From Desulfobacula sp. (GTDB taxonomy: Bacteria > Desulfobacterota > Desulfobacteria > Desulfobacterales > Desulfobacteraceae): a stretch of 64,000 nt of DNA. The number at the start of each line of letters is the position of its first letter. Position 1 is the first letter of the stretch. The stretch lies in contig JAMPXP010000001.1 of NCBI GenBank assembly GCA_023701135.1, positions 124,001 to 188,000 of the forward strand, read 5' to 3'. Below, in pieces: positions 1 to 64,000 of the stretch. A program made the position numbers and the translations under genes. The notes below the pieces were generated by a model. That model saw only the letters and a program-made list of their open reading frames with translations. It was not told the DNA's origin and did no database searches.

Positions 1-3000
1 TCAAGGGAGTCGGGACTTCCAGCGACGGAAGGACATCGGCCATCTATGCCCCGGACTCAAAAGGCCAGTTGAAAGCCTTGACCGAAGCCTACCGGGAGGC
101 AGACATTGATCCGTCCACCGTGGGGCTCATAGAAGCCCACGGCACCGGCACCCGGGTGGGTGATAAGGTGGAATTCGAAGCCTTAAAATTATGCTTTGAC
201 CCTTCCGGTGAGAAACATTCCACCGCCCTTGGGTCGGTGAAATCCATGATCGGCCACACAAAGGCCGCAGCCGGGGCAGCCGGCATGATCAAGGCGGCGC
301 TGTCCCTTTATAATAAAGTGATCCCCCCTACCTTGAAAGCCGGTGAACCGGACCCTGAGCTTAAGATCGAAAACTCTTCCTTTTATCTGAACTCCGAATC
401 CAAACCCTGGATAAACGCCTTCCATCCCAGGCGGTCCGGTGTCAGCGCCTTTGGTTTCGGCGGCAGTAATTTCCATGTGGTTTTGGAGGAATACGAGCCT
501 TCTAAAACCCATATTTCCTGGGAGGGTTCCGTTCAGATCCTTGCCTTTTCATCAAACACAAAAGAAGATCTGCTAAAGGAAATCAACAGTTTCAAAGAGA
601 AACTGTCGCCTTCCGACGATGCCTTACAGTTGAAACAGGCCATTGCCCGAAACGCCCATGAATCCAGGATAACTTTCTCCGTGGATTCACCATACAGGCT
701 CCTGCTGGTGTATAAAACCCATGAAGATATCTTCAGCTTCCTGGACCAGGCCCTGGATTCAATTGAAACAGGGCAGCCGCAACCGGGTATCTATTTTTCA
801 TCTTATCCCCGGAAGGGAAAACTCGGGTTTCTCTTTCCGGGCCAGGGAAGTCAGTATACGGGCATGGGAAAGGATCTGACATCGCTTTTTCCAGAAGCCA
901 TGGAAAGTTTAAAAGAGGCGTCCCAAGCCTTTTTACAGGAAAATTCAGACTCGGGTGAGAAAGCCCTGCAAGATTATATTTATCCGCCTCCCCCTTATTT
1001 ACAGCCCAAAGACATATCCGAAGAACAACTGCGCAACACCCATATTGCCCAGCCTGCCATCGGCGCCATATCCGCCGCCATGGTAAAAGTGCTGAAACGG
1101 TTCGGTGTCACTCCTGACATGACCTGCGGCCATAGTTTCGGAGAGCTTTGCGCCCTGTATTCGGCCGGATGGATGAATGAAACAACCTTGTTTCAGCTTT
1201 CCGCAGCCCGGGGAAAATACATGGCTTCGGCAAAATCCATGGGTGCCGACCCGGGCAGCATGCTGGCAATTCAGGCTCCTTTGGCGGATATTGAAGCCCT
1301 CATCTTGGAAGAACACCTGGACCTGATTCTGGCCAATAAAAACAGCCCTGCTCAGGGTGTTTTATCCGGACCCACTCCTGAAATTCTCAGGGCTAAAAAA
1401 ATCTGCAAACAAAGAAAACTCAGGGCTGTTCAATTGCCTGTGGCCGCAGCGTTTCACAGCCGTTTGGTGGAAAATGCCGTGGCGCCTTTTAAGGCCTCTT
1501 TATCCGCCAAGTCCTTTGAACCGACCCGGATTGAAGTCTTTTCCAATACCACCGCCGCCCCCTATGGCCGAAAAGAATCGGATATCAAAAATATCCTTGG
1601 AAACCAACTGGTGAATCCGGTAAATTTTCTCGGCAATATCCAAAACATGTTTGAAAAAGAAATCACCACCTTTATTGAAGTCGGGCCCAAGGCCGTATTG
1701 ACGGGTTTGACAAAGTCCATCCTAAAGGACCGGGAGGTAACGGTGGTTTCCCTGGATGCCTCCTGCGGCAAAAACTCCGGGATCGAGGATCTTGCCCATG
1801 CGCTTTGCATCATTGCCGCAAAGGGGTTTCCCGTTGATCTGACCCCCTGGGAAGACCCGGTCAAAAAAGCCGACCCCAAACGGATGAAAATAGAGCTCAC
1901 CGGCGCCAATCCCAAATCAGTGAACCGTAACCCGCTTCCGGTATCAAAACCCGCAGCGCCCATTCATGAAAAACCGCGAACCGACCCCAGGTCACCCTTA
2001 AAAGGTTTGGATATGACAGCTTACAAAACGCAAAACGATTCCGGGAATATTTCTTTCCCGGCCTTTGAAGCCATGAAAATGGTGGAAAAAGGACTGGAAG
2101 CCATGCAACAGCTTCAGGCCCAGACGGCCAGGGCCCATGAACGCTTTCTGGACACCCAGGCCCAGGCCGGCAAGACCCTGGCCCTCATGTTGGAACAGAC
2201 CCGCAATCTTGCCTTTACCCCTGTTTTGGAACAGAAACAAGCAGCGGTAAAACTTGAAAAGCCACAGATCATCGAACCCGTTCCGGTTTCACCACCCATT
2301 GAACAAATCCTCGAGACCGCTAATGATAAGAAAATCGAACCCATCTTATTTGAAATTGTAAGCCGCCTCACCGGATTTCCTCCGGAAATGCTGGAACCCG
2401 GCATGGATATTGAATCGGACCTGGGGATTGATTCCATTAAAAAAGTTGAAATTATTTCCGAACTTGAAAAACAGATCCCGGACTGTGACGGCATCACCAC
2501 GGAAAGCATGGGATCTGTCCGAACCCTCGAGGACATCTGCCAAGCCATCCGTCATCAGACCGCTTCTGCGCCCAATGTGCCTATACCGGTTGTACCCATG
2601 CCGGTGGTTGCGGAAACAAAAACGGCAAGAAATTCTCTAAAGAATCTCCATCAAACGGTTTCAACGGTTTTGATGAACACTGTATCCGATTTGACGGGGT
2701 TTCCCGCCGAAATGCTGGAACCCGCCATGAACCTTGAATCCGACCTGGGCATAGACTCCATCAAGCGGGTGGAAATCCTGTCCAGGCTTGAACAGGAACT
2801 GGATCATATTGAAACAATCTCCTCCGAGGATATGGGAAACCTCAAGACCCTCGGGGAAATTATCGATTTCCTGTCAAAGGGTTCAAAACAAGCTGCTCCG
2901 GAAATTTTGGGGACCCAACCGCCTTCTGAATTGACCCCCGGCCCTTTGTTTGTTCATCCGGAAACCCGGCTTTCGCGGAAAATTGTCTCCTTGAAAAAAT

Positions 3001-6000
3001 ATCCCACCAATGAGATCCGGTTTTATAACGGGGCCAAAATAGAATTGCCCTCAAAAAAAAAAGTATATATTACTAAAGATAGCGTCGGTGTATCCCAAGG
3101 GTTTCAAAGGGAATTTGAAAAAATCGGCGTCCCCTGTATCCTTATTGATATCGAAAGCCCCGGAATTCCTGAATTACCCGATGCCGCCGGTATTGTCATT
3201 GTACCGGATGCCTTCAATGCCGATGCCTCTTTAACCGGGATCGAATTTTTAAAATCCGCCTTTCTTCTGGCCCGGACCAATGCCGGTTATCTCATGGAGG
3301 CGGCAAAGGGAAAAGGCGCCTTTTTAACGGTGGTCTCCTTTTTAGGCGGCGGATTCGGATTCGACGGCAAAAATTTCGCCACTGATCCGGTTTACGGCGG
3401 ACTTGCCGGACTTGCAAAAACCGCCGGCCTGGAATGGAAAAATGTATTGTGCCGGGCCCTGGACCTGCCGGATTCAAAAGAAAAAGCCCTCCAAAATGCC
3501 GAGGCCGCCGTGTCTCTCATGATGACCCAGGGATCTGTAGAAATGGGTCTGGATGGTGACTTCTGCAACATTCCAAACCTGGTGGACCAGGACATCCAGG
3601 ATCTAGGAACAGATCTGGGAACGGACCTGACTCCAGAGGATGTCGTTATCCTTACCGGCGGCGCCAGGGGCGTCACTGCAGCCTGCGCCCTTGAAATGGC
3701 GGAACACTATTCTCCGGTGCTGATTCTCATCGGCCGGGCTTCCCTGGATTCATCGGAACCGACATGGGCCGAAAATCTTCATGACCCTGCCCTGCTGAAA
3801 AAAGCGATTCTGGCCCATGAATTCAAAGGACAAATGCCCAAACCCGTTGACCTTGAAAAAGAATATCAAAAAATCCTTGCCCGCCGTGAGATACAAGACC
3901 ATATCCGGCACATGCAGGCCCACGGGTCAACGGTCAGATATTTTTCAGCCGATATCCGAAACAAAAATGAAATTGATGCTGTTTTTAAGGCCGTCAGAAC
4001 AGAATTCCGTCATATTACCGCCATTGTCCACGGTGCAGGGGTCATCGACGACAAACGTATTGTGGACAAAGAGATGGAACCGTTTACCAGGGTCCTGGAA
4101 ACAAAGGTAAAAGGGCTTGAAGTTTTATTATCCGTTTCAAAGGAGGACAGGCTCAAATATTTTGTTCTTTTTTCTTCCATAGCCGCCCGAACCGGGAACC
4201 AGGGCCAGTGTGATTATGCCATGGCCAATGAGGTCCTCAACAAAACCGCCCAGAAACTCAGTGCCGCCCGTCCTTCCTGTAAATACCTGTCCATGAACTG
4301 GGGCCCCTGGGAAGGCGGTATGGTGGATGATGGTTTAAAACGGGAATTCAACAAAAAGGGAGTGGCCCTGATCCCTTTAAAACAAGGAGCAAAGCAGCTT
4401 TTGAAGGAAATGGGCCAACCCTTGAACAACCCGGAAATCGTCATCGGCGGCTTTGCTTCGAACCCTGAAAACCTCAAGGACCCTAAACTGTCAAAGGCCA
4501 TGACCTTTTCCTTTGGGAAAGAATCGGTTCCAATATTGAAATCCCATGAGATCAACGGTGAGCCTGTGGTTCCCTTTGCCTTGCTCATGGAATGCATGGC
4601 CAAGGCCTCGGAAAAGAACAACCCGGGTCTGGTATTTGCCGGAATGGACCAGATGAGACTTTTAAAGGGAATTAAACCCGGCCCTTCGGAAATCCAGACA
4701 GACGTCCTGCTGGGAAAATGCCGGCCCCAGGGAACAAAATGGATGCTCCCGGGAAAAATGGTTTCCGAGGGTCAAAGCGGTTCTTCCTTTGTCCATTCAA
4801 GCTGCAATATCCTTTTAAGGGAGAGCCTTCCAACGCCGCCCGTGCTTTCCGAATCCGCTTTTATGGCACTGAGGCCCAGCACCGTATCCGTAACCGAAGC
4901 CTATGCTTCCATTCTTTTCCATGGAAAAGACATGCAGGCCATCTTATCCATCAATGGATATTCCGAAAGGGGAATAGACGTCACCACCAGGCTTTCCCCA
5001 ACTCCGGATCACTGGTTTAAAAACTATCCCGGCTCCAAATGGATCACGGACCCCATGATGGTGGATGCGGCTTTCCAGGCCGCCATTCTCTGGTCCCATA
5101 CCCAACTCGGGCAGATGTGTCTGCCCAGTTTTATTGGGGGCTTACGGCTGTATTCATCCTTTAACGGGCTTCATGGGGATGTCCGGATTCTCTTTACGGT
5201 CACTGAAACGGAAAAAAACAAAATCAGCGGCTATTTTACATTTTTGAACCAGGACAATATCGTTGTGGTCGTCATCACCGGTTTCGAAGCCGTTACCGAT
5301 CCCTCCTTGGCGGAAAAATTCAAAAAAAAACCGCTGTTTTCAAGGGAGAAAATTCTGGCCTTTGCCCAAGGAAATCCCTCGGAGGCCTTTGGGGAAAAAT
5401 ACCGGATATTTGACCATGAGAGGGAAATCGCAAGGCTTCCGAGACCCCCTTATTTTTTCATGGACAGGGTCCTGACGGCAGATCATCCCCAGTGGAAAAT
5501 GCAGGCTGGCGGATGGGTTGAAACCCAATACGATATTCCGGAAGAGGCCTGGTATTTTAAAGCCAACCAAACAACGGTCCTGCCCTTTTGCATTTTGCTT
5601 GAAATCGCCCTCCAGCCCTGCGGCTGGCTGGCAGCCTATGCCGGGTCCGCCCTTGAAAGCAAAGACCGGCTCCATTTCAGAAATCTCGGAGGGAAAGCCG
5701 TTTTATTCACCCCCCTTTTCCGCGATTCCGGCACCCTTTCCATCCGAACCCGCATCACCGAGGTTTCCAAAGCCGGCGGCATGATCATCCAGGAATTTGA
5801 TTTTGAAGTTTTAAAGAATAAGATCGTTGCCTATAAAGGAACTACCACTTTCGGCTTTTTTAACCCCAAAGCCCTCTCCAATCAGATCGGCATCCGGAAC
5901 AGCCGGTTGACGGAACCGGTAGCGCGGGCCGGAAATGTCCGACCCACCTATGATCCATTTAAAGATACTGCGCCGTTGACACCAGATGACCCGAATCAGG

Positions 6001-6506
6001 ATAATTATTCGGGTATGCCCTCAAAGGCCCTGCGCATGATAGACCAGATAGAAATCTTGGAGCTGGATACCGGTCTGTATGGGAAAGGATATATCAGGGC
6101 CAAAAAAGCGGTTGATCCCCTTGAATGGTTTTTTCAGGCGCATTTCTATCAGGACCCTGTCTGTCCCGGCTCCCTTGGAATCGAATCCTTTCTCCAGATG
6201 ATCCGGTTTTTTCTTCTAGAGAAATTCGAGCTTGATCCCGATGAATACGAACCTGACCTTTTAAAGGGGCAATCCCATGAATGGATTTACCGGGGCCAGA
6301 TCATACCGGACCATAAAAAGATTACGGTTCATGCTCATATTAAAGATACAGCCGCCACGGACACGGGCTATACTGTTGTTGCAGACGGCTCTTTAACTGT
6401 GGATGGAATCTGTATTTATGAAATGAAAAATTTCGGAATTGGTTTCTCAAAAATTTCGGAACCGACAAAAAGGATAAAAATTCAGGATATATCTGAACAG
6501 AATTAA
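1..6506 (+). CDS. PUFA-synthase/polyketide synthase-like megasynthase (5' partial)
   Basis: The frame is open to the left edge, so the N-terminus is outside the window; about 2167 residues are visible. Numbering from the codon at position 69, domains run: end of a ketosynthase with HGTGT at 24-28 and GHTKAAAG at 62-69; acyltransferase ~252-560 with GHSFGE at 354-359; two acyl carrier domains with LGIDS serines at 789 and 897; NADPH ketoreductase ~1190-1410 (TGGARG, Tyr1383 in YAMAN); a PKS-type hot-dog dehydratase ~1490-1745 (HEINGEPVVP); and two FabA-like hot-dogs, ~1790-1935 and ~1985-2130. The second has the HFYQDPVCPGSLGIE active-site block. The first lacks that His and has the LLEIALQPCG block instead. 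Module order and FabA-type hot-dogs match PfaA plus PfaC of PUFA synthases, here in one chain. Product is unknown; it is expected to be a reduced long-chain acyl. It converges on the M16 gene with a 4-base overlap. Confidence 0.9.
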   Translation, partial: KGVGTSSDGRTSAIYAPDSKGQLKALTEAYREADIDPSTVGLIEAHGTGTRVGDKVEFEALKLCFDPSGEKHSTALGSVKSMIGHTKAAAGAAGMIKAALSLYNKVIPPTLKAGEPDPELKIENSSFYLNSESKPWINAFHPRRSGVSAFGFGGSNFHVVLEEYEPSKTHISWEGSVQILAFSSNTKEDLLKEINSFKEKLSPSDDALQLKQAIARNAHESRITFSVDSPYRLLLVYKTHEDIFSFLDQALDSIETGQPQPGIYFSSYPRKGKLGFLFPGQGSQYTGMGKDLTSLFPEAMESLKEASQAFLQENSDSGEKALQDYIYPPPPYLQPKDISEEQLRNTHIAQPAIGAISAAMVKVLKRFGVTPDMTCGHSFGELCALYSAGWMNETTLFQLSAARGKYMASAKSMGADPGSMLAIQAPLADIEALILEEHLDLILANKNSPAQGVLSGPTPEILRAKKICKQRKLRAVQLPVAAAFHSRLVENAVAPFKASLSAKSFEPTRIEVFSNTTAAPYGRKESDIKNILGNQLVNPVNFLGNIQNMFEKEITTFIEVGPKAVLTGLTKSILKDREVTVVSLDASCGKNSGIEDLAHALCIIAAKGFPVDLTPWEDPVKKADPKRMKIELTGANPKSVNRNPLPVSKPAAPIHEKPRTDPRSPLKGLDMTAYKTQNDSGNISFPAFEAMKMVEKGLEAMQQLQAQTARAHERFLDTQAQAGKTLALMLEQTRNLAFTPVLEQKQAAVKLEKPQIIEPVPVSPPIEQILETANDKKIEPILFEIVSRLTGFPPEMLEPGMDIESDLGIDSIKKVEIISELEKQIPDCDGITTESMGSVRTLEDICQAIRHQTASAPNVPIPVVPMPVVAETKTARNSLKNLHQTVSTVLMNTVSDLTGFPAEMLEPAMNLESDLGIDSIKRVEILSRLEQELDHIETISSEDMGNLKTLGEIIDFLSKGSKQAAPEILGTQPPSELTPGPLFVHPETRLSRKIVSLKKYPTNEIRFYNGAKIELPSKKKVYITKDSVGVSQGFQREFEKIGVPCILIDIESPGIPELPDAAGIVIVPDAFNADASLTGIEFLKSAFLLARTNAGYLMEAAKGKGAFLTVVSFLGGGFGFDGKNFATDPVYGGLAGLAKTAGLEWKNVLCRALDLPDSKEKALQNAEAAVSLMMTQGSVEMGLDGDFCNIPNLVDQDIQDLGTDLGTDLTPEDVVILTGGARGVTAACALEMAEHYSPVLILIGRASLDSSEPTWAENLHDPALLKKAILAHEFKGQMPKPVDLEKEYQKILARREIQDHIRHMQAHGSTVRYFSADIRNKNEIDAVFKAVRTEFRHITAIVHGAGVIDDKRIVDKEMEPFTRVLETKVKGLEVLLSVSKEDRLKYFVLFSSIAARTGNQGQCDYAMANEVLNKTAQKLSAARPSCKYLSMNWGPWEGGMVDDGLKREFNKKGVALIPLKQGAKQLLKEMGQPLNNPEIVIGGFASNPENLKDPKLSKAMTFSFGKESVPILKSHEINGEPVVPFALLMECMAKASEKNNPGLVFAGMDQMRLLKGIKPGPSEIQTDVLLGKCRPQGTKWMLPGKMVSEGQSGSSFVHSSCNILLRESLPTPPVLSESAFMALRPSTVSVTEAYASILFHGKDMQAILSINGYSERGIDVTTRLSPTPDHWFKNYPGSKWITDPMMVDAAFQAAILWSHTQLGQMCLPSFIGGLRLYSSFNGLHGDVRILFTVTETEKNKISGYFTFLNQDNIVVVVITGFEAVTDPSLAEKFKKKPLFSREKILAFAQGNPSEAFGEKYRIFDHEREIARLPRPPYFFMDRVLTADHPQWKMQAGGWVETQYDIPEEAWYFKANQTTVLPFCILLEIALQPCGWLAAYAGSALESKDRLHFRNLGGKAVLFTPLFRDSGTLSIRTRITEVSKAGGMIIQEFDFEVLKNKIVAYKGTTTFGFFNPKALSNQIGIRNSRLTEPVARAGNVRPTYDPFKDTAPLTPDDPNQDNYSGMPSKALRMIDQIEILELDTGLYGKGYIRAKKAVDPLEWFFQAHFYQDPVCPGSLGIESFLQMIRFFLLEKFELDPDEYEPDLLKGQSHEWIYRGQIIPDHKKITVHAHIKDTAATDTGYTVVADGSLTVDGICIYEMKNFGIGFSKISEPTKRIKIQDISEQN

Positions 6507-9337
6507 TCGGATTGGATTCGGATCAAGGCCCTGTTTTCGATTTTCAAATATTTTTTTGCCAGCAGAAACAGTTCTTCCGCAGTGATGGCGGTATAGTCCC
6601 TGATTAAGTCTTTGGCCCATTCCAATTTCTGAGGGTAGCGGTAAGAATCGGCCATAACCGAATTCAACCAGTATTCGTTTGTTTCCACATATGTTTTAAG
6701 ATGGTTGATCATAGGCCCCAGGGCAATATTCAGATCTTGCAGGGAGATCTTCGTCGAAATTAATTCGCCAATGATATCTGTTATTTTCTCGTACACCAAT
6801 TCATGCTTTTCCTGTTTGGCCTGTACAACAATATGCAGGACCCCATATCCATCAAAAATCATAGAGGGCTCGTTGTAAACATAGGGCGAATAAGTTTCAC
6901 CCAGCTCCTCCCGGATCAGAAGCCTCAATTTTTCAGAAAAAACCTTGGATAGGAGGTTCAGTCTCCGGGTCTGGGCAATATCCCAGAAATCATCGGTCAA
7001 AAAAGCCATATGAACCACCCCTGCTTCAATTTGGGTATCGATTTTCAGATCCAGTTGCCGGCCTTGGGGAAATCCGATTTGCCTGGAATGTGCCGGGACA
7101 AGGCCCTTGTCTTCCCGCAGGGATAATGCTCCCAGATAATGATCGGCCAGGGAAATGACCTTCTCCGGATCAATATCCCCGATAAGGGAAATTTCAACCG
7201 GAGCTCCTTTAAAATAAGGCTCCAGCCATTCTCGTATATCCTTAATGGAATAGGCCTGCATCCTGGCGGGTTCAGGCAAGCCGAATCCGGGATCATTGTT
7301 GGCCAGGAAAGGAATCCCCTTGATCTGCATGATCCCTTCGGGTTTTCTCAAGAGGCTCGCATACATCTGCTGATATTGTATGTTTGAACGATCAAGGGTT
7401 TCTTCCCGGAATCCGGGATCAGCTAAATAATGGTAAATGAGCTGGAATAAGAGCTCGGTTTCTTCCGGGTCGGCAGAACCGGAAAAAGAAAAATGATGGT
7501 CATTAACATCAAAATTGATATCCATTTTACGTCCTGCCAGGGCCTCTTCCATCTGGTCGGCGTTTAATTGTCCAAGACCGCTTTTTTGGATAACGGATTC
7601 GGCCATGAAGGACAGCCCTGGTTTTGAAAGGGGTTCTGATTTTTTCCCGTCTCCAAAACAAACCTTAAAGAGGATTTCATTTTGCTTATAATCCGTAGAC
7701 TTTAAATTCAGCCGGACCTTATTATTCAGTTCAAGGGTGGTGATCCCAAGACCCTGCACATTATCTTCTCTATTTTTGATTCCCCCTGCCGCGGGTTCAG
7801 CAAGTTCAAGGTAGGGAAAGGCTTTTGATTCGAACTGACTGTATTTTTCAATTTCTTTTAAACCGGCTTTCGCATAGACGTCCAGAATCTCGGCACCAGA
7901 ATCATCCGTATCCAGCAACAGGTTCCCTGTCACCATGATGAGCCTTGGATCTTTGGGCCACGATTGGATCAGCCTGTCATGGGCATCCTTTAACGATATG
8001 GACCGGATATAAGGCTCCAAAATCTCCTTTCGCTGCCGGGCCGATAAGAGCATTTTCTTTCCGTTCACACCCGCCAGGAGCCGGTCTGCAATATCTTCAC
8101 TTTTCTGCGTGTCCCATTGATCGACCTCTCTCTCCAGATCGGATAAAAATTCCGCCTTAACCCTGTCCAGTTCATTCTGTTCAAATCCAAAGACCAATCC
8201 CTGCTGCAACGCCCTTTCCATATCAGCCAGGGCCTGTTTCCATTTTTCAGGTTCGCAGACAGCATGAACAGCAGAAATAAAAGCATGATTCAGCATGGTT
8301 CCGGAATAAACAGAAACGTCTGAAAAACCGCCGGTTTGGTCACGGGACTGTTTAAGAAGCCGGTTTTCCAGCATTGAATGAGATATTTGGGTTAAGATGT
8401 CAGACTTGAGGGTTTCAGGAGTTTCAGGCTCGAAGGGTTTCCAGCCGATGGTCTCTATGGTTATGGTGGTGCTGCCGGCCTCGGGCTCATAATGATAGAA
8501 GGCCTGGGTCTTTTCATGTTCCTTCCATTGGGTTGAAGGAGGGTCCGGAATACCGGAAGAACGGGGAAAAAGAGATGAAAACCGCTCCCTAACCATGGAT
8601 TCAACAATTTTCATATCAACGTCCCCCACCACGATCAAGGCCATGTTATCCGGACGATACCATTTGTCATAATAGGATTTAAGAAGTTTTTGATCAGCCT
8701 CCTGGATAACGGATTCCAATCCAATGGGAAGCCGTCGAGCGAAAAGCGAGTCCGGAAGTTCAAATTCAAGGGTTTTTTTAAAGGTCCGGAAGGAAACCGA
8801 ATCCCTTTCCCGTTTTTCGGCAAGGATAATCCCTCGTTCACGAAGAATTTCATTTTCCAAAAGACTAGCCCCTTCTGCATAATCCTGGATAACCGTGAAG
8901 GCCTTTTCCAAATGATCTTGATCTCCCTTGGGCAGGGACAAATTATACACTGTATTGAAAAAACCGGTTTGGGCGTTAGCGTCGGCGCCGAATTCCATAC
9001 CAATGGATTGAAAATAGGCTATCAATTCTCCGGGTTTGAAATGCTTTGACCCATTAAACAACATATGTTCGAGAAAATGGGCAACCCCCTGCTGCTCTTC
9101 AGTTTCATGCAGGGAACCGGAAAATAGGGTCAGGTAAATGAAAACCCTTTCGGCAGGGACAGGGTTTTCCATGAGCAGATACTGAAACCCATTGGAAAGC
9201 GTGCCCGATACAAGGGCAGGATCGGTGTGAGCCTTGTTTCCAATGGGAACAAAGGGCTGTCTCGGCGCGCATGAGACAATCAGTAAAAAACAAAGAACAG
9301 CGGCCTTGACGCCAATGGCCTTTAGATTCAAACCCAT
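6503..9337 (-). CDS. M16 family zinc metallopeptidase, lipoprotein
   Basis: About 944 residues, the length of a two-lobed pitrilysin/insulinase-type peptidase. The N-terminal hydrophobic stretch ends in a lipobox (LIVSC), so it should be lipid-anchored and act in the periplasm or at the outer membrane. The inverted zinc site HFLEH lies near residue 90, and the downstream NEILRERGIILAEK stretch supplies the third zinc ligand typical of M16. A second, catalytically inactive M16 half follows after ~residue 520. The start is uncertain: ATG at 9337 is chosen, but TTG at 9343 overlaps the stop of the upstream ppiD-like gene; neither has a good ribosome site. Coupling with the chaperone gene suggests a role in periplasmic peptide or protein turnover. 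Substrate unknown. Confidence 0.88.
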   Translation of the reverse strand: MGLNLKAIGVKAAVLCFLLIVSCAPRQPFVPIGNKAHTDPALVSGTLSNGFQYLLMENPVPAERVFIYLTLFSGSLHETEEQQGVAHFLEHMLFNGSKHFKPGELIAYFQSIGMEFGADANAQTGFFNTVYNLSLPKGDQDHLEKAFTVIQDYAEGASLLENEILRERGIILAEKRERDSVSFRTFKKTLEFELPDSLFARRLPIGLESVIQEADQKLLKSYYDKWYRPDNMALIVVGDVDMKIVESMVRERFSSLFPRSSGIPDPPSTQWKEHEKTQAFYHYEPEAGSTTITIETIGWKPFEPETPETLKSDILTQISHSMLENRLLKQSRDQTGGFSDVSVYSGTMLNHAFISAVHAVCEPEKWKQALADMERALQQGLVFGFEQNELDRVKAEFLSDLEREVDQWDTQKSEDIADRLLAGVNGKKMLLSARQRKEILEPYIRSISLKDAHDRLIQSWPKDPRLIMVTGNLLLDTDDSGAEILDVYAKAGLKEIEKYSQFESKAFPYLELAEPAAGGIKNREDNVQGLGITTLELNNKVRLNLKSTDYKQNEILFKVCFGDGKKSEPLSKPGLSFMAESVIQKSGLGQLNADQMEEALAGRKMDINFDVNDHHFSFSGSADPEETELLFQLIYHYLADPGFREETLDRSNIQYQQMYASLLRKPEGIMQIKGIPFLANNDPGFGLPEPARMQAYSIKDIREWLEPYFKGAPVEISLIGDIDPEKVISLADHYLGALSLREDKGLVPAHSRQIGFPQGRQLDLKIDTQIEAGVVHMAFLTDDFWDIAQTRRLNLLSKVFSEKLRLLIREELGETYSPYVYNEPSMIFDGYGVLHIVVQAKQEKHELVYEKITDIIGELISTKISLQDLNIALGPMINHLKTYVETNEYWLNSVMADSYRYPQKLEWAKDLIRDYTAITAEELFLLAKKYLKIENRALIRIQSD

Positions 9338-9339
9338 CC

Positions 9340-11232
9340 TCAATTCAGAAGCTGCGGATCATACTGGATGGTATAGCGTTTTTTCAATTCGGTGATCCAT
9401 GCCTGAAAGGCCTGGCTCTGTTTTCTCCGGGCGATCTGCTGTTTCAGATCCGCAATGGTCTCGGTCATCTCTGAATCATCGGGTATTTTCTTTTCTTTAA
9501 ATCCGACAAGATAATATCCTGTCGGGGCTTCGATGATTTCCGGAAAAATCTTTTGATTCTCATTTAATGAGAAACCAGCCTGGATAAATTCAGGAGAATT
9601 TCCAATACCTTCGATGGCGCCGTTTCTTGAAAACAAAGGGGTGGTTTTGAGTTCAAGACCATGGTCCTTGGCAATCTGTGCCAGAGATTGGGTTTGCTTT
9701 GTTTTTTCAAGATAAAGCCGGGCCTCTTCCTTTGCTTTGGCCTGCCGGAGGTTTTCCGTCAGATCCTTAATAATTTTGTCTTTGGCCTGATCCAGGTTTA
9801 AAACCGTTGCATCGATTTTCTGAACCCGCTTGATCAGATAATAGGAATCCCCAATCTGTTTCACATCACTGACATTGTCTTCCGTCAGTTCAAAGGCAAT
9901 TTTTGCAAATTCCTGACGGTCCTTTATATCAAGCCCTTCACCGCTGATGGAAAATTCCCCTGTTTCCATAACCGGTTTCCCGCTGATCCGAGCCACCTGG
10001 TCCAGATCATCCCCGTCAATGACGGCGTCAAATGCTTCTCCGGCTTTTAGATAGGCCATATTCTGCATTTCCTGAAGCGCCAGGGTCTGCCTTATTTTTT
10101 CCGACACCTGGCTCAGGGTCAATGTGGACGCATTTTCCTTTGAGATCAGCTTGATAATATGCCATCCAAACATGGTTTTGACCGGCTTGCTGATCTCCCC
10201 GGCCTTCATGGAAAAGGCCTGATCCGCAAATGGCTTTACCATCTGTTGTTTTTCAAACCGGCCCAGATATCCGCCGTTGTCCTTTGAAGAATCTTCTGAG
10301 TATTTTTTGGCAAGGCCTTCAAAGCCTTCTCCTTTTATGATCCGGTCATAGATATCAAAGGCCTGTTTTTCAGCTTTTTTTGCCGCATCTTCGGTTGCCT
10401 TTTCATCGACTTTGATCAGGATATGTCCGGCTTCAACGGTTTCGGGAATTTGAAATTCTTTAGGATGCTGGTCATAATAATCTTTAACCTGGGCCTCGGT
10501 AATATTTACCTTATCCTTATGGTCTTCAGGAGCAAAATTCAAATACAGGGCCTTCACTTTGGGTTCGGATTTATATTCATCCTTATGTTCCGCATGATAT
10601 TGCTTTATCTGTGTGTCATCGGGATGGATATCCGTATATTTTTTGGGGTCAAATCCGATATACTCCACTGACGTCTTGGTATTCAAAAACCGATACCAGT
10701 TTTGGGCTTCAATATCAGACACATTGATAGAACTCATCAAAACGGATCTGAGTTTTCCCTCCCGCATGGATATCCTCTGGAGGCGTTCAAAGCTTTCAGG
10801 TGTAAGAGATTCCCGGCTTAAAACGGCCTTATATTGATCCATATTAAACACACCGTCTTTCTGGAAGGCATTGAACGATATCAAAGCATCCTGAAGCTCC
10901 TTTGCAGACACCTTGATATTCAGCTTATCTGCTTCGGCAAGCATTATCTTTTGATTGATCAATGCGTCAAGGGCCTGCTGTTTTATATTCAAGGCCTTTA
11001 ACAGCTCTTCATTTATTTCTTTGCCGAATTGGGCCCGATATTGGTCAACAATGGATTTATAGGTCTGCTGGTATTCCTTCATGGTGATGGGTTCATCATC
11101 AACCGTTGCAATCGAATCCCCTCTTTTTGATCCAAATGATCCGACACCCAGGAAGACAAATACAATGACAATAATCCCAAGGAATATCTTTATGATCCAG
11201 TTTCCGGTATTTTCCCGCAGATAACTCAGCAT
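9340..11232 (-). CDS. ppiD: PpiD-like inner-membrane peptidyl-prolyl isomerase/chaperone
   Basis: A ~630-residue protein with one N-terminal membrane segment (~13-31), then a SurA/PpiD N-terminal chaperone region, a clear parvulin (rotamase) domain at ~250-350 (GHILIKV, YSEDSSKDNGGYLG, FGWHIIKL), and a weaker second parvulin-like part toward the C-terminus. Length and layout match PpiD (about 620 residues) rather than soluble SurA. It should sit in the inner membrane facing the periplasm and help fold secreted and outer-membrane proteins. The start is ATG 11232, because AGGAG lies 6 bases upstream; a GTG one codon earlier (11235) is too close. It is followed immediately by the M16 peptidase gene, so the two are probably cotranscribed. 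Confidence 0.9.
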   Translation of the reverse strand: MLSYLRENTGNWIIKIFLGIIVIVFVFLGVGSFGSKRGDSIATVDDEPITMKEYQQTYKSIVDQYRAQFGKEINEELLKALNIKQQALDALINQKIMLAEADKLNIKVSAKELQDALISFNAFQKDGVFNMDQYKAVLSRESLTPESFERLQRISMREGKLRSVLMSSINVSDIEAQNWYRFLNTKTSVEYIGFDPKKYTDIHPDDTQIKQYHAEHKDEYKSEPKVKALYLNFAPEDHKDKVNITEAQVKDYYDQHPKEFQIPETVEAGHILIKVDEKATEDAAKKAEKQAFDIYDRIIKGEGFEGLAKKYSEDSSKDNGGYLGRFEKQQMVKPFADQAFSMKAGEISKPVKTMFGWHIIKLISKENASTLTLSQVSEKIRQTLALQEMQNMAYLKAGEAFDAVIDGDDLDQVARISGKPVMETGEFSISGEGLDIKDRQEFAKIAFELTEDNVSDVKQIGDSYYLIKRVQKIDATVLNLDQAKDKIIKDLTENLRQAKAKEEARLYLEKTKQTQSLAQIAKDHGLELKTTPLFSRNGAIEGIGNSPEFIQAGFSLNENQKIFPEIIEAPTGYYLVGFKEKKIPDDSEMTETIADLKQQIARRKQSQAFQAWITELKKRYTIQYDPQLLN

Positions 11233-11379
11233 CACGCTCTCCTTAACTCTCCTGAAAAAGGTAATAATTATAAAATAAACAGAGCATATTATCGTTTCAC
11301 GAAAGCCTGTGTCAATATTTTATTCTTTGAAGCGCTATCCTGCCCCTAAATAAAAAAATTCGAAAACTATATTTTTTTA

Positions 11380-11408
11380 TTGACAGGGCAACGGCAATCT
11401 ATTATTTA
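11380..11408 (+). promoter_or_regulatory. Putative sigma-70 promoter of tRNA-Ala
   Basis: A perfect TTGACA -35 box at 11380-11385 is followed by 17 bases and a weak -10-like TATTTA at 11403-11408. This is 17 bases before the mature tRNA 5' end, the right distance for a tRNA promoter with a short leader. The -10 box is poor, so the exact start site is uncertain. Confidence 0.5.
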
Positions 11409-11425
11409 ACTACATCTTCCGATAT

Positions 11426-11501
11426 GGGGCTGTAGCTCAGCTGGGAGAGCGCATGGCTGGCAGCCATGAGGTCAGGGGTTCGATCCCCCTCAGCTCCACC
11501 A
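11426..11501 (+). tRNA. tRNA-Ala (anticodon GGC)
   Basis: A 76-base cloverleaf. The 7-bp acceptor stem pairs GGGGCTG with CAGCTCC (one G-T). The D arm is GCTC/GAGC. The anticodon stem CATGG/CCATG carries loop CTGGCAG, giving anticodon GGC, which reads GCC/GCT alanine codons. The T arm is AGGGG-TTCGATC-CCCCT. The discriminator is A and the CCA end is encoded. It stands alone between divergent or minus-strand protein genes; no terminator with a T-run is evident just after it. Confidence 0.97.
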
Positions 11502-11540
11502 AGTATTATGTTGTAATTTCTTTTATTCGCTGAACAAACG

Positions 11541-12206
11541 TTAAGAAAAATCCTCAATGGAATATAGAAAATGCATCAGGGGATTCAAAAAGGTTTTGGA
11601 AACGTCCTGAAACTCGGTTCCAATGGACAGTTGGTCCTGTTCTCTTCTGACATTGCGCACGACTGAAAGCGCCCCCACTTCTTCGGGCACCCCTGGGAAT
11701 TGACAGTAAACCCGGACAACGTCATTTTCTTTCAATGTCGATAGATTTTGTTTATTGTCCTTGTATTTAAATCTGAGGCCGTTTTTACTGATATCAAAAA
11801 CAACAATGGGAAATTCCGTTTTTTTGGCCTCAACCCGGCCGGGAATGACAACAAAATTCCGTTTTGCAATTCTGAGTTCCCTTTTCTGGACCACCTTGGG
11901 ATATTCCAGGGCAAGGGCCTTGATGGGATTGGTAATGGTTTCGATGACACTGGTCTGAAAGGCAAAAACAGACCCGTCAAACAGGTATTTTATAACAATC
12001 TTATTTCCGGGATAGAGTTTGTTTTGAACGGTTTTATATCTTTTGGGAAGGGTGATGATCATGAATTCATCTTTGAGCATTCCGATAAAAACACTTGTCA
12101 CTGAAAAATTGACTCCCTGTATCTCAAGGTAGACCTGGGTGCCGATATCGATATAAATACCCTCTGATTTATTAAGTTCAAGCAAACCTTCTAATTCTTC
12201 CATCAT
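11541..12206 (-). CDS. PilZ domain protein (YcgR-like, c-di-GMP binding)
   Basis: About 221 residues. The N-terminal ~100 residues resemble the YcgR/PilZN fold ([10 protein letters not shown]...). The C-terminal PilZ domain has the RxxxR linker (RELRIAKR) and the DxSxxG motif (DISKNG) that together bind cyclic di-GMP. Such proteins transmit c-di-GMP levels to motility, secretion or polysaccharide synthesis. The start is placed at ATG 12206 (AAAGG upstream), not the TTG at 12242, because the YcgR-type domain begins at MMEELEG. It is a single gene on the minus strand, downstream of degP and separated from it by that gene's terminator. Output partner unknown; the exopolysaccharide cluster in this window is one possibility (inference). 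Confidence 0.85.
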
Positions 12207-12316
12207 CCTGCCTTTATAATAGTAAATTGATCGTTTGAACAATTGACATCCAAGATCGCATCCTGGTTTTGCCTTATCGAATTTTCTATTGTTTCACTAG
12301 ATTTTTGTCAAGCATT

Positions 12317-12355
12317 AAAAAACGGCATTCTTTTCTGCCGGAAAAGAATGCCGTT
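12317..12355 (-). terminator. Rho-independent terminator of degP
   Basis: A perfect 15-bp inverted repeat (arms 12321-12335 and 12341-12355) with a 5-base loop. Read on the minus strand, it is followed by six T. It lies 25 bases past the degP stop codon. Confidence 0.9.
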
Positions 12356-12379
12356 CAATTCATTCAATCGCACAGTCGG

Positions 12380-13798
12380 TTAGGGCTTTTCAACGCTGAT
12401 GACAAAGACCTGGCTGTTGCCCCTTCTGAACAAAAGCTGAACGGTTTCCCCTTTATTGAGATTTTTCAAATACTGCTGGTATTGTTCCAGGGTATTCATT
12501 TTATGGCGATTGATTTCAAGCAAAAGGTCTCCGGGCCTTAGAATGGAGCCTGATGCCTTGCTGCCCTGTTGAATATCCATCAGAACAAGACCTTTAAGGG
12601 TTTCAGGATATCCGAGTTTCCCGGCCAGATCAGCATCCAGGGGTTTGAGCTTGAGCCCGAAAACATCATAGTCTTCTTTCTGTGCAAGGGTTTCCGGATC
12701 ATCAGAAGGCCGTTTGCCCAGCTTGACCTTGATGGTTTTATCCTTACCTTCCCGGATCAATTTGACATTGACGGTATCACCAACGGCGATTCCGGCCACG
12801 GTAAAGGTCAGATCCCTGGATGAATTGACCGGTTTGTCATTGATCTGATAAATGACATCCCCAACCTGGATTCCTGCTTTTTCAGCAGGTTCTCCCTCAA
12901 ATACCTTGGCCACAAAGACCCCTTTAACGTCTTTAAGGCCGTAATATTCTGCAAGCTGCTGGGTGACTTCCTGGATGGCAACCCCCATCCAACCCCTTGA
13001 AACCGTTTTGTCCTGGGTCAATTGGGCAATGATCCCTGTTGCCAGGTCCGAGGGGATGGCAAAGCCTATCCCCTGGCCTGACCGGACAATGGCCGTATTG
13101 ATACCGATCACTTCGCCTTCAAGGTTCAGCAAAGGTCCCCCTGAATTCCCCGGATTAATGGAAGCATCGGTCTGGATAAAATCATCGTAGGGCCCGGACC
13201 CGATGATCCGGCCCTTGGCGCTGACGATGCCGGCAGTGACGGTCTGCTCAAGCCCGAAGGGGCTTCCGATGGCCACCACCCATGAGCCCACCTCGGCCTT
13301 TGAAGAGCTGCCGAATTTCAAGGCCATGAGATTTTTGGCCTCAATTTTAATGAGGGCCAGGTCCGTCATGGGGTCCGTTCCGACAACTTTTCCCTCATAT
13401 TCCTTATTGTCATGCAAGATGACCTTGATCTGATCGGCATCTTTAATGACGTGGTTATTGGTTACTATATATCCGTCCTCGGAGATAATAAACCCTGAGC
13501 CCAGGCTGCTTTCTTTTCTGTTCCGGGGCTGCTGTTGAAGAAAGGGACCAAAAAATTCCTCAAACATGTCCTGGTCTCCGCCAAAGGGAGAACCGAAAAA
13601 ATGCCGGTATACCCTACCGCCGCCTTCCAGGGTTTTTTGGGTTTGAATATTGACAACAGCCGGTTTTGCCTGCCGGGCCAGTTCAGAAAAGGTCTCCGGA
13701 ACCATCTGAACAGCGGCATAACTGATTTTTTCCAGGGCCGGGAACACCAACAGGCTGAATACCATCAGCATCACCCATAGTTTATTTGTCTGTTTCAT
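12380..13798 (-). CDS. degP: DegP/HtrA-type periplasmic serine protease
   Basis: 472 residues with a cleavable signal peptide (hydrophobic core ~8-20, AxxA-type cut near 29). The trypsin-like S1C protease domain shows the full triad: His116 (NNHVIKD), Asp146 (DPMTDLALI) and Ser219 (NPGNSGGPL). Two PDZ domains follow (~280-370 and ~385-470), the DegP/DegQ layout. It degrades or refolds misfolded envelope proteins. It ends in a strong terminator. Directly upstream on the same strand, 66 bases away, lies an OmpR-EnvZ-type pair, which recalls the Cpx-DegP link of enterobacteria; regulation by that pair is inference, as no operator was identified. Confidence 0.95.
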   Translation of the reverse strand: MKQTNKLWVMLMVFSLLVFPALEKISYAAVQMVPETFSELARQAKPAVVNIQTQKTLEGGGRVYRHFFGSPFGGDQDMFEEFFGPFLQQQPRNRKESSLGSGFIISEDGYIVTNNHVIKDADQIKVILHDNKEYEGKVVGTDPMTDLALIKIEAKNLMALKFGSSSKAEVGSWVVAIGSPFGLEQTVTAGIVSAKGRIIGSGPYDDFIQTDASINPGNSGGPLLNLEGEVIGINTAIVRSGQGIGFAIPSDLATGIIAQLTQDKTVSRGWMGVAIQEVTQQLAEYYGLKDVKGVFVAKVFEGEPAEKAGIQVGDVIYQINDKPVNSSRDLTFTVAGIAVGDTVNVKLIREGKDKTIKVKLGKRPSDDPETLAQKEDYDVFGLKLKPLDADLAGKLGYPETLKGLVLMDIQQGSKASGSILRPGDLLLEINRHKMNTLEQYQQYLKNLNKGETVQLLFRRGNSQVFVISVEKP

Positions 13799-13864
13799 GA
13801 CATCCTCCAGATTTATGTTGTATACTGCCTACCTGTTCGTAATCATAATACATAAACATGACAA

Positions 13865-15271
13865 TTAAATGATCTTTAAATTACGAATTGGTAATCTCAT
13901 TTCAAATACAGATCCCGTATCCGGGTGGCTGGAGACACGAATATCGCCTTTGTGCCGCCGGACAATGGTTCTGGCCAGGCTCAGCCCCAATCCCGTGCCT
14001 GAACTGGTCCGGGAGGATTCAACCCTGAAAAACCGTTCGAAAATTTTTTCATGATATTCCGGAAGGATACCGATCCCGGTATCCGCCACCCGTATGACCG
14101 CGGTCTGGTTTTCAAGAATTGCGGTAATCCGGACCATACCGTCCTTTGGTGTATATTTGATGGCATTGTCCAGAAGATTGGAAAAAGCCCTTTGAAGCAT
14201 CCGGACATCCGCATCCACAAAAATATCATCCGCAATTTCATTGGCAAATGAAATCCGTTTATCTTCTGCCAGGGGAGAGAACAAATCACAGGCGCCTTTG
14301 ATCATATCCGTGAGATTGACGGTATCGAACGTAAAATCCCCTTCTCCGGATTCCGTCTTTGAAATCATCAGCATGGTATTGATCATATCCAAAAGCCGGT
14401 CCGATTCTTCAATGGTATTGGCCGCCATATGGCGATAGTCTTCAAGCCCCTCTTCATGAACCAGGGCCAGTTCGGCAAATCCCCTGATCCGAGTGACGGG
14501 GCTTTTCAGATCATGGGCGATATTATCACTCATCTCCCGGATACTTTTAACAAGCTCTTCTATTCTGTCGAGCATTGAATTAAAGGTGATGACGAGATGA
14601 TCCAGCTCATCTTTGTTCCCTGTCCCCTGGACCCGGGCCTCCAGGTTTGAACCGGAAATGTTTTGAGCTGTACGGGTAATGGTTTCAACCCGTGATAGGG
14701 TTTCTCTCACCAGAAGCCAGCCGGACACGGCAGAAAAAAGAACAATAAATCCCATGGCGCTGATAAATACCAGTTTAAACGCGGACATGAATTTTGAATA
14801 CACATCCATGGCAATCCCGGTCTGTAAAATGGCATTGGCTGCCACATAACTGTATAAAATCCTGGCTTTCTGACGGGTGGAAGGGACTTCTATGGTTTCA
14901 AAAATATTGAGCTTTTGAAGGCTGAGTTTCTGCAGGGCGGCCTGACTGACATGGACATTTTTCCAATAGGACATACGGGAAGAGGCGAAGACTTCCCCGG
15001 TGGGGTAAACGATCCTGAAAAAAATCAGCTTCTCTCCGGCGGCCTGGGCTTCCAGAACGGCCAGTTGCCTTGCTCCCATCAATCCGTTGGTACGGATAAT
15101 GGCGGTAAATTTAGAGGCCTGGTCCGTCAGTTCCCGGTCGATCTGGTTTTGAAGGGTCTGGGTGGCCAGATAATAAAACAATAGAAATACAAAGCCGGAG
15201 CAGATGGTAAAAATTCCCGTGAACCAGAGGGTCAGCCGGAAAGCGATCGTATTGAAGATTTTATGCTTCAT
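13865..15271 (-). CDS. Two-component sensor histidine kinase
   Basis: 468 residues. It has two membrane segments (~12-36 and ~166-190) bracketing a periplasmic sensor of ~130 residues, a HAMP linker (~190-240), a HisKA domain with phospho-acceptor His253 (NIAHDLKSPVTR), and an HATPase domain with N (NLLDNAIKY), G1 (DTGIGI) and G2 (GTGLGLSLA) boxes. This is an orthodox EnvZ/CpxA/QseC-type kinase. Its start overlaps the end of the response regulator gene by 11 bases, so the two are translationally coupled. The signal is not predictable from sequence; position just upstream of degP suggests envelope stress. Confidence 0.95.
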   Translation of the reverse strand: MKHKIFNTIAFRLTLWFTGIFTICSGFVFLLFYYLATQTLQNQIDRELTDQASKFTAIIRTNGLMGARQLAVLEAQAAGEKLIFFRIVYPTGEVFASSRMSYWKNVHVSQAALQKLSLQKLNIFETIEVPSTRQKARILYSYVAANAILQTGIAMDVYSKFMSAFKLVFISAMGFIVLFSAVSGWLLVRETLSRVETITRTAQNISGSNLEARVQGTGNKDELDHLVITFNSMLDRIEELVKSIREMSDNIAHDLKSPVTRIRGFAELALVHEEGLEDYRHMAANTIEESDRLLDMINTMLMISKTESGEGDFTFDTVNLTDMIKGACDLFSPLAEDKRISFANEIADDIFVDADVRMLQRAFSNLLDNAIKYTPKDGMVRITAILENQTAVIRVADTGIGILPEYHEKIFERFFRVESSRTSSGTGLGLSLARTIVRRHKGDIRVSSHPDTGSVFEMRLPIRNLKII

Positions 15272-15941
15272 CGTTTTTCAGGACATATCCCGCGCCCCGG
15301 ACCGTATGAATCAACTTGGGTTCAAAGTCTTTATCGATCTTGTCTCTTAACCGGCAGATGCGCGCCTCCACCACATTGGTCATGGGATCAAAATTATAAT
15401 TCCAAACATGCTCCATGATCATGGTTTTTGAAACCACTTTTTTCGTGTTCCGCAGCAGATACTCGAGCAGGGAGAATTCCAGGGGCTGCAAGTCAATGAT
15501 TTCATTTTTACGCGTGACCCGGCGTTTCAGGATATCCATGGTCAAATCGGCATAGGAGAGCTTTACCGGATCAATCACATTGCCGGCCCTCCGGATAAGG
15601 GCCTGGACCCGGGCCAGAAGTTCGGAAAAGGCAAAGGGTTTTGTCAGATAATCATCGGCCCCGGCCTGAAGCCCGCCGACCCGGTCATCCACCCTGTCCC
15701 GGGCGCTCAGGATAATAATGGGCGTATTGTTCTTTTCCCTGCGGATATTTTTGATAAGGGTGATGCCGTCCATTTCAGGCAGCATGATATCCACGATCAT
15801 AGCATCATAGAGATTGTCAAAGGCCATATCCAGCCCTGTTTTCCCGGTCTGGGCCTGATCCACTGCAAATCCTGAGGATTTAAGGCCCTTTTGAATAAAT
15901 TCCGAAATTTTGATATCATCCTCAATCACAAGAATTCTCAT
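15261..15941 (-). CDS. OmpR/PhoB-family response regulator
   Basis: 226 residues. The receiver domain has acidic pocket EDD (8-9), phospho-acceptor Asp51 (MIVDIMLPEMDG) and the conserved Lys in LTKPF. The C-terminal winged helix (~125-222) ends in the typical IHTVRGAGYVL. It is a DNA-binding regulator controlled by the overlapping kinase. It is the first gene of a likely regulator-kinase(-degP) transcription unit. Confidence 0.96.
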   Translation of the reverse strand: MRILVIEDDIKISEFIQKGLKSSGFAVDQAQTGKTGLDMAFDNLYDAMIVDIMLPEMDGITLIKNIRREKNNTPIIILSARDRVDDRVGGLQAGADDYLTKPFAFSELLARVQALIRRAGNVIDPVKLSYADLTMDILKRRVTRKNEIIDLQPLEFSLLEYLLRNTKKVVSKTMIMEHVWNYNFDPMTNVVEARICRLRDKIDKDFEPKLIHTVRGAGYVLKNDEA

Positions 15942-15969
15942 GACAACACCAGGCTCCGGTTATTGGGTG

Positions 15970-15995
15970 AAAGGCTTTTGCCGAAAAAAGCCTTT
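15970..15995. repeat. Inverted repeat between the response regulator and ABC-F genes
   Basis: Arms of 10 bp (15970-15979 and 15986-15995) with a 6-base loop lie in the divergent intergenic region, 29 bases before the regulator start. It could be a leader hairpin of the two-component mRNA, a weak terminator on the plus strand (T-rich right arm), or an operator. The sequence alone does not decide. Confidence 0.4.
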
Positions 15996-16123
15996 TGTCT
16001 TATTGCCGATACTGCATTATAATATTTTAACGCGACAAATCAATGAATGAATCGGTTTGAGTTTTAACCGGTTGCATGATAGACATGGAGCCCAATGAAC
16101 GCCTATATAAAAAAGAGCCCTGT

Positions 16124-17932
16124 ATGAGCCTGATTTTCAGCCTGAAAAACATTTCTAAAACCTATGGGGATGATACCCTGTTCCAGGACCTTTCCTTTGA
16201 TTTTAAATTAAACGAAAAGCTGGGCCTCATCGGCATGAATGGGTCCGGAAAATCCACCCTGTTAAAATTGATCGGAGGAGAGGTTCAACCGGATATGGGG
16301 GAATTGATCACCAGGACCGGATTGAGAATTGTTTATCTTCCCCAGGAAGACCGCCTTGATCCGGACCGGACCATTGAAGAGCATTTGTATGACGGTTTAA
16401 AAGAAAATTTTCTTGATGAAAAAGAAAACCACCGGATTGTTCAGAAAGCCTTGGGGACGACCGGATTCCCGGACCCTCACCTGAAGGCTTCAACATTATC
16501 CGGCGGGTGGAAAAAAAAGCTGGCCATTACCCGTGCCCTCTGCTGGCGGCCGGACCTTCTCTTATTGGACGAACCCACCAATCATCTGGACATTACCGGC
16601 ATACTATGGCTGGAAGAAACCTTAAAAGAGGCCCGGTTTTCCTTCATCGTGGTCAGCCACGACCGGTCCTTTCTTGAAAATATCTGTTACCATATCATGG
16701 AAATCGGCCAGTATTACCCGTCCGGATATTTTAAAATCCAGGGCCCATATAAAACCTTTGAAAAAGAGCGGCAGAATTTTCTCCTGGCCCAGGAAAAACA
16801 ACAGGTTTCTCTGGCCGGCAAGATGAGAAGGGAAGACGAATGGCTCAGGCAAGGGGCAAAGGCCAGAAGCACAAAGGCCAAATACAGAATCGAACAGGCC
16901 CAAAATCTAAGGATGGAATTATATGCCGTAAAGGAACGAAACAAATCCTTGGCAACCCTTGACATTGATTTTGATTCCACGGGCCGGCGGACAAAATCGC
17001 TTTTAAGGGCCTGGCAATTAAAAAAGACCATCAACGGTAAGGCCTTGTTTTCCAATCTTACCTTTGAACTGGGCCCGAAATTCGTTCTGGGGGTGGTGGG
17101 CGAAAACGGCACAGGAAAATCCACTTTTTTATCGATTCTTGAAAAAAAGATTCAACCGGATGAAGGGAAAGTCGAATGGGTCCAGGAATTAAAACTGGCT
17201 GTATTTGACCAGACCCGTTCAAAACTGAATCCTGAACTCACCTTGAAAGAGGCATTGAATCCTGCCGGCGGCGACAGTGTGAATTATAAGGGCGCCAGTA
17301 TCCATATCGTGACCTGGGCCAAGCGCTTTCTCTTCATGCCAGATCAACTGGATATGCCGGTCAAAAAACTATCCGGCGGAGAAAAGGCGCGCATCCTTCT
17401 GGCCAATATCATGCTGACCCCCTGTGACGTCCTGCTTCTGGATGAACCCACCAACGACCTTGATATTCTGTCTCTGGAAGTCCTTGAAGAAAGCATCCGG
17501 CAATTTGCCGGCGCCGTCGTCATTGTATCCCATGACCGCTATCTCATGGACAAGGTCTGCAACCGGATCCTTTATCTGGATCCAAGGTCCGGCAATCATT
17601 TTTTTGCCAATTTTGACCAGGTGATCAAACACCGGCAAACGCTGGTGGAAAAGCCTGAAAAAAATAAAAAACCTGAAAAGAAAAAACCGTCTAAAGTCGT
17701 TGGTTTTTCATTTAAGGATAAATTTGAACTGGATCATATGGAAGAAAAAATCCTGGCTGCAGAAACCGAGGTTGAAGAAATATCCGACAAATTGCAGGAG
17801 ACCGAGGTGATCAACAGCATGGACAAAATGAACCATTTCTGTTCTCTACTCAAAGATGCCCAGGAGCGGGTTCAGGCCCTTTACGACAGATGGGAAACCC
17901 TTGAGGCCAAGAAACTGGGTTCAGATCTGTGA
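16124..17932 (+). CDS. ABC-F family ATPase (Uup/EttA-like)
   Basis: About 602 residues with two ABC domains and no membrane segments: Walker A GMNGSGKST and GENGTGKST, signatures LSGGWKKK and LSGGEKAR, Walker B LLLLDEPTNHLD and VLLLDEPTNDLD. Between them is a basic linker (~230-300), and the C-terminus is a lysine-rich coiled coil as in Uup. ABC-F proteins act on the ribosome, relieving stalls or modulating translation; some give antibiotic resistance. The start is set at ATG 16124, where the ABC domain begins (MSLIFSLKNISKTYG); an in-frame ATG at 16076 would add 16 unremarkable residues. Confidence 0.93.
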   Translation: MSLIFSLKNISKTYGDDTLFQDLSFDFKLNEKLGLIGMNGSGKSTLLKLIGGEVQPDMGELITRTGLRIVYLPQEDRLDPDRTIEEHLYDGLKENFLDEKENHRIVQKALGTTGFPDPHLKASTLSGGWKKKLAITRALCWRPDLLLLDEPTNHLDITGILWLEETLKEARFSFIVVSHDRSFLENICYHIMEIGQYYPSGYFKIQGPYKTFEKERQNFLLAQEKQQVSLAGKMRREDEWLRQGAKARSTKAKYRIEQAQNLRMELYAVKERNKSLATLDIDFDSTGRRTKSLLRAWQLKKTINGKALFSNLTFELGPKFVLGVVGENGTGKSTFLSILEKKIQPDEGKVEWVQELKLAVFDQTRSKLNPELTLKEALNPAGGDSVNYKGASIHIVTWAKRFLFMPDQLDMPVKKLSGGEKARILLANIMLTPCDVLLLDEPTNDLDILSLEVLEESIRQFAGAVVIVSHDRYLMDKVCNRILYLDPRSGNHFFANFDQVIKHRQTLVEKPEKNKKPEKKKPSKVVGFSFKDKFELDHMEEKILAAETEVEEISDKLQETEVINSMDKMNHFCSLLKDAQERVQALYDRWETLEAKKLGSDL

Positions 17933-17938
17933 AAAATG

Positions 17939-18949
17939 CTAAACCAGACCCAGATCAATGGCTTTTATGACCTGTTTCGCCTCTTCAAAACCAGGATCTT
18001 TATCCAGGGCGGTCTTGAAAAACGCCTTGGCTGTTTCGGTTTCTTTCATGTCTAAATGAAGCCGGCCCATATTATAATAGATATAGGGTTCATCCGGATG
18101 GATTTTCAATGCCTTATGATAATGGGAAAGGGCAATTTTCGGCTCCCCTTTTTTTCGATACAGCACTCCCAGGGTATTAAATACATTGAGAGAACTGGTA
18201 CCGGATTCAAGAATTTCATTTAAAATATCTTCAGCCGCCCCAATTTTCTCAGTATCCATATAAATCTCGGCAGCCAGCCGCATATATTCCTCTGCTTTGA
18301 CAAGGTCCCCTAAAAGCTTATAGACCCTTCCCATTTCTTCATAGGCCCTGGCAAAAAGCCGGTCTAATTTCGTGGCCATGGAAAAGGCTTCAATGGCCTC
18401 GCTGTGCTTGCCCTGGGAGGTTTTGATATAACCGATATTAAAATAGTATTCCGGATTCTCTTTTTGGTGGATGAGACGTGTAAAGATATCCAGAGCCTTA
18501 TCATATTCCTTTTTTTCAATGAACTGCAAACCATGGTTCATGTTCTCCATGGCCTTTTGGATGACGGGTTCGTCTTTATTTTCAAGGGCCAGCGCCAGTT
18601 TGTCATAAATCCGGCTTTCATCGTAAGGGATGACAAAAAGGCCTGTTACCCCTGTTTGCCCGGCCCGGAGCACTTTTATTTTTGTAAAGGCATTGTCCGT
18701 CAGAAAAAACGGGGTATCGGAAACCCCTTCTTCCCTCCGGATAATCCTCAGGAGTGCAAGACCGGACATTTCCCTCATTTCATAGGCACTGATGACACAA
18801 TCCGGTTTTCTGGATTTCAGAAAAACCCAGGCGCCGACCCCTCCCTCGGCCAAAGACACCTGATGAAAGCCCAAAGCCTTTATAAGGGCGGCCAAGTGAC
18901 CGAGTTCGGTTTTATTATCATTGACCAGAAGAATATGTTTGTCCTGCAT
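17939..18949 (-). CDS. Pseudo-receiver plus TPR protein
   Basis: 336 residues. Residues 1-125 have a CheY-like receiver fold, but the phospho-acceptor site is lost: the usual D-x-x-M-P stretch reads ISAYEMRE, so the Asp position is Ala55. One residue of the acidic pair is Asn (VNDN), and the switch Lys is absent (VIPYDES). Residues ~140-330 are at least five tetratricopeptide repeats (for example YYFNIGYIKTSQGKHSEAIEAF and YIYYNMGRLHLDMKETETAK). It is thus probably a phosphorylation-independent protein-interaction scaffold. It starts 7 bases after the adenylate cyclase gene, implying cotranscription and a possible link to cAMP signalling (inference). Confidence 0.85.
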   Translation of the reverse strand: MQDKHILLVNDNKTELGHLAALIKALGFHQVSLAEGGVGAWVFLKSRKPDCVISAYEMREMSGLALLRIIRREEGVSDTPFFLTDNAFTKIKVLRAGQTGVTGLFVIPYDESRIYDKLALALENKDEPVIQKAMENMNHGLQFIEKKEYDKALDIFTRLIHQKENPEYYFNIGYIKTSQGKHSEAIEAFSMATKLDRLFARAYEEMGRVYKLLGDLVKAEEYMRLAAEIYMDTEKIGAAEDILNEILESGTSSLNVFNTLGVLYRKKGEPKIALSHYHKALKIHPDEPYIYYNMGRLHLDMKETETAKAFFKTALDKDPGFEEAKQVIKAIDLGLV

Positions 18950-18956
18950 GGTGTTC

Positions 18957-20879
18957 CTATAATTTGTCCAAATACGGTTTTGGATGACGGTCTAATCTGT
19001 TCTGATTTCCCTGTACGATGCGGCTGTAAGCCTTTTTAAGTTCATGCACAATGTCGGGATCAGGGTCAAGGGAATATTGATACATATAAAGTCTGGTATT
19101 GGGGTATCCAAATCCTGCCAGCCATGCTGCCAATTCTTGAACCGTTCCTTGCCTTGACGTTTGAGAAACCAATTTGTTTTCATGGAAGAACAATTCTCCC
19201 CAGGTATTGGAAACAAGGATTTCGGCGCTGCTGATGGGAGATCGCTCTTTTGACGGCGGGTAGACAAGAAGGACCAGGATCTTTTCCACCAGGGGATTAA
19301 ATTCGAAATTTTTATCGGAAAGCGGCCTTAAGGGCTGCAGACTCAGATACAGTTTATCAAGATCCACCGGTCCGGAACCGGAGTCAAATAGATTTAAGCC
19401 GGATTCCAGGGTCATGTCCGCCCTGTGCCTTTGATACAGTCCATTTTCCATAATCCAGCCCAGGACTCCCAATAAATTTGAATGGTGGTATAAATTCTCA
19501 ATGCCCTGCCCTGACTCCAATTCTGTATTAAGACGGAAAAATTTATTCATTTGCAAGATACGGTGATGCGCATATTGTTTTCGTTTCAGATAGATGGAAC
19601 ATTCCGGGATTTTATCCGGATTCTTATTGAGCCGGGCCCTGATTTTATTTTTCAGCATGACCCAGTTTCTTTTCTCTTTCCCAAAATCCAGACCAAATTT
19701 TTTGCTTTCCGTTTCTTTAAAGGCATGATTGTACATTTGTGCCAACCGCTGAACAAAAGCTTTTTCCAGCAGCAGTTTTTCCGCTTCAGCCCATGACGGG
19801 TATGACAAAAGTTTTCCCACCTGATGCTGATTTAATTTCCACAGGCGAATATATTTTTGAACCAGGTTTCTTTTGGGAGTACCCTCCTCCGGCATTTTCA
19901 CATCAGGATATTCACATAATCTGAAAAAAACGGCATTTTTAATCAGATTCAGATTTTTCGGATCCTCGGATTCATGAAATTCAAGGATCTGATCAAACAA
20001 AAGCTTGTACGGGTCCGCTGAAAAATCGTCAATTCCGGCCTTTGTATACCCGTCCCTGATCTTTTCGCACAACAGCCGTCGATGGCCGGAAGCGCCGAAC
20101 CCATAGCTGAAAATCATGGTGGCCTTGATAATGGCTTTGACCGGATCATGGTCGGATTTGCAAATATGCCATAGGAGTCCTTTTATCACATCTTCCATGG
20201 GAATAGACGATATCCTGCCAAGATCAATGAGGTCATCATACATGGATAAAACCTGGGTGGTAATACCGTCCATATTCATCCTTGAATCTTTTTCACCATC
20301 CTGGAGATCGGGCAATACACACCAAAGCGGTATTTTACCGGCAATCATCAGAAAGGTCCGGTAAAATTCCTCCTTTAAAAAAATTCTGGGCGCATCCAGG
20401 ATTTCCGGATCATCGAACAAAGAATAGCAATTGTTTTTGATATCCTTCTGATCCATGACAAAAAAGGTGACTTCCTGCTGATAGGCTTCCCGGCAATATT
20501 TTAAAATCGCATCCAGCCTGTTTTCAAAGCTCTGGTATCTTTCTTTAGAAAATTTTTTTTTATCGATAATGACCCAGAAATCAAAATCAGAGCCCTTTGA
20601 CTGGGTAAAGGTCCCCAGGCTGCCCATATGATAAAGACCCAGAATAGCGGCGCTATCATTTCCAACGGTTTCAAGAATGGATTTGGGAAAAAGCTTGATC
20701 TGGGCCGCTTCCTTGTAAAACCCGGAATTTAAAAAATTCCAGATACCATGGGATGAAATGACCGGGTCTGTGTAGCCGGGATATTGAGGGGAATTAATGT
20801 GCAGTAAAAATGGAATTTTGATAAAAATTTCAAGCTTTTGAGGGGTCAAATACCGGATGGCCTCCCTCATTCTGACCAT
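18957..20879 (-). CDS. cyaA: Class I adenylate cyclase
   Basis: A 640-residue protein similar across its length to the catalytic half of enterobacterial CyaA. It has the entry motif FLLHINSPQYPGY, then the nucleotidyltransferase-type catalytic block MGSLGTFTQSKGSDFDFW with the two metal-binding Asp residues, FFVMDQKDI, FLKEEFYRTFLMIAGKIPLW and the lower conserved helices. It makes cAMP from ATP in the cytoplasm. The carboxy-terminal regulatory part of E. coli CyaA is shorter here. The annotated ATG (20879) leaves out a conserved N-terminal helix. The open frame continues 26 codons upstream to an ATC at 20957 that has AAGG 7 bases before it, with no ATG/GTG/TTG, so the true start may be non-canonical. 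The pseudo-receiver/TPR gene follows 7 bases on. Confidence 0.9.
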   Translation of the reverse strand: MVRMREAIRYLTPQKLEIFIKIPFLLHINSPQYPGYTDPVISSHGIWNFLNSGFYKEAAQIKLFPKSILETVGNDSAAILGLYHMGSLGTFTQSKGSDFDFWVIIDKKKFSKERYQSFENRLDAILKYCREAYQQEVTFFVMDQKDIKNNCYSLFDDPEILDAPRIFLKEEFYRTFLMIAGKIPLWCVLPDLQDGEKDSRMNMDGITTQVLSMYDDLIDLGRISSIPMEDVIKGLLWHICKSDHDPVKAIIKATMIFSYGFGASGHRRLLCEKIRDGYTKAGIDDFSADPYKLLFDQILEFHESEDPKNLNLIKNAVFFRLCEYPDVKMPEEGTPKRNLVQKYIRLWKLNQHQVGKLLSYPSWAEAEKLLLEKAFVQRLAQMYNHAFKETESKKFGLDFGKEKRNWVMLKNKIRARLNKNPDKIPECSIYLKRKQYAHHRILQMNKFFRLNTELESGQGIENLYHHSNLLGVLGWIMENGLYQRHRADMTLESGLNLFDSGSGPVDLDKLYLSLQPLRPLSDKNFEFNPLVEKILVLLVYPPSKERSPISSAEILVSNTWGELFFHENKLVSQTSRQGTVQELAAWLAGFGYPNTRLYMYQYSLDPDPDIVHELKKAYSRIVQGNQNRLDRHPKPYLDKL

Positions 20880-21070
20880 ATTGGAATTTGAAAAGGCCTG
20901 CCGATTTTTTTCAACCCTGTGCTTGAAATCCAGAAATATGTCTTTTGCTTTTTCGATGGGTCTGCCTTTTTATATATCAATTGAAAAGAATAGGAAAAAA
21001 GACTACTATGGCGGTATTATAATGTCGATTGATAAGGTTTTTCAAGTTTTGTTTTCTTTCTGGAGAAATA

Positions 21071-22042
21071 ATGAATCTTTCTGATCCCCCCCATGCCGGC
21101 ATTGAATTGGACCGGATTGATTTTTTCGCAAACCGTCCGGGTGCCGGTGAATCCAAAACGGATTATAAAACATTTATTAAAACGCTTTCCGGCAATATCA
21201 TGAAAAACGGTTCTTTTTTAACATTTTCAAATCAGATCCGGGACATTAACCATATTCTGAAAATGAAATATTCTTCAGCCAATGATATTGCCGATGTGAT
21301 TTTAAAAGACATGGCATTGACCACTAAATTGCTGAAGCTTGTCAATTCTTCATTTTACGGACAGTTTTCCGACAAGGGAATTTCCACCATTTCCGAGGCA
21401 ATGATCATCCTTGGCACCGAGGAGATAAAACTGGCTGCGGCCGGGTTGAAAATTTATGAAATCATGAATGATGTGGCCAACGTCAGGATTCTCAAGGACA
21501 TGGCGATAAAATCACTTCAGCGAAGCATCATTGCCCGGGAACTGGCCCTTGAAGAGAAAATGGAAAATGCCGAATATATTCAAATCACGGCCATTCTCTA
21601 CAATTTTGGCGAATATCTGGTGGCCCTTTTTTCCCCTGAAGTATATCTCAATGTTGAGATAACCGCCGATGGAAAAAACTTATCCAGGGAACAGGCCGCA
21701 AAAGGGGTCATCGGCATTTCTTACAGTCAAATCGGCAGGTTCTTTGCATCCCGATGGCATCTTCCCCAACCCATCATCTTAGCCATGAAACCGGTATCGA
21801 ATTTTAATCTCTTGAAAAATCGCCTGAGTACCGGGGAAATGCAGCGATATCTGTGTTCCTTTTCCAATGAGCTGTGCTGTATTGATTTTTCCATGCCGGG
21901 CGACATCATTGGAAAGAAAATTCTGGAGATTTCAGAAAAATATAAGATCTGCCTGGGTATCACACCTTCAAAATCCTTGGACCTTTTAAAAATGTCATCC
22001 AACAAGATCACAAAGCATGCATCGATCTTGAAAATGTCCTGA
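21071..22042 (+). CDS. HDOD domain protein
   Basis: About 323 residues. The central ~200 residues form an HDOD domain, the catalytically dead HD-phosphohydrolase relative (TTKLLKLVNSSFYG, ISTISEAMIILGTEEIK, YNFGEYLVALFSPE, YSQIGRFFASRWHLP). Family members are signalling adaptors in chemotaxis, cell cycle and biofilm control; a specific role cannot be given. The start is ATG 21071 because GGAG lies 5 bases upstream; the longer reading from 21029 is not supported. It is divergent from the adenylate cyclase gene and followed by a convergent cyclic-nucleotide-binding gene, forming a small signalling neighbourhood. Confidence 0.9.
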   Translation: MNLSDPPHAGIELDRIDFFANRPGAGESKTDYKTFIKTLSGNIMKNGSFLTFSNQIRDINHILKMKYSSANDIADVILKDMALTTKLLKLVNSSFYGQFSDKGISTISEAMIILGTEEIKLAAAGLKIYEIMNDVANVRILKDMAIKSLQRSIIARELALEEKMENAEYIQITAILYNFGEYLVALFSPEVYLNVEITADGKNLSREQAAKGVIGISYSQIGRFFASRWHLPQPIILAMKPVSNFNLLKNRLSTGEMQRYLCSFSNELCCIDFSMPGDIIGKKILEISEKYKICLGITPSKSLDLLKMSSNKITKHASILKMS

Positions 22043-22053
22043 GCCGGAATGGG

Positions 22054-22545
22054 TCAGTGTCCCATATAATCCACCAGCTTTCCAGTGGTGTTTCTCAGGT
22101 GCCGGCTCAATGATTTGGAAATTTTCCATATCATCTGAAAACCCAGTTTGGGATGGTCGTTTGCAATATCCATCAAATTCTTTTTGGAAATAAAAAAAAT
22201 AATGGAATCTTCCGCCGCAACCCCGGTTGCAGATCTGGGTTCTCCATCCAGTAAGGCCATTTCTCCAAAGGTTTGGGAGCTTTGCAAGGTTGCAACCTTA
22301 CGGTTTTCCTGTTCTCCTTGCTTCAGGATATCAATGGACCCTTTTACAATAATCCCAAAGGTCTCTTCTTTCTCTCCCTCCTTAAATATCACGGCTCCTT
22401 TTTTAGCCATAACGGGATGAATATATTGGCATATTTTTCGAATATGATGCCAGGAAAATTCTTCAGCCCACTTTGTTTTTTCAAGGATCTGGGCATATTT
22501 GGCATATTTTTCGAAATCAATTTTTTCTTCAGGTGTCCGGGGCAT
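22054..22545 (-). CDS. Cyclic nucleotide-binding domain protein (stand-alone)
   Basis: 163 residues holding one CAP-family cNMP-binding fold (~45-150). The phosphate-binding cassette is well kept (FGEMALLDGEPRSATGVAAED), including the Arg that contacts the cyclic phosphate, so cAMP binding is plausible. No DNA-binding helix-turn-helix or other output domain follows. It must therefore act through protein contacts. It lies one gene away from a class I adenylate cyclase, an obvious source of ligand. Confidence 0.88.
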   Translation of the reverse strand: MPRTPEEKIDFEKYAKYAQILEKTKWAEEFSWHHIRKICQYIHPVMAKKGAVIFKEGEKEETFGIIVKGSIDILKQGEQENRKVATLQSSQTFGEMALLDGEPRSATGVAAEDSIIFFISKKNLMDIANDHPKLGFQMIWKISKSLSRHLRNTTGKLVDYMGH

Positions 22546-22608
22546 GGTTTACCTCGTATCAGGGTAATTGCCCCTATATCTTAGAGTCTGCAACGTCCGC
22601 TGTCAATT

Positions 22609-22776
22609 TTAATCTTTGACGATAAATTCATCCAGTTTTTCAAAAAGGGATTCCGGCCACTCCTCGGCATGGAGGAAAAGTTGTTTCTCTTCTTCCGTCA
22701 TATTTTCCCTGATATTCGGAGGCAGGCTGTCAAAGGAGATCTGCCGCTCCATATCGGTTTTCTTTTCATTTTTCAT
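22609..22776 (-). CDS. Small acidic hypothetical protein (55 aa)
   Basis: A 55-residue frame starting ATG 22776 with AAGGA about 9 bases upstream and ending TAA at 22609. It begins MKNEKKTDMERQ, continues with a proline-containing middle (DSLPPNIRENM), and ends in a charged helix; it is soluble and acidic (many Glu/Asp). It sits between rsmE and the cNMP gene on the same strand. No family is recognised. Codon use and the ribosome site support a real gene over the overlapping plus-strand frame. Confidence 0.6.
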   Translation of the reverse strand: MKNEKKTDMERQISFDSLPPNIRENMTEEEKQLFLHAEEWPESLFEKLDEFIVKD

Positions 22777-22857
22777 TTTGTATTTTCCTTTGTTTCGAAT
22801 CTATTGAATGGTTGAGACCCTTATATTGACACGAAGCATCAAAATTTAAAACAAGAA

Positions 22858-23568
22858 TTATATGAACAACCTTGAGATCAGAAAGGTAACGGCGGTTTCG
22901 ACCCTTAATATTCTCGGTCCGATATGGCAGGATAAAAACCCCTGCTCTGTGAGGGTCTCCATCTCCATATCAATAAACCCGCCCTCAGGGCCGATGACAA
23001 GGGTTGTTTCCCTGTTGACACCTGAAGGACAAATCCGGCCGGCCTTGGGATGGGCTGCAAGCCTAAGGCTCTCTTTTGAAATGGAAGGAAGGTCCTCCCT
23101 TACAAATTTCGTAAAAAATCTATTGAGACTGATCCGGGGAAGGATTGTATCCCGGCTCTGTTCCAACCCCAGAACCATGTATTTCCGAAGTTCATCCATG
23201 TTCAACAGCGGACTTTGCCAGAAACTTTTTTCCACCCGCCAGGAATTGATGAGATAAATATGTTTAACACCAAGGGTGGTGACGGCCTCAATGATCCGTT
23301 TCAGCATCTTGGGCCGGGGCAGGGCCAGAACCAGGGTCAGGGGCAAGGGCTTTGGCGGCTCCTGATCCAGTTTAACCCTCATCTCGAGAAATCCGCCGGT
23401 CTGCTTTTTGACAATGCCGGTTCCGATTTTACCGTTTAAAAGGCCGCAAACCAGGCTGTCCTTTTCCCGGACCTTGTTGACGGACAACAAATGTTCCAAT
23501 CGCCGTCCCTTCAGCACCACGGTCTCATGATCCACAAAATCGTTTTGATCTAAAAGAACCAGGTTCAC
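22858..23568 (-). CDS. rsmE: 16S rRNA (uracil1498-N3)-methyltransferase
   Basis: 236 residues, the usual RsmE length. The N-terminal PUA-like part (HLLSVNKVREKD) is followed by a SPOUT methyltransferase domain with the trefoil-knot motifs LVIGPEGGF (~190) and GPRILRVETAV (C-terminus) that bind S-adenosylmethionine. It methylates N3 of U1498 in helix 44 of 16S rRNA. It follows serA on the same strand, but a strong terminator between them makes it a separate unit. Confidence 0.95.
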   Translation of the reverse strand: MNLVLLDQNDFVDHETVVLKGRRLEHLLSVNKVREKDSLVCGLLNGKIGTGIVKKQTGGFLEMRVKLDQEPPKPLPLTLVLALPRPKMLKRIIEAVTTLGVKHIYLINSWRVEKSFWQSPLLNMDELRKYMVLGLEQSRDTILPRISLNRFFTKFVREDLPSISKESLRLAAHPKAGRICPSGVNRETTLVIGPEGGFIDMEMETLTEQGFLSCHIGPRILRVETAVTFLISRLFI

Positions 23569-23586
23569 GATAAGCCTTCATATAAA

Positions 23587-23624
23587 AGGGCCTCCAACGT
23601 TTGTACGAACAATTTGGAGGCCCT
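23587..23624 (-). terminator. Rho-independent terminator of serC-serA
   Basis: An 11-bp perfect GC-rich stem (arms 23587-23597 and 23614-23624) with a 16-base loop starts 10 bases past the serA stop. On the minus strand it is followed by a short T-run. Confidence 0.8.
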
Positions 23625-23634
23625 GTGATTGTAA

Positions 23635-25215
23635 CTACAAATTAAAGGTTGTCATGCTGATCACCAGCGGCAGAGCTTCAATTTCCTTTATTACTTCAGG
23701 TGGAACCGGAGTATCCGTGCTTAAAAAGATAATGTTACGATCTCCCTCGTCTTCTCTTCCAACGGTCATTCTTGCAATATTGATATTGTGTTTTCCCAGG
23801 GTAACGCCCATGGACCCGATGGAGCCGGGTTTATCCACATTATGGATCAGGGCCAGATAGCCTTCCGGAATGACTTCCAGCCTGAATTTATTGATCCTCA
23901 CGATTCTTGCATCGTCCTTGCCGAAAATGGTTCCTTCAATGATATTGGTCTGTTCTTCAGAGACCAGGGTGAACCGGATAAGATTCAGAAAATTCCCCGA
24001 TTCTTTTGACGTGGACTCGGAAATTTTTATTCCAAGTCCGTTGGCAAAGGAAATGGCATTGACGGAATTGACCTCATGCTGGACAAATTGAGACAAGAGC
24101 CCCTTGATGGCGGTGATGGTAATGGGTTTCAGATCAAGGTCCGGGAATTGGCCGATATATTCGATATCCACGGATTTGACCCCGCCCTTGGTCATCTGGC
24201 CCTGCATGATGCCCATTTTATCGGCAAGATACAAAAAGGGTTTTAATTGTTTCAAGACTTCACCGGTCACCGAAGGAACATTGACCGCATTCATGACGGT
24301 ATCATGAAGCAGATAGGCAATGATCTGGTTGGCGGCCGCAACAGCCACATTGGTCTGGGCCTCTTTGGTGGATGCGCCCAGGTGGGGGGTGGAAATGACC
24401 TGATCCAGGGTCAACAGGGGATGTTCTCCCGGAGGTTCCGTGGCAAAGACATCCAGGGCCGCCCCGGCCACCTTGCCGGATTTGATGGCCTCATAGAGAG
24501 CCGCTTCATCAATGATCCCTCCCCTGGCGCAATTGATGACCATGACCCCGTCTTTCATTTTTGCAAAAGCATCGGCATTCAGGAGGTTCACCGTGGCTTC
24601 CATTTTGGGGACATGGATGGTGATATAATCGGACCGTTTGAATAGTTCATCCAGAGTGACATATTCAAACCCTTCCTTTGTAATATGCTCGGAAGAAATA
24701 TTGGGATCGAACACAATGACCTTCATTTTCAATCCCTTTCCAAGGCCGGCCACAATGGACCCGATATTTCCGAATCCCAGGACGCCCAGGGTTTTATTGC
24801 GGATCTCCCGGCCTTCCAGGTTTTTCTTCTCCCAGCGGCCTTCTTTCATGGACTGGGTTCCCCGGGGGATATGCCGGGTCAGGGCCATCATCATGGCAAT
24901 GGCGTGTTCGGCCGTGGTCACGGTATTGCCGCCGGGGGTGTTCATGACGGCCACCCCTTTTTTGGTGGCTTCGGGAATATCCACATTGTCCAGGCCGATG
25001 CCGGCCCTGGCAATGACTTTCAGACGGGTGGCCGCATCCAGGATGTCCTTGGTCACCTTGGTGGCGCTCCGGATGGCAAGGCCGTCATATTTCCCGATGA
25101 TTTCCTTTAATCCGTCCGGGCTCAGCCCGGTGATGACATCCAGCTCAATGCCTTCCTGTTTTCTGAATATATCAATACCTTCTTCATCCATTTTATCGCT
25201 GACCAGAACCTTCAT
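23635..25215 (-). CDS. serA: D-3-phosphoglycerate dehydrogenase
   Basis: 526 residues, the long (type I) SerA form. The NAD-binding core carries GFGNIGSIVAGLGKG, the substrate Arg in NCARGGIID and the catalytic His in TPHLGAS. The middle intervening domain (~315-450) and a C-terminal ACT domain (~455-526, ALIHNVDKPGSIG) are the sites of serine feedback in this class. It catalyses the first step of serine synthesis from 3-phosphoglycerate. Its ATG overlaps the serC stop (TAATG), so the two are one operon with serC first. Confidence 0.97.
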   Translation of the reverse strand: MKVLVSDKMDEEGIDIFRKQEGIELDVITGLSPDGLKEIIGKYDGLAIRSATKVTKDILDAATRLKVIARAGIGLDNVDIPEATKKGVAVMNTPGGNTVTTAEHAIAMMMALTRHIPRGTQSMKEGRWEKKNLEGREIRNKTLGVLGFGNIGSIVAGLGKGLKMKVIVFDPNISSEHITKEGFEYVTLDELFKRSDYITIHVPKMEATVNLLNADAFAKMKDGVMVINCARGGIIDEAALYEAIKSGKVAGAALDVFATEPPGEHPLLTLDQVISTPHLGASTKEAQTNVAVAAANQIIAYLLHDTVMNAVNVPSVTGEVLKQLKPFLYLADKMGIMQGQMTKGGVKSVDIEYIGQFPDLDLKPITITAIKGLLSQFVQHEVNSVNAISFANGLGIKISESTSKESGNFLNLIRFTLVSEEQTNIIEGTIFGKDDARIVRINKFRLEVIPEGYLALIHNVDKPGSIGSMGVTLGKHNINIARMTVGREDEGDRNIIFLSTDTPVPPEVIKEIEALPLVISMTTFNL

Positions 25216-26303
25216 TATTTGTTCTCCTTTTCAAATGATTCCATAAATTGAACCAGGGCGTTGATCGTTTCCATACCGACGGCATTGTAAATGGAAGCCC
25301 TGCATCCGCCCACGGATCGGTGCCCCTTGAGCCCCCCCAGTCCTTTTTCCGTGGCCTGGGTGATGAATTTTTTCTCCAGGTCTTCGGTGGGTAACCTGAA
25401 AGTCACGTTCATGAGGGATCTTGAATATTTTTCAGCCGTGGGCCGGTAAAAGCTGCCCGAATCCATGAAATCGTACAGGGCGTCGGCCTTCTGGATATTG
25501 TGGGCCTCCATTTTTTCAAGCCCCCCCATGGTTTCTTCTATCCATTTCAATACCAGGTCAATGGTATAAATCCCGAAACAGGGCGGGGTATTGTACATGG
25601 AATTTTTGGAGGCATGGGTGGAATATTTCAGCATGGTGGGCAGATCCTTGTTTTCCATATCCAGCATATCCTGGCGGATGATGACCATGCAGGTTCCCGA
25701 AGGCCCCAGATTTTTCTGGGCCCCGGCATAGATCAAGCCGAATTTTTCCATATCCAGGGGTCTTGAAAAAATATCCGAAGACATGTCGCAGACAATGGGG
25801 ATGCCCTTGGTATCGGGAAATTCATAATACTGGGTGCCCTTGATGGTATTGTTGGAGGTCAGATGCACATATTTTGCGTTGGCTGAAAATTGGATGTCCT
25901 TGGGGATATAGGAAAAATCCTTGTCTTCAGACGAGGCCACCACCTTGTGGTTTTTCTTTAGAATCTGGGCCTCCTTGATGGCCTTGCCGGCCCAGGTCCC
26001 GGTATTGACATAGTCGGCCGAATCATTGTCACCTAAAAAATTCATGGGAACCATGGCAAACTGTAGGGAGGCTCCGCCCTGCAAGAACAGCACATGGTAC
26101 CGGTCATCCAGCTTCAACAGCCGTTTTGCCCTTTCCACGGCGTCATTGATCACCTTGTCAAAATAAGAAGACCGGTGACTGATTTCCGTAATGGACATGC
26201 CTGAATGATCAAAATTTAAAAAATTAGCCTGTATTTCTTCCAGAACCTGCAAGGGCAATGCAGCAGGTCCGGCATTGAAATTGTGAATCCGATGTTCCGT
26301 CAT
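25215..26303 (-). CDS. serC: Phosphoserine aminotransferase
   Basis: 362 residues, normal SerC length, starting with the family's HNFNAGPAALP motif. The PLP lysine is in GAQKNLGPSG. It converts 3-phosphohydroxypyruvate and glutamate to phosphoserine and 2-oxoglutarate, the step after SerA, and also serves pyridoxal phosphate synthesis. It is the first gene of the serC-serA pair. The 265-base region upstream is AT-rich and carries no other gene. Confidence 0.97.
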   Translation of the reverse strand: MTEHRIHNFNAGPAALPLQVLEEIQANFLNFDHSGMSITEISHRSSYFDKVINDAVERAKRLLKLDDRYHVLFLQGGASLQFAMVPMNFLGDNDSADYVNTGTWAGKAIKEAQILKKNHKVVASSEDKDFSYIPKDIQFSANAKYVHLTSNNTIKGTQYYEFPDTKGIPIVCDMSSDIFSRPLDMEKFGLIYAGAQKNLGPSGTCMVIIRQDMLDMENKDLPTMLKYSTHASKNSMYNTPPCFGIYTIDLVLKWIEETMGGLEKMEAHNIQKADALYDFMDSGSFYRPTAEKYSRSLMNVTFRLPTEDLEKKFITQATEKGLGGLKGHRSVGGCRASIYNAVGMETINALVQFMESFEKENK

Positions 26304-26568
26304 TTCTTTTTCCTTTAAAAAATACTGTTATTTTATCATCATACCACTGATTTGATGCAATCCTGTCATGGACCAAACCATCCTGCAATCAAATTTTAAG
26401 AATGAAAACCTAACAAGAATTACAGGCTTAATCAATAGGAAAGAATAATATTTATTATATTTATAATGATTACGAATAATTAGGGTCAGAATGCCAATTG
26501 AGGTTTTCCGCAATCCATATTAAGGAAATTGTTTGGTTTTGAATTTATTGGGATAGTTTACTGCTCCC

Positions 26569-28158
26569 TCAATTATGTTCCCGGGTTTTATGGAATTTAA
26601 TCTGGGGCCAGTCTTCCATGGTAAATCCAAGCTGGTATTCGCTGGTGGTGAGAAAAGTCAGCCAATCTTCCGAATCCAGCGCCAGCCGGGACTCATTCTT
26701 TTTCTTAAACTCCCTTAACATTTTTTCATCCTCACAGGTCACCCATCGGGCTACGGACAAATCAATGGTTTCATAGGTGGCATTCACCGAATATTCCGCC
26801 TTGAGCCTGGCCATGGTCACCTCAAACTGAAGCACACCCACGGCTCCGATGACATGCATATTCCCGGTCAGGGGCCGGAACACCTGGATGGTGCCCTCTT
26901 CCGCCAGTTGGATCAGCCCCTTCTGAAGAGATTTGGCCTTTAGGGGATCCTTTAAAATCACCCGCCGGAAATGCTCGGGGGCAAAATTGGGAATGCCCAA
27001 AAATTTCAAAGGCTCCTTTGTGGTAAAGGTGTCCCCGATTTTGATGGTACCGTGGTTATGGATGCCGATAATATCTCCGGGCCAGGCTTCCTCGACATTG
27101 TTACGCTCCTGAGCCATGAAAATAGTGGCATTGGAAATTTTGATCTCTTTTCCGATCCTGTGGTGCCGGACCTTCATGCCCTTGGTGAATTTCCCGGAAC
27201 AGATCCTGAAAAAAGCTATCCTGTCCCTATGCTCCGGGTCCATATTGGCCTGGATTTTAAAGGTAAATCCTGAAAAATCCTCTTCCCAGGGTTCAACCAT
27301 CCTGATGTCGGCCTGCCTTTTTCCGGGGGGCGGTGCAATCTGCACAAAGGCGTCCAGCATTTCCCTGACTCCGAAATTATTAATGGCGGACCCGAAAAAC
27401 ACCGGAGTCTGGGTCCCGTTCAGATACAGGCTCATATCAAAGGGCTCGCAGGCCCCGGAAATCAGATCCACATCATTTCTGAGCTGGTCGGCCTGGCTTT
27501 CGGAAATCAGTTCGTTTAGCCTCGGGTCGGACAAATCATCGATCAAAATCCCGTCATCATCCTTGGGGGTATAGCCCGGGGAAAAGATCCCGAATTCTTT
27601 TTTCTCAAGATTGTACACCCCTTTAAAGCGTTTGCCCATGCCGATGGGCCAGGTCAGAGGGATACAGTCGATCTGGAGTTTGTTTTCAATATCTTCAAAA
27701 ATATCCAGGGGATCCAGGCCTTCCCGGTCCAGCTTGTTAATAAAGGTGATAATGGGGGTATTGCGCATCCGGCAGACTTCCATGAGCTTTTCCGTCTGGG
27801 GTTCCACGCCCTTTGCATTGTCGATAATCATGACGGCGCAGTCCACCGCCGTCAGCACCCGATAGGTATCCTCGGAAAAATCCTTGTGCCCCGGCGTATC
27901 CAGAAGATTGATCTCATAGTCCTTATAATTAAATTTCATGACGGCGGAAGAAACACTAATGCCCCTTTCCTGCTCAATGGCCAGAAAATCGCTGGTGGCG
28001 GCCTTGGCAATCTTCCTGGATTTGACGGCCCCGGCCTGCTGAATGGCCCCGCCAAACAGGAGAAGCTTTTCAGTCAGCGTGGTCTTGCCGGCATCGGGAT
28101 GGCTGATAATGGCGAAGGTCCGCCGTTTTTGTATTTCCTTTAAAAGGGCTTTGTCCAT
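26569..28158 (-). CDS. prfC: Peptide chain release factor 3
   Basis: 529 residues. The GTPase domain has SHPDAGKTT (G1), DTPGHKDF (G3) and NKLDREG (G4), then EF-G-like domains II and III typical of RF3 rather than EF-G. It recycles RF1/RF2 from the ribosome after termination. Its ATG overlaps the stop of a small membrane protein gene upstream (TAATG). Confidence 0.97.
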
Positions 28159-28400
28159 TATTTATTTTCTGTATCTTTCCTGTCTTTTTGTTTTTTTCTC
28201 AGCTTAAAAAAATCATAAATGCCCCAGGGAAGCAGGATCGCACTTAACACCCGGTTAAAATTGGCATGTTTCAGCATTTCAGGATCTTTTGTCATCCAAC
28301 CGTCCCAGAAGCACCATAAACCAAATCCGATTAATAAAAACGTAAAAATATAGGGGCTCATCTGCGGTGGGCTTAATTTGTTTTTGCTCTCATTTTCCAT
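28158..28400 (-). CDS. Small two-helix membrane protein
   Basis: 80 residues with two hydrophobic segments (~17-33 and ~48-63) joined by a loop, and a highly charged, lysine-rich C-terminal tail predicted to be cytoplasmic. No family is recognised. Its stop overlaps the prfC start, so it is probably translationally coupled to prfC. Confidence 0.65.
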
Positions 28401-28786
28401 TTTTTGTCCATTCTATTAATAAACATTCCTCAACCGACTTATCCTTTTTATCAGTAGCATAATTATACAATATTTGGAAGCCTTTCCAAATTCTCTATCC
28501 AGTTGGCAGCAGCACAAAAAATGGAAGACAAGGGTAAGGGAAATTTTAGAAATGTTGATTGTTGCGGGAGGATCTGTCATCGGACTTAAAAAATGAGAAT
28601 TCTCCGGACCCGGAATACCATTGATCACCTTACCCACATTAGCAGCAAACGCATTGTCTTTTATCTTGTATGGCCCTTTTCGAACTTTAGTTCGGTAAAT
28701 ATTATGATTAATGGTATTGACAAAAGTATGAATATGTTGGATCTTCTTTGTAGAGCTAATACCAATACTATTCGTGGAGGTGTCAA
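28401..28786. other. Intergenic region upstream of the MazEF-type pair
   Basis: 386 bases without a convincing gene. A 130-codon minus-strand frame (28416-28808) lacks a recognisable domain and covers the promoter of the next gene pair. A perfect 5-bp hairpin (28681-28694) and a spaced inverted repeat (28710-28772) are present. A TTGACA-like box occurs near 28715. Confidence 0.4.
28710..28772 (+). promoter_or_regulatory. Candidate operator of the toxin-antitoxin pair
   Basis: Inverted arms AATGGTATTG (28710-28719) and CAATACTATT (28763-28772) match at 9 of 10 positions and flank the expected promoter, 15 bases before the antitoxin ATG. Ribbon-helix-helix antitoxins usually bind such palindromes to repress their own operon. 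The assignment is inferred from position. Confidence 0.4.
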
Positions 28787-29047
28787 ATGCCTGGTGTAAA
28801 AACTGCAATATCCTTAGAAGAAAATTTATTTAATCAAATCAGTCAATTAGCCAATGACATGCATGTGTCTCGCAGCAAATTATTCACCCTTGCTGTTAAA
28901 GATTTTTTAAAAAAACAAGCCAGTATCAAATTGCTTGCTCAGCTTAATGCTGCTTACAGTGATCCGCCAAGTGAAGAAGAAAAGAGTATTTCGAAAGCGA
29001 TGCATAGAAAACAGCGACAAATGGTGGAGCAAGAATCATGGGAATAA
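28787..29047 (+). CDS. Ribbon-helix-helix antitoxin (MazE/CopG-like)
   Basis: 86 residues. The N-terminal 45 residues form a ribbon-helix-helix DNA-binding fold (KTAISLEENLFNQISQLANDMHVSRSKLFTLAVKDFL). The C-terminal half is polar and probably wraps the toxin. GGAGG lies 6 bases before the ATG. It overlaps the MazF-like toxin gene by 10 bases, the classic antitoxin-first arrangement. It should neutralise the toxin and repress the operon. Confidence 0.9.
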   Translation: MPGVKTAISLEENLFNQISQLANDMHVSRSKLFTLAVKDFLKKQASIKLLAQLNAAYSDPPSEEEKSISKAMHRKQRQMVEQESWE

Positions 29048-29391
29048 AACAAGGTGAAATTTATTGGGTAGACTTGGGAGAACCAAATGGATCTGAGCCT
29101 GGCTACAAGCATCCTCATATTGTGATTCAAAACAATATATTCAATTCAAGCAAAATAAATACCGTTGTTGTCTGCTCGTTAACTACGAACTTAATCAGAG
29201 CTAAGGCCCCTGGAAATGTTAGCCTTGACAAAGGGGAAGCAAACTTGCCAAAGAAAAGTGTTGTTAATATTTCGCAAATTTACACGGTAAGCAAAAACGA
29301 ATTGATCGAGAAAATCGGTCAGGTATCAGAAAAAAGAATATATGAAATTCTTGAGGGCCTGAAGCTTCTTGTAGAACCGAGAGAATTATAG
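29038..29391 (+). CDS. MazF/PemK-family endoribonuclease toxin
   Basis: 117 residues, full MazF length. It begins with the family pattern (KQGEIYWVDLGEPNGSEPGYKHPHIVIQN), in which the PxR/H loop normally shapes the RNA site, followed by VVVCSLTTN and SVVNISQIYTVSKNEL. It should cleave mRNA when the antitoxin is lost. Both genes look intact. Confidence 0.92.
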   Translation: MGIKQGEIYWVDLGEPNGSEPGYKHPHIVIQNNIFNSSKINTVVVCSLTTNLIRAKAPGNVSLDKGEANLPKKSVVNISQIYTVSKNELIEKIGQVSEKRIYEILEGLKLLVEPREL

Positions 29392-29788
29392 ATAACATGA
29401 TGAAATAATTTAAAACTGCTAACGGATAAGATGATTGGCATAGTTTAATGCTGTCTCCGGTTTTTGAAGGAATATCAAAAATAAGGCTTAACTTCAGATG
29501 TACAATATCGGGGGAGGATCAGTTACTTTCCAAACTCCGGCAACTATTGCTGAATATCCAAACACATTTCAAACAAAGAATGAAAAAAAAGTTATATATT
29601 ATGAAAAGTTTTTCATACCAATTGCGAACTATTTTTCTTAATTCTTATTCTGCTTCTATCTACCGGCTTTCTTCTTTACTGTCGGATCTTGATAACACAA
29701 AAAAAAATAATCCGTAAAAGGCTATATACAAGCCTTTTCCAACTATGTCATAAAACTAAAAAATTAATTTTTATATAAAACTATAATA
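29392..29788. other. AT-rich intergenic region after the toxin
   Basis: About 400 AT-rich bases. An 89-codon plus-strand frame (29448-29717) has no ribosome site and no recognisable domain, so it is not called. An 8-bp perfect hairpin (arms 29716-29723 and 29731-29738, 7-base loop) immediately after that frame may be a weak terminator. Confidence 0.4.
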
Positions 29789-29804
29789 TGGCATCATCAT
29801 TGCA
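29789..29804 (+). promoter_or_regulatory. Sigma-54 (-24/-12) promoter of the PEP-CTERM gene
   Basis: TGGCATCATCATTGCA places the -24 GG and the -12 GC exactly 10 bases apart, matching the RpoN consensus TGGCAC-N5-TTGC at all but one core position. It lies about 165 bases upstream of the PEP-CTERM ATG. Sigma-54 with the PrsK/PrsR regulators is known to control PEP-CTERM genes in other bacteria, which supports the call. Confidence 0.65.
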
Positions 29805-29967
29805 ATATAGGTCTTCAAGATTAGAGACAGCTTCAAAAAAACTAAAAACTAAGACAGGAGGTGAGGAAGCAAAACAATATATTACAAAAATTAATTTTAG
29901 AATTAAAAATTTTTTTGAATTTAAGATCGCCAGCAATGATTTATCAACAAATAATTAGGAGTGTACT

Positions 29968-30927
29968 ATGAAAAAAGTTTTATTGATAACCATGATTTTC
30001 TTAGCAAGTTTTTATTCCCAATCCTTTGCTTATCCAAGCATACCATGGAATACAACCGGAATTAACTTTGTCACTGATGACAGCGCTGAATACAAGTTGG
30101 ATTTTATTGGAGAGCTTGATCAGGATGGCAATGTTATAAATTCTGACGATCTTGCTGATCCGACAAAATATAGATTTAATAATGACCAAACCGTTGACAA
30201 GTACGATCGATTTCGTGGTGCTTTCGAAATCGACTCAGTGAGCGATGGAAATGATCAAGCTGACTTAAAATCAAGTGCCTGGGAAATCGAATTTACTGGT
30301 ATTTTTGATATTATGGTTACAAGTAAAGTTTTTACAGGACTTACAGGAGTTGTTCCAGGTTCAGGAGATTCGGTGAATATTTATGATTTTACTTTTGGAA
30401 CAACCCCAATTTATGAAGCTTTCACAGGTATTAATGGTGCGATGCTTACGATGTATATTGATGACTATGGCGATGGTGATGATTTTGACAGAACTATCGC
30501 ATCTTCTGATCCTGAAGACGTTATGACCACTGCCTCCAATGGTGATGAGTATTGGACTTTCGGATATACTGGTGCCAATGGACTTGCAGCACTTGGAGAA
30601 GGTTGGATCACACGAGGGGCAGATCTTCTTTCCATTTTCAAAGACTTTGGAACAGGGACTGAATTCGGTGAAGTGAATTTTGCGTTGAGACTGATTGATA
30701 ACCAATTAGGACCAGAGCTTCGTGAAATCGAAAGCCCCATATTCGGTGGTACTGCTGATATTGTTGGTAGTGCAGGTTTAAAGGGTATTCAGAATCAGAC
30801 CACACCAATGCAAGTGTTTGACAATCTTGATGCACAGATTGCTCCCATCCCCGAACCCGCAACAATGCTTCTTTTCGGTCTTGGCCTCCTTGGTCTTGCC
30901 GGTGCAAGCAGAAAAAGACTCAGCTAA
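29968..30927 (+). CDS. PEP-CTERM sorting domain protein
   Basis: 319 residues. It has an N-terminal signal peptide (cut after ~SFA, residue 20), an acidic Asp/Gly-rich extracellular body without recognised domains, and a C-terminal sorting tag: IPEPATMLLFGLGLLGLAG followed by the basic tail SRKRLS. Such tags are cut by exosortases in the inner membrane and the proteins go to the cell surface or matrix. The exosortase is not in this window. The start is supported by AGGAG 6 bases upstream. The gene has its own sigma-54-type promoter and ends in a strong terminator, so it is monocistronic. Confidence 0.93.
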   Translation: MKKVLLITMIFLASFYSQSFAYPSIPWNTTGINFVTDDSAEYKLDFIGELDQDGNVINSDDLADPTKYRFNNDQTVDKYDRFRGAFEIDSVSDGNDQADLKSSAWEIEFTGIFDIMVTSKVFTGLTGVVPGSGDSVNIYDFTFGTTPIYEAFTGINGAMLTMYIDDYGDGDDFDRTIASSDPEDVMTTASNGDEYWTFGYTGANGLAALGEGWITRGADLLSIFKDFGTGTEFGEVNFALRLIDNQLGPELREIESPIFGGTADIVGSAGLKGIQNQTTPMQVFDNLDAQIAPIPEPATMLLFGLGLLGLAGASRKRLS

Positions 30928-30950
30928 TTTAGTTTTCGTATAATCAGAAT

Positions 30951-30989
30951 AAAACAGGCAGCTTTTCAAGCTGCCTGTTTTGTTTTTTT
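30951..30989 (+). terminator. Rho-independent terminator of the PEP-CTERM gene
   Basis: A 14-bp perfect stem (arms 30951-30964 and 30968-30981) with a 3-base loop, then GTTTTTTT. The left arm begins with AAAA, so it can also stop minus-strand transcription. It overlaps the last codons of the convergent reductase gene, which ends at 30966. Confidence 0.95.
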
Positions 30990-32099
30990 ATATCCCAAAT
31001 ATTTGTTCACCACGGTTTCCAGATAGTCGTCAATCCCGGGAAGCTCTATGCCCGCCTCTTTTAAACCATTCCTCGTCTGTTCGTTTCCAAACCCCTGGGT
31101 GGTTGCCAGATAATCAAAAAAAACCGGCAGAGCCTTCATGGCTCTTGCAGCAGGTTTTGAAACAAACAAGCCGATGACCGGTAAAATGGATTTAAACAAC
31201 CAGACCGGGATGGAAAGAGGCTTGGAGAGTCTTTCCCCATGGCCGATAAAAATTTTCCAGACTCGCTTTTTCAGCTCTGAAACCAGGATGGCCTCGTCCG
31301 GACCTGAACATTCATGCAGAATTTTTCCCCTGGTTTTTTCGGTTTTGCTGGACCAGGCAATCACCCCTGCCACATAATCCGACGGGATTATGTCAAGACG
31401 GGTAGCGCCTGTATCCGGGGTAATCCCCAGGGTTCTGCCGCCGGACAGGAATTCGCATAAATGATAAAAAATCTGGAAATGAATGATCTTCCCGGTTTTT
31501 GAATCCCCGACCACCATGCTGGGCCTGTGGACGGTGATGGGAAAGCCCTCATCTGCATAGGGTTTTATAAAGTCTTCAGCTTCGGCCTTGGCCTGCTCAT
31601 AGGTATTGTGAAATTCTCTTTCCGAAGTTAGCCAGGTTTCCGGCACAACTCCCTGCATCCGGCCACCGACCCCCACCGTGCTGACAAATTCTATTTTTTT
31701 CAGATGATTTTTGGCCTTGCAGATTCTGCCCAGCTCCATAATATGGCGGGCTGAGCCGACGGAACATGATCTTGCTTCTTCAAGGGGAAGATTCATCCGG
31801 ACATTACCGGCGCAATGGACAATATGGGTGCATTTTTCCGACAATTTTTGGTAAATGTCCCTGTCCATACCCAGATAAGGCTTTTTCACATCACCGGCAA
31901 CTGCTTTTATCCTGCCTCTTTTTTCATCATCTTCACGGAACCCCCAGAAATCGAATAATTTACCAAGCCGTTCCACCAGATTGCCTTTATTTTCAGCCCG
32001 GATCAGAAGAAAGAGGTCCGTGTCTTTTTCTTTCAGCAAGAGCGGCACCAGGGCTGCTCCTATGGCGCCGGTGGCGCCGGTGATAAAATAGGTGTTCAT
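30966..32099 (-). CDS. Thioester-reductase/fatty acyl reductase-like SDR enzyme
   Basis: 377 residues of the NAD-binding-4 type (C-terminal reductase of peptide synthetases and fatty acyl-CoA reductases). The NADPH loop is TGATGAIGAAL at 7-17, HIVHCAGNVRMN gives the core strand, FVSTVGVGG the catalytic Ser/Thr strand, and YEQAKAEAE the Tyr-x3-Lys pair. Such enzymes reduce an acyl thioester or activated acyl to an aldehyde or alcohol. It is the last of four minus-strand genes (exporter, PP-loop, acyl-AMP ligase, reductase; gaps 7-36 bases), so its substrate is probably the acyl product activated by the ligase next door (inference). Confidence 0.85.
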   Translation of the reverse strand: MNTYFITGATGAIGAALVPLLLKEKDTDLFLLIRAENKGNLVERLGKLFDFWGFREDDEKRGRIKAVAGDVKKPYLGMDRDIYQKLSEKCTHIVHCAGNVRMNLPLEEARSCSVGSARHIMELGRICKAKNHLKKIEFVSTVGVGGRMQGVVPETWLTSEREFHNTYEQAKAEAEDFIKPYADEGFPITVHRPSMVVGDSKTGKIIHFQIFYHLCEFLSGGRTLGITPDTGATRLDIIPSDYVAGVIAWSSKTEKTRGKILHECSGPDEAILVSELKKRVWKIFIGHGERLSKPLSIPVWLFKSILPVIGLFVSKPAARAMKALPVFFDYLATTQGFGNEQTRNGLKEAGIELPGIDDYLETVVNKYLGYKKTKQAA

Positions 32100-32126
32100 G
32101 TGATCTCCCTGCTGAATTCAAACTAT

Positions 32127-33944
32127 TTAATAAAATAAGGTGAGGTTCCCCATGGATTTGAATGGAGCCATCTTTTCAGGAACCCGGCCTTCTTCCATAT
32201 ACTGATGCATTTGCTCAATGTAAGATTCGAACCTTTTCTCGATATTTTTCCGTTTTAATTTTAAATTGGCTGTTATTTCCCTGGTCTCTACCGATAACGG
32301 GTAATCGGTTAAAAATATGCCGGCAGGCCGTTTGAAATCCGGCAAAGGTTCTATTGCAAGAAACAGATCATGGGCGATCATCTCCAGTGCAGGCCGGGCT
32401 AAAAGAGTTTTAAAATCTGCGGCGATGGAGTCTTTTTCTTCAAGCCGCTTTGCCAGACCCTGTGGAGAGACCGTCACCAGGGCGGTCAATAATTTTTTGC
32501 CCTGTCCGAAAAGGACGGCATGTTCGACATAGGATATCTGTTGCAATCTGCTTTCAATACTGACCGGTGATATTTTCCTGCCGGTGGAGGTCTTAAAGAC
32601 TTCGGATTTTCTGCCGGTAATGGATAAATACCCATCCTGATCAAAGGATGCAAAATCACCGGTGGGGAAGAATCCGTCATCGGTAAACACTTCTTTTTGA
32701 CCCTCATCGTTGTAGTAGCCGGAAAAAACGCCGGGGCCTTTGACAAGCAGCTCCCCGTCTTCACGGATTCTGGTTTGGTTTTGCGGCAAGGGTTTGCCCA
32801 CGGTTCCGAACCGGTAGTCACCGGGTATGTTCATGGCGTTGGGGATAATATTTTCACTGATGCCGTAGGCCTCCAGAACCAGAATACCCAGAGCATGGTA
32901 TTTTTCCAGCAGCCATACCGGCATGGGGGCTGATCCGCTGATTAAATATTTAAGATTGCTGCCGAGAAAGGACCTGATCTTCTTAAGAACCAGTTTATCC
33001 ATGACAAGATAAAGGATAGATTCCCAAAAACCTGATTTCGTCTTTGATCTTTGGGAGACGGCATGATGGTCACCGGCCTTAATTGCAATGCTGATCAACT
33101 TTTTTTGCCAGAATGGTTTTGCAGCGATCTGGTCCTCAATTGCCCCGTAAAGTTTTTCAAATACCCTTGGGACACCAATGAAAAGATGGGGCTGAACCTG
33201 AGGTAAAAGGTCGATCATCAACCTTGGATTTTCGATAAAATAGGTGGCCGCACCGATTTCAACGGCGCAAAAATTGATAATTCTCTGGAAAAGATTGGAC
33301 AGGGGCAGCCAGCAAGGCAGGTTGCTGTGGGCATCAATATCCGGGAACCCTTTTAATATGGCGGCGCAGGCAAGGGTCACCTGGGCATGGGTGTAAGCGA
33401 TCCCCTTGGGTTCTCCGGTTGTGCCTGATGTAAAGATAATGGTGGCCGGGTCCTCCGGGGAAACCGGCGTGGGAGCCATTGGGCCTGAACCATCCATATG
33501 ACTGAGCTGGTAACAGGTTTCATCCCCACTGCAATCCTCGATGGAGACAATATAATCCAATAGTGAAATCAGATCCGGATCGATTTTTTCCAGCATATTT
33601 ATCGTTTGAACAAAGATGCCGGAAAGCTTTGATTTTTTGACAATGTGGTTGAGATTTTCCCGTGTTTCGGAAGGGTCGATGCCGACCACAACGCCGCCGG
33701 CCATGAGAACGGCCATCTGGATATATTCCCAGGTCTGGGATGTCCCCGCCATGATGCCGATGCAATGGCCGGGTTTCAGGCCAAGGGCTCTAAAACAGGA
33801 ACTGAATTCACAAACCCGGTCAAAATACGCCTTCCATGTGGTCTTTTTCCAGTCCCCTGAAGAGGAGGCGGTGTAATGGGCAATGGAAGACGGCGTAGAT
33901 TTTACCCGTTTTTCGAGCATCTCAGGTACTGTCATTACATTCAT
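32127..33944 (-). CDS. AMP-dependent long-chain acyl synthetase/ligase
   Basis: About 605 residues of the FadD/ANL superfamily. P-loop IIFTSGTTGEPKG (~170), YGISENIIP (A5 motif), TGDFASFDQDGYL (A7) and GRKSEVFKTSTGRKISP (A8-A10 with the catalytic Lys region) are present. Size and motifs fit long-chain acyl-CoA ligases (FAA1/FadD15 group). It adenylates a carboxylate and transfers it to CoA or a carrier. The start is ATG 33944 with AGAGG 5 bases upstream; a GTG at 33950 and ATG at 33947 are nearer alternatives. It is in the same operon as a thioester reductase, which would use its product. Confidence 0.9.
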   Translation of the reverse strand: MNVMTVPEMLEKRVKSTPSSIAHYTASSSGDWKKTTWKAYFDRVCEFSSCFRALGLKPGHCIGIMAGTSQTWEYIQMAVLMAGGVVVGIDPSETRENLNHIVKKSKLSGIFVQTINMLEKIDPDLISLLDYIVSIEDCSGDETCYQLSHMDGSGPMAPTPVSPEDPATIIFTSGTTGEPKGIAYTHAQVTLACAAILKGFPDIDAHSNLPCWLPLSNLFQRIINFCAVEIGAATYFIENPRLMIDLLPQVQPHLFIGVPRVFEKLYGAIEDQIAAKPFWQKKLISIAIKAGDHHAVSQRSKTKSGFWESILYLVMDKLVLKKIRSFLGSNLKYLISGSAPMPVWLLEKYHALGILVLEAYGISENIIPNAMNIPGDYRFGTVGKPLPQNQTRIREDGELLVKGPGVFSGYYNDEGQKEVFTDDGFFPTGDFASFDQDGYLSITGRKSEVFKTSTGRKISPVSIESRLQQISYVEHAVLFGQGKKLLTALVTVSPQGLAKRLEEKDSIAADFKTLLARPALEMIAHDLFLAIEPLPDFKRPAGIFLTDYPLSVETREITANLKLKRKNIEKRFESYIEQMHQYMEEGRVPEKMAPFKSMGNLTLFY

Positions 33945-33980
33945 CATCACCTCTGACCATTAAAAGCAAAAAAAATACTA

Positions 33981-35048
33981 TTAAAAAACAGGATCATAAT
34001 ATCCCTTTGGCTTTGTGATTCTAAGATCTTTCTCTTCAAGGCCCAGCCAGTTTAAACTGTTTGTGACATCCTTTCCCAGCAATACCTTATTTTTAATCAT
34101 AAAATTCACCACCGGGGTCATGATTTTCCAGTAGGTCCGGCCTGCTTTGCCTTCCCGGATCAGGGTTGAAAATTCAGGATGATAGGGGTTATATCCAAAA
34201 TGCTTGAGATCCGAATACATCAGCAGCCAGTTGATGGGATAATTGCTGTGTATGGGGCTGGCATGTTTACCGGTTTTGACAAGACCGTTTTTGACCACGC
34301 TTTTCATAATTTCGTCCTGATTGTATTTCCAGGCATGAAAAGGGGCCAGGTACCGGGGGAATTCAGTTCCGGCCGGGTATTGCACAGGATTGAAAAACAA
34401 AGAAATCTCTTCTTCGGACAAAAGGCCGGATTGGCGGAGTCCCGGTGGTGTCCAGTCGGTTTGGCAGATTAATTTTCTGGAGAATTCATAGAGCATGCGC
34501 TCCGGTTCCGGCTGGCCAGGAGAATAGCCCGCCAATACAAGGGGAATCCCCTTTTGAAGGGCTAGTTTTATGGCATCTCCTTCAAAAAGCGGAGCATATA
34601 CATAGGATATGGTATACACTGCTCCCCGTTCCTCCTGGTTTTGCAGCAGGTATTTAAATATTTTAGCATAAAAACTATTTGAAGGGGTGTAGGAGATATG
34701 GTCAATATCAAGTTTTTTCAATGCCCGCCTGATATTATCCCAGGCAATTTCGGGAATATTGACATTGGTGGTGAAGGCAAGGACCTTAAGGCCGTATTCC
34801 TTTTTAAGCTTATAGAGCAGATAAATACTGTCTTTGCCGCCGCTTAGAGGGACCAGGCAATCATATTCACCCTGCCCTTTGCAGTCGTTCAGAGCCTTTT
34901 CAAGATCGGCCTCAAACTCTTTTCTTTTTTCCTCCTGAATATTGAAATCCATTTTTTTATAATCCCGGCAAAATCGGCAGACACCTTCTTGATTTAAGTC
35001 AGAATCCTTCACGATTTCAGGTAACAAACACAATTTGCAGCTTTTCAT
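33981..35048 (-). CDS. PP-loop ATP pyrophosphatase (N-acetyl sugar amidotransferase-like)
   Basis: 355 residues. The N-terminus has two Cys pairs (CKLC and CRFC) that likely bind zinc, followed by the PP-loop SGGKDS at ~70. This layout matches the WbpG/LegG-type N-acetyl sugar amidotransferase family and related adenylating sulfur/nitrogen transferases. Members activate a carbonyl with ATP and add ammonia (delivered by HisH/HisF-like partners) or sulfur. No HisF/HisH partner is in this window, and the neighbours are lipid enzymes, not sugar enzymes, so the substrate may be an acyl or amino-acyl group. It begins 7 bases after the RND exporter gene. Confidence 0.75.
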   Translation of the reverse strand: MKSCKLCLLPEIVKDSDLNQEGVCRFCRDYKKMDFNIQEEKRKEFEADLEKALNDCKGQGEYDCLVPLSGGKDSIYLLYKLKKEYGLKVLAFTTNVNIPEIAWDNIRRALKKLDIDHISYTPSNSFYAKIFKYLLQNQEERGAVYTISYVYAPLFEGDAIKLALQKGIPLVLAGYSPGQPEPERMLYEFSRKLICQTDWTPPGLRQSGLLSEEEISLFFNPVQYPAGTEFPRYLAPFHAWKYNQDEIMKSVVKNGLVKTGKHASPIHSNYPINWLLMYSDLKHFGYNPYHPEFSTLIREGKAGRTYWKIMTPVVNFMIKNKVLLGKDVTNSLNWLGLEEKDLRITKPKGYYDPVF

Positions 35049-35055
35049 GGCGTCC

Positions 35056-37314
35056 TCAAATTTTTTTATTTTTATAGAAAATAAGAATTGCCGACGGCAA
35101 TATCAGGGTATCGCCGATAAGGGCAGTCAACATTATAACGGCGCTCAGAAGACCGAAGTATATCGTAGGGACAAAACTGCTGAATATCATCACACCGAAC
35201 CCGATGGTCAGGATCAGGGAAGACAGGATAATGCCGCTGCCTTTGTTCTGAATCGTTTCTTTAACCGCTTTACGGACATCGGCGCCTTTGACGAAATCTT
35301 GTTTGAATTCAGTCAAAAAATGAATGGTGTCATCAACGGCAATACCAATGGCGACGGCCGCAATCAATGCCGTTGCCGTATTCAGTGGGATGTTGAATAA
35401 CCCCATGATACCGAAGTTCAGAGCAATGGGGAAAATATTGGGAAGAATACTCAAAAATCCAAGAGAAAAGGATCTGAGGACAAAAAAGAGAATCAGGAAA
35501 ATAAGGATGACGGCGCTGGTCAGGCTATTGATCTGCCCTGATACCAGGGAATCAATGGCATTGACATCCTGGACAGCCCGGCCGGAGATCCGGATATCCA
35601 TCCCTTTTGTTTCCATGGCCGAAACAAAATCACGGATCTGTTGAATGATCATGGCCTGTCCGCGGGTGGAATGCTCTGACAACCGTATGGACAGCCGCGC
35701 ATGATCAAAGGATGTGTTGACAAAATCCCGAATATCATCGGATTCATAAATCAAAAGGTATTGGGAAATGAGGGCTGAATCGGACGGGATTCTGTAGAAT
35801 TCGGGTTTCTCATTGTTGAAGGACTGGTTCATATCCTTGATAAAGTCAATAACGGAAAGGGTTTTATCTACGCCGCCCATTCCATTAATATAGTCCTGGA
35901 GGGTTTCAATCACCCCTAAGGTTTCGGGAGATTTAAAGGCATTTTCTTTTCCGGCCTTAAAGGAAATATCGATGGTTCCTACACCGGCCAGTTCTTTTTC
36001 CACAAAACCTGTAGAGACGCGCATAGGGCTTTTAAGTTTAAAATACTCCAGCAGATTGGTTTCAACAGATATTTTAAAGGACTGCCAAATCGAAAAAATG
36101 ATTATCAGGATACCGGCCACGAAGATGATCCTGAAATTCTTGAATACGAATTCTGAAAGGCCGGACAGATAGCGGCTGATTTCCCATTGCCCAGTCCCGG
36201 AGCCAATCAGTTTTTTTTCATTGAAGAAGAGCATGAAAGCGGGCAGAAAGGTAAAGGCAAAGAAATATTCAAACACCATACCCGCCGAGGCAATGAGGGC
36301 AAATTCCCTGATGGAAGGAATGTCACTTAAATACAGGGATAAAAATCCAATAGCCGTGGTCAGGGTGGTCAAAAAACAGGGTCCGGCCAGTTTTTTTAGA
36401 ACACTCTCAAAGGCCTTTTGCTTATCCTGATATTTTTCGAAAACCTGGCTGTCAAGGGCGGAAAAAATATGAACCGTATCGCAGAGGGCCAATGCTATGA
36501 TAACGGGAGGCACAATGGTGGTAATATTGTTCAGCAGGATGCCCAGGATCGGGAATAAGCCCATGGTGCAGCCCATGCAAAGGGAAATATTAGCAACGGC
36601 AATGATGGTCAGCCGGATATTCCTGAAAAAGAGAAAAACTGCCAACGCAATGAAGCCATAGGTAACGGGGATAAAGGTGGCGATATCCTTTTTCATGTAT
36701 TCAGCCAGGTCCAGATTGGTAATGGTCCATCCGGCCATATACACTTCCCCGGTATAGTCTTTATACTGCTCCAGAATGGTTTCTGCCCGGCTGATGATTT
36801 TTTTTCTGAAACCCGGATCATCCGGATGCTTCTGGACGGAAATTACAATGGCGGCCGTATTCCCGTCGGCAGAAACGAGATTTTTCAGATACAGAGGATT
36901 TCCCACGGCCTTTTTTCTCAACTCTTCCAGGGTTGCCGGATCATCGGGGATGGTTTCAAGAAATTTTTGGACAATGAAAAAATCCTCCTCACCAATGGTA
37001 TCATCCACATTGGAAAGGCTTTTGATGTTCCGGATGCCGTCGATGACGGAAAGCTCATCCGTCAATTGTTTCAGGGATTCGAGGTTGTCCTTGGTGAAAA
37101 GATTGTCTTTTTTAAAGGCAATGATAAAAAATTCGTCATTTCCGAAGATGGTTTTCAGTTCATCATAAAAGGCCACATCCGGGTCATTTTCAATAGTGAA
37201 ATAATCCACATTATCAACGGTTTTAACATCCGGCAGGCGGATAAGAAAGGGTATTGCGACCAGGATTGACAAGCACAACACAATGAATCGATGGGAGACA
37301 ATTTTTTGGATCAT
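35056..37314 (-). CDS. RND/MMPL-family exporter
   Basis: About 752 residues with the two-fold RND pattern: a membrane helix at the N-terminus, a periplasmic loop of ~180 residues, five more helices (sterol-sensing-like, GFIALAVFLFFRNIRL...), then the same again. The last block VAAVAIGIAVDDTIHFLTEF is the MMPL signature. These transporters move lipids or hydrophobic molecules using the proton gradient. The start is set at ATG 37314 because an upstream ATG (37374) is only a few bases from the likely transcription start. It is first in the lipid operon. The LolA-like and barrel proteins encoded at 39041-41385 are its expected periplasmic and outer-membrane partners (inference). Confidence 0.9.
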   Translation of the reverse strand: MIQKIVSHRFIVLCLSILVAIPFLIRLPDVKTVDNVDYFTIENDPDVAFYDELKTIFGNDEFFIIAFKKDNLFTKDNLESLKQLTDELSVIDGIRNIKSLSNVDDTIGEEDFFIVQKFLETIPDDPATLEELRKKAVGNPLYLKNLVSADGNTAAIVISVQKHPDDPGFRKKIISRAETILEQYKDYTGEVYMAGWTITNLDLAEYMKKDIATFIPVTYGFIALAVFLFFRNIRLTIIAVANISLCMGCTMGLFPILGILLNNITTIVPPVIIALALCDTVHIFSALDSQVFEKYQDKQKAFESVLKKLAGPCFLTTLTTAIGFLSLYLSDIPSIREFALIASAGMVFEYFFAFTFLPAFMLFFNEKKLIGSGTGQWEISRYLSGLSEFVFKNFRIIFVAGILIIIFSIWQSFKISVETNLLEYFKLKSPMRVSTGFVEKELAGVGTIDISFKAGKENAFKSPETLGVIETLQDYINGMGGVDKTLSVIDFIKDMNQSFNNEKPEFYRIPSDSALISQYLLIYESDDIRDFVNTSFDHARLSIRLSEHSTRGQAMIIQQIRDFVSAMETKGMDIRISGRAVQDVNAIDSLVSGQINSLTSAVILIFLILFFVLRSFSLGFLSILPNIFPIALNFGIMGLFNIPLNTATALIAAVAIGIAVDDTIHFLTEFKQDFVKGADVRKAVKETIQNKGSGIILSSLILTIGFGVMIFSSFVPTIYFGLLSAVIMLTALIGDTLILPSAILIFYKNKKI

Positions 37315-37386
37315 AGTAAAAATAAATTTGATATTTTGCTTATCAGCCTTGACAAATTTTAAAAAAAATATCATGAATCATCTATC

Positions 37387-37415
37387 TATGTAGCTAATTT
37401 GTACTGCGTAGTCAA
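37387..37415 (-). promoter_or_regulatory. Putative promoter of the lipid operon
   Basis: On the minus strand, TTGACT (37415-37410) and a weak TACATA (37392-37387) are separated by 17 bases. This gives a start near 37380 and a leader of ~65 bases to the ATG at 37314. The -10 match is only partial. Confidence 0.4.
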
Positions 37416-37436
37416 TTCAAAACAGGATCATTTTAC

Positions 37437-38186
37437 ATGATTGACAAGAGCATTCAATACGGCAATTACAGATTCGGTGTTGTAAATGATCCAGAGGTGC
37501 TCAAAGATACATTTCGGATGCGGCATGAGGTCTATGTCCAGGAATTCGGATTTGAAAAAGCCGAAGACCACCCCACCGGCCTTGAAACAGACCCCTATGA
37601 AAATGAATCCGTTCATTTTGCCTGCCTAAATGAAAACGGTTCCGTTGTTGGTACTATTCGGCTGGTGATGGACTCAGACAAGGGATTTCCCATCGAACAC
37701 GCGGTTCAGACACAATTTGTCGGTGAAAAACCGGACCGATCGAAAATCGGGGAAATATCAAGACTGACCGTCAGCAAAGACCTTCGCCGAAGAAAAGAAG
37801 ACGGAATGTATGGGGTTGAATCCTATCTCATGAAAAAAGACGGCGGCGTTCTGCCGGATGACGGCACCATCCCCGATGAAATGAAGGGAAGGAAAAATCC
37901 TATTATTGTTTTAGGTCTTTATCAGGTCATGTACCATGAAAGCCGACGCAGGGGATTGTCCCACTGGTACATGATTACGGAAAGAAAATTATTCAATGCC
38001 CTGACCAAATATGGATTTCTTTTCCACCAGATCGGAGACCCTGTTCAATATCATGGTGAAAGAATCCCATATCTGGGTATTATCGATGAAATCGAAAAAA
38101 AACTGCTGAATGACAACCCCGATATGCTGAAGATCATGCTTACGGGACTTGAAGAAGAATATCACCCACCCTATTTCAAGAATTAA
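37437..38186 (+). CDS. PEP-CTERM/exosortase-associated N-acyl amino acid synthase-like acyltransferase
   Basis: 249 residues of the GNAT-fold FeeM/N-acyl homoserine-lactone-synthase-like group annotated as PEP-CTERM/exosortase system-associated acyltransferase. The typical start FRMRHEVYVQEFGFE, the core VGTIRLVMDS and GEISRLTVSKDLRRR are present. FeeM joins a long acyl chain from acyl carrier protein to an amino acid. It reads away from the exporter operon; a weak AGGA lies 9 bases upstream of the ATG. Its last 11 bases overlap the end of a second, minus-strand member of the same superfamily. The product is probably an N-acyl amino acid signal or lipid; substrate specificity cannot be read from sequence. 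Confidence 0.85.
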   Translation: MIDKSIQYGNYRFGVVNDPEVLKDTFRMRHEVYVQEFGFEKAEDHPTGLETDPYENESVHFACLNENGSVVGTIRLVMDSDKGFPIEHAVQTQFVGEKPDRSKIGEISRLTVSKDLRRRKEDGMYGVESYLMKKDGGVLPDDGTIPDEMKGRKNPIIVLGLYQVMYHESRRRGLSHWYMITERKLFNALTKYGFLFHQIGDPVQYHGERIPYLGIIDEIEKKLLNDNPDMLKIMLTGLEEEYHPPYFKN

Positions 38187-39003
38187 ATCCATACAGGTAT
38201 TTCAGATTTTCCAACAACTTTTTTTGAATTCTGCTTGGTCCGGCCGGAAGGATAATGGAAGCGGATTCCCGTGTAAAAAAGAAATGGTACAAATTATTTC
38301 TGGATGAAACATTTTTATAAGCCTTACGGTATTTATCCTCGACTTTTCGAAGGTCCAATCTCATGGCCAGGGCCGGGTTGCCATTGGCATAGCCATAGGC
38401 TTCGATCTCCCCGATTTTTTCGAATAGCAGAAAATCCTCATAGATCCACCGGTATTTCGGATGAATCGTCATCACAATATCGTCGGCATCCAAATGCCGG
38501 GATACATACTGATGCATAATCTTATTGCCCAGCATGGGGATGGTCATATCGTTCATTTTATAGGAAGGGTCGGCGGCCAGATGACCGGCTTCAACCAGGA
38601 ACCGGCCCTGGGCCCGGAGCGTATCCAGTTCTTTCTTAAATACCATATCCATGGGAAGACTGTTTTCGGCGGAATCCGGGAATATGCTGATGGAATATAT
38701 CAGTTTTTCTTCATTGTTTTCGGTATGAAATCCGACAAAAATTCTGGACTCTGGATTGCAATGCTGGGGCGCGATCCGGAAGGGGGTGGGGCCGGGCCGG
38801 GTAAAACCAGTTTTGACAAAGACCCGGTATACCAGGTTGAATGAGGCCAGGTAATCCTGGGGGGTCAGGGCCGTTCTAAAAATAATATGGTCCAGTTCCA
38901 GTTTTAATTCGGGCAGAAAAAACCGCAAAAGCCTTAACCGGATCTTTCCGGGTAAGGCTTTATAGATTTTGCGTTTGACAAAGTTCAGGCTGATTTTTTT
39001 CAT
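38176..39003 (-). CDS. Second FeeM-like N-acyltransferase
   Basis: 275 residues. After a basic amphipathic start (~1-30) comes a GNAT-like acyltransferase domain: YLASFNLVYRVFVKTGF, KLIYSISIFPDS, RFLVEAGHLAADPSYKMND and MTIHPKYRWIYEDFLLFEKIG. The pattern (motif A replaced by E-x-G-x-L-A) is that of N-acyl amino acid synthase FeeM-related proteins. It converges on the first FeeM-like gene with an 11-base overlap and lies downstream of the barrel and LolA-like genes on the same strand. The two acyltransferases are clearly divergent in sequence, suggesting different substrates. Confidence 0.7.
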   Translation of the reverse strand: MKKISLNFVKRKIYKALPGKIRLRLLRFFLPELKLELDHIIFRTALTPQDYLASFNLVYRVFVKTGFTRPGPTPFRIAPQHCNPESRIFVGFHTENNEEKLIYSISIFPDSAENSLPMDMVFKKELDTLRAQGRFLVEAGHLAADPSYKMNDMTIPMLGNKIMHQYVSRHLDADDIVMTIHPKYRWIYEDFLLFEKIGEIEAYGYANGNPALAMRLDLRKVEDKYRKAYKNVSSRNNLYHFFFTRESASIILPAGPSRIQKKLLENLKYLYGFNS

Positions 39004-39040
39004 CCGGCCTGAGTATCACAGTTTTCAGTTTTTTGCCAGA

Positions 39041-40543
39041 TCAGAAATGGTATTTCACGTTAAAAAAAGCCTGGTCATTTTCGTCATATCGGCCCAGGAT
39101 GGTGGTATCCTTTCCCCCGAAAAGATTCAATCCCATCATTATTTCGAGATTCCGGACATAGGTGTATTTTAAGCGTGGGGAAAGATAATAGGAATCATCG
39201 TTCAGCATCCGGGTAAATTGGATGGAGGCGTTGAGCCAGTCGGAAACCAGATCCTTTTTGATTTCCCCGATGAGTGAATAATTATTGTCTTCAAAGTATA
39301 AAATGGCCGGGTCATAATCATAGATATGCTGATGGGCAAATTGCAAATTAAAATACCATTCATTTGGGCTCAGGTAATCTGCTCCAATGACCCAGAAAAG
39401 GCTGGGGTTACGCACGGAGGTCAGGGAACGGGTAAAAAAAGATTCATTGTCTTTTACGGCAGCTTCCCCGCGAAGGCCGAAATCAGCCAGGGTTGTTTCA
39501 AACTCAAACCCGGCAATATGGGTCCGGCTGTAAGTGGTTTCAATGTGCTCATTGGCCAGGCTCAGGCTACCGATATTGGACAGGAGCGATTGCGCAGATC
39601 CCGGATTGTCGAGAGACAGATTTTTGACGGGGAAGCTCCTGAAATACGGCAGGTCTTCATTGGCATAATGATAGGTGAATCCAAAATCCAGCCGGTCAAT
39701 GGTTCCGCCCACCCTCAGGGCATATTCAAAGCTGTCAAAGCCTGAATCAGGTTCTGTTTCATTGACGCTTATGGACTCAAAATAGGATTTCAAAGGGGCA
39801 GCAAGGGAAGACCGGCGGATATCGTTTTTCATATGTGAAAAAAGAGCCCAGTCGGTACCGAAATAATGAAACCGGGAGGGTTCAAAAAACGGGATCAATA
39901 CCCCTTCAACAAAAAAATCATCTTTTCGAAAGGTGATATCCGCCATCCAGACCGGGATTTTCCGGTCTTCATAGGAGGGGATGATAAATTCCGTTATGTT
40001 TTCAGGATTTAAGGTATCCACCGGGCTGACCTGATCGGTTTTCCCCCAGCGTTTGATTTGTTTTCCAAGAATGAAATCCCAAGAAGGGGCGCTGTATCTT
40101 ACATACATTTCATAGATGTCGAGGTCATAATCTTCGTTTTTGTCTTCGGCGCCGAAATACAGATAATCTGAAATTCCGGACACGGAAAATTGTTTATAAT
40201 CCGCTTTAATAAGGGTTCTGTTCTTGAAAGAAGTCAGATTTTCGCTGGAATGATTGTCCTCGGTATCAAGGGAAGCTCCGAATTCAGTGGACCCTGAAAA
40301 ATCGATTGTTGCAGCGTTTTTCTTTGAATCCGGTAGAGGTTGGGGCTTTACCTCCGAAGGGACGGTCCGTTTCGTCAGATACGTGGAAGGTTCTAAATTC
40401 ACCATTAGAATGGGCTGGATTTCGGGAGCTGTTTGTGCGGCAAGGGGGCCGCTCAACGCGGCCATGAAAAAGATCAGTTCAAAACAAATTTTGCATGTTT
40501 TTATAATTTTCTGCAATATTCCCGTCCTTATAATGCTGATCAA
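39041..40543 (-). CDS. DUF1302-like outer-membrane beta-barrel protein
   Basis: 500 residues with a signal peptide ending near AAQTA (~37) and many alternating amphipathic strands ending in the aromatic terminus FFNVKYHF (final Phe), the BAM recognition feature. GKQIKRWGKTDQVSPVDTLNP is the hallmark of the DUF1302 barrel family, whose genes often accompany RND transporters and LolA-like proteins. It probably provides the outer-membrane step of export. It follows the LolA-like gene by 56 bases on the same strand. Confidence 0.8.
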   Translation of the reverse strand: MISIIRTGILQKIIKTCKICFELIFFMAALSGPLAAQTAPEIQPILMVNLEPSTYLTKRTVPSEVKPQPLPDSKKNAATIDFSGSTEFGASLDTEDNHSSENLTSFKNRTLIKADYKQFSVSGISDYLYFGAEDKNEDYDLDIYEMYVRYSAPSWDFILGKQIKRWGKTDQVSPVDTLNPENITEFIIPSYEDRKIPVWMADITFRKDDFFVEGVLIPFFEPSRFHYFGTDWALFSHMKNDIRRSSLAAPLKSYFESISVNETEPDSGFDSFEYALRVGGTIDRLDFGFTYHYANEDLPYFRSFPVKNLSLDNPGSAQSLLSNIGSLSLANEHIETTYSRTHIAGFEFETTLADFGLRGEAAVKDNESFFTRSLTSVRNPSLFWVIGADYLSPNEWYFNLQFAHQHIYDYDPAILYFEDNNYSLIGEIKKDLVSDWLNASIQFTRMLNDDSYYLSPRLKYTYVRNLEIMMGLNLFGGKDTTILGRYDENDQAFFNVKYHF

Positions 40544-40599
40544 GATGACTTAGCAGACAGAATTTGCAACATTGATGCCAGTAGCGGCAGAATTATCGG

Positions 40600-41385
40600 T
40601 TAAAATTTTTCAAGGGCATTGTTTGAAATCTGATCAGGAGTAATATCGGTATTATATTCAATCTGTTCAAGGTTAATATGGGTTTTATGCCGGCTGGCCA
40701 CATCTTCCATCATAATTTTGGTTTCGGTCCAGATGTTCTGCCTTTGTTCAAGCCCGAGAACCCGGTATGTTTTGACATGATGGCCTTTCTTGTCATGGTA
40801 TTCAGCAAAAAGGGTCACAAAGGACTGCTTTGCAATATGGGCCGTAATGGATGAATATTGAGATTCGATCCCCTCTTTGGGCCTGGTTTCAAGGATATAA
40901 CAATCTGTCCCGTCAATTTGTTTTTCACCTTTAATCTCATACAGATAATTTTCAACCGGATGCCGTTCCATGTCTTCATAGGTAAAATCACTGTTCACAA
41001 ATTGGTGGGATTTCTGGGAAGACACGATTCTCCTGGACCGCCGCAGGGCCGGCAGATATAAAAATTGCTCGGTTTCATACCCTGGTTTTTCAATGGTCAG
41101 AAAACCGGTGCCGTTAATGTCGGCCGGTTCCGTGAACCGGATCAACTGTTTTTCCAGCCCATTCTCCAGAATACGCTTGTTTGTAAAGGTTCTGGATCTT
41201 TTGTCGCCCTTTTCATTTTCCAGGATCATGACGGCCGTGGAAATGGAATTTTTCCCCCGGTCCCTGTCAAAAACCTGCCGTGCTAAAGCCTCCCCTGTCA
41301 AAGGTTCGGTGGCCACAGCCGGAGTGGTTGCCCCAAGACATGAAACAAGTGCTGAAATTAAGAATATAAAAGCAATTTTTTTCAT
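40600..41385 (-). CDS. LolA-like outer-membrane lipoprotein-sorting protein
   Basis: About 261 residues: signal peptide (MKKIAFIFLISALVSCLG, possible lipobox VSC), then a LolA/LolB-type half-barrel (RDRGKNSISTAVMILENEKGDKR, LIRFTEPADINGTGFLTIE, FLYLPALRRSRRI). This branch (PF17131-like) is encoded beside MMPL exporters and is thought to carry hydrophobic cargo across the periplasm. The start is ATG 41385, preceded by GGGAGATAAAG; a longer frame to 41448 runs into a repeat tract. It is first in a minus-strand set with the barrel and the second FeeM-like gene. Confidence 0.85.
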   Translation of the reverse strand: MKKIAFIFLISALVSCLGATTPAVATEPLTGEALARQVFDRDRGKNSISTAVMILENEKGDKRSRTFTNKRILENGLEKQLIRFTEPADINGTGFLTIEKPGYETEQFLYLPALRRSRRIVSSQKSHQFVNSDFTYEDMERHPVENYLYEIKGEKQIDGTDCYILETRPKEGIESQYSSITAHIAKQSFVTLFAEYHDKKGHHVKTYRVLGLEQRQNIWTETKIMMEDVASRHKTHINLEQIEYNTDITPDQISNNALEKF

Positions 41386-41406
41386 CTTTATCTCCCAGTG
41401 TGTTTT

Positions 41407-41459
41407 GAGTATTGAGTATTGAGGGTGGTATAACTTCTCATAACTCACAACTCACAACT
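41407..41459. repeat. Short heptamer repeat tract upstream of the LolA-like gene
   Basis: Tandem heptamers GAGTATT (two copies plus GAG, 41407-41423) and AACTCAC (two copies plus AACT, 41442-41459) face each other as an imperfect inverted repeat. Function unknown; it could be a slippage-prone regulatory tract. Confidence 0.6.
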
Positions 41460-41522
41460 TTTCATTGACCATATCAAATATGAACCAATTTTTGTCAATA
41501 GGCAATAATATTTGATGAACCG

Positions 41523-41705
41523 CTAAGATAGCGGGCAAAGGCATCGGCAACCGAATCCTGTGCAGATTCCCCAGAAATTGATTTCCTCTTGGCGCCGGTT
41601 GGCCCGGCCGATCCGTTGAAGAAAGGCGGATACTGATCCGGGAGGCTCAACCAGGATCACTGCATCCACATTCCCGACATCACCGCCTGATTTCTGCAGC
41701 CCGCT
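41523..41705 (-). pseudogene. Relic of a superfamily 2 (DEAD/DEAH) helicase
   Basis: A 60-codon open stretch between stops, without a start codon, reads as the C-terminal end of a helicase domain: NVDAVILVEPP followed by motif VI FLQRIGRANRRQEE and INFWGICTG. In intact helicases the first motif follows the D-x-G-D strand and the Arg finger is in QRIGRANR. The rest of the gene is missing on both sides. Codon positions beyond ~50 look frameshifted. It marks the left edge of the accessory patchwork at 41500-46950. The remaining bases of the 41386-41771 gap hold a repeat tract and nothing else recognised. Confidence 0.65.
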
Positions 41706-41771
41706 TTAAGATTTATTTCGGGGATTTTTTCAATTTAAAGATGCCCTGGAACTACATTTCATTTTCTATTT

Positions 41772-42056
41772 CTATGATCTATCTGAGGTTGATCGATATA
41801 TTTCCTTATCCCGTCTCGGGCCTACTGCCAGAACAAACACAATCACTCTTTTCTGCAACACCTGATAAACAACCCTGAAATCTCCGGTTCTCAATTTTCG
41901 GAAATCTTTTAGCTGATGAGACAAAGGGTAGCCAAATTTTTCAGGCTCACAAGTTAATTTTTTGTTAATTGTGTTGATAATTCTTCTTGCTGATGAAGGC
42001 CCAACGCTTTTCAGATCATTCTCGACCTCTTTGTGATAAACAATTTCCCATTTCAT
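41772..42056 (-). CDS. RelE/ParE-family toxin
   Basis: About 94 residues, full RelE length, starting MKWEIVYHKEVENDLKS. It has the RelE core RRIINTINKKL and the basic strand pattern KLRTGDFRVVYQVLQKRVIVFVLAVGPR, where the Arg residues contact mRNA on the ribosome. Its ATG overlaps the antitoxin stop by 4 bases (ATGA). A longer reading to 42095 is not supported. Confidence 0.9.
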   Translation of the reverse strand: MKWEIVYHKEVENDLKSVGPSSARRIINTINKKLTCEPEKFGYPLSHQLKDFRKLRTGDFRVVYQVLQKRVIVFVLAVGPRRDKEIYRSTSDRS

Positions 42057-42322
42057 TTTGCAAATTTTTTCATCATTTCGTCGTGAGTTATGCACTCCCG
42101 AGAATCAAAACTTTGAATACGTGAAAGGGCAAGAGCTGTCAGACGGAGATCTTCCATCTCATCTTCCATTGCTTCGTAAGATTCAAAAGACATTAAAACA
42201 GCTTTGGGCTCATTATTTTTAAGGATAATAAATTTGTCATTTTCACCGTTTTCAAAAGAATTCAGAGTGGCAGCAGTATTTTTGGCAAGATTCGTGGATG
42301 ATAAATATTTTTTTATTCGCAT
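42053..42322 (-). CDS. Phd/YefM or RelB-like antitoxin
   Basis: About 89 residues starting MRIKKYLSSTNLAKN, preceded by AGGTG. The N-terminal Phd/YefM-like fold (FIILKNNEPKAVLMSFESYEAME) is DNA-binding in this family and the C-terminal helix (SRIQSFDSRECITHDEMMKKF) would block the toxin. Antitoxin-first order with a 4-base overlap is standard. Confidence 0.88.
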   Translation of the reverse strand: MRIKKYLSSTNLAKNTAATLNSFENGENDKFIILKNNEPKAVLMSFESYEAMEDEMEDLRLTALALSRIQSFDSRECITHDEMMKKFAK

Positions 42323-42572
42323 AATAACACCTATTTTTATAATTACAATTACGCATATAACCATGTCACAATTCAGGTTTGCCGGCAACGCATTTTTATA
42401 TTAAATTAAATACATTTCAATCCACAAATTCGTCATCACTTTTTTTCATTTCCAGATATCCCCGTCAATTCGCCGTTCTTGAAATGCCAAAACGACAAAA
42501 TAATTTTGACTTGATATCCAAAAAACGTAAATTTTTCTCACGTTTTTCAAGAACAAAGCATAGCACTTAATT

Positions 42573-43871
42573 TTAGGACAGAAGCCATTTCCACACCGGA
42601 ATAATATTTATGCTGCCATCAAGCACAGCTTCATCATCCCATGTGACAATAGTGCCTGAAGGGATGGAAAACTCATCCATTGCACTGGCAAGCCCTCTCA
42701 GCTCACGCTCAAAGGTCTTTTTATCAGACATCTTCCAACAGACCTGAATCAGTGCCGCCTGTTTTTTTATTTTGTGGTGAACAAAAAAATCAGTTTCATA
42801 TCCATCTTTGGTATTTACATACTCCACATCAAAATTATTTCGCCGCAGATGCATAAACACCATATTTTCAAGAAGCCGTCCTGAATCTGATGAATTCCGG
42901 AATGTCATGGCATTTAAAAGCCCGGTATCAATGGTATAAATTTTAGCAGGATTCAACTGCCTTATTTTTTCCGAGCGACTGTGAACAGGCACTTTCGAAA
43001 ATAAAAATGCATCAACCAAATGATCCAGATATTCATATAAACTGTTTTTAGTGCATTTGACGGACATACTTTTCATTGTATTATAAAATTTATTAACGCT
43101 GAATTTTTGACCTGAAGAGATCATCAGACTGCGGACAAGATATTTAATGGCAATAAAATTGCTCACCCTGTGGCGCTCAATAATATCTTTCAGCAGCACC
43201 GTATCTATGTATCCCTGAAGGATGTCAATGCGTACATGATCGTCAATGCCCTGGACTTCAGGGAACCCGCCTTTATCAAAATAGGTCGCCACAGCATTTC
43301 GGAGTATGGATGCTGTTTTGTCACCAAAGGAAACCGGCTTTTCGGCAAAAATCCCATGAAATCGCAAAAATTCAAGGAAATCAAATGGAAAGATCTCTGT
43401 GGTAATGGAACGGCCTCTTAATCCGGTGGCAATTTCAGTACTCAAAAGTTTTGATGACGAGCCTGTAATATAAATCTGTACATTCTCCGTATCAAGCAGT
43501 CGCCTTATAAATACTTCCCACTGATCTATACGCTGGATCTCGTCAAAGAAAAAATAACATTTACTGTTTTTATTTTCAGGGTACTTGGCATAATATACAT
43601 CAAGGATTTCCTGGAAATGGCCAACAGAAAATTCAAGCAGGCGATCATCTTCAAAATTAAGGAACAGGATTTGATTTTTCCTGATTCCTGCCTTAAGAAG
43701 TTCAATGATTTTTTGATAGCAAAACCAGGTTTTCCCAGCACGCCTTATACCGATGACAACATCAGCCTTTCCTTTTATCTGTGGAAAAACTTTTGCCCGG
43801 AGTACCGGATCAGGCAAATCCCGCTCATGAAAATCATCAATCAATTGAGATAGTTTGTTTTTCATATTCAA
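42573..43871 (-). CDS. AAA-type ATPase with DUF4143 domain
   Basis: 432 residues. The AAA_14 domain has Walker A (GIRRAGKTW, ~41), Walker B (YFFFDEIQRID) and sensor TGSSSKLLS, with the DUF4143 C-terminal domain after ~residue 215 (FNTMKSMSVKCTKNSLYEYLDHLVDAF; DFFVHHK nuclease-like core). These ATPases are frequent, usually solitary, in mobile and defence-rich regions; their function is not established. The gene looks intact and stands alone between two toxin-antitoxin modules. A short inverted repeat with A/T arms just after the stop (~42520-42550) may terminate it. Confidence 0.88.
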   Translation of the reverse strand: MNMKNKLSQLIDDFHERDLPDPVLRAKVFPQIKGKADVVIGIRRAGKTWFCYQKIIELLKAGIRKNQILFLNFEDDRLLEFSVGHFQEILDVYYAKYPENKNSKCYFFFDEIQRIDQWEVFIRRLLDTENVQIYITGSSSKLLSTEIATGLRGRSITTEIFPFDFLEFLRFHGIFAEKPVSFGDKTASILRNAVATYFDKGGFPEVQGIDDHVRIDILQGYIDTVLLKDIIERHRVSNFIAIKYLVRSLMISSGQKFSVNKFYNTMKSMSVKCTKNSLYEYLDHLVDAFLFSKVPVHSRSEKIRQLNPAKIYTIDTGLLNAMTFRNSSDSGRLLENMVFMHLRRNNFDVEYVNTKDGYETDFFVHHKIKKQAALIQVCWKMSDKKTFERELRGLASAMDEFSIPSGTIVTWDDEAVLDGSINIIPVWKWLLS

Positions 43872-43930
43872 ATGATTATCTTTTTTTTAGAGATAAATCA
43901 ATTTAAATTTATCTTTTTTTTTGATCCACT

Positions 43931-43968
43931 GGATGGTATTGGACAAAAGAATGGCAGGAAATGGAATC
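43931..43968 (+). pseudogene. Relic of an AbrB-type antitoxin gene
   Basis: These 38 bases are identical to 46300-46337, inside the intact AbrB-type antitoxin gene 2.4 kb away, and encode the same WYWTKEWQEME stretch. The flanking GATCC is also kept, but four bases are missing between it and the repeat, breaking the frame. It lies on the opposite strand to its neighbours, between the DUF4143 ATPase and the GNAT toxin. Confidence 0.8.
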
Positions 43969-43973
43969 CGTTT

Positions 43974-44501
43974 TCATATTTTCCTGTGTTTGTTGGGGAG
44001 CTCAAAAGATTTTAAAGGTAAAAATAGCCTTGATCTGTCGTCATTTAAACCGATAAACCCGAATTGCTCATAGAATTCTATGGCGGTATCGTTAACAGAA
44101 TCCACCACCATGGCATAAATTGCAATCTGATCTGTTACAGATAGGGTCCGCTTGATGGCATCAACCAGCAGCATTTTGCCGATACCACATTTTTGGACAT
44201 TTTTACTGACGGCTAATCTGCCAATCAGAGCAGCGGGAATCGGATGCTTTGGCAATTTTTGGGACATTTTTTCAGGCAATTGGCTCAAGTCAATAGATAA
44301 TGTACTCAAGCTGTAATACCCCATAATCTCTTCAGGCCTATCCGGAAACGATGCAACAAAGATGCGACTGATGCAACGCTTAATATCCTGCCTTGCCTGC
44401 TTATGAATATGCCTATCCAAGGATTCTACGTTACAATGGAAGTCTTTCTTATTATGCGCGGCATTCAGAGGAGCTATAATCAGATTGAGATGATTCTTCA
44501 T
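43974..44501 (-). CDS. GNAT-family toxin (TacT/AtaT-like)
   Basis: 175 residues of the GNAT fold with the acetyl-CoA loop RLAVSKNVQKCGIGKMLLVDA, an N-terminal FHCNVESLDRHIHKQA and the C-terminal FYEQFGF typical of TacT-type toxins. TacT acetylates the amino group of charged tRNAs and stops translation. It overlaps its DUF1778 antitoxin gene by 4 bases, which identifies the module. Confidence 0.92.
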   Translation of the reverse strand: MKNHLNLIIAPLNAAHNKKDFHCNVESLDRHIHKQARQDIKRCISRIFVASFPDRPEEIMGYYSLSTLSIDLSQLPEKMSQKLPKHPIPAALIGRLAVSKNVQKCGIGKMLLVDAIKRTLSVTDQIAIYAMVVDSVNDTAIEFYEQFGFIGLNDDRSRLFLPLKSFELPNKHRKI

Positions 44502-44785
44502 TTGCTGATGACATGTTTTTCATATTCTTCAAAGGCCGTGATCAGTTTTTGATTAAATTGCACCGGAACGGCCAGAGCATCAAAAAAAATTCTTGAATTT
44601 TTTGTATTCAAGGCCATCATTTGATGTTCCCTAACGGTTTCTTCTGCACACTTCAAGGCACTGGTCAATATAAAATGAGTGACTGTCTTGCCCTCAAATT
44701 CGGCTGCGAGGGATATCAATTGCTTTGCGCTATCCTTGACACGGAGATTGATCCGTTCATTTTTATTTTGAGTTGCTGCATCCAT
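44498..44785 (-). CDS. DUF1778 (TacA-like) ribbon-helix-helix antitoxin
   Basis: About 95 residues. ERINLRVKDSAKQLISLAAEFEGKTVTHFILTSAL is the DUF1778 ribbon-helix-helix, and the C-terminal region (FFDALAVPVQFNQKLITAFEEYEK) is the toxin-neutralising segment. The start is put at ATG 44785; a frame from 44812 adds nine residues. It precedes and overlaps the GNAT toxin gene. Confidence 0.9.
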   Translation of the reverse strand: MDAATQNKNERINLRVKDSAKQLISLAAEFEGKTVTHFILTSALKCAEETVREHQMMALNTKNSRIFFDALAVPVQFNQKLITAFEEYEKHVISK

Positions 44786-44880
44786 GCTCAGTCTCCAGTT
44801 ATTTTTTATCAACGTGAAAAATTGTACGTTAAAAAGGTGCCTCTGTCAAATCAATTTCTAATTCAGCTCGGAATGTGTTC

Positions 44881-45015
44881 CTAACCGGGTAGGCCTTTAT
44901 GGGTTATAATCTGCCTGTAGAAAAGTTCATGAGCTGCTGATATCGACAGTCCTAATCCTTTGATAATGCGCTCAGCCTCTGTTTTAATTTCCGGAGTTAT
45001 CCGTGTATGCGTCAA
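44881..45015 (-). pseudogene. Truncated RelB/DinJ antitoxin
   Basis: A 44-codon frame reads as the N-terminal ribbon-helix-helix of RelB/DinJ: RITPEIKTEAERIIKGLGLS then ISAAHELFYRQIITHKGLPG and stop. Intact family members continue another 40-50 residues that bind the toxin; these and the toxin gene are absent. The only possible start is TTG at 45015, touching the stop of the caspase-like gene. It may be a remnant, or still a DNA-binding peptide. Confidence 0.7.
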
Positions 45016-45834
45016 TTATTCCAGGACCTTTTTTTTCTTCGCTGCACTGGGGCACTCCAGTTGGGGAACCTGATCATACCCCTCGTATTTCAACGATGCG
45101 CGCAACCGCTTCAATAACTCGGTACGACTGATGGTACCCAGCGTATCCCGAAGGTGTTTGCAAAGATAATAGGTAAAGGCCCCGTTATAAGTCCCTCCGA
45201 TGAAGGCATCTGCAGAAGTCTGGTTATCCTTGCACCCGGAAAAGAGTGCATGATTCGTCGGGTTTGTCGCTTTCATGATCCGTGTCAGCGGAAGATCTTC
45301 TTCCCCCATCACGCGACACAGGATATCGATGGGGGGAACCATAAACCGTGGTTTGAAGCTGTGTTCAACAGGCAGCATCGCCAGAGCAGCAGCCTCACGG
45401 GTACCGGTTCCGGAATGGCAGGCGTCCAGAAGGACCTCCAGGTGAACGCCCTTGGGCAGCGTTGTAAATATTTTATTCAAATCATCATCAACAATATAGG
45501 TCCCGTCCCAGTCCATGTCATGGGGGCAGATAATTTCATCGAGACCGTCCTTTAATTCATCACCGTCCCTGTCCCTGATCTGGGAGCCGTGGCCTGAAAA
45601 ATGGAATAAAAGACGATCTCCGGGTTTGGCGTCTTTCACCAGCCACTTCAACCGATCAAAAATCGCCTTCTTTGTAGCCCGGCCATCAGCCAGAACCCGG
45701 ATATCCTTTACACGGAATCCAAAATATTTCAGCAGAACATCCCGGATATTGGTAATGTCGTTCACACACCCCTGGAGATCTGATCCAGGCAGCTTATACT
45801 TGTTGACACCAATGAGAAGAGCTTTGTTTGCCAT
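45016..45834 (-). CDS. Caspase-like (metacaspase/orthocaspase) protease
   Basis: 272 residues, essentially one C14 peptidase domain: start MANKALLIGVNKY, catalytic His in FHFSGHGSQ (~85), catalytic Cys in LLDACHSGTG (~140), and a p10-like end with NGAFTYYLCKHL. The acidic S1 pocket residues (DGLDEIICPHD) suggest Arg/Lys specificity as in metacaspases. No signal peptide or extra domain is present. The ribosome site AAAGGAG is 7 bases upstream. Bacterial caspases can act in regulated death or defence when paired with sensors; no partner is evident here except flanking toxin-antitoxin genes and relics. Confidence 0.9.
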   Translation of the reverse strand: MANKALLIGVNKYKLPGSDLQGCVNDITNIRDVLLKYFGFRVKDIRVLADGRATKKAIFDRLKWLVKDAKPGDRLLFHFSGHGSQIRDRDGDELKDGLDEIICPHDMDWDGTYIVDDDLNKIFTTLPKGVHLEVLLDACHSGTGTREAAALAMLPVEHSFKPRFMVPPIDILCRVMGEEDLPLTRIMKATNPTNHALFSGCKDNQTSADAFIGGTYNGAFTYYLCKHLRDTLGTISRTELLKRLRASLKYEGYDQVPQLECPSAAKKKKVLE

Positions 45835-45871
45835 TTTTAAACTCCTTTCTATATGCGGTTTATCAACTTTT

Positions 45872-46010
45872 TTATTCCAATATCACTTGAGCCAGTTCTT
45901 TGTCATACATAGATTGAATCCCGATTGATTCTTTTTTTTAAAAAATTATAATCCAACTGTTTCTCAGCCTTATACTTTTTTAATTTTATTATTATCTCTT
46001 CTCTGTTCAT
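45872..46010 (-). pseudogene. Relic of an MNT/HEPN (MntA-HepT) toxin-antitoxin pair
   Basis: ATG 46010 opens a 35-codon frame beginning MNREEIIIKLKKYKAE, like the first helix of MntA-type nucleotidyltransferase antitoxins, and ending KKRINRDSIYV, like their C-terminus. The catalytic GSxxxG...DxD centre between them is deleted. The stop overlaps ATG 45910 of a second frame, MYDKELAQVILE, which matches the first residues of HepT toxins and stops after 12 codons. The order and overlap fit an MntA-HepT operon with a large internal deletion. The similarity is judged by eye. Apart from this and the next promoter, the 45835-46137 gap holds nothing else recognised. Confidence 0.45.
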
Positions 46011-46064
46011 TGTTTTATTCCTGGCGGTTTATAAACCTTCGCGAATCTTTAATGATAAAAAATA

Positions 46065-46093
46065 TTGACTCAAAAGGCATCCATATCTAATAT
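46065..46093 (+). promoter_or_regulatory. Promoter of the AbrB/RelE-type pair
   Basis: TTGACT (46065-46070), 17 bases, TAATAT (46088-46093): a near-consensus sigma-70 promoter, 44 bases before the antitoxin ATG at 46138. Confidence 0.75.
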
Positions 46094-46137
46094 AGTTTAA
46101 AAGTTTAATTGCTTAATTCATTACAAAAGAGGCCATA

Positions 46138-46422
46138 ATGACAATATCTACCATAATGAAAATCAGCCACCAGGGACAAATCCGAATACCCAAAAAAATT
46201 ATGATCAGTCTCGGGATAGAAGAAGGTGACTATCTTGAAGTGGATATAGAAGGAAATCAGATCGTTCTGAAGCCCAGAAAACTAATCGATCCGGCCCAGG
46301 GATGGTATTGGACAAAAGAATGGCAGGAAATGGAATCTGAAGCAGATGAAGACATTAAAAAAGATCAGTTATCCGAAAGATTCGAGTCTGTGGAAGAAGG
46401 GTTGAAATGGTTGAAGAAATAA
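46138..46422 (+). CDS. AbrB/MazE-type antitoxin
   Basis: 94 residues. The N-terminal swapped-hairpin AbrB fold (MKISHQGQIRIPKKIMISLGIEEGDYLEVDIEGNQIVLKPRK) binds DNA; the acidic C-terminal half (WYWTKEWQEMESEADEDIKK...) should bind the toxin. AGAGG lies just upstream. It overlaps the toxin gene by 16 bases. A 38-base piece of this gene is duplicated at 43931-43968. Confidence 0.92.
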   Translation: MTISTIMKISHQGQIRIPKKIMISLGIEEGDYLEVDIEGNQIVLKPRKLIDPAQGWYWTKEWQEMESEADEDIKKDQLSERFESVEEGLKWLKK

Positions 46423-46679
46423 AATCTTTTCAATTCAGCAAACGATTCAAAAAAGAATATCAAAAATTGCCCAAGGAAATTCAAAAAGCCTTTGATGAAA
46501 AACTATCTCTTTTTTTGAAAAACCCATCACACCCCTCGCTGAGGCTTAAGCAAATCCAGGGGACAAAGAATCGATGGGAGGGATCAATTACCATGAAATA
46601 TCGTTTCACTTTTCAATTTAGTGAAACCGAATTAGTTTTTCGAGCAATTGGAACTCACGATATTCTGAATCGCCTATAG
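46407..46679 (+). CDS. RelE-superfamily toxin (YafQ/HigB-like)
   Basis: 90 residues: FQFSKRFKKEYQKLPKEIQKAFDEKL, PSLRLKQIQGTKNRWEGSITMKYRFTFQF, IGTHDIL. This is a complete RelE fold with the basic face and the C-terminal His typical of mRNA interferases of the YafQ/HigB branch. It is paired with an AbrB-type antitoxin rather than RelB, a known but less usual pairing. Confidence 0.9.
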   Translation: MVEEIKSFQFSKRFKKEYQKLPKEIQKAFDEKLSLFLKNPSHPSLRLKQIQGTKNRWEGSITMKYRFTFQFSETELVFRAIGTHDILNRL

Positions 46680-46757
46680 ACGGCTGCCGGCAATATTCGT
46701 GGGTTAATTTTCAAAAGAAGAAAAATAAATAATTCTTACCTTGAACAGCAGTGATTT

Positions 46758-46940
46758 TCAATATTCAAATTCAGCAACCAGCGGCATATGGTCCGCGCCG
46801 AAGTCAGGTCCGATCCATGTTCGGACAGGATGAAAGCCGGGGGTTGAAAGGATATGGTCGATTCGTGATGTATATCTGAAAATATTTATTTTTGTCTTTT
46901 TGGTATGGCCAAATCCAACACCGCTCCGGGTAAACGCATT
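46758..46940 (-). pseudogene. C-terminal relic of an endonuclease/exonuclease/phosphatase (EEP) protein
   Basis: The frame reads NAFTRSGVGFGHT, then SRIDHILSTPGFHPVRTWIG and GADHMPLVAEFEY-stop. These are the last conserved blocks of EEP-fold enzymes (R-I-D-x-I and S/A-D-H-x-P-L). The front ~200 residues, including the catalytic Glu and His, are missing. Homology stops at ~46940, 11 bases from the end of the KamA-like gene, so a recombination joint lies there. Confidence 0.75.
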
Positions 46941-46950
46941 CTGGTAGTTA

Positions 46951-48744
46951 TTACAAAAAAAACCAGATACTATCATAGTCGCTTGGATCTTCTCCAATCA
47001 TTGACAACCGTTCTAAATAATCAAGAATTGAAATATCGCTGTAAAGAAATGTTTCACAACTTATTAGATTCATATCCCATGGATGAAATTCATACATTCG
47101 CTTGCCATCAGGCAAAATGGTTAATAAATCACGATGTTGTCTGGCAAGCAAATAATTTTTCCCCAGCCCTGGAATATTAAATACCGGTGCATCTGTTCTC
47201 CTTAAACCGGGGACAAGCCTTGCCTCTTCTTTCTGCTCCTGAAGAATTCTTGCCAGAGGAACACGGTAGGAATTGGTTTCTTCCTTGCCTTTAGGCATAA
47301 AGGTATAATATGGGTCAATACCGATTCGACGAAGGATTACCCGCAATAATGTGCTTTCAAACCGCCTTGATGTATAAAATGTGTATACCTGTTGGTTATA
47401 AATACTAATGCCCTGCCGTTTCAGCCTGTCAACTGCCATGACAGTATCATTCGTGATTTCATAAGGATGCTCAATATGGGTCATCACAGCTATATCGCGT
47501 TTTCCAGGTTCTCGAAATTTTCCAAGGATATCTGCTAAACGATCTGTGATTCTCATTGGTAAAGTAACTAAAACCCGGCTGCCAAAACGGATCAAATCAA
47601 TATGCTTAATATCAGAAAGACGCTTCAATAATGACTCTATTTTGCTATCAGATAAAATAAATGGATCTCCACCGGTGACAAGAACCTCTCTTATGGCAGT
47701 ATGATCTCGAATCCAGTCTATGGCCTTATTTATTTCATCCTCGCCGGCAAATGAGTGGGGCGCCATCACCTGCTCTATTTCCCAATTACGCTGGCAGTAA
47801 ACGCAAATTTGGGGACATGTCATAACCGGTTTCAGGATAACAACATTCGGATATCTTCGTGTTATAAGATCTATTGGGGATGTGTCCGACTCCAACATAA
47901 AATCAAACGAATGGTTGCTGTTTTTCCTATTTGCGGCCATATGCTGAACATAATCTTTCGGAGGAAATACTTGTGCCCGTATGGCCATATCTCTCATATT
48001 GGGTTCATTTTCCATGAGTGAAAGATAATAGGGCGTTATGCCAAATGGCAATTTTTCTTTTCTTGCAGTTTGAATAAGATCACATTGTTCCTCCTCAATA
48101 TAGGTTAAGCTTCGAACGGTATCGGCATCAGTAACCACATTTCTAATATGCCATTTCCAATTTTGCCAATCAGTTTCAGTGGCTCCAATGGTTTTAAGGA
48201 TTCTTTCTTTTTGCTTTTTCCTAAAGCGTTGTGATTCTTCTGTTAAGCCATCGGCATAAGATCCCATCTTTTTTTCCACTATCTTCCATATCTGATCCAG
48301 CTCATCCGATCGAGCCATAGCTTTTTCCCGGCCGGATATCATGGTCTTTTTCTTTTGTTCAAATAAAAAATGAAAGTCTGCCCTTCCCTCTATTCCCTTG
48401 ATCCAGTTTATCATCTCAGCATAAAAGCCAGGTTTTAAATCTTCTCTTGCTTTTCCTCTTGTTATATCCCATATGGCCTTTACTGCATTGAAGCCACTGA
48501 TTGCTTCTGATCTTTCAGAAAAAACATTATGCAAAATAAGGCTGCAATCCCTTTTTCGAATCAATTCCTGAGCGGCAGGATACTCGCCTCTGGATGGAGA
48601 ACGAAATAACCTGGCGATTCTTCGCAGCAATGTCTCTCGAACGGACTTTATGTTACGACAATTTTCAATCCCCTCAAAGAGGGTTTGCCCTTCCTTTTTA
48701 AAAGCCTCTACATTATATAATTTTTCATACAACCATTTTGACAT
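46951..48744 (-). CDS. KamA-family radical SAM protein (lysine 2,3-aminomutase-like)
   Basis: 597 residues. The first ~280 residues are a helical extension not found in ordinary 410-470-residue aminomutases. The radical SAM core then carries the 4Fe-4S motif C310-x3-C314-x2-C317 (TCPQICVYCQRN), VLVTGGDPF, and the PLP-lysine region with Lys529 (NIPGLGKN), so both cofactors are likely bound. Family members move an amino group between C2 and C3 of an amino acid. Here the gene is last in the exopolysaccharide operon, 17 bases after an O-antigen polymerase-like gene. It could provide an unusual beta-amino acid for polymer decoration, possibly with the ATP-grasp ligase (inference). Confidence 0.85.
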   Translation of the reverse strand: MSKWLYEKLYNVEAFKKEGQTLFEGIENCRNIKSVRETLLRRIARLFRSPSRGEYPAAQELIRKRDCSLILHNVFSERSEAISGFNAVKAIWDITRGKAREDLKPGFYAEMINWIKGIEGRADFHFLFEQKKKTMISGREKAMARSDELDQIWKIVEKKMGSYADGLTEESQRFRKKQKERILKTIGATETDWQNWKWHIRNVVTDADTVRSLTYIEEEQCDLIQTARKEKLPFGITPYYLSLMENEPNMRDMAIRAQVFPPKDYVQHMAANRKNSNHSFDFMLESDTSPIDLITRRYPNVVILKPVMTCPQICVYCQRNWEIEQVMAPHSFAGEDEINKAIDWIRDHTAIREVLVTGGDPFILSDSKIESLLKRLSDIKHIDLIRFGSRVLVTLPMRITDRLADILGKFREPGKRDIAVMTHIEHPYEITNDTVMAVDRLKRQGISIYNQQVYTFYTSRRFESTLLRVILRRIGIDPYYTFMPKGKEETNSYRVPLARILQEQKEEARLVPGLRRTDAPVFNIPGLGKNYLLARQHRDLLTILPDGKRMYEFHPWDMNLISCETFLYSDISILDYLERLSMIGEDPSDYDSIWFFL

Positions 48745-48761
48745 TTTTAGCCCCTTATATG

Positions 48762-51068
48762 TTAGACGTCAGCCATCCTTTTTGTATCCAAAGACAGCGC
48801 AGTAAATAGAACCAGATAATATAATAAGGCAACCCTTGGTGAATCAAGCACACAACCTGTTAAACCGGCTATTGTTATGCCTGTCAGTGAAGTTGCAATG
48901 ATCGAAGAAAACAGTTGACCGTTTTTTACTCCCGGCCATGTTTTCCAGAAAGCATACAATAATAACAGGATAAAACCGACCAAACCCAACATACCTTGTT
49001 CATAATATAAATGAAGCATCATATTTTTTATATGCCAGGGTAAATGTTCATGCTCATTATATGAGAACCATCTTTGACCGCCTTTTTCAAAAGTTCCATT
49101 GGACAAAGCATTTTCTCCGCGATCATTATAAAGTCGGACATCCTTGATATCAATAACAACATCTTTGTTCAGATTATAAAATGAAAAAATACGGGGCCAG
49201 CTCGAATACCATTTATAATTTTTCAACTGGTTTTCTTCAATAGAAATGATAAATTCGACCCATTGATTCGTAAGTCCCTTAAATGAAAATTTATGAAACT
49301 TGCAATCGGTTGTATCCATTAAATTTCTTGAACAAATACCCACGGATAAAAAAGAGTCAGGAGTATTGGTGCGCGCCTTTATCTGAAGTGCATACCTTCC
49401 GTTAGCCGTAAGGGAACCCGGTAATAACCTTTGACCAACGGCCATATCCTTACCTCCTTTTAATCTGAGAAAACTTTCTCCATCATTAACAAAATGATAG
49501 GTCCCAATCTGACTTGCTTTTTCATTATTTTTAATAAAATTTCTTGGAAAACTTCCGACACCCATTCCTCTAAAAAAAGTGTCCATATTCGTATCCATAA
49601 CATTCAATACATTTTTATAATGAGCAAATCTTGTTCCGGCGTCCCTCTGGGATTCTGAAAAACGTGTCTGCATTCTTTTGCCTGACACCATTGGTACGGT
49701 TAAGGACAATACAAATAAAATAGGGAAAAATATTGAAATAAAAACAAAAAATTTTTTCTTCAACGCCGCAATCCTGCCTAAACCTGTACTAATCGAAAAT
49801 AAAATCCACACTACAATCATAGAAATAATGCATGCTTCGAAAAGAGGAGTTTCAGTCCATCTGCTGGTGATCATCGCCCTGACCATTAAAAAAATACTGC
49901 CCATAAAAATAAATACACCGCCAGCAATGGATATCAAACGAGGAAAATAATAAGAAGCACCTCCGAGCATGACGCCACCTAAGACGCCTGAAGCACCAGC
50001 AAAAATCGAAATATAACCCCCCCGGCCATATAAGAAAAAGAAGATGCCTGTTATCAGGCCCCAAAAAAGAATTATGGCTAAATAAAAAAATATGTTGGTT
50101 TGAGTGACCCAATCTTTTATACCGACCAGCCATCCTATAATAAAAATAAAAGCGGAAGCGCCGAAGGACAGATAAGTAATCCTCGTAAATGTTGTGCCGA
50201 TAACATACAAAGCTGAAAACAGCGGAATAAGCACCAAACATCCAATTAAAATGTGTTTCAGGCTCCATTTGTTATTAACTGCACTGAAATATTTTAAATA
50301 TATCCCTAACCCAAAGGCCCATGATAAAGAAACGTAGTCATCGATAGCACTACCGCCTGTATTCATATCTGAAAAGAGCGCTGTCGTACGATATTCCGAT
50401 GAGAAATCCAATAGACTCCTAAAATAATCATATCGGCTTGACCCGTTCAGCAAATCCCAGATTATTCCACGTTCCCAAAAAACAATAATACAAACGCCAA
50501 CCAGACCGACAGCAAATCCTGAAAACAGATGGGTTGTGACAATTCGGTGATCGGATTTGATGTCAAAATGCAATAGAGGAAAAAGAAGCAACGCCCAGAT
50601 AAAGCTCCTTGCGACTCGAACACTATTATAATGGCTCAGGTAATTGGAAAAATCATCTGGTGTTAATGAATGAACCGGTGAAAGTCCTTTAACGAAACTG
50701 ATACTGACAGATAAAAAAAACAAAAAGCAAAAGAATATAATTTTTGAGTCTATCGTTTTTAAATTGTCTATCCTGTAATATCCTTTCCAACAAGCAATTG
50801 AAATCGTGGCAAGGATAAACAAATCAAATTCCTCATAAAGGACATGTCCGCTCCAGGGAGCGGTATTGACTAATGGAAGAAATGCGGGAAGAAAAAAAAT
50901 CCAGAACCTTGGGAATTTCAAGAGTATCATACTATAACCGACAAGAGAAAAAATCAGAAACGACTTTAATACAGGAAAATAAAAAGCGCCTGTAACAGAT
51001 AACCCAAAAAAAACGATCGCAAAAAACAGTCTGTTTATCAGATCAAGCTTATTCAAACGCATCACCAT
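48762..51068 (-). CDS. O-antigen ligase/polymerase-like membrane protein with inserted lectin-like domain
   Basis: About 768 residues with 12 or so membrane helices. Between helices near residues ~470 and ~735 is a long soluble insert: first a Wzy_C-type loop (RFAHYKNVLNVMD...GMGVGSFPRNFI), then a ~170-residue beta-rich part resembling a carbohydrate-binding jelly roll (GRYALQIKARTNTPD, WVEFIISIEENQ, ALSNGTFEKGGQRWFSYNEH), then the HLPWHIKNMMLHLYYEQGMLG helix that usually closes Wzy/WaaL proteins. It probably polymerises or ligates the repeat unit. ATG 51068 overlaps the end of the hydrolase gene by 20 bases. Confidence 0.75.
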   Translation of the reverse strand: MVMRLNKLDLINRLFFAIVFFGLSVTGAFYFPVLKSFLIFSLVGYSMILLKFPRFWIFFLPAFLPLVNTAPWSGHVLYEEFDLFILATISIACWKGYYRIDNLKTIDSKIIFFCFLFFLSVSISFVKGLSPVHSLTPDDFSNYLSHYNSVRVARSFIWALLLFPLLHFDIKSDHRIVTTHLFSGFAVGLVGVCIIVFWERGIIWDLLNGSSRYDYFRSLLDFSSEYRTTALFSDMNTGGSAIDDYVSLSWAFGLGIYLKYFSAVNNKWSLKHILIGCLVLIPLFSALYVIGTTFTRITYLSFGASAFIFIIGWLVGIKDWVTQTNIFFYLAIILFWGLITGIFFFLYGRGGYISIFAGASGVLGGVMLGGASYYFPRLISIAGGVFIFMGSIFLMVRAMITSRWTETPLFEACIISMIVVWILFSISTGLGRIAALKKKFFVFISIFFPILFVLSLTVPMVSGKRMQTRFSESQRDAGTRFAHYKNVLNVMDTNMDTFFRGMGVGSFPRNFIKNNEKASQIGTYHFVNDGESFLRLKGGKDMAVGQRLLPGSLTANGRYALQIKARTNTPDSFLSVGICSRNLMDTTDCKFHKFSFKGLTNQWVEFIISIEENQLKNYKWYSSWPRIFSFYNLNKDVVIDIKDVRLYNDRGENALSNGTFEKGGQRWFSYNEHEHLPWHIKNMMLHLYYEQGMLGLVGFILLLLYAFWKTWPGVKNGQLFSSIIATSLTGITIAGLTGCVLDSPRVALLYYLVLFTALSLDTKRMADV

Positions 51069-52086
51069 TATCAAAGTGTTGGTTATCAATCATTTCTTTC
51101 ATCCGAAAGAAGCAATATTCTGCCAACATCTCATGACCGCCATCAAAAATGGTTATGGAAATATTGGCAGCTTCTTTACGATATAGCACATCACGGCCAT
51201 CTATTTTATTAGACACATTTTCCAAGGGAATCCCTCTTGATAAAAGGTCATTCATGTCCTTTTGGTTTATTAAATTATTTTGGGTTTCATAAAAACTGAC
51301 CATTCTGTTAAAAAACAGAATGGAATGGGTTATCGGTACACTGCCGGTATAACCGTCATTGATTCCATGGTAAATTTCAAGCCTGCTTTTTTGTTTTTCC
51401 GGTAATTCATAGTAAAGCGGGGATCTTTCCAACGCACTTTTTTTATCATAGCTTGCACCCGTTGAAATGCATCTTAAAATATCATCATGAAACCTGGCTT
51501 TTCTAAATTTTGATTGCCAATACCATGCATCAAGATCACTGATGGGCGACCATGCCAGGAATGCACGGATTTTATGCCGTGTTTTTAAAAAAACACCCAA
51601 GCTTGCATACCCTCCGCCTGAAACACCAGTGACGAAAATATGATCTTTGTTAACACTGCAGTGATCTAAAGCATATTGAATGGCGTCGTCGATATCGGCA
51701 ATCGCTTTATTGCTCAAACATCCATCCGGGCTTTGATTGAGTCCCCTGAAATCCGGATGAATATAATTCCACTCATTGGCTTTTGCCATTTGGGACAATG
51801 GATCATTTTGTCGATAATCTCCAGACCAGGTGTGAAGGCTGATGAGCAAGGGTTTTTTTTCTGAAGATTTGGAATCATAAAAATAGGCATGCTGAATAGT
51901 GTTATCGATCGTACTTCTGATTTCGACAATTGAAAAATCCTTGGGCCATGCAGTTTTTCGGGTGTCGGAAAAATATTGAAAATAATCAATAAATTTTGAT
52001 TGCAGAACTGGAAAAAAAACAATGGATAAAAGAGCACCCAATAAAAAAGAAGAAGCTACTGCAAAAAAAATATGACTATTTTTCAT
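51049..52086 (-). CDS. Alpha/beta hydrolase (prolyl oligopeptidase/esterase type), secreted or anchored
   Basis: 345 residues with an N-terminal signal-anchor (~6-26). The alpha/beta fold has LLISLHTWSGDYRQNDP (oxyanion strand), nucleophile in GVSGGGYAS (~160), Asp in GINDGYTG and His in DGGHEM near the end: a complete triad. It is likely a periplasmic esterase or deacylase acting on the polymer, as it sits inside the polysaccharide operon. It is not an exact match to a characterised member. Confidence 0.8.
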   Translation of the reverse strand: MKNSHIFFAVASSFLLGALLSIVFFPVLQSKFIDYFQYFSDTRKTAWPKDFSIVEIRSTIDNTIQHAYFYDSKSSEKKPLLISLHTWSGDYRQNDPLSQMAKANEWNYIHPDFRGLNQSPDGCLSNKAIADIDDAIQYALDHCSVNKDHIFVTGVSGGGYASLGVFLKTRHKIRAFLAWSPISDLDAWYWQSKFRKARFHDDILRCISTGASYDKKSALERSPLYYELPEKQKSRLEIYHGINDGYTGSVPITHSILFFNRMVSFYETQNNLINQKDMNDLLSRGIPLENVSNKIDGRDVLYRKEAANISITIFDGGHEMLAEYCFFRMKEMIDNQHFDNGDAFE

Positions 52087-52125
52087 AAATTCCGTTGTCC
52101 TTTAATGCTGATTCCAACCATGCTT

Positions 52126-55100
52126 TTATTTTACAGGAACGAAAGTATCACAATCCGGCATCAGCGGTTTTACCTCAGGTGATGGTAAAACATAGCCAAG
52201 GCGAGAAGTATTTTTAGAACTCCAAGACGGTGTGTCGTGAATCATTAAGGCCCTTTCATAAGCAGGCGCCTTATCCGAGATCATTTGCCCTGCTTGATTC
52301 CTGACACGCCATAAAGCTGAGGGTGATATATGATCAAACATTGCTGTCCCTGCATCGGCATCGTCCAGCTTCAAAACGGAATTTTTTGTATTGAGTTCCT
52401 GATTTAACCAATTTGATATTTTATAACGGGGTATACCAAATAAACGATTTAACATAGTGAGATATTCCACATCCTGTTGGCCCCTTGTAAATGCCTTCAA
52501 GCGTATTGAAACCTTTGGGCCGGTTGAATGAGGATAAAATAAAGATGTTTGATCGGCTGTTAGCCAGGACTCATCATTCCCAATGGTCTGCCATGGCAAT
52601 ACCCCCATTGCCCCTTTTGCCCAGGCAGAGACACACCAGGCAACAGGCTGGACATTCGAGGTAGAGACATCATTGGCTGTACCGTATTCTGAAAAATATG
52701 TGTTACCCCATAATATCTTCTCTTCATTTTTCATACGGGTTTTCTGAAAATTATTGGAGCCGATATATTCGATATCCATAATTCCTTTTAGCATATCCCG
52801 TTTAAACTGACTGTATGAAATATCTCCCCTGAACCACATCTTGGTATTGCCCTGTACCGGTGCTACGGCAGATTTCCATAAATTCCCATACCAGCGCAAC
52901 GCCCAGAAATCCTGTGTATTCATCGGTTCATCAAACACCCAAGGGGCTGAACTCTTCTGATAATTTGCTCGATTATATACTTTATTATTCAAATAAAATT
53001 GAAAAATAGTATCTTCCCATTTTTGCTTATCACAATGTTGTGCAAAAGATAAAAAATATCTTTTTAGAGACAAACTGTAATGAGACGTAAATGCCTCATC
53101 TGCCCAGTAGGAAGGTGAATAATTTTCAAAAATATTGACCGGCCAGTTTTCGGAAAATGGAAGATAAAAGACATCAACAGGTTCGTTTTCTCTGGGCAAA
53201 TCCTTGAATGCAGAGCCATTCAGTAAGGGTCCAACCTGTTGATCCCATCTGGTCCATTCAAAATCATCCCCCTGAATATCAGGTGCAAGATAGGGAAGGC
53301 CGTTCCACCCATAGGGGAGACGGTTCAAACAAGTTCGATGCAGATGGGCTGCCCGATAATAGGTATCCCCCTCCAGGGGAAATGATTTGCCATATGCATT
53401 CATTTCCGGAACAAAAGACAATTTGTTTGGCAACGTAAAATTCCAAACCGTCAGATCAACGGTGAACTCAAGAATACTATTGCCCTTAATAATCTGCACC
53501 TTTCCATATTTTTTTCCAGGCAATTCCTCATGGGGTATGTAAAGTTGACAAATGAGAGAATGGTTTGTCTGATTAGGAATAAAGACTTTGCCTGCTTTAG
53601 AAGGGATGGAAAAAGATGTTTTCAAAGGAATAAGCGGGTCAGGAAGTACTCTGGTTTGAGAATCATCGGTTTCCTTGCTGTTTACATACGCAAATTCAAA
53701 GATTTCAGGCTGTAGCGCCGGATCCCTATCGAACGAGTATTTCACCTGAATGTGATCTGCCGTGCCCTCATGATTCAATTGAAAAAAAACAAATTCATTC
53801 CTGGCAGCGAAAAGCCTTATTTTTTTTTCTTTTGCTGAAAAAAGATGATTTCCGCTTTTATAACTCTTTACTTGCTCGGGAATCATCTTGCCTGTTTGAG
53901 GGCTTATTTTATCCAGAAGATCAACAACACAGATTTTAACCCCTCCCACCTCAGGAAGGATGTTATCCCCATTAAATATATTGACAGATTCTTTTTTGGG
54001 GATCATCTGTGAACCCGGTGTCGAAGACAATGCAATTTCTTTTATCAATGGTTTTCCTATATTTCCTGAACTGTCAACCGGGCGGATGGTTAAGGTTATC
54101 TTTTCTCCGGGCAGAAAAAAAAGGTCTCTAAGATGCATCCTAACCTCTTCGTCTGATTCTGAAGCCATGGGAATCATATATCGGGGGATATCTTTTATTA
54201 TTTTATTTCTTTCATAAGTGACATGAAAACCAAGCGTTTTCCCTCCTCCTTTATCTACCGGTGTTTTCCATATCACCAAGGCTTCCCCTTCAGGAAGATT
54301 GTTTGTTTCAATTCGGATATCCTGAACTGTATCAGGAGGAATATTATCATGGCCATCGAACCAGATTTCAAGCCAGGGAGCTTTTTCCCTATTTTCACGA
54401 CTATAGCAAAACCGGTTTGGATATTTTATATAGTTGAATTTCCCATTTTTGAGAGTCCAGACATTGCCGACCTCATCATTGACAAAAAAACCATGACTGA
54501 TTCCTGCTATTCTTGACGCGACAACCTCGGGAGAAATAGCACAGGCTTGCCACCCCTGATTATCCGGTACGGGACAGTCTGCAAACTTCCAGACAGTATG
54601 CCCCCGTCCAAACGAAACATCCATAATTGTGCTTCCAGGATAAGCCCAGTCTTTTTCTTCATGCTGTGCCTGTTCAAAGCAGGAGCTTCCTTTTTCCAGT
54701 CTATAATTTTTAGACCTGCCTTCAGTCCATTCACTAGCCAGGGTTGATATTCCCAGACGAGCGAAAGGTGCTTTGTCAGATGTAATGGAACAAGTATGCA
54801 GCAAAGCTCCGGTAATAATTTTCCCTTTCAAATCCGCAATATCTATATCAAAAAGAAAATATTCCTGCCGGCCTTTCAGTTTAAGCCTGTCACTGCCGCC
54901 GTTATTTCCTTTTTTTTCATCACCGACAGAAGAGACCCAGGTATCTTTTACAACAGGACATTTCATGCGCCGGCCAGAAGGAGGCCAAGGATTATTTTCC
55001 GAACAAATACCCTTTGAAACACCCTTGTCAACGAATAGCAGAAAAAATAAAAGCAAGACCCTTATCGGGACTTGCTTGATATTTTTTGATCGCCTGTACT

Positions 55101-55140
55101 TATTTTTTTGACCTGGTTCCATGGCAGACCGAATGGACAT
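52126..55140 (-). CDS. Secreted DUF4091/glycoside hydrolase-like protein with DNRLRE module
   Basis: 1004 residues. A membrane/signal segment (~27-43) is followed by a DNRLRE-type beta module (~60-225, KDTWVSSVGDEKKGNNGG), a fibronectin-like part (~265-375), a linker domain (~400-560), and a large alpha/beta barrel-like C-terminal half ending in the DUF4091 block RLKAFTRGQQDVEYLTML. DUF4091 proteins resemble glycoside hydrolases but few are characterised. Many Trp/Tyr in the barrel fit sugar binding. In this operon it may trim, release or bind the exopolymer. The start may be ATG 55122 (six residues shorter). Confidence 0.75.
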   Translation of the reverse strand: MSIRSAMEPGQKNKYRRSKNIKQVPIRVLLLFFLLFVDKGVSKGICSENNPWPPSGRRMKCPVVKDTWVSSVGDEKKGNNGGSDRLKLKGRQEYFLFDIDIADLKGKIITGALLHTCSITSDKAPFARLGISTLASEWTEGRSKNYRLEKGSSCFEQAQHEEKDWAYPGSTIMDVSFGRGHTVWKFADCPVPDNQGWQACAISPEVVASRIAGISHGFFVNDEVGNVWTLKNGKFNYIKYPNRFCYSRENREKAPWLEIWFDGHDNIPPDTVQDIRIETNNLPEGEALVIWKTPVDKGGGKTLGFHVTYERNKIIKDIPRYMIPMASESDEEVRMHLRDLFFLPGEKITLTIRPVDSSGNIGKPLIKEIALSSTPGSQMIPKKESVNIFNGDNILPEVGGVKICVVDLLDKISPQTGKMIPEQVKSYKSGNHLFSAKEKKIRLFAARNEFVFFQLNHEGTADHIQVKYSFDRDPALQPEIFEFAYVNSKETDDSQTRVLPDPLIPLKTSFSIPSKAGKVFIPNQTNHSLICQLYIPHEELPGKKYGKVQIIKGNSILEFTVDLTVWNFTLPNKLSFVPEMNAYGKSFPLEGDTYYRAAHLHRTCLNRLPYGWNGLPYLAPDIQGDDFEWTRWDQQVGPLLNGSAFKDLPRENEPVDVFYLPFSENWPVNIFENYSPSYWADEAFTSHYSLSLKRYFLSFAQHCDKQKWEDTIFQFYLNNKVYNRANYQKSSAPWVFDEPMNTQDFWALRWYGNLWKSAVAPVQGNTKMWFRGDISYSQFKRDMLKGIMDIEYIGSNNFQKTRMKNEEKILWGNTYFSEYGTANDVSTSNVQPVAWCVSAWAKGAMGVLPWQTIGNDESWLTADQTSLFYPHSTGPKVSIRLKAFTRGQQDVEYLTMLNRLFGIPRYKISNWLNQELNTKNSVLKLDDADAGTAMFDHISPSALWRVRNQAGQMISDKAPAYERALMIHDTPSWSSKNTSRLGYVLPSPEVKPLMPDCDTFVPVK

Positions 55141-55173
55141 AGATTGGTTATTCCATTACAGGAGTATGTCTCA

Positions 55174-56034
55174 TTATTTATTTATAAGGGTGAGCAAAAG
55201 AGACAAAAAGTTTTGAGCCGCAACCATCCTTCCTTTTTCATTGAGATGCGTATCATCATAGGTGTAATCAGAAACCATATGGTAATATGCTTCATTGTGA
55301 TGATAAAAAATCGATTTCCGGCCATCCGGAAATGTTGACTGAATATCTGCAAAATCAAAAAACGGCTTTTGTCCTATTTGTTCTCTTATCTTGGCATTAT
55401 ACTGATTGGTGTATAAGTTGTGGCCATACTCCCAGATTTCATCGTAATTTAAAATCCTCTTTAACCTGGTTTTCAATGTTATTTTTGTATGCCCTAAAGG
55501 GAAAGTTCCTTGAATGAATATTGTGTCCGGATATTTTGTCTCCAGCAACAATTGAGCTTCATTGTAATCGCCTAATACTTTGTTCAGATTCTTCTCAGTG
55601 TTGTAATAGGGTGTAAAACGAATATAGGCGATATCAATTTTATTTTTCAGCTTATTTTCAACAAGGTGGATATAATCTGTAGCAAGGGTTTGTGGAGAAG
55701 CCGATTCATTTATCCATGAATGAAAAATACCGGTTCGATTATAATCTGTTTCCCTGTCAATATCGATAATGTTGATGCTCTTATACGGCAAGGTTTGTCC
55801 ATAATCCTGGATACCTTGTATTAAATTATTTCCAACCGAACGATGCCCTATATAAATATTTTTTTTAAGAAGTGATTCCCATTGAGTTTTAGTCACATCG
55901 ATATTTTTTTGGCTTATATTAGGATCGAGGTCATTCTTTCCCCGGTCACAAGAAAAAAGAAAGAATATTGAAATGCCCACAATCAGACAATATAAAACAA
56001 AAATATGAAATTTATTTAAAACAAGGTCCATCAT
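55174..56034 (-). CDS. SGNH-like hydrolase lipoprotein
   Basis: 286 residues. A lipobox at FLFSC (~29) indicates a lipoprotein. KNIYIGHRSVGNNLIQGI near residue 60 occupies the place of the usual GDS(L) block. The C-terminal DDTHLNEKGRMVAAQNFL is the block V Asp-x-x-His pair of SGNH hydrolases. Whether the His/Ser in GHRSVG serves as nucleophile is unclear. Such proteins add or remove O-acetyl groups on polysaccharides. Its ATG overlaps the ATP-grasp gene stop by 4 bases. Confidence 0.7.
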   Translation of the reverse strand: MMDLVLNKFHIFVLYCLIVGISIFFLFSCDRGKNDLDPNISQKNIDVTKTQWESLLKKNIYIGHRSVGNNLIQGIQDYGQTLPYKSINIIDIDRETDYNRTGIFHSWINESASPQTLATDYIHLVENKLKNKIDIAYIRFTPYYNTEKNLNKVLGDYNEAQLLLETKYPDTIFIQGTFPLGHTKITLKTRLKRILNYDEIWEYGHNLYTNQYNAKIREQIGQKPFFDFADIQSTFPDGRKSIFYHHNEAYYHMVSDYTYDDTHLNEKGRMVAAQNFLSLLLTLINK

Positions 56035-57245
56035 CTAAGGAATCGGAATATTTTATGAAAAAAATACAAATTCTCTTTCTTCAACCCATAGGTTCTTATA
56101 AATCTGAATAAAAGAACGAGAAAGGGAAGAGGATCATCAATCGCCCAGAATGCATACTCTCTTTCTCTTTTTAGAGATTTGATCCACTGAGCCAAAGTAA
56201 TCTTTTTACCGGCCAGATATCCTTCTCTGGAAAAAACTGATTGAATGTCCCGTAAAATTTCTATCCACAAAACATCAGATTTTATCGGACCAATGGGATG
56301 CATTGGCAACCCCAATACATCCTTATAAGCGATATATTCCATGTTCATGCCACATTTGGCAGTCAACCTGGCCTCTGTGGTTGACCGTGCATTGATTTCA
56401 ACAAGTTTCAATTGACCATCCCGCTGGTCCCTCTGAATTTCTGCCTCTGCAAGACCGTGGTAGCCTATTTTTTTTAACAGATTCAAACCAATATCAACAA
56501 TTTCCTTATCCCACATGGTTATGCAGGCACAGGCATTCCCATAATCAATCGGGAAAATTCTGAGTTTCTTATAACAACATACAGCCAAAGGATTTGAATT
56601 CTGATCAAAATACATATATACAAGATATCTTTCCGTACCCTGCAATTCCTGTTGAACAATTAAGGTGTCTTCAGTCTGAGAAGCCAGATTGTAGAATCCG
56701 ACAAGTTCTTCAGCAGAAGATGCTTTTAAACATTTGTTGTGAAACAGGTTCACAAAGGCGCCGGATTGAACCGGTTTAATAATATATGGATATTCCAGAT
56801 CATGGCTGATTTGTTCAATTTCTGATGAATTTCGAGGGATAAAGGTGTTTGCATGATTGATATGATATTTATCCAGCATGCTGTAAAATTGAACTTTATC
56901 AATCAATGTTTCTGCAATCGCCAAGGATGGCATGGGCATGTGGAAATACTGTTCAAGCGTTTTTTTATGCTTTAAAAGAGCCAGAACCATCAAATCTCCG
57001 GTGATAAAAAGCACGGGCTTTGGATCCAATCGTTTCCCCAGATTGATAAGAAATTGCAAATATGCATCTTCTGAGTCATTTATATCAGGGCTGAGAACTT
57101 TTTTTGCATATCGGGAAACAAAAGTAATGGTTTTAGGATTAGAATCCACCGAATAAACCGGAATCCCCATTCTTCCTAAATTAACGATAACACCATAACC
57201 ATTGGGTGTTTCAGAATTGACTACAACAGCAACCGGCATCTTCAT
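56031..57245 (-). CDS. ATP-grasp carboxylate-amine ligase-like protein
   Basis: 404 residues. The N-terminal Rossmann-like part (VVNSETPNGYGVIVNLGRMGIPVYSVDS) is followed by the ATP-grasp fold: YPYIIKPVQSGAF (ATP lysine), TLIVQQELQGTERYLVYMYF, and KLVEINARSTTEARLTAKCGMN (metal-binding Glu/Asn). These join a carboxylate to an amine at ATP cost. Within this cluster it may amidate the carboxyl of a uronic acid with an amino acid or amine. It lies directly after the uronate epimerase gene (15-base gap). Confidence 0.82.
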   Translation of the reverse strand: MKMPVAVVVNSETPNGYGVIVNLGRMGIPVYSVDSNPKTITFVSRYAKKVLSPDINDSEDAYLQFLINLGKRLDPKPVLFITGDLMVLALLKHKKTLEQYFHMPMPSLAIAETLIDKVQFYSMLDKYHINHANTFIPRNSSEIEQISHDLEYPYIIKPVQSGAFVNLFHNKCLKASSAEELVGFYNLASQTEDTLIVQQELQGTERYLVYMYFDQNSNPLAVCCYKKLRIFPIDYGNACACITMWDKEIVDIGLNLLKKIGYHGLAEAEIQRDQRDGQLKLVEINARSTTEARLTAKCGMNMEYIAYKDVLGLPMHPIGPIKSDVLWIEILRDIQSVFSREGYLAGKKITLAQWIKSLKREREYAFWAIDDPLPFLVLLFRFIRTYGLKKENLYFFHKIFRFLR

Positions 57246-57260
57246 TTTTTTTCAAACCTT

Positions 57261-58304
57261 TCATAATTTTCTAGCTCCAATTCTTTTAATTGAAAAATAA
57301 AATCCAACCACCATATATTCTATAATCAAAACACATAGAAAATTGAGCCCCAAAATAACTAAATCATGATAATCAGGCCGCTGCCTAATAAATTCTCTTA
57401 TAAAATAAGAAGTGTTATAATGAGACCATTTTTCATTATATTTTAAGAAAAAAGTTTCTCCTGTAATATCATATAATCTTTTTAAAAGCTCAATGTGAAC
57501 GTTATGGTACTTTTGTGTTGCAATGGTTCCTGTCAAATCGTAATAACTCCACCACCCAGCGTCATATTTTTCAAGATTCTTCCTTATACTGTTCAGCCCC
57601 AAGTTATAAATTTTCTTAGCATCCTCATTGCCGGTATTTTCCCAAAACTCATAAATATCAATCAGGGCATATATCGCTCCGTTCAGAACCCTGCTTTCCA
57701 GGTTGTTGCCGCCTGCATATTCTTCAAACCACCATTCATCCGGGCTGTCTTTGTATGTAACACCACCATTTTTAACTTCTATCATAAATGCTGTTAATGC
57801 ATATTTTGCAGCAACCAGAAAAGTTTCATCTCCAGTAACTTCAAACGCACTGTGCAATACTTTAATACCTGCCCCTTGTGCCATGCCTGATCGCCAAGGA
57901 GGGGTCAACCGGTAGTTCGGCCAGGCAAAGTGATACTCCCATATACCGTAAGTAAGATCACCATAAGACATAATTCTTAAATTATTTTTCAACCAAATTG
58001 AATATTTAATAAAACTTTTTACCGACTCTGAGTCTTTTTTCGAAGTTTTGAAGTTTTCATAGAATGCAATTGCTTTATGAGAAATATATACCGGATTATA
58101 AAAGGCTTCTTTTAACTTAGGATAAAAAACTTTTGGGATACCATCCTGGTCGATTTCAAAGTTTTTTTCATCACCTCCTGTTGCAATTTTTAAAATTCTA
58201 ATGGCAGGTTTATCAAAAATAGAGTGAGTATAATTTGACAAAAATATGCTAAAAATTAACGCTAATATTAAAAAAAATAATTGATTTTTTATTAATAATT
58301 TCAT
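57261..58304 (-). CDS. D-glucuronyl C5-epimerase-like protein
   Basis: 347 residues with two membrane segments, N-terminal (~7-27) and C-terminal (~318-338), holding a periplasmic (alpha/alpha) domain. WRSGMAQGAGIKVLHSAFEVTGD, WWFEEYAGGN, RVLNGAIYALIDIYEF, WWSYYDLTG and KYHNVHIELLKRLYDITG are the full signature of the glucuronyl C5-epimerase C-terminal family, known from heparan sulfate and some bacterial heparosan epimerases. It would convert D-glucuronate to L-iduronate in the polymer. This implies a uronic acid-containing exopolysaccharide. Confidence 0.88.
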   Translation of the reverse strand: MKLLIKNQLFFLILALIFSIFLSNYTHSIFDKPAIRILKIATGGDEKNFEIDQDGIPKVFYPKLKEAFYNPVYISHKAIAFYENFKTSKKDSESVKSFIKYSIWLKNNLRIMSYGDLTYGIWEYHFAWPNYRLTPPWRSGMAQGAGIKVLHSAFEVTGDETFLVAAKYALTAFMIEVKNGGVTYKDSPDEWWFEEYAGGNNLESRVLNGAIYALIDIYEFWENTGNEDAKKIYNLGLNSIRKNLEKYDAGWWSYYDLTGTIATQKYHNVHIELLKRLYDITGETFFLKYNEKWSHYNTSYFIREFIRQRPDYHDLVILGLNFLCVLIIEYMVVGFYFSIKRIGARKL

Positions 58305-58308
58305 TTCA

Positions 58309-59607
58309 TTATAATTTTTTATAATTATTTAATTCCAACGAGTTTTTTGTAGCATTCTCTAAACATATAGGCAAAGATAGCACTATCCAGAATGATTCCA
58401 CATATAAATTGCTATGTGTCATCATGTATCCTAAACAAAGCATAATCAATATACTACCAATAGAAATCAAGTGATATCTGATTTCGTCTTTATAAATCGA
58501 ACCTTGTGACAACAACCGAATCCGTTTAATTTGTAAAACAGTTTCTATAAGGATAAACATGAAAATACATATTCCGAAAATCCCAATTTCACTGTAACAC
58601 AGCACATAAGTATTATGTGCATCCATACCTGGATTAAAAGGATCATAAAAAGGAACAACCTTATAAAAATTCTTAACCCCGATACCCATGGGATGATCCC
58701 TAAAAATTCTAATCGAAGCTTTCCAAAAATCAATACGGCTTAAAGAAACCCTATCATCAATCATGTTCGATTCACTATTTTCAACACTTTGCGTTTCCTC
58801 TCCTATTGTGGACATACGATCTATAAAACTTGTGTCCATAAGCATAAAAAACAGGATAATTCCTAAAACAGCATAAAGGCAAATCTGTTTTAATTTCTCA
58901 GAAGGAGCATTTAAAAACACATATGGAATTACAAAAACAAAACCCAAAAAAATCGATCTTGACTCCGTAAAAATTATGGTATTAAGAAAAAGAGCGATTC
59001 CTATGATGGGTATCACCTGCCACAACAAAGGGAAACGAAGCATTTGAAATCCCAGAAAAATAACGGATATGCCCATGTATGCTGCAAGACCATTTGCCTC
59101 GCCAAAATCGATGCCACCCAGTCTGTCCAGTCGTCCAATACCCTCCATTGAATGGGCCTGATAAGCGATAAAGATGGCACATAAAATAAATGTCCAGACC
59201 ACTATCTTATAATCTTTAAGTGAATTTACAATACGAATAAAAAAGAAAATAAATATGAAAATCTTAGTTATTTTATTTACATATTCCCAAGTATCGGCTT
59301 CCACAGTCGTTCCGAAAATAAATGTACTGATCCAGCAAAAAACAAGAAACAAATAAAACAGCCATTCTTTTCGAGATATGCGCCAATTCAATTTTCTTAT
59401 ATTTATAAGCGCAGCCGCCACTAAAAAAGCCATGGCGATCACAGAGGGCCTGGGAAGGAACCCATTTGTTGTGACAACCCACCAGGCATAAGGATTATAA
59501 ATAGAATAGATTACAAGATACCCAACAACTCCATAAACCGGTCTGATAAAAGCACCCAGCCACAAACAGCCAAGCAAAATATACATAAGAATAGCTGTTA
59601 AAGGCAT
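58309..59607 (-). CDS. O-antigen ligase family membrane protein (exosortase-associated type)
   Basis: 432 residues, ~11 membrane helices, with a large periplasmic loop at ~270-345 carrying IDFWKASIRIFRDHPMGIGVKNF and DAHNTYVLCYSEIGIFG, the Wzy_C/WaaL signature with its catalytic His region. The N-terminal pattern YNPYAWWVVTTNGFLPRPS resembles the exosortase A-associated O-glycosylation ligase family. It is the second polymerase/ligase-type protein in the operon, so one may polymerise and the other transfer. Confidence 0.82.
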   Translation of the reverse strand: MPLTAILMYILLGCLWLGAFIRPVYGVVGYLVIYSIYNPYAWWVVTTNGFLPRPSVIAMAFLVAAALINIRKLNWRISRKEWLFYLFLVFCWISTFIFGTTVEADTWEYVNKITKIFIFIFFFIRIVNSLKDYKIVVWTFILCAIFIAYQAHSMEGIGRLDRLGGIDFGEANGLAAYMGISVIFLGFQMLRFPLLWQVIPIIGIALFLNTIIFTESRSIFLGFVFVIPYVFLNAPSEKLKQICLYAVLGIILFFMLMDTSFIDRMSTIGEETQSVENSESNMIDDRVSLSRIDFWKASIRIFRDHPMGIGVKNFYKVVPFYDPFNPGMDAHNTYVLCYSEIGIFGICIFMFILIETVLQIKRIRLLSQGSIYKDEIRYHLISIGSILIMLCLGYMMTHSNLYVESFWIVLSLPICLENATKNSLELNNYKKL

Positions 59608-59608
59608 T

Positions 59609-60814
59609 TCATTGATCCTTGAGTGGTTTGGATATACTCTGGGTTAAAATCTGTTTAAAAATCATTTGAATATCCGTGGCAATATGAAGCCATGTCCGTT
59701 TTTTCATGAAAGATGCTATTTTTTCTTTCTCCCAAGTTGTGGTTAAAGCCTTCATCAATCCTGAAGCCACAGATTCTGAATTCGGTTCCACCAGAATCCC
59801 CATTTCCGGTGAAGTCAGGATTTCAGGGATACCGAAAACCCGTGTTGCCACGACCGGAGTTCCACAGGCCAGTGATTCCATCACCACATTGGGCCAGCCT
59901 TCCCTGAAACTTGCGAGACAAAAAACATCTGCTGCATTGTACCATAACGGTAATTCGCTGTTTGGTCTTTGGCCGACAAAAATAACTCTTTTTTCCAATC
60001 CTGATTCTTTTACCAATTGTTTCAATTTTGATTTATAAGGCCCCTCGCCGATTATATATAAGCAAAGGTTTTTATCAAAACTCGAATGCCTGGAAAGCGA
60101 CTCGATAATTGTTTGAAATCCCTTGAGAGGAATAAGAGAACCAACAGACAAAATGATTTTTCCCTCTTCTGTCAATTGGAGTTTTCTCCTTGCTTCCTGT
60201 TTGCTTAAAGGATGAAATCTTTTTGTGTCCACTCCGGAAGGAATCACATGAATTTTGGTGTGAGCCACTTTTAGTCTGACCATATCCTGTTTTAATGCAT
60301 CACATACAGTTATGACCTGTGTTGCAGAATTTAGGGTATACTGGATCATTAGCCTTATAAACCTGAATTTTGTAAATTCATGGATATCAGACCCCAATGC
60401 TGAAACAACCAGGGGTTTCTTCATGATTTTGCTGAGAAGCAACGCAGAAAATCCATCAGGATATACAAAATGGGAATCAATGATATCAAATTTGAATGTT
60501 TTATTAATTTTTTTTATAGTTGATATAGATCCCAAAAACATGGAAAGACCATGGAACAACATACTTATTTTTGGAATCAATAAATAGCGGGGGTGATAAA
60601 CTTCAATTCCTTCAATTATTTCAAATTTTTTTATTCTGAAGAATGGATACCATTTGCCTATAAACGGCAGAGAAGGGCAATAAGGAACGGGTGCGATTAC
60701 TTTAATATGGCAATCCTTGAGCTGGTTAAAGTGCCCCATTCGTTTTAAGGTAAAAATACCGTGACTGGATAAAATAGTGTTAGGGAATAGATTGGTATAG
60801 ACAAGAATATTCAT
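59609..60814 (-). CDS. Glycosyltransferase family 4
   Basis: About 401 residues, GT-B fold. The acceptor half has NLFPNTILSSHGIF and VVSALGSDIHE; the donor half has ILSVGSLIPLKGFQTI, EGPYKSKLK and the nucleotide-sugar site FREGWPNVVMESLACGTPVVAT (E-x7-E). It adds one sugar to the lipid-linked repeat unit on the cytoplasmic side. ATG 60814 gives the common ATGA overlap with the preceding gene; ATG 60826 is an alternative. Confidence 0.93.
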   Translation of the reverse strand: MNILVYTNLFPNTILSSHGIFTLKRMGHFNQLKDCHIKVIAPVPYCPSLPFIGKWYPFFRIKKFEIIEGIEVYHPRYLLIPKISMLFHGLSMFLGSISTIKKINKTFKFDIIDSHFVYPDGFSALLLSKIMKKPLVVSALGSDIHEFTKFRFIRLMIQYTLNSATQVITVCDALKQDMVRLKVAHTKIHVIPSGVDTKRFHPLSKQEARRKLQLTEEGKIILSVGSLIPLKGFQTIIESLSRHSSFDKNLCLYIIGEGPYKSKLKQLVKESGLEKRVIFVGQRPNSELPLWYNAADVFCLASFREGWPNVVMESLACGTPVVATRVFGIPEILTSPEMGILVEPNSESVASGLMKALTTTWEKEKIASFMKKRTWLHIATDIQMIFKQILTQSISKPLKDQ

Positions 60815-61965
60815 TCGCGTTGACATAGGGAGGATCGTTTCTTATAAATAAGGTCGGTATATATTTTCTCATATCCGCTTACCATTTTATCCAGAGAAAA
60901 ATTATTTACTGCTCTTTGCCTGGCATTATTACCATGGTAGATGTTTATTCCATCCTTCCCATCAAGATAGCGGTTTAAACTTGCAGATAAAATATCCGGG
61001 TCATTGGAAGGAATTAAAAAACCTGTTGAATTGTCCACGACAAGTTCGGGGTTACCCCCGACATGGGTGGCAATAACAGGCAGTCCGGACGCCATGGCTT
61101 CAAGAATAGTGTTGCAGATCCCTTCACTTTTCGAAGGAAGCACAAACACATCAAACATCTGAAGGATTTGGTTTATGTCATTACGAAGACCTAAAAAAAA
61201 AATCCGTTCTCCCCAGGGCAATTTTTCTTTAAGTTCGTTCAATCTGTTTTTTTCAGGTCCGTCTCCAACAAGAACAAGCCTGAAGCTTTTTTGTTTATGA
61301 TCTAATTTTGAAAATGCTTTAAGAAGAATCTGCTGATTTTTGATCGGACTGAGTCTTCCAACTGTTCCAATAATGAAATCGTTGCTGGAAAAACCAAAGG
61401 CCGATTTTACAGATTCTTTGTCCCCTATATGAAATTTTTTTGTATCAACGCCGTTAATGATAACCGATATTTTTTTTGTATCAATGCCGACGGATTGAAC
61501 CATCCATTTTTTAATGTCATCTGAAACCGCAATAAGATGATCCACCAGATAGGACAAGAGTTTTCGGGCAATCCGCCGTTTTATATTTTTCCCCCTTGGG
61601 TCATCATTGTTCCAACCATGTTCACTGTGAATTACTATAGGGACACCGGCTAATTTTGCAGGAATAATAGCATCAACAGATCCCCAGTTACGGGTATGCA
61701 CAATGTGTGGTTTTTGGTCTTTCATAAGCTGGAGCAGACGATACATCATCTTCCAATCATGCCCATCACATTTATTCATTTCAAAGATCGGAACTTTTTT
61801 CTCAAGACGGCTTTCTGCTGTTCCGGTCTTGGAAAGGCAACAGATTTGATGATCGAAAATATCAGGATCTGAGCGGTTGATAAGGTTTACAACACCATTT
61901 TCCAGTCCGCCCATGTTAAAAGAATGAAAAACATGAAGAATTCTGATTTTTGTTTTTTGCTGCAT
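60811..61965 (-). CDS. Glycosyltransferase family 4, PEP-CTERM/EpsH1-associated type
   Basis: About 384 residues. ILHVFHSFNMGGLENGVVNLINR, PHIVHTRNWGSVDAIIPAKLAGVP and the donor site KSEGICNTILEAMASGLPVIAT match the sugar transferase family described with PEP-CTERM/EpsH1 systems. The start is ATG 61965, seven bases after the previous stop; a reading from 62004 would overlap the upstream gene. Its presence links this polysaccharide operon to the exosortase programme. Confidence 0.92.
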   Translation of the reverse strand: MQQKTKIRILHVFHSFNMGGLENGVVNLINRSDPDIFDHQICCLSKTGTAESRLEKKVPIFEMNKCDGHDWKMMYRLLQLMKDQKPHIVHTRNWGSVDAIIPAKLAGVPIVIHSEHGWNNDDPRGKNIKRRIARKLLSYLVDHLIAVSDDIKKWMVQSVGIDTKKISVIINGVDTKKFHIGDKESVKSAFGFSSNDFIIGTVGRLSPIKNQQILLKAFSKLDHKQKSFRLVLVGDGPEKNRLNELKEKLPWGERIFFLGLRNDINQILQMFDVFVLPSKSEGICNTILEAMASGLPVIATHVGGNPELVVDNSTGFLIPSNDPDILSASLNRYLDGKDGINIYHGNNARQRAVNNFSLDKMVSGYEKIYTDLIYKKRSSLCQRE

Positions 61966-61972
61966 ATCCGCA

Positions 61973-63859
61973 TTAATCAATGAAAAGTCTATGCCATAGT
62001 TCAATTGTGATCAGTGTAATTATAGTGGCTTCAGATCCACTGGCATAATCTGTTTTGCCGGATAGGAAATTTTCAATCATGCGGGTCATGGGTTTCTTCT
62101 TGAAATATCCTCTGTTAAGCGTTGAAGTATCCAATAAAATTTCACGAACAAAATCAGAGAGTTTTTTTACAAGCCATTCTCCGATGGGCATTGCAAATCC
62201 CTGTTTTTTTTTATTCAAGGTATGAGCAGGAAGCATTGGGCGTAAAGCCTCTCTCATAATATATTTTTGCTGGGGTCCTCTGATTTTTAAATTCGGGGGA
62301 ACTTTTAGGATAAATTCAACCAGGTCATTGTCATGAAACGGACTGATAGCATTCAAGGCGTGAGCTGAAGTCATCCGTTCGACTTTAATCATTAAATCAT
62401 CCACCGCATAAGAAAGAACATCAAAATATAAAAGTTTGTTCAGCAACCCTTCACTCTTCACTTCCTTATACATGGTTCGTGCAATAGACATTGGATCTGT
62501 CTTATAATTAACATCCAGCAAAGCATCATCATAAAGATGACATTTTAGCCATGGCGGTACCGGCATGCTCATCAGAATGCGCTGTTCCTCAAGTGGGAAT
62601 GTTTCACGGTAAAGAAATCTTTTGGTTTTATCAATAATGCCGTTGCTTCCTGCTGTCAGTTTCATTCGAGTCACAAATTGATTTAAATATTCATTCCTAA
62701 GCAACCGCTTAAACACAGAATCGTTTTTTTCTCGAGCCAGTGCAAACCGATGGTGACCTGAGCCACCGATTAACTGATCCGGAAAATCACCGGTTAAAAC
62801 AGTATTAATTCTTTCTTTTGCAAGTTTTGCTGCATAATAGGATGGTATGGCAGATGTATCGGAAAAAGGGGCATCGTGATGCCACACTATTTTTTTAAGC
62901 AGATCTGGAAAATCATTATCAAATTTTACTTTAATCAGGTATTGGTCCAAACTTAAATGGTTTGCAACAATTCTAGCGTCTTCGGTTTCATCGTATGCCT
63001 TTTCTTCAAAACCGGCAGTAAACACTTTAAAAGACTGTCCTTTCAATTTTTTCATTATAGCTACAACGCCGCTTGTATCAAGCCCGCCACTGAGAAAGGC
63101 ACCTGCCTCCGGGTATCTTCTTATTCTTCGGTCTACTGCGGTCATAAAAATTTCATGGAAAGCTTCAATAGATTCAGAATCACTTAAAAATTTTTCATTT
63201 TTATGGTAACCCAATTTCCAGTATTGTTTATTTTTTGTGTCTATATCTTTAAATTCAAGCACATGGCCAGGCTGAACCTGATGAATGGATTTGAACAAAG
63301 TATCCGGATTGGGAACATGACCATAGGAAAGAAAATTATTCATGGAGGTCAAGTCTACTGATTTGCGGCTTGTTTGAATAGCTGTAATAGCCTTTATTTC
63401 AGAAGCAAAAATGATGGCGTTCTCTGTTCTGGTATAATATAAGGGTTTTGTCCCTAGTCGATCCTTTGCGAGCAGTAGTTTTTTTTGTTTTCCATCCCAT
63501 ATTGCAAGCGAAAATGAACCATCTATCTCACTGAGAAAATCATCCCCTTTCTTCAAATACCATTCAAGAATTATTTCTGCATCCAACATGTCAGGACCGA
63601 GTATTTTTTCCTGATTCAATATATTGAAGACGCTACCATCCACGCAGACAAAAATTTCATTGGTGTCAGTATATGCAAGGACTTTTCCGACACATTCATG
63701 GTCGTGAAATCTTGCGCCCAATATGCCGATATTTTCCAAAAAAGCCTTATCTTTATTCAATGCTCTATGCCGGATGGTTTCGAGCATCAGGTCGCAATTT
63801 TTCTGATACTCCATATTTCCTGTTCCCTTAAAGCCTATAATACCTACAATACCACCCAT
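61973..63859 (-). CDS. Asparagine synthase-like amidotransferase with a degenerate glutaminase domain
   Basis: 628 residues, of the type seen with XrtA/PEP-CTERM polysaccharide loci. The synthetase domain is well kept: PP-loop FLSGGLDTSGVV (~255), PFSDTSAIPSYY, LTGDFPDQLIGG. The N-terminal Ntn glutaminase domain is not: the nucleophile Cys2 is Gly (MGGIVGIIG), and HRGPD reads HRALN. It therefore cannot use glutamine in the normal way, and may take free ammonia or another amine, or may only adenylate. First gene of the minus-strand operon; no strong promoter was recognised in the 30 bases upstream. Confidence 0.88.
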   Translation of the reverse strand: MGGIVGIIGFKGTGNMEYQKNCDLMLETIRHRALNKDKAFLENIGILGARFHDHECVGKVLAYTDTNEIFVCVDGSVFNILNQEKILGPDMLDAEIILEWYLKKGDDFLSEIDGSFSLAIWDGKQKKLLLAKDRLGTKPLYYTRTENAIIFASEIKAITAIQTSRKSVDLTSMNNFLSYGHVPNPDTLFKSIHQVQPGHVLEFKDIDTKNKQYWKLGYHKNEKFLSDSESIEAFHEIFMTAVDRRIRRYPEAGAFLSGGLDTSGVVAIMKKLKGQSFKVFTAGFEEKAYDETEDARIVANHLSLDQYLIKVKFDNDFPDLLKKIVWHHDAPFSDTSAIPSYYAAKLAKERINTVLTGDFPDQLIGGSGHHRFALAREKNDSVFKRLLRNEYLNQFVTRMKLTAGSNGIIDKTKRFLYRETFPLEEQRILMSMPVPPWLKCHLYDDALLDVNYKTDPMSIARTMYKEVKSEGLLNKLLYFDVLSYAVDDLMIKVERMTSAHALNAISPFHDNDLVEFILKVPPNLKIRGPQQKYIMREALRPMLPAHTLNKKKQGFAMPIGEWLVKKLSDFVREILLDTSTLNRGYFKKKPMTRMIENFLSGKTDYASGSEATIITLITIELWHRLFID

Positions 63860-63890
63860 GTGTTATCCTTTGAAAAATCTCGATAATTGA

Positions 63891-64000
63891 CTAATTGATT
63901 CTTTGCATTTTGCCATCCGGTCCCATAACCTCCATCCAACCCCAGGGGGTCACCCAGATAAACCCAACTTGTTTCATGGCTGCCAACCCATTATCAATGA
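63891..64000 (-). CDS. Possible 3' end of an upstream gene
   Basis: A minus-strand frame open from the right edge to a TAG at 63891-63893 gives ~36 residues (ending WMEVMGPDGKMQRIN). No family is recognised and the stretch is short, so it may be chance. A second frame through the same bases is also fairly protein-like but is closed by a stop within the window. Confidence 0.3.
   Translation of the reverse strand, partial: IDNGLAAMKQVGFIWVTPWGWMEVMGPDGKMQRIN

Follow-up and report, generated by a model that had tools for sequence, protein, structure and literature searches.

A Desulfobacula locus joining a conserved PP-loop ATPase, ligase and reductase triad to an exosortase-associated acyltransferase, with a putative role in tailoring and exporting N-acyl amino acid lipids

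To our knowledge, it is still open why N-acyl amino acid synthases stand beside exosortases and to what target exosortase attaches PEP-CTERM proteins. A tie between these synthases and exosortase is reportedly already made in the title of a 2011 paper by Craig et al. The closest described chemistry is that of the ThiF/nitroreductase enzymes OxzB, TyzB/TyzC and TrzS, which, in the available portions of the reports, convert N-acyl amino acids to acyl-oxazolones, with O2 being used in the desaturation by TyzC and TrzS and with mmpL9 adjoining tyz (PMC10404671, PMC12856293). The word “exosortase” is absent from the searched main texts on oxazolones and N-acyl tyrosines, and “PEP-CTERM” is absent from the part of them searched.

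The locus described here lies in a 64,000-nucleotide window, the whole stretch of Desulfobacula DNA that was analyzed. As far as those portions go, it resembles OxzAB, TyzABC and TrzAS in its predicted combination of a FeeM-like N-acyl amino acid synthase with carboxyl adenylation and a redox enzyme, and Tyz in its MmpL transporter gene, which stands beside tyz there and beside a three-gene triad here. It differs in having a PP-loop enzyme (PPL), a ligase (LIG) and a reductase (RED) instead of a ThiF-nitroreductase, although a related ThiF-nitroreductase protein fills the slot of this triad in relatives. Two genes, FEE1 and FEE2, belong by family assignment to the N-acyl amino acid synthases; the pairing of a ThiF cyclase with a flavin-dependent oxidase was not found, neither domain being present in any of the nine cluster genes, and the source genome gave no ThiF-nitroreductase match at E <= 1e-40. 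We put at roughly 0.6 the probability that the locus encodes, as a pathway class, exosortase-linked tailoring and export of N-acyl amino acid lipids, and the triad is best read as an alternative tailoring module for such lipids. The novelty lies in the PPL-LIG-RED triad, with the ThiF-nitroreductase protein in its place in relatives; literature searches, which covered Craig et al. 2011 by its title, found no description of the triad. A first-pass annotation of this DNA had proposed a lipid pathway with an exporter in a combination that it did not recognize. The family content fits such a pathway and the triad is new, but the link between N-acyl amino acid synthases and exosortase had already been published, and the pathway is not free-standing, its PEP-CTERM/exosortase setting having been missed.

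The description of two compact minus-strand sets around a plus-strand gene proved exact, with spacing of 7 to 56 nt inside both sets and all eight proposed ORFs open at their given positions. On the left, all on the minus strand, are RED (30966-32099), NAD_binding_4/thioester-reductase-like (PF07993, 169.5 bits), LIG (32127-33950), an ANL-superfamily acyl-activating ligase (PF00501, 208.1 bits), PPL (33981-35048), a PP-loop ATPase, and MMPL (35056-37314), an MMPL/HAE3-type RND exporter (PF03176, 122.6 bits). The right-hand set, also on the minus strand, consists of FEE2 (38176-39003), a gene for a DUF1302-related outer-membrane beta-barrel (39041-40543) and LOLA (40600-41385), a LolA_like periplasmic carrier (PF17131, 184.2 bits). 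Slightly longer alternative starts exist for MMPL (37374) and LOLA (41448). Between the sets lies FEE1 (37437-38186, plus strand). FEE1 and FEE2 had been called two FeeM-like synthases, and both are candidates for acyl-amino-acid synthases, but they come from two different families. FEE1 exceeds the cut-off of TIGR03694 (177.1 bits versus 111.95), the PEP-CTERM/exosortase system-associated acyltransferase family and the point of likeness to the system of Craig et al. 2011. FEE2 exceeds that of PF21926 FeeM (112.5 bits versus 27) over the whole domain, matches the FeeM structure 2g0b (E 1.7e-5) and is, by family, a candidate N-acyl amino acid synthase. The eight-gene extent overlooked a ninth gene, which encodes on the plus strand (29968-30927) a PEP-CTERM surface protein of 319 aa with C-terminal IPEPATMLLFGLGLLGLAGASRKRLS (PF07589, 32.1 bits, cut-off 20.7; TIGR02595, 24 bits, cut-off 16). 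A bidirectional terminator-like hairpin between this gene and RED (30946-30986), a consensus match only, has a 19-pair stem on the plus strand and a 14-pair stem on the minus strand, and is predicted to be the common terminator of the PEP-CTERM gene and the RED-side cluster. The same gene arrangement is seen again in other genomes and is therefore more than chance. An Rfam search returned tRNA only, and GC content is 0.43-0.47 over the cluster and 0.36-0.37 in the flanking 2 kb blocks on both sides.

Thirteen distinct loci, spread over Desulfobacterota and Pseudomonadota, hold the triad; its carriers (named through a scan by two short peptide patterns) include Desulfospira joergensenii DSM 10085 and Nitrosomonas eutropha Nm24. 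Scattering of the genes in related genomes, which the first-pass annotation had raised, is not what is seen: LIG adjoins PPL at 13/13 loci, and RED is next in order at all 12 that are uncut by a contig end. Mean pairwise identity among 12 sequences is highest for PPL (63.5%), followed by RED (45.7%) and LIG (38.7%). Invariant in these sequences are T7-G8-x-T10-G11-x-x-G14 and Y167-xxx-K171 of RED, which matches MxaA (4u7w, E 1.3e-25), and SGTTGxxK of LIG. The logic of adenylation followed by an NAD(P)H reductase is shared with CAR and with NRPS thioester reductases such as MxaA, but CAR unites adenylation, carrier and reductase domains in a single chain whereas LIG and RED are two separate proteins, neither having a Pfam match to a carrier-protein domain. 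LIG has no PDB match at E <= 1e-30, and its best NCBIfam match is to the fatty acid ligase FadD11 (NF038343, 228.9 bits, under the cut-off of 950). It scores well below the cut-off of the exosortase A ligase model (TIGR03098, 107.4 bits versus 592.35), with which a gene separate from LIG scores 581.7 at another locus (L073:4351-5952). Given its likeness to ligases for long-chain fatty acyl groups, LIG could have a plain fatty acid as its substrate. LIG and RED might then form a split acid reductase supplying fatty aldehydes or alcohols for wax, ether or hydrocarbon lipids, with PPL as a modifying enzyme and no N-acyl amino acids involved. Besides the FadD11 match, this would suit the NAD_binding_4 family, which takes in fatty acyl reductases, and the 6/13 triad loci at which an acyl-amino-acid synthase is absent from the flanks examined. 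We nevertheless consider it unlikely, with PPL retained beside LIG and RED at every locus and the best conserved of the three, TIGR03694 or FeeM neighbors at 7/13 loci, and a ThiF-nitroreductase filling the same slot in relatives.

By its sequence, PPL is a PP-loop ATPase in a sister group to the N-acetyl sugar amidotransferases. It has no Pfam match, stands in a fixed association with LIG and RED and falls under the TIGR03573 WbuX cut-off (118.2 bits versus 203.2), yet it shares the tetracysteine, the SGGKDS motif and the fold with WbuX, WbpG and LpNASAT, as these are presented in the available part of the source (PMC10607449). C4, C7, C24 and C27 (CxxC...GxCxxC) and SGGKDS are invariant in 12/12 sequences, and the Legionella N-acetyl sugar amidotransferase is the closest solved relative (8wex, E 2.4e-12; top fold match, TMq 0.63). 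PPL could accordingly be imagined as a true sugar amidotransferase acting on a glycan of the exosortase system, either an exopolysaccharide or one borne by a protein, with LIG and RED providing an acyl or aldehyde group; an exosortase-type exopolysaccharide locus begins about 5.5 kb to the right of the cluster, and other PPL-like paralogs occur near exosortases in three genomes (G051, G199, G106). We regard this as quite unlikely, given the score below the WbuX cut-off, the lack of any glycosyltransferase or sugar-nucleotide enzyme among the nine cluster genes, and the HisH/HisF-type partner, frequent though not universal in the WbuX family, seen at 0/13 triad loci versus 10/26 paralog loci. 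This last count leaves out L031, which is part of the G013 triad gene, and includes among its positives L033, the source of the query genes, of which HisF was backed by PF00977 and HisH by place and sequence only. Absence of HisH/HisF was rejected as a mark of the triad, since 16/26 paralog loci, including the five best-scoring paralogs (L014-L018), also have none inside 1.5 kb.

Support for the lipid-tailoring reading comes from a single chromosomal site in one genus, 5' of prfC, where a ThiF-nitroreductase protein takes the triad's slot. The source genome carries the triad there; three genomes of the same genus (G002, G005, G014) have a ThiF-nitroreductase gene between MMPL and a PEP-CTERM gene, and in another (G009) an FAD oxidase adjoins MMPL, with a PEP-CTERM gene about 4.5 kb further. 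In G008 the cluster lies away from this site. The modules are not strictly exclusive, because the triad and the ThiF-nitroreductase occur together, on different contigs, in G013, a MAG with 6% contamination. The locus can be viewed as a natural swap experiment: at one site, exporter and PEP-CTERM gene are shared while the tailoring module takes three alternative forms, and one of these resembles enzymes whose chemistry is known. The ThiF-nitroreductase proteins of the relatives score below two cut-offs, that of PRK14851 (780 and 1072 versus 1170) and that of the TrzS family (260 and 298 versus 476), and therefore their product, too, is a matter of prediction. At a further locus (L124), FeeM, ThiF and nitroreductase are fused in a single protein, a fusion found also in model NF011425.

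The cluster's tie to the exosortase system is one of genomic association. The source genome has two exosortase genes (PF09721), one of them on the same contig as the cluster, and 18 PF07589 matches at E <= 1, 14 of which are over the cut-off. Genes for PrsT, PrsK/PrsR, TIGR03694 or PEP-CTERM proteins flank 10/13 triad loci, with no exosortase-system genes found in the examined flanks of L063, L067 and L069. Exosortase itself is present in 10/13 triad genomes versus 139/395 in the phylum, and was not found in those of L063, L066 and L069; the strict co-occurrence expected beforehand was not borne out. Among 58 related genomes, possession of the triad or ThiF-nitroreductase is associated with TIGR03694 (10/12 versus 4/46, Fisher p 1e-6, kinship ignored), whereas the triad against exosortase alone is not significant (4/5 versus 25/53, p 0.18). 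The triad might make an N-acyl amino acid lipid with an amine or a heterocycle of imidazole or thiazole type, to be used as the membrane acceptor onto which exosortase transfers PEP-CTERM proteins or as their hold at the outer membrane, an idea that we think improbable; if it were true, the triad, the ThiF-nitroreductase and the FAD oxidase would define lineage-specific anchor lipids.

Under the lipid-tailoring reading, the substrate, product and chemistry of the triad are those we infer from its families. FEE1 and/or FEE2 would acylate an amino acid and LIG would adenylate its free carboxyl, the step of the ThiF domain in the oxazolone pathway. RED may then convert this activated acid into an aldehyde or alcohol by reduction, and PPL may spend ATP to introduce nitrogen (or sulfur) at the amide carbonyl, as its N-acetyl sugar amidotransferase cousins presumably do. 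An alpha-acylamino aldehyde with one ammonia would give a 2-alkyl-4-substituted imidazole. This is the most economical product in which all three enzymes would take part, though it is a guess and rather unlikely to be the right one; its ring would be an analogue of the oxazolone made by relatives of the replacement module. The O2-using desaturation of TyzC and TrzS speaks against the pathway reading, as the relatives carrying the ThiF-nitroreductase are presumably anaerobes. The reading predicts that oxazolone-type lipids are part of the exosortase setting in those relatives, and that their place is taken here by N-acyl amino acid lipids of a new class, reduced and carrying nitrogen or sulfur.

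Such a lipid would probably be moved to the outer membrane by MMPL, the LolA-like protein and the barrel, which appear to form a three-part envelope exporter. The exporter for a hydrophobic product noted initially finds support in the recurrence of its families at triad loci (MMPL 5/13, LolA_like 6/13, DUF1302 6/13). The barrel protein itself has no HMM match, while its relatives at L039, L063 and L072 match PF06980 DUF1302; its low-confidence model (pLDDT 66, 142 residues under 50), taken as “barrel-like” only, is nearest the AlgE (TMq about 0.46) and OmpF (TMq about 0.38) barrels. A diffusible signal or antibiotic, co-regulated with surface proteins by happenstance, is a very unlikely product when set against this exporter with its outer-membrane barrel, the PEP-CTERM gene with sigma-54-type sites, and the absence of any signal-receptor-like gene among the nine cluster genes, even though FEE1 is distantly AHL-synthase-like (PF00765 Autoind_synth, 27.1 bits, cut-off 24; AHL synthases in the PDB, E 2e-4 to 3e-4) and some N-acyl tyrosines are described, in the available part of one report, as inhibiting bacterial growth (PMC12479983).

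A sigma-54 motif before PEP-CTERM genes was already reported in the available part of Haft et al., 2006 (PMC1569441). Here, a -24/-12 site of this type, TGGCATCATCATTGCA (29789-29804, plus strand), lies 163 nt before the PEP-CTERM gene, and another, TGGCATCAATGTTGCA (40565-40580, minus strand), just before the DUF1302-like gene. A sigma-70 promoter scan was uninformative (25 found versus 22.9 expected), and a loose sigma-54 scan allowing 2 mismatches showed no enrichment in the window (16 sites versus 29 expected), the strict pattern alone being informative. The latter gave 16 sites in 328,701 bases of 18 loci, chosen for holding the triad or a related cluster and many of them with PEP-CTERM genes, versus a Markov mean of 0.79 and a maximum of 3 in 200 simulations; 7/18 loci have no strict site, and 3/16 sites have no ATG-started gene of at least 150 aa within 350 nt. 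Identical copies of the 16-mer at 29789-29804 precede PEP-CTERM genes at L098, L100, L104 and L123, and at L039 and L105 the DUF1302 gene is preceded by sigma-54-type sites at a distance of 34-36 nt.

The first-pass annotation had proposed an eight-gene candidate lipid system in this 4.8 Mb genome, and open reading frames and family searches in the window bear out its description of those genes. On the minus strand, from right to left, lie genes for a LolA-like carrier, a DUF1302-related barrel and a FeeM-type N-acyl amino acid synthase (FEE2). A plus-strand acyltransferase gene (FEE1) comes next, its 3' end overlapping that of FEE2 by 11 bases, and beyond it the minus strand carries an MMPL exporter, a PP-loop ATPase (PPL), an ANL acyl ligase (LIG) and a thioester-reductase-like NAD_binding_4 protein (RED), with successive gaps of 7, 30, and 27 nt. 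FEE1 passes the cut-off of the PEP-CTERM/exosortase-associated acyltransferase family TIGR03694. A ninth gene, encoding a PEP-CTERM protein (29968-30927, plus strand), converges on RED, with a bidirectional terminator-like hairpin between the two.

PPL, LIG, and RED are a unit, here called the triad. When PPL was searched in 58 genomes (the window's own, G000, and 57 relatives), matches showed a sharp break between five genomes at 72-100% identity and all others at 40% or below, apart from a short piece, at 74%, of the G013 gene already counted. A PPL profile run over 395 genomes drawn across the phylum recovered two orthologs and three weaker paralogs, and a scan of GTDB contigs gave eleven loci. 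Merging duplicates, recognised by contigs of equal length (G013 = L062, whose PPL is 98% identical to that of the window; G034 = L071; G049 = L063), left 13 distinct loci (the window, L062, L071/L039, L040 from G054, L063-L070, and L072), spread over Desulfobacterota and several Pseudomonadota lines, among them Nitrosomonas eutropha. PPL and LIG are adjacent in 13/13, and RED follows in each of the 12 loci not truncated by the end of a contig. Mean pairwise identity is 63.5% for PPL (12 sequences), 45.7% for RED, and 38.7% for LIG; the PPL tree is partly resolved, with good support on three of nine inner branches.

In relatives, other genes occupy the triad's place. TIGR03694 is present in 14 of the 58 genomes, and its surroundings were inspected in all 14, to contig limits. 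The triad accompanies it in four (G000, G013, G034, G054), a ThiF-nitroreductase protein of ~680 aa in seven (G002, G005, G008, G013, G014, G018, G047), and a FAD_binding_4 oxidase in two (G009, G033); G016 has a lone ThiF, and none of these modules was seen in the surroundings read in G032. G013 is counted under both modules, its ThiF-nitroreductase call resting on three separate ORF pieces and that of G005 on 55% identity, while Pfam confirmed all five proteins tested (G002, G008, G014, G018, G047). MMPL adjoins the ThiF-nitroreductase gene in six of the seven genomes (the exception is G047), with the start lying from 11 nt after to 11 nt before the MMPL stop; PPL is placed likewise in the window, 7 nt after that stop. 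A convergent PEP-CTERM gene then follows in these six, with a radical SAM gene intervening in one stretch (L100:7280-8797, B12-binding by Pfam). An ORF at L122:4883-6409, likewise beside a ThiF-nitroreductase module and a PEP-CTERM gene, resembles the latter protein, judged on its first residues only; the Pfam assignment applies to L100 only.

The chromosomal position of the swapped modules is the same. The marker gene prfC was located in 22 of 26 genus genomes, and its flank was examined in 16 (the window, L123, and 14 of 17 retrieved stretches); three stretches shorter than 2.7 kb and three genomes with prfC <1.3 kb from the contig start fall outside this count. The cluster lies 0.9 to 8.5 kb 5' of prfC in five of the 16, with the triad in G000, ThiF-nitroreductase in G002, G005, and G014, and the FAD oxidase in G009, where a PEP-CTERM gene is found ~4.5 kb from the oxidase. 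The FEE1/FEE2 portion of the G005 cluster is found on a separate small contig. The cluster was not seen by prfC in the other 11 flanks, four of them in stretches <5 kb. Nine genus genomes have TIGR03694; the G008 cluster is not at the prfC site, and G013, G016, and G018 fall outside this comparison. No description of the triad or the swap was found among the matches listed in the portions of the open-licence literature available.

Known pathways suggest what these modules might do. Acyl-oxazolones arise when OxzB, TrzS, or the TyzB/TyzC pair cyclises and desaturates an N-acyl amino acid supplied by a FeeM-like synthase, and tyz adjoins mmpL9 (PMC10404671, PMC12856293, PMC12479983). Two of the relatives' ThiF-nitroreductases were tested and scored 780 and 1072 bits against PRK14851 (cut-off 1170), and 260 and 298 bits against the TrzS family NF005901 (cut-off 476). 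FEE2 aligns to the N-terminal part of NF011425, the rest of which is a ThiF-nitroreductase, and G029 encodes a single FeeM-ThiF-nitroreductase fusion. The ThiF-nitroreductase that takes the triad's place therefore very probably has a FeeM-type product as its substrate, and the triad is likely to share that type of substrate. LIG could provide carboxyl adenylation, ThiF's part in the oxazolone pathway. The nearest PDB match of RED is the MxaA thioester reductase domain.

The PPL model (pLDDT 88.8) is closest in fold to the Legionella N-acetyl sugar amidotransferase 8wex, with much weaker matches to thiolases (NcsA, TtuA) and ammonia-dependent NAD synthetases. The tetracysteine and PP-loop of the amidotransferase family are kept in 12/12 PPL sequences, although PPL scores under the family cut-off. 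A HisH/HisF-like neighbour was found at none of the 13 triad loci vs. 10 of 26 paralog loci, and we infer that PPL would draw nitrogen or sulfur from free ammonia, sulfide, or another donor. On grounds of organic chemistry, PPL might convert an amide to an amidine and LIG with RED an acid to an aldehyde, and ring closure between the two would give an imidazole, or a thiazole if sulfur were used instead. Three PPL-like paralogs (G051:C25:317545, 26% identity; G199:C1:1158406 and G106:C1:372721, ~152 bits to the PPL profile) have an exosortase gene within 3-15 kb and no HisH/HisF within 1.5 kb.

A link between N-acyl amino acid synthases and exosortases has reportedly been published already, going by the title of a 2011 paper by Craig and colleagues. 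Exosortase-system genes occur in the examined flanks of 10/13 triad loci; none was found in those of L063, L067, and L069. TIGR03694 flanks the window triad, L062, L039, L040, and L065; PrsT exceeds its cut-off in L064, L065, L070, and L072 and is a partial best match under it in L039 and L040; PrsK and PrsR flank L066. PEP-CTERM proteins pass a family cut-off in the window, L040, L068, and L072, and are called in L039 and L064 from C-terminal sequence and sub-cut-off matches. An exosortase gene is present in 10/13 triad genomes (not found in L063, L066, or L069) vs. 139/395 across the phylum and 29 of the 58 genomes searched above; since Desulfobacterota make up only some of the 13, the base rate is approximate. 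Export genes recur as well (MMPL 5/13, LolA_like 6/13, DUF1302 6/13), with MacB/FtsX permeases at L063, L067, and L068, and therefore different pumps may feed the same outer-membrane end.

Several other genes adjoin such loci. FeeM is fused to a cyclic-nucleotide-binding domain in two genes (L063:3891-5147, L072:4202-5407) that border triad loci, each of which carries a FEE2-like gene as well. FAD_binding_4 oxidases recur by triad or TIGR03694 loci (L064:4157-5899, L065:12396-14090, L101:5569-7185, L099:10559-12193) and might represent a third tailoring enzyme acting on these lipids. Methyltransferases by the Rhodocyclaceae and Nitrosomonas triads (L067:594-1784, L067:5620-6462, L068:3690-4565) suggest further tailoring. 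An MNIO bufferin maturase (L069:6708-8381; 366.7 bits, cut-off 310) lies near an alphaproteobacterial triad.

Sites of sigma-54 type (strict pattern TGGCAY-N5-TTGCW) lie upstream of the PEP-CTERM gene at nine loci, window included, of the DUF1302 gene at three (window, L039, L105), and of a FeeM gene at L063; three further sites have no PEP-CTERM, DUF1302, or FeeM gene downstream. The motif before PEP-CTERM genes is already known, but the available part of that account holds no such site before a barrel gene (PMC1569441). Its presence there is a further sign of co-expression of exporter and surface protein.

Two exosortase genes were found in the window genome, along with 14 PEP-CTERM matches that pass the Pfam cut-off. 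An exopolysaccharide-type locus, annotated in part, starts at about window position 46,950, and its more distant portion holds one of the exosortases, ~41 kb beyond the cluster on the same contig. This locus includes a glycosyltransferase near the TIGR03088 cut-off (396.9 vs. 409.05 bits) and an exosortase A ligase near that of TIGR03098 (581.7 vs. 592.35). LIG itself is a different ligase (107.4 bits vs. the same TIGR03098 cut-off of 592.35). The locus (window 46951-62004, extending past G000:C10:207259) also holds a TIGR03097-like gene, below cut-off like the TIGR03088-like one, a KamA-family radical SAM protein (597 aa), a C5-epimerase-domain protein, the exosortase itself, and several proteins without family matches. 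Between it and the cluster lies a caspase-like peptidase C14 gene (45016-45834, minus strand; PF00656, 123.3 bits).
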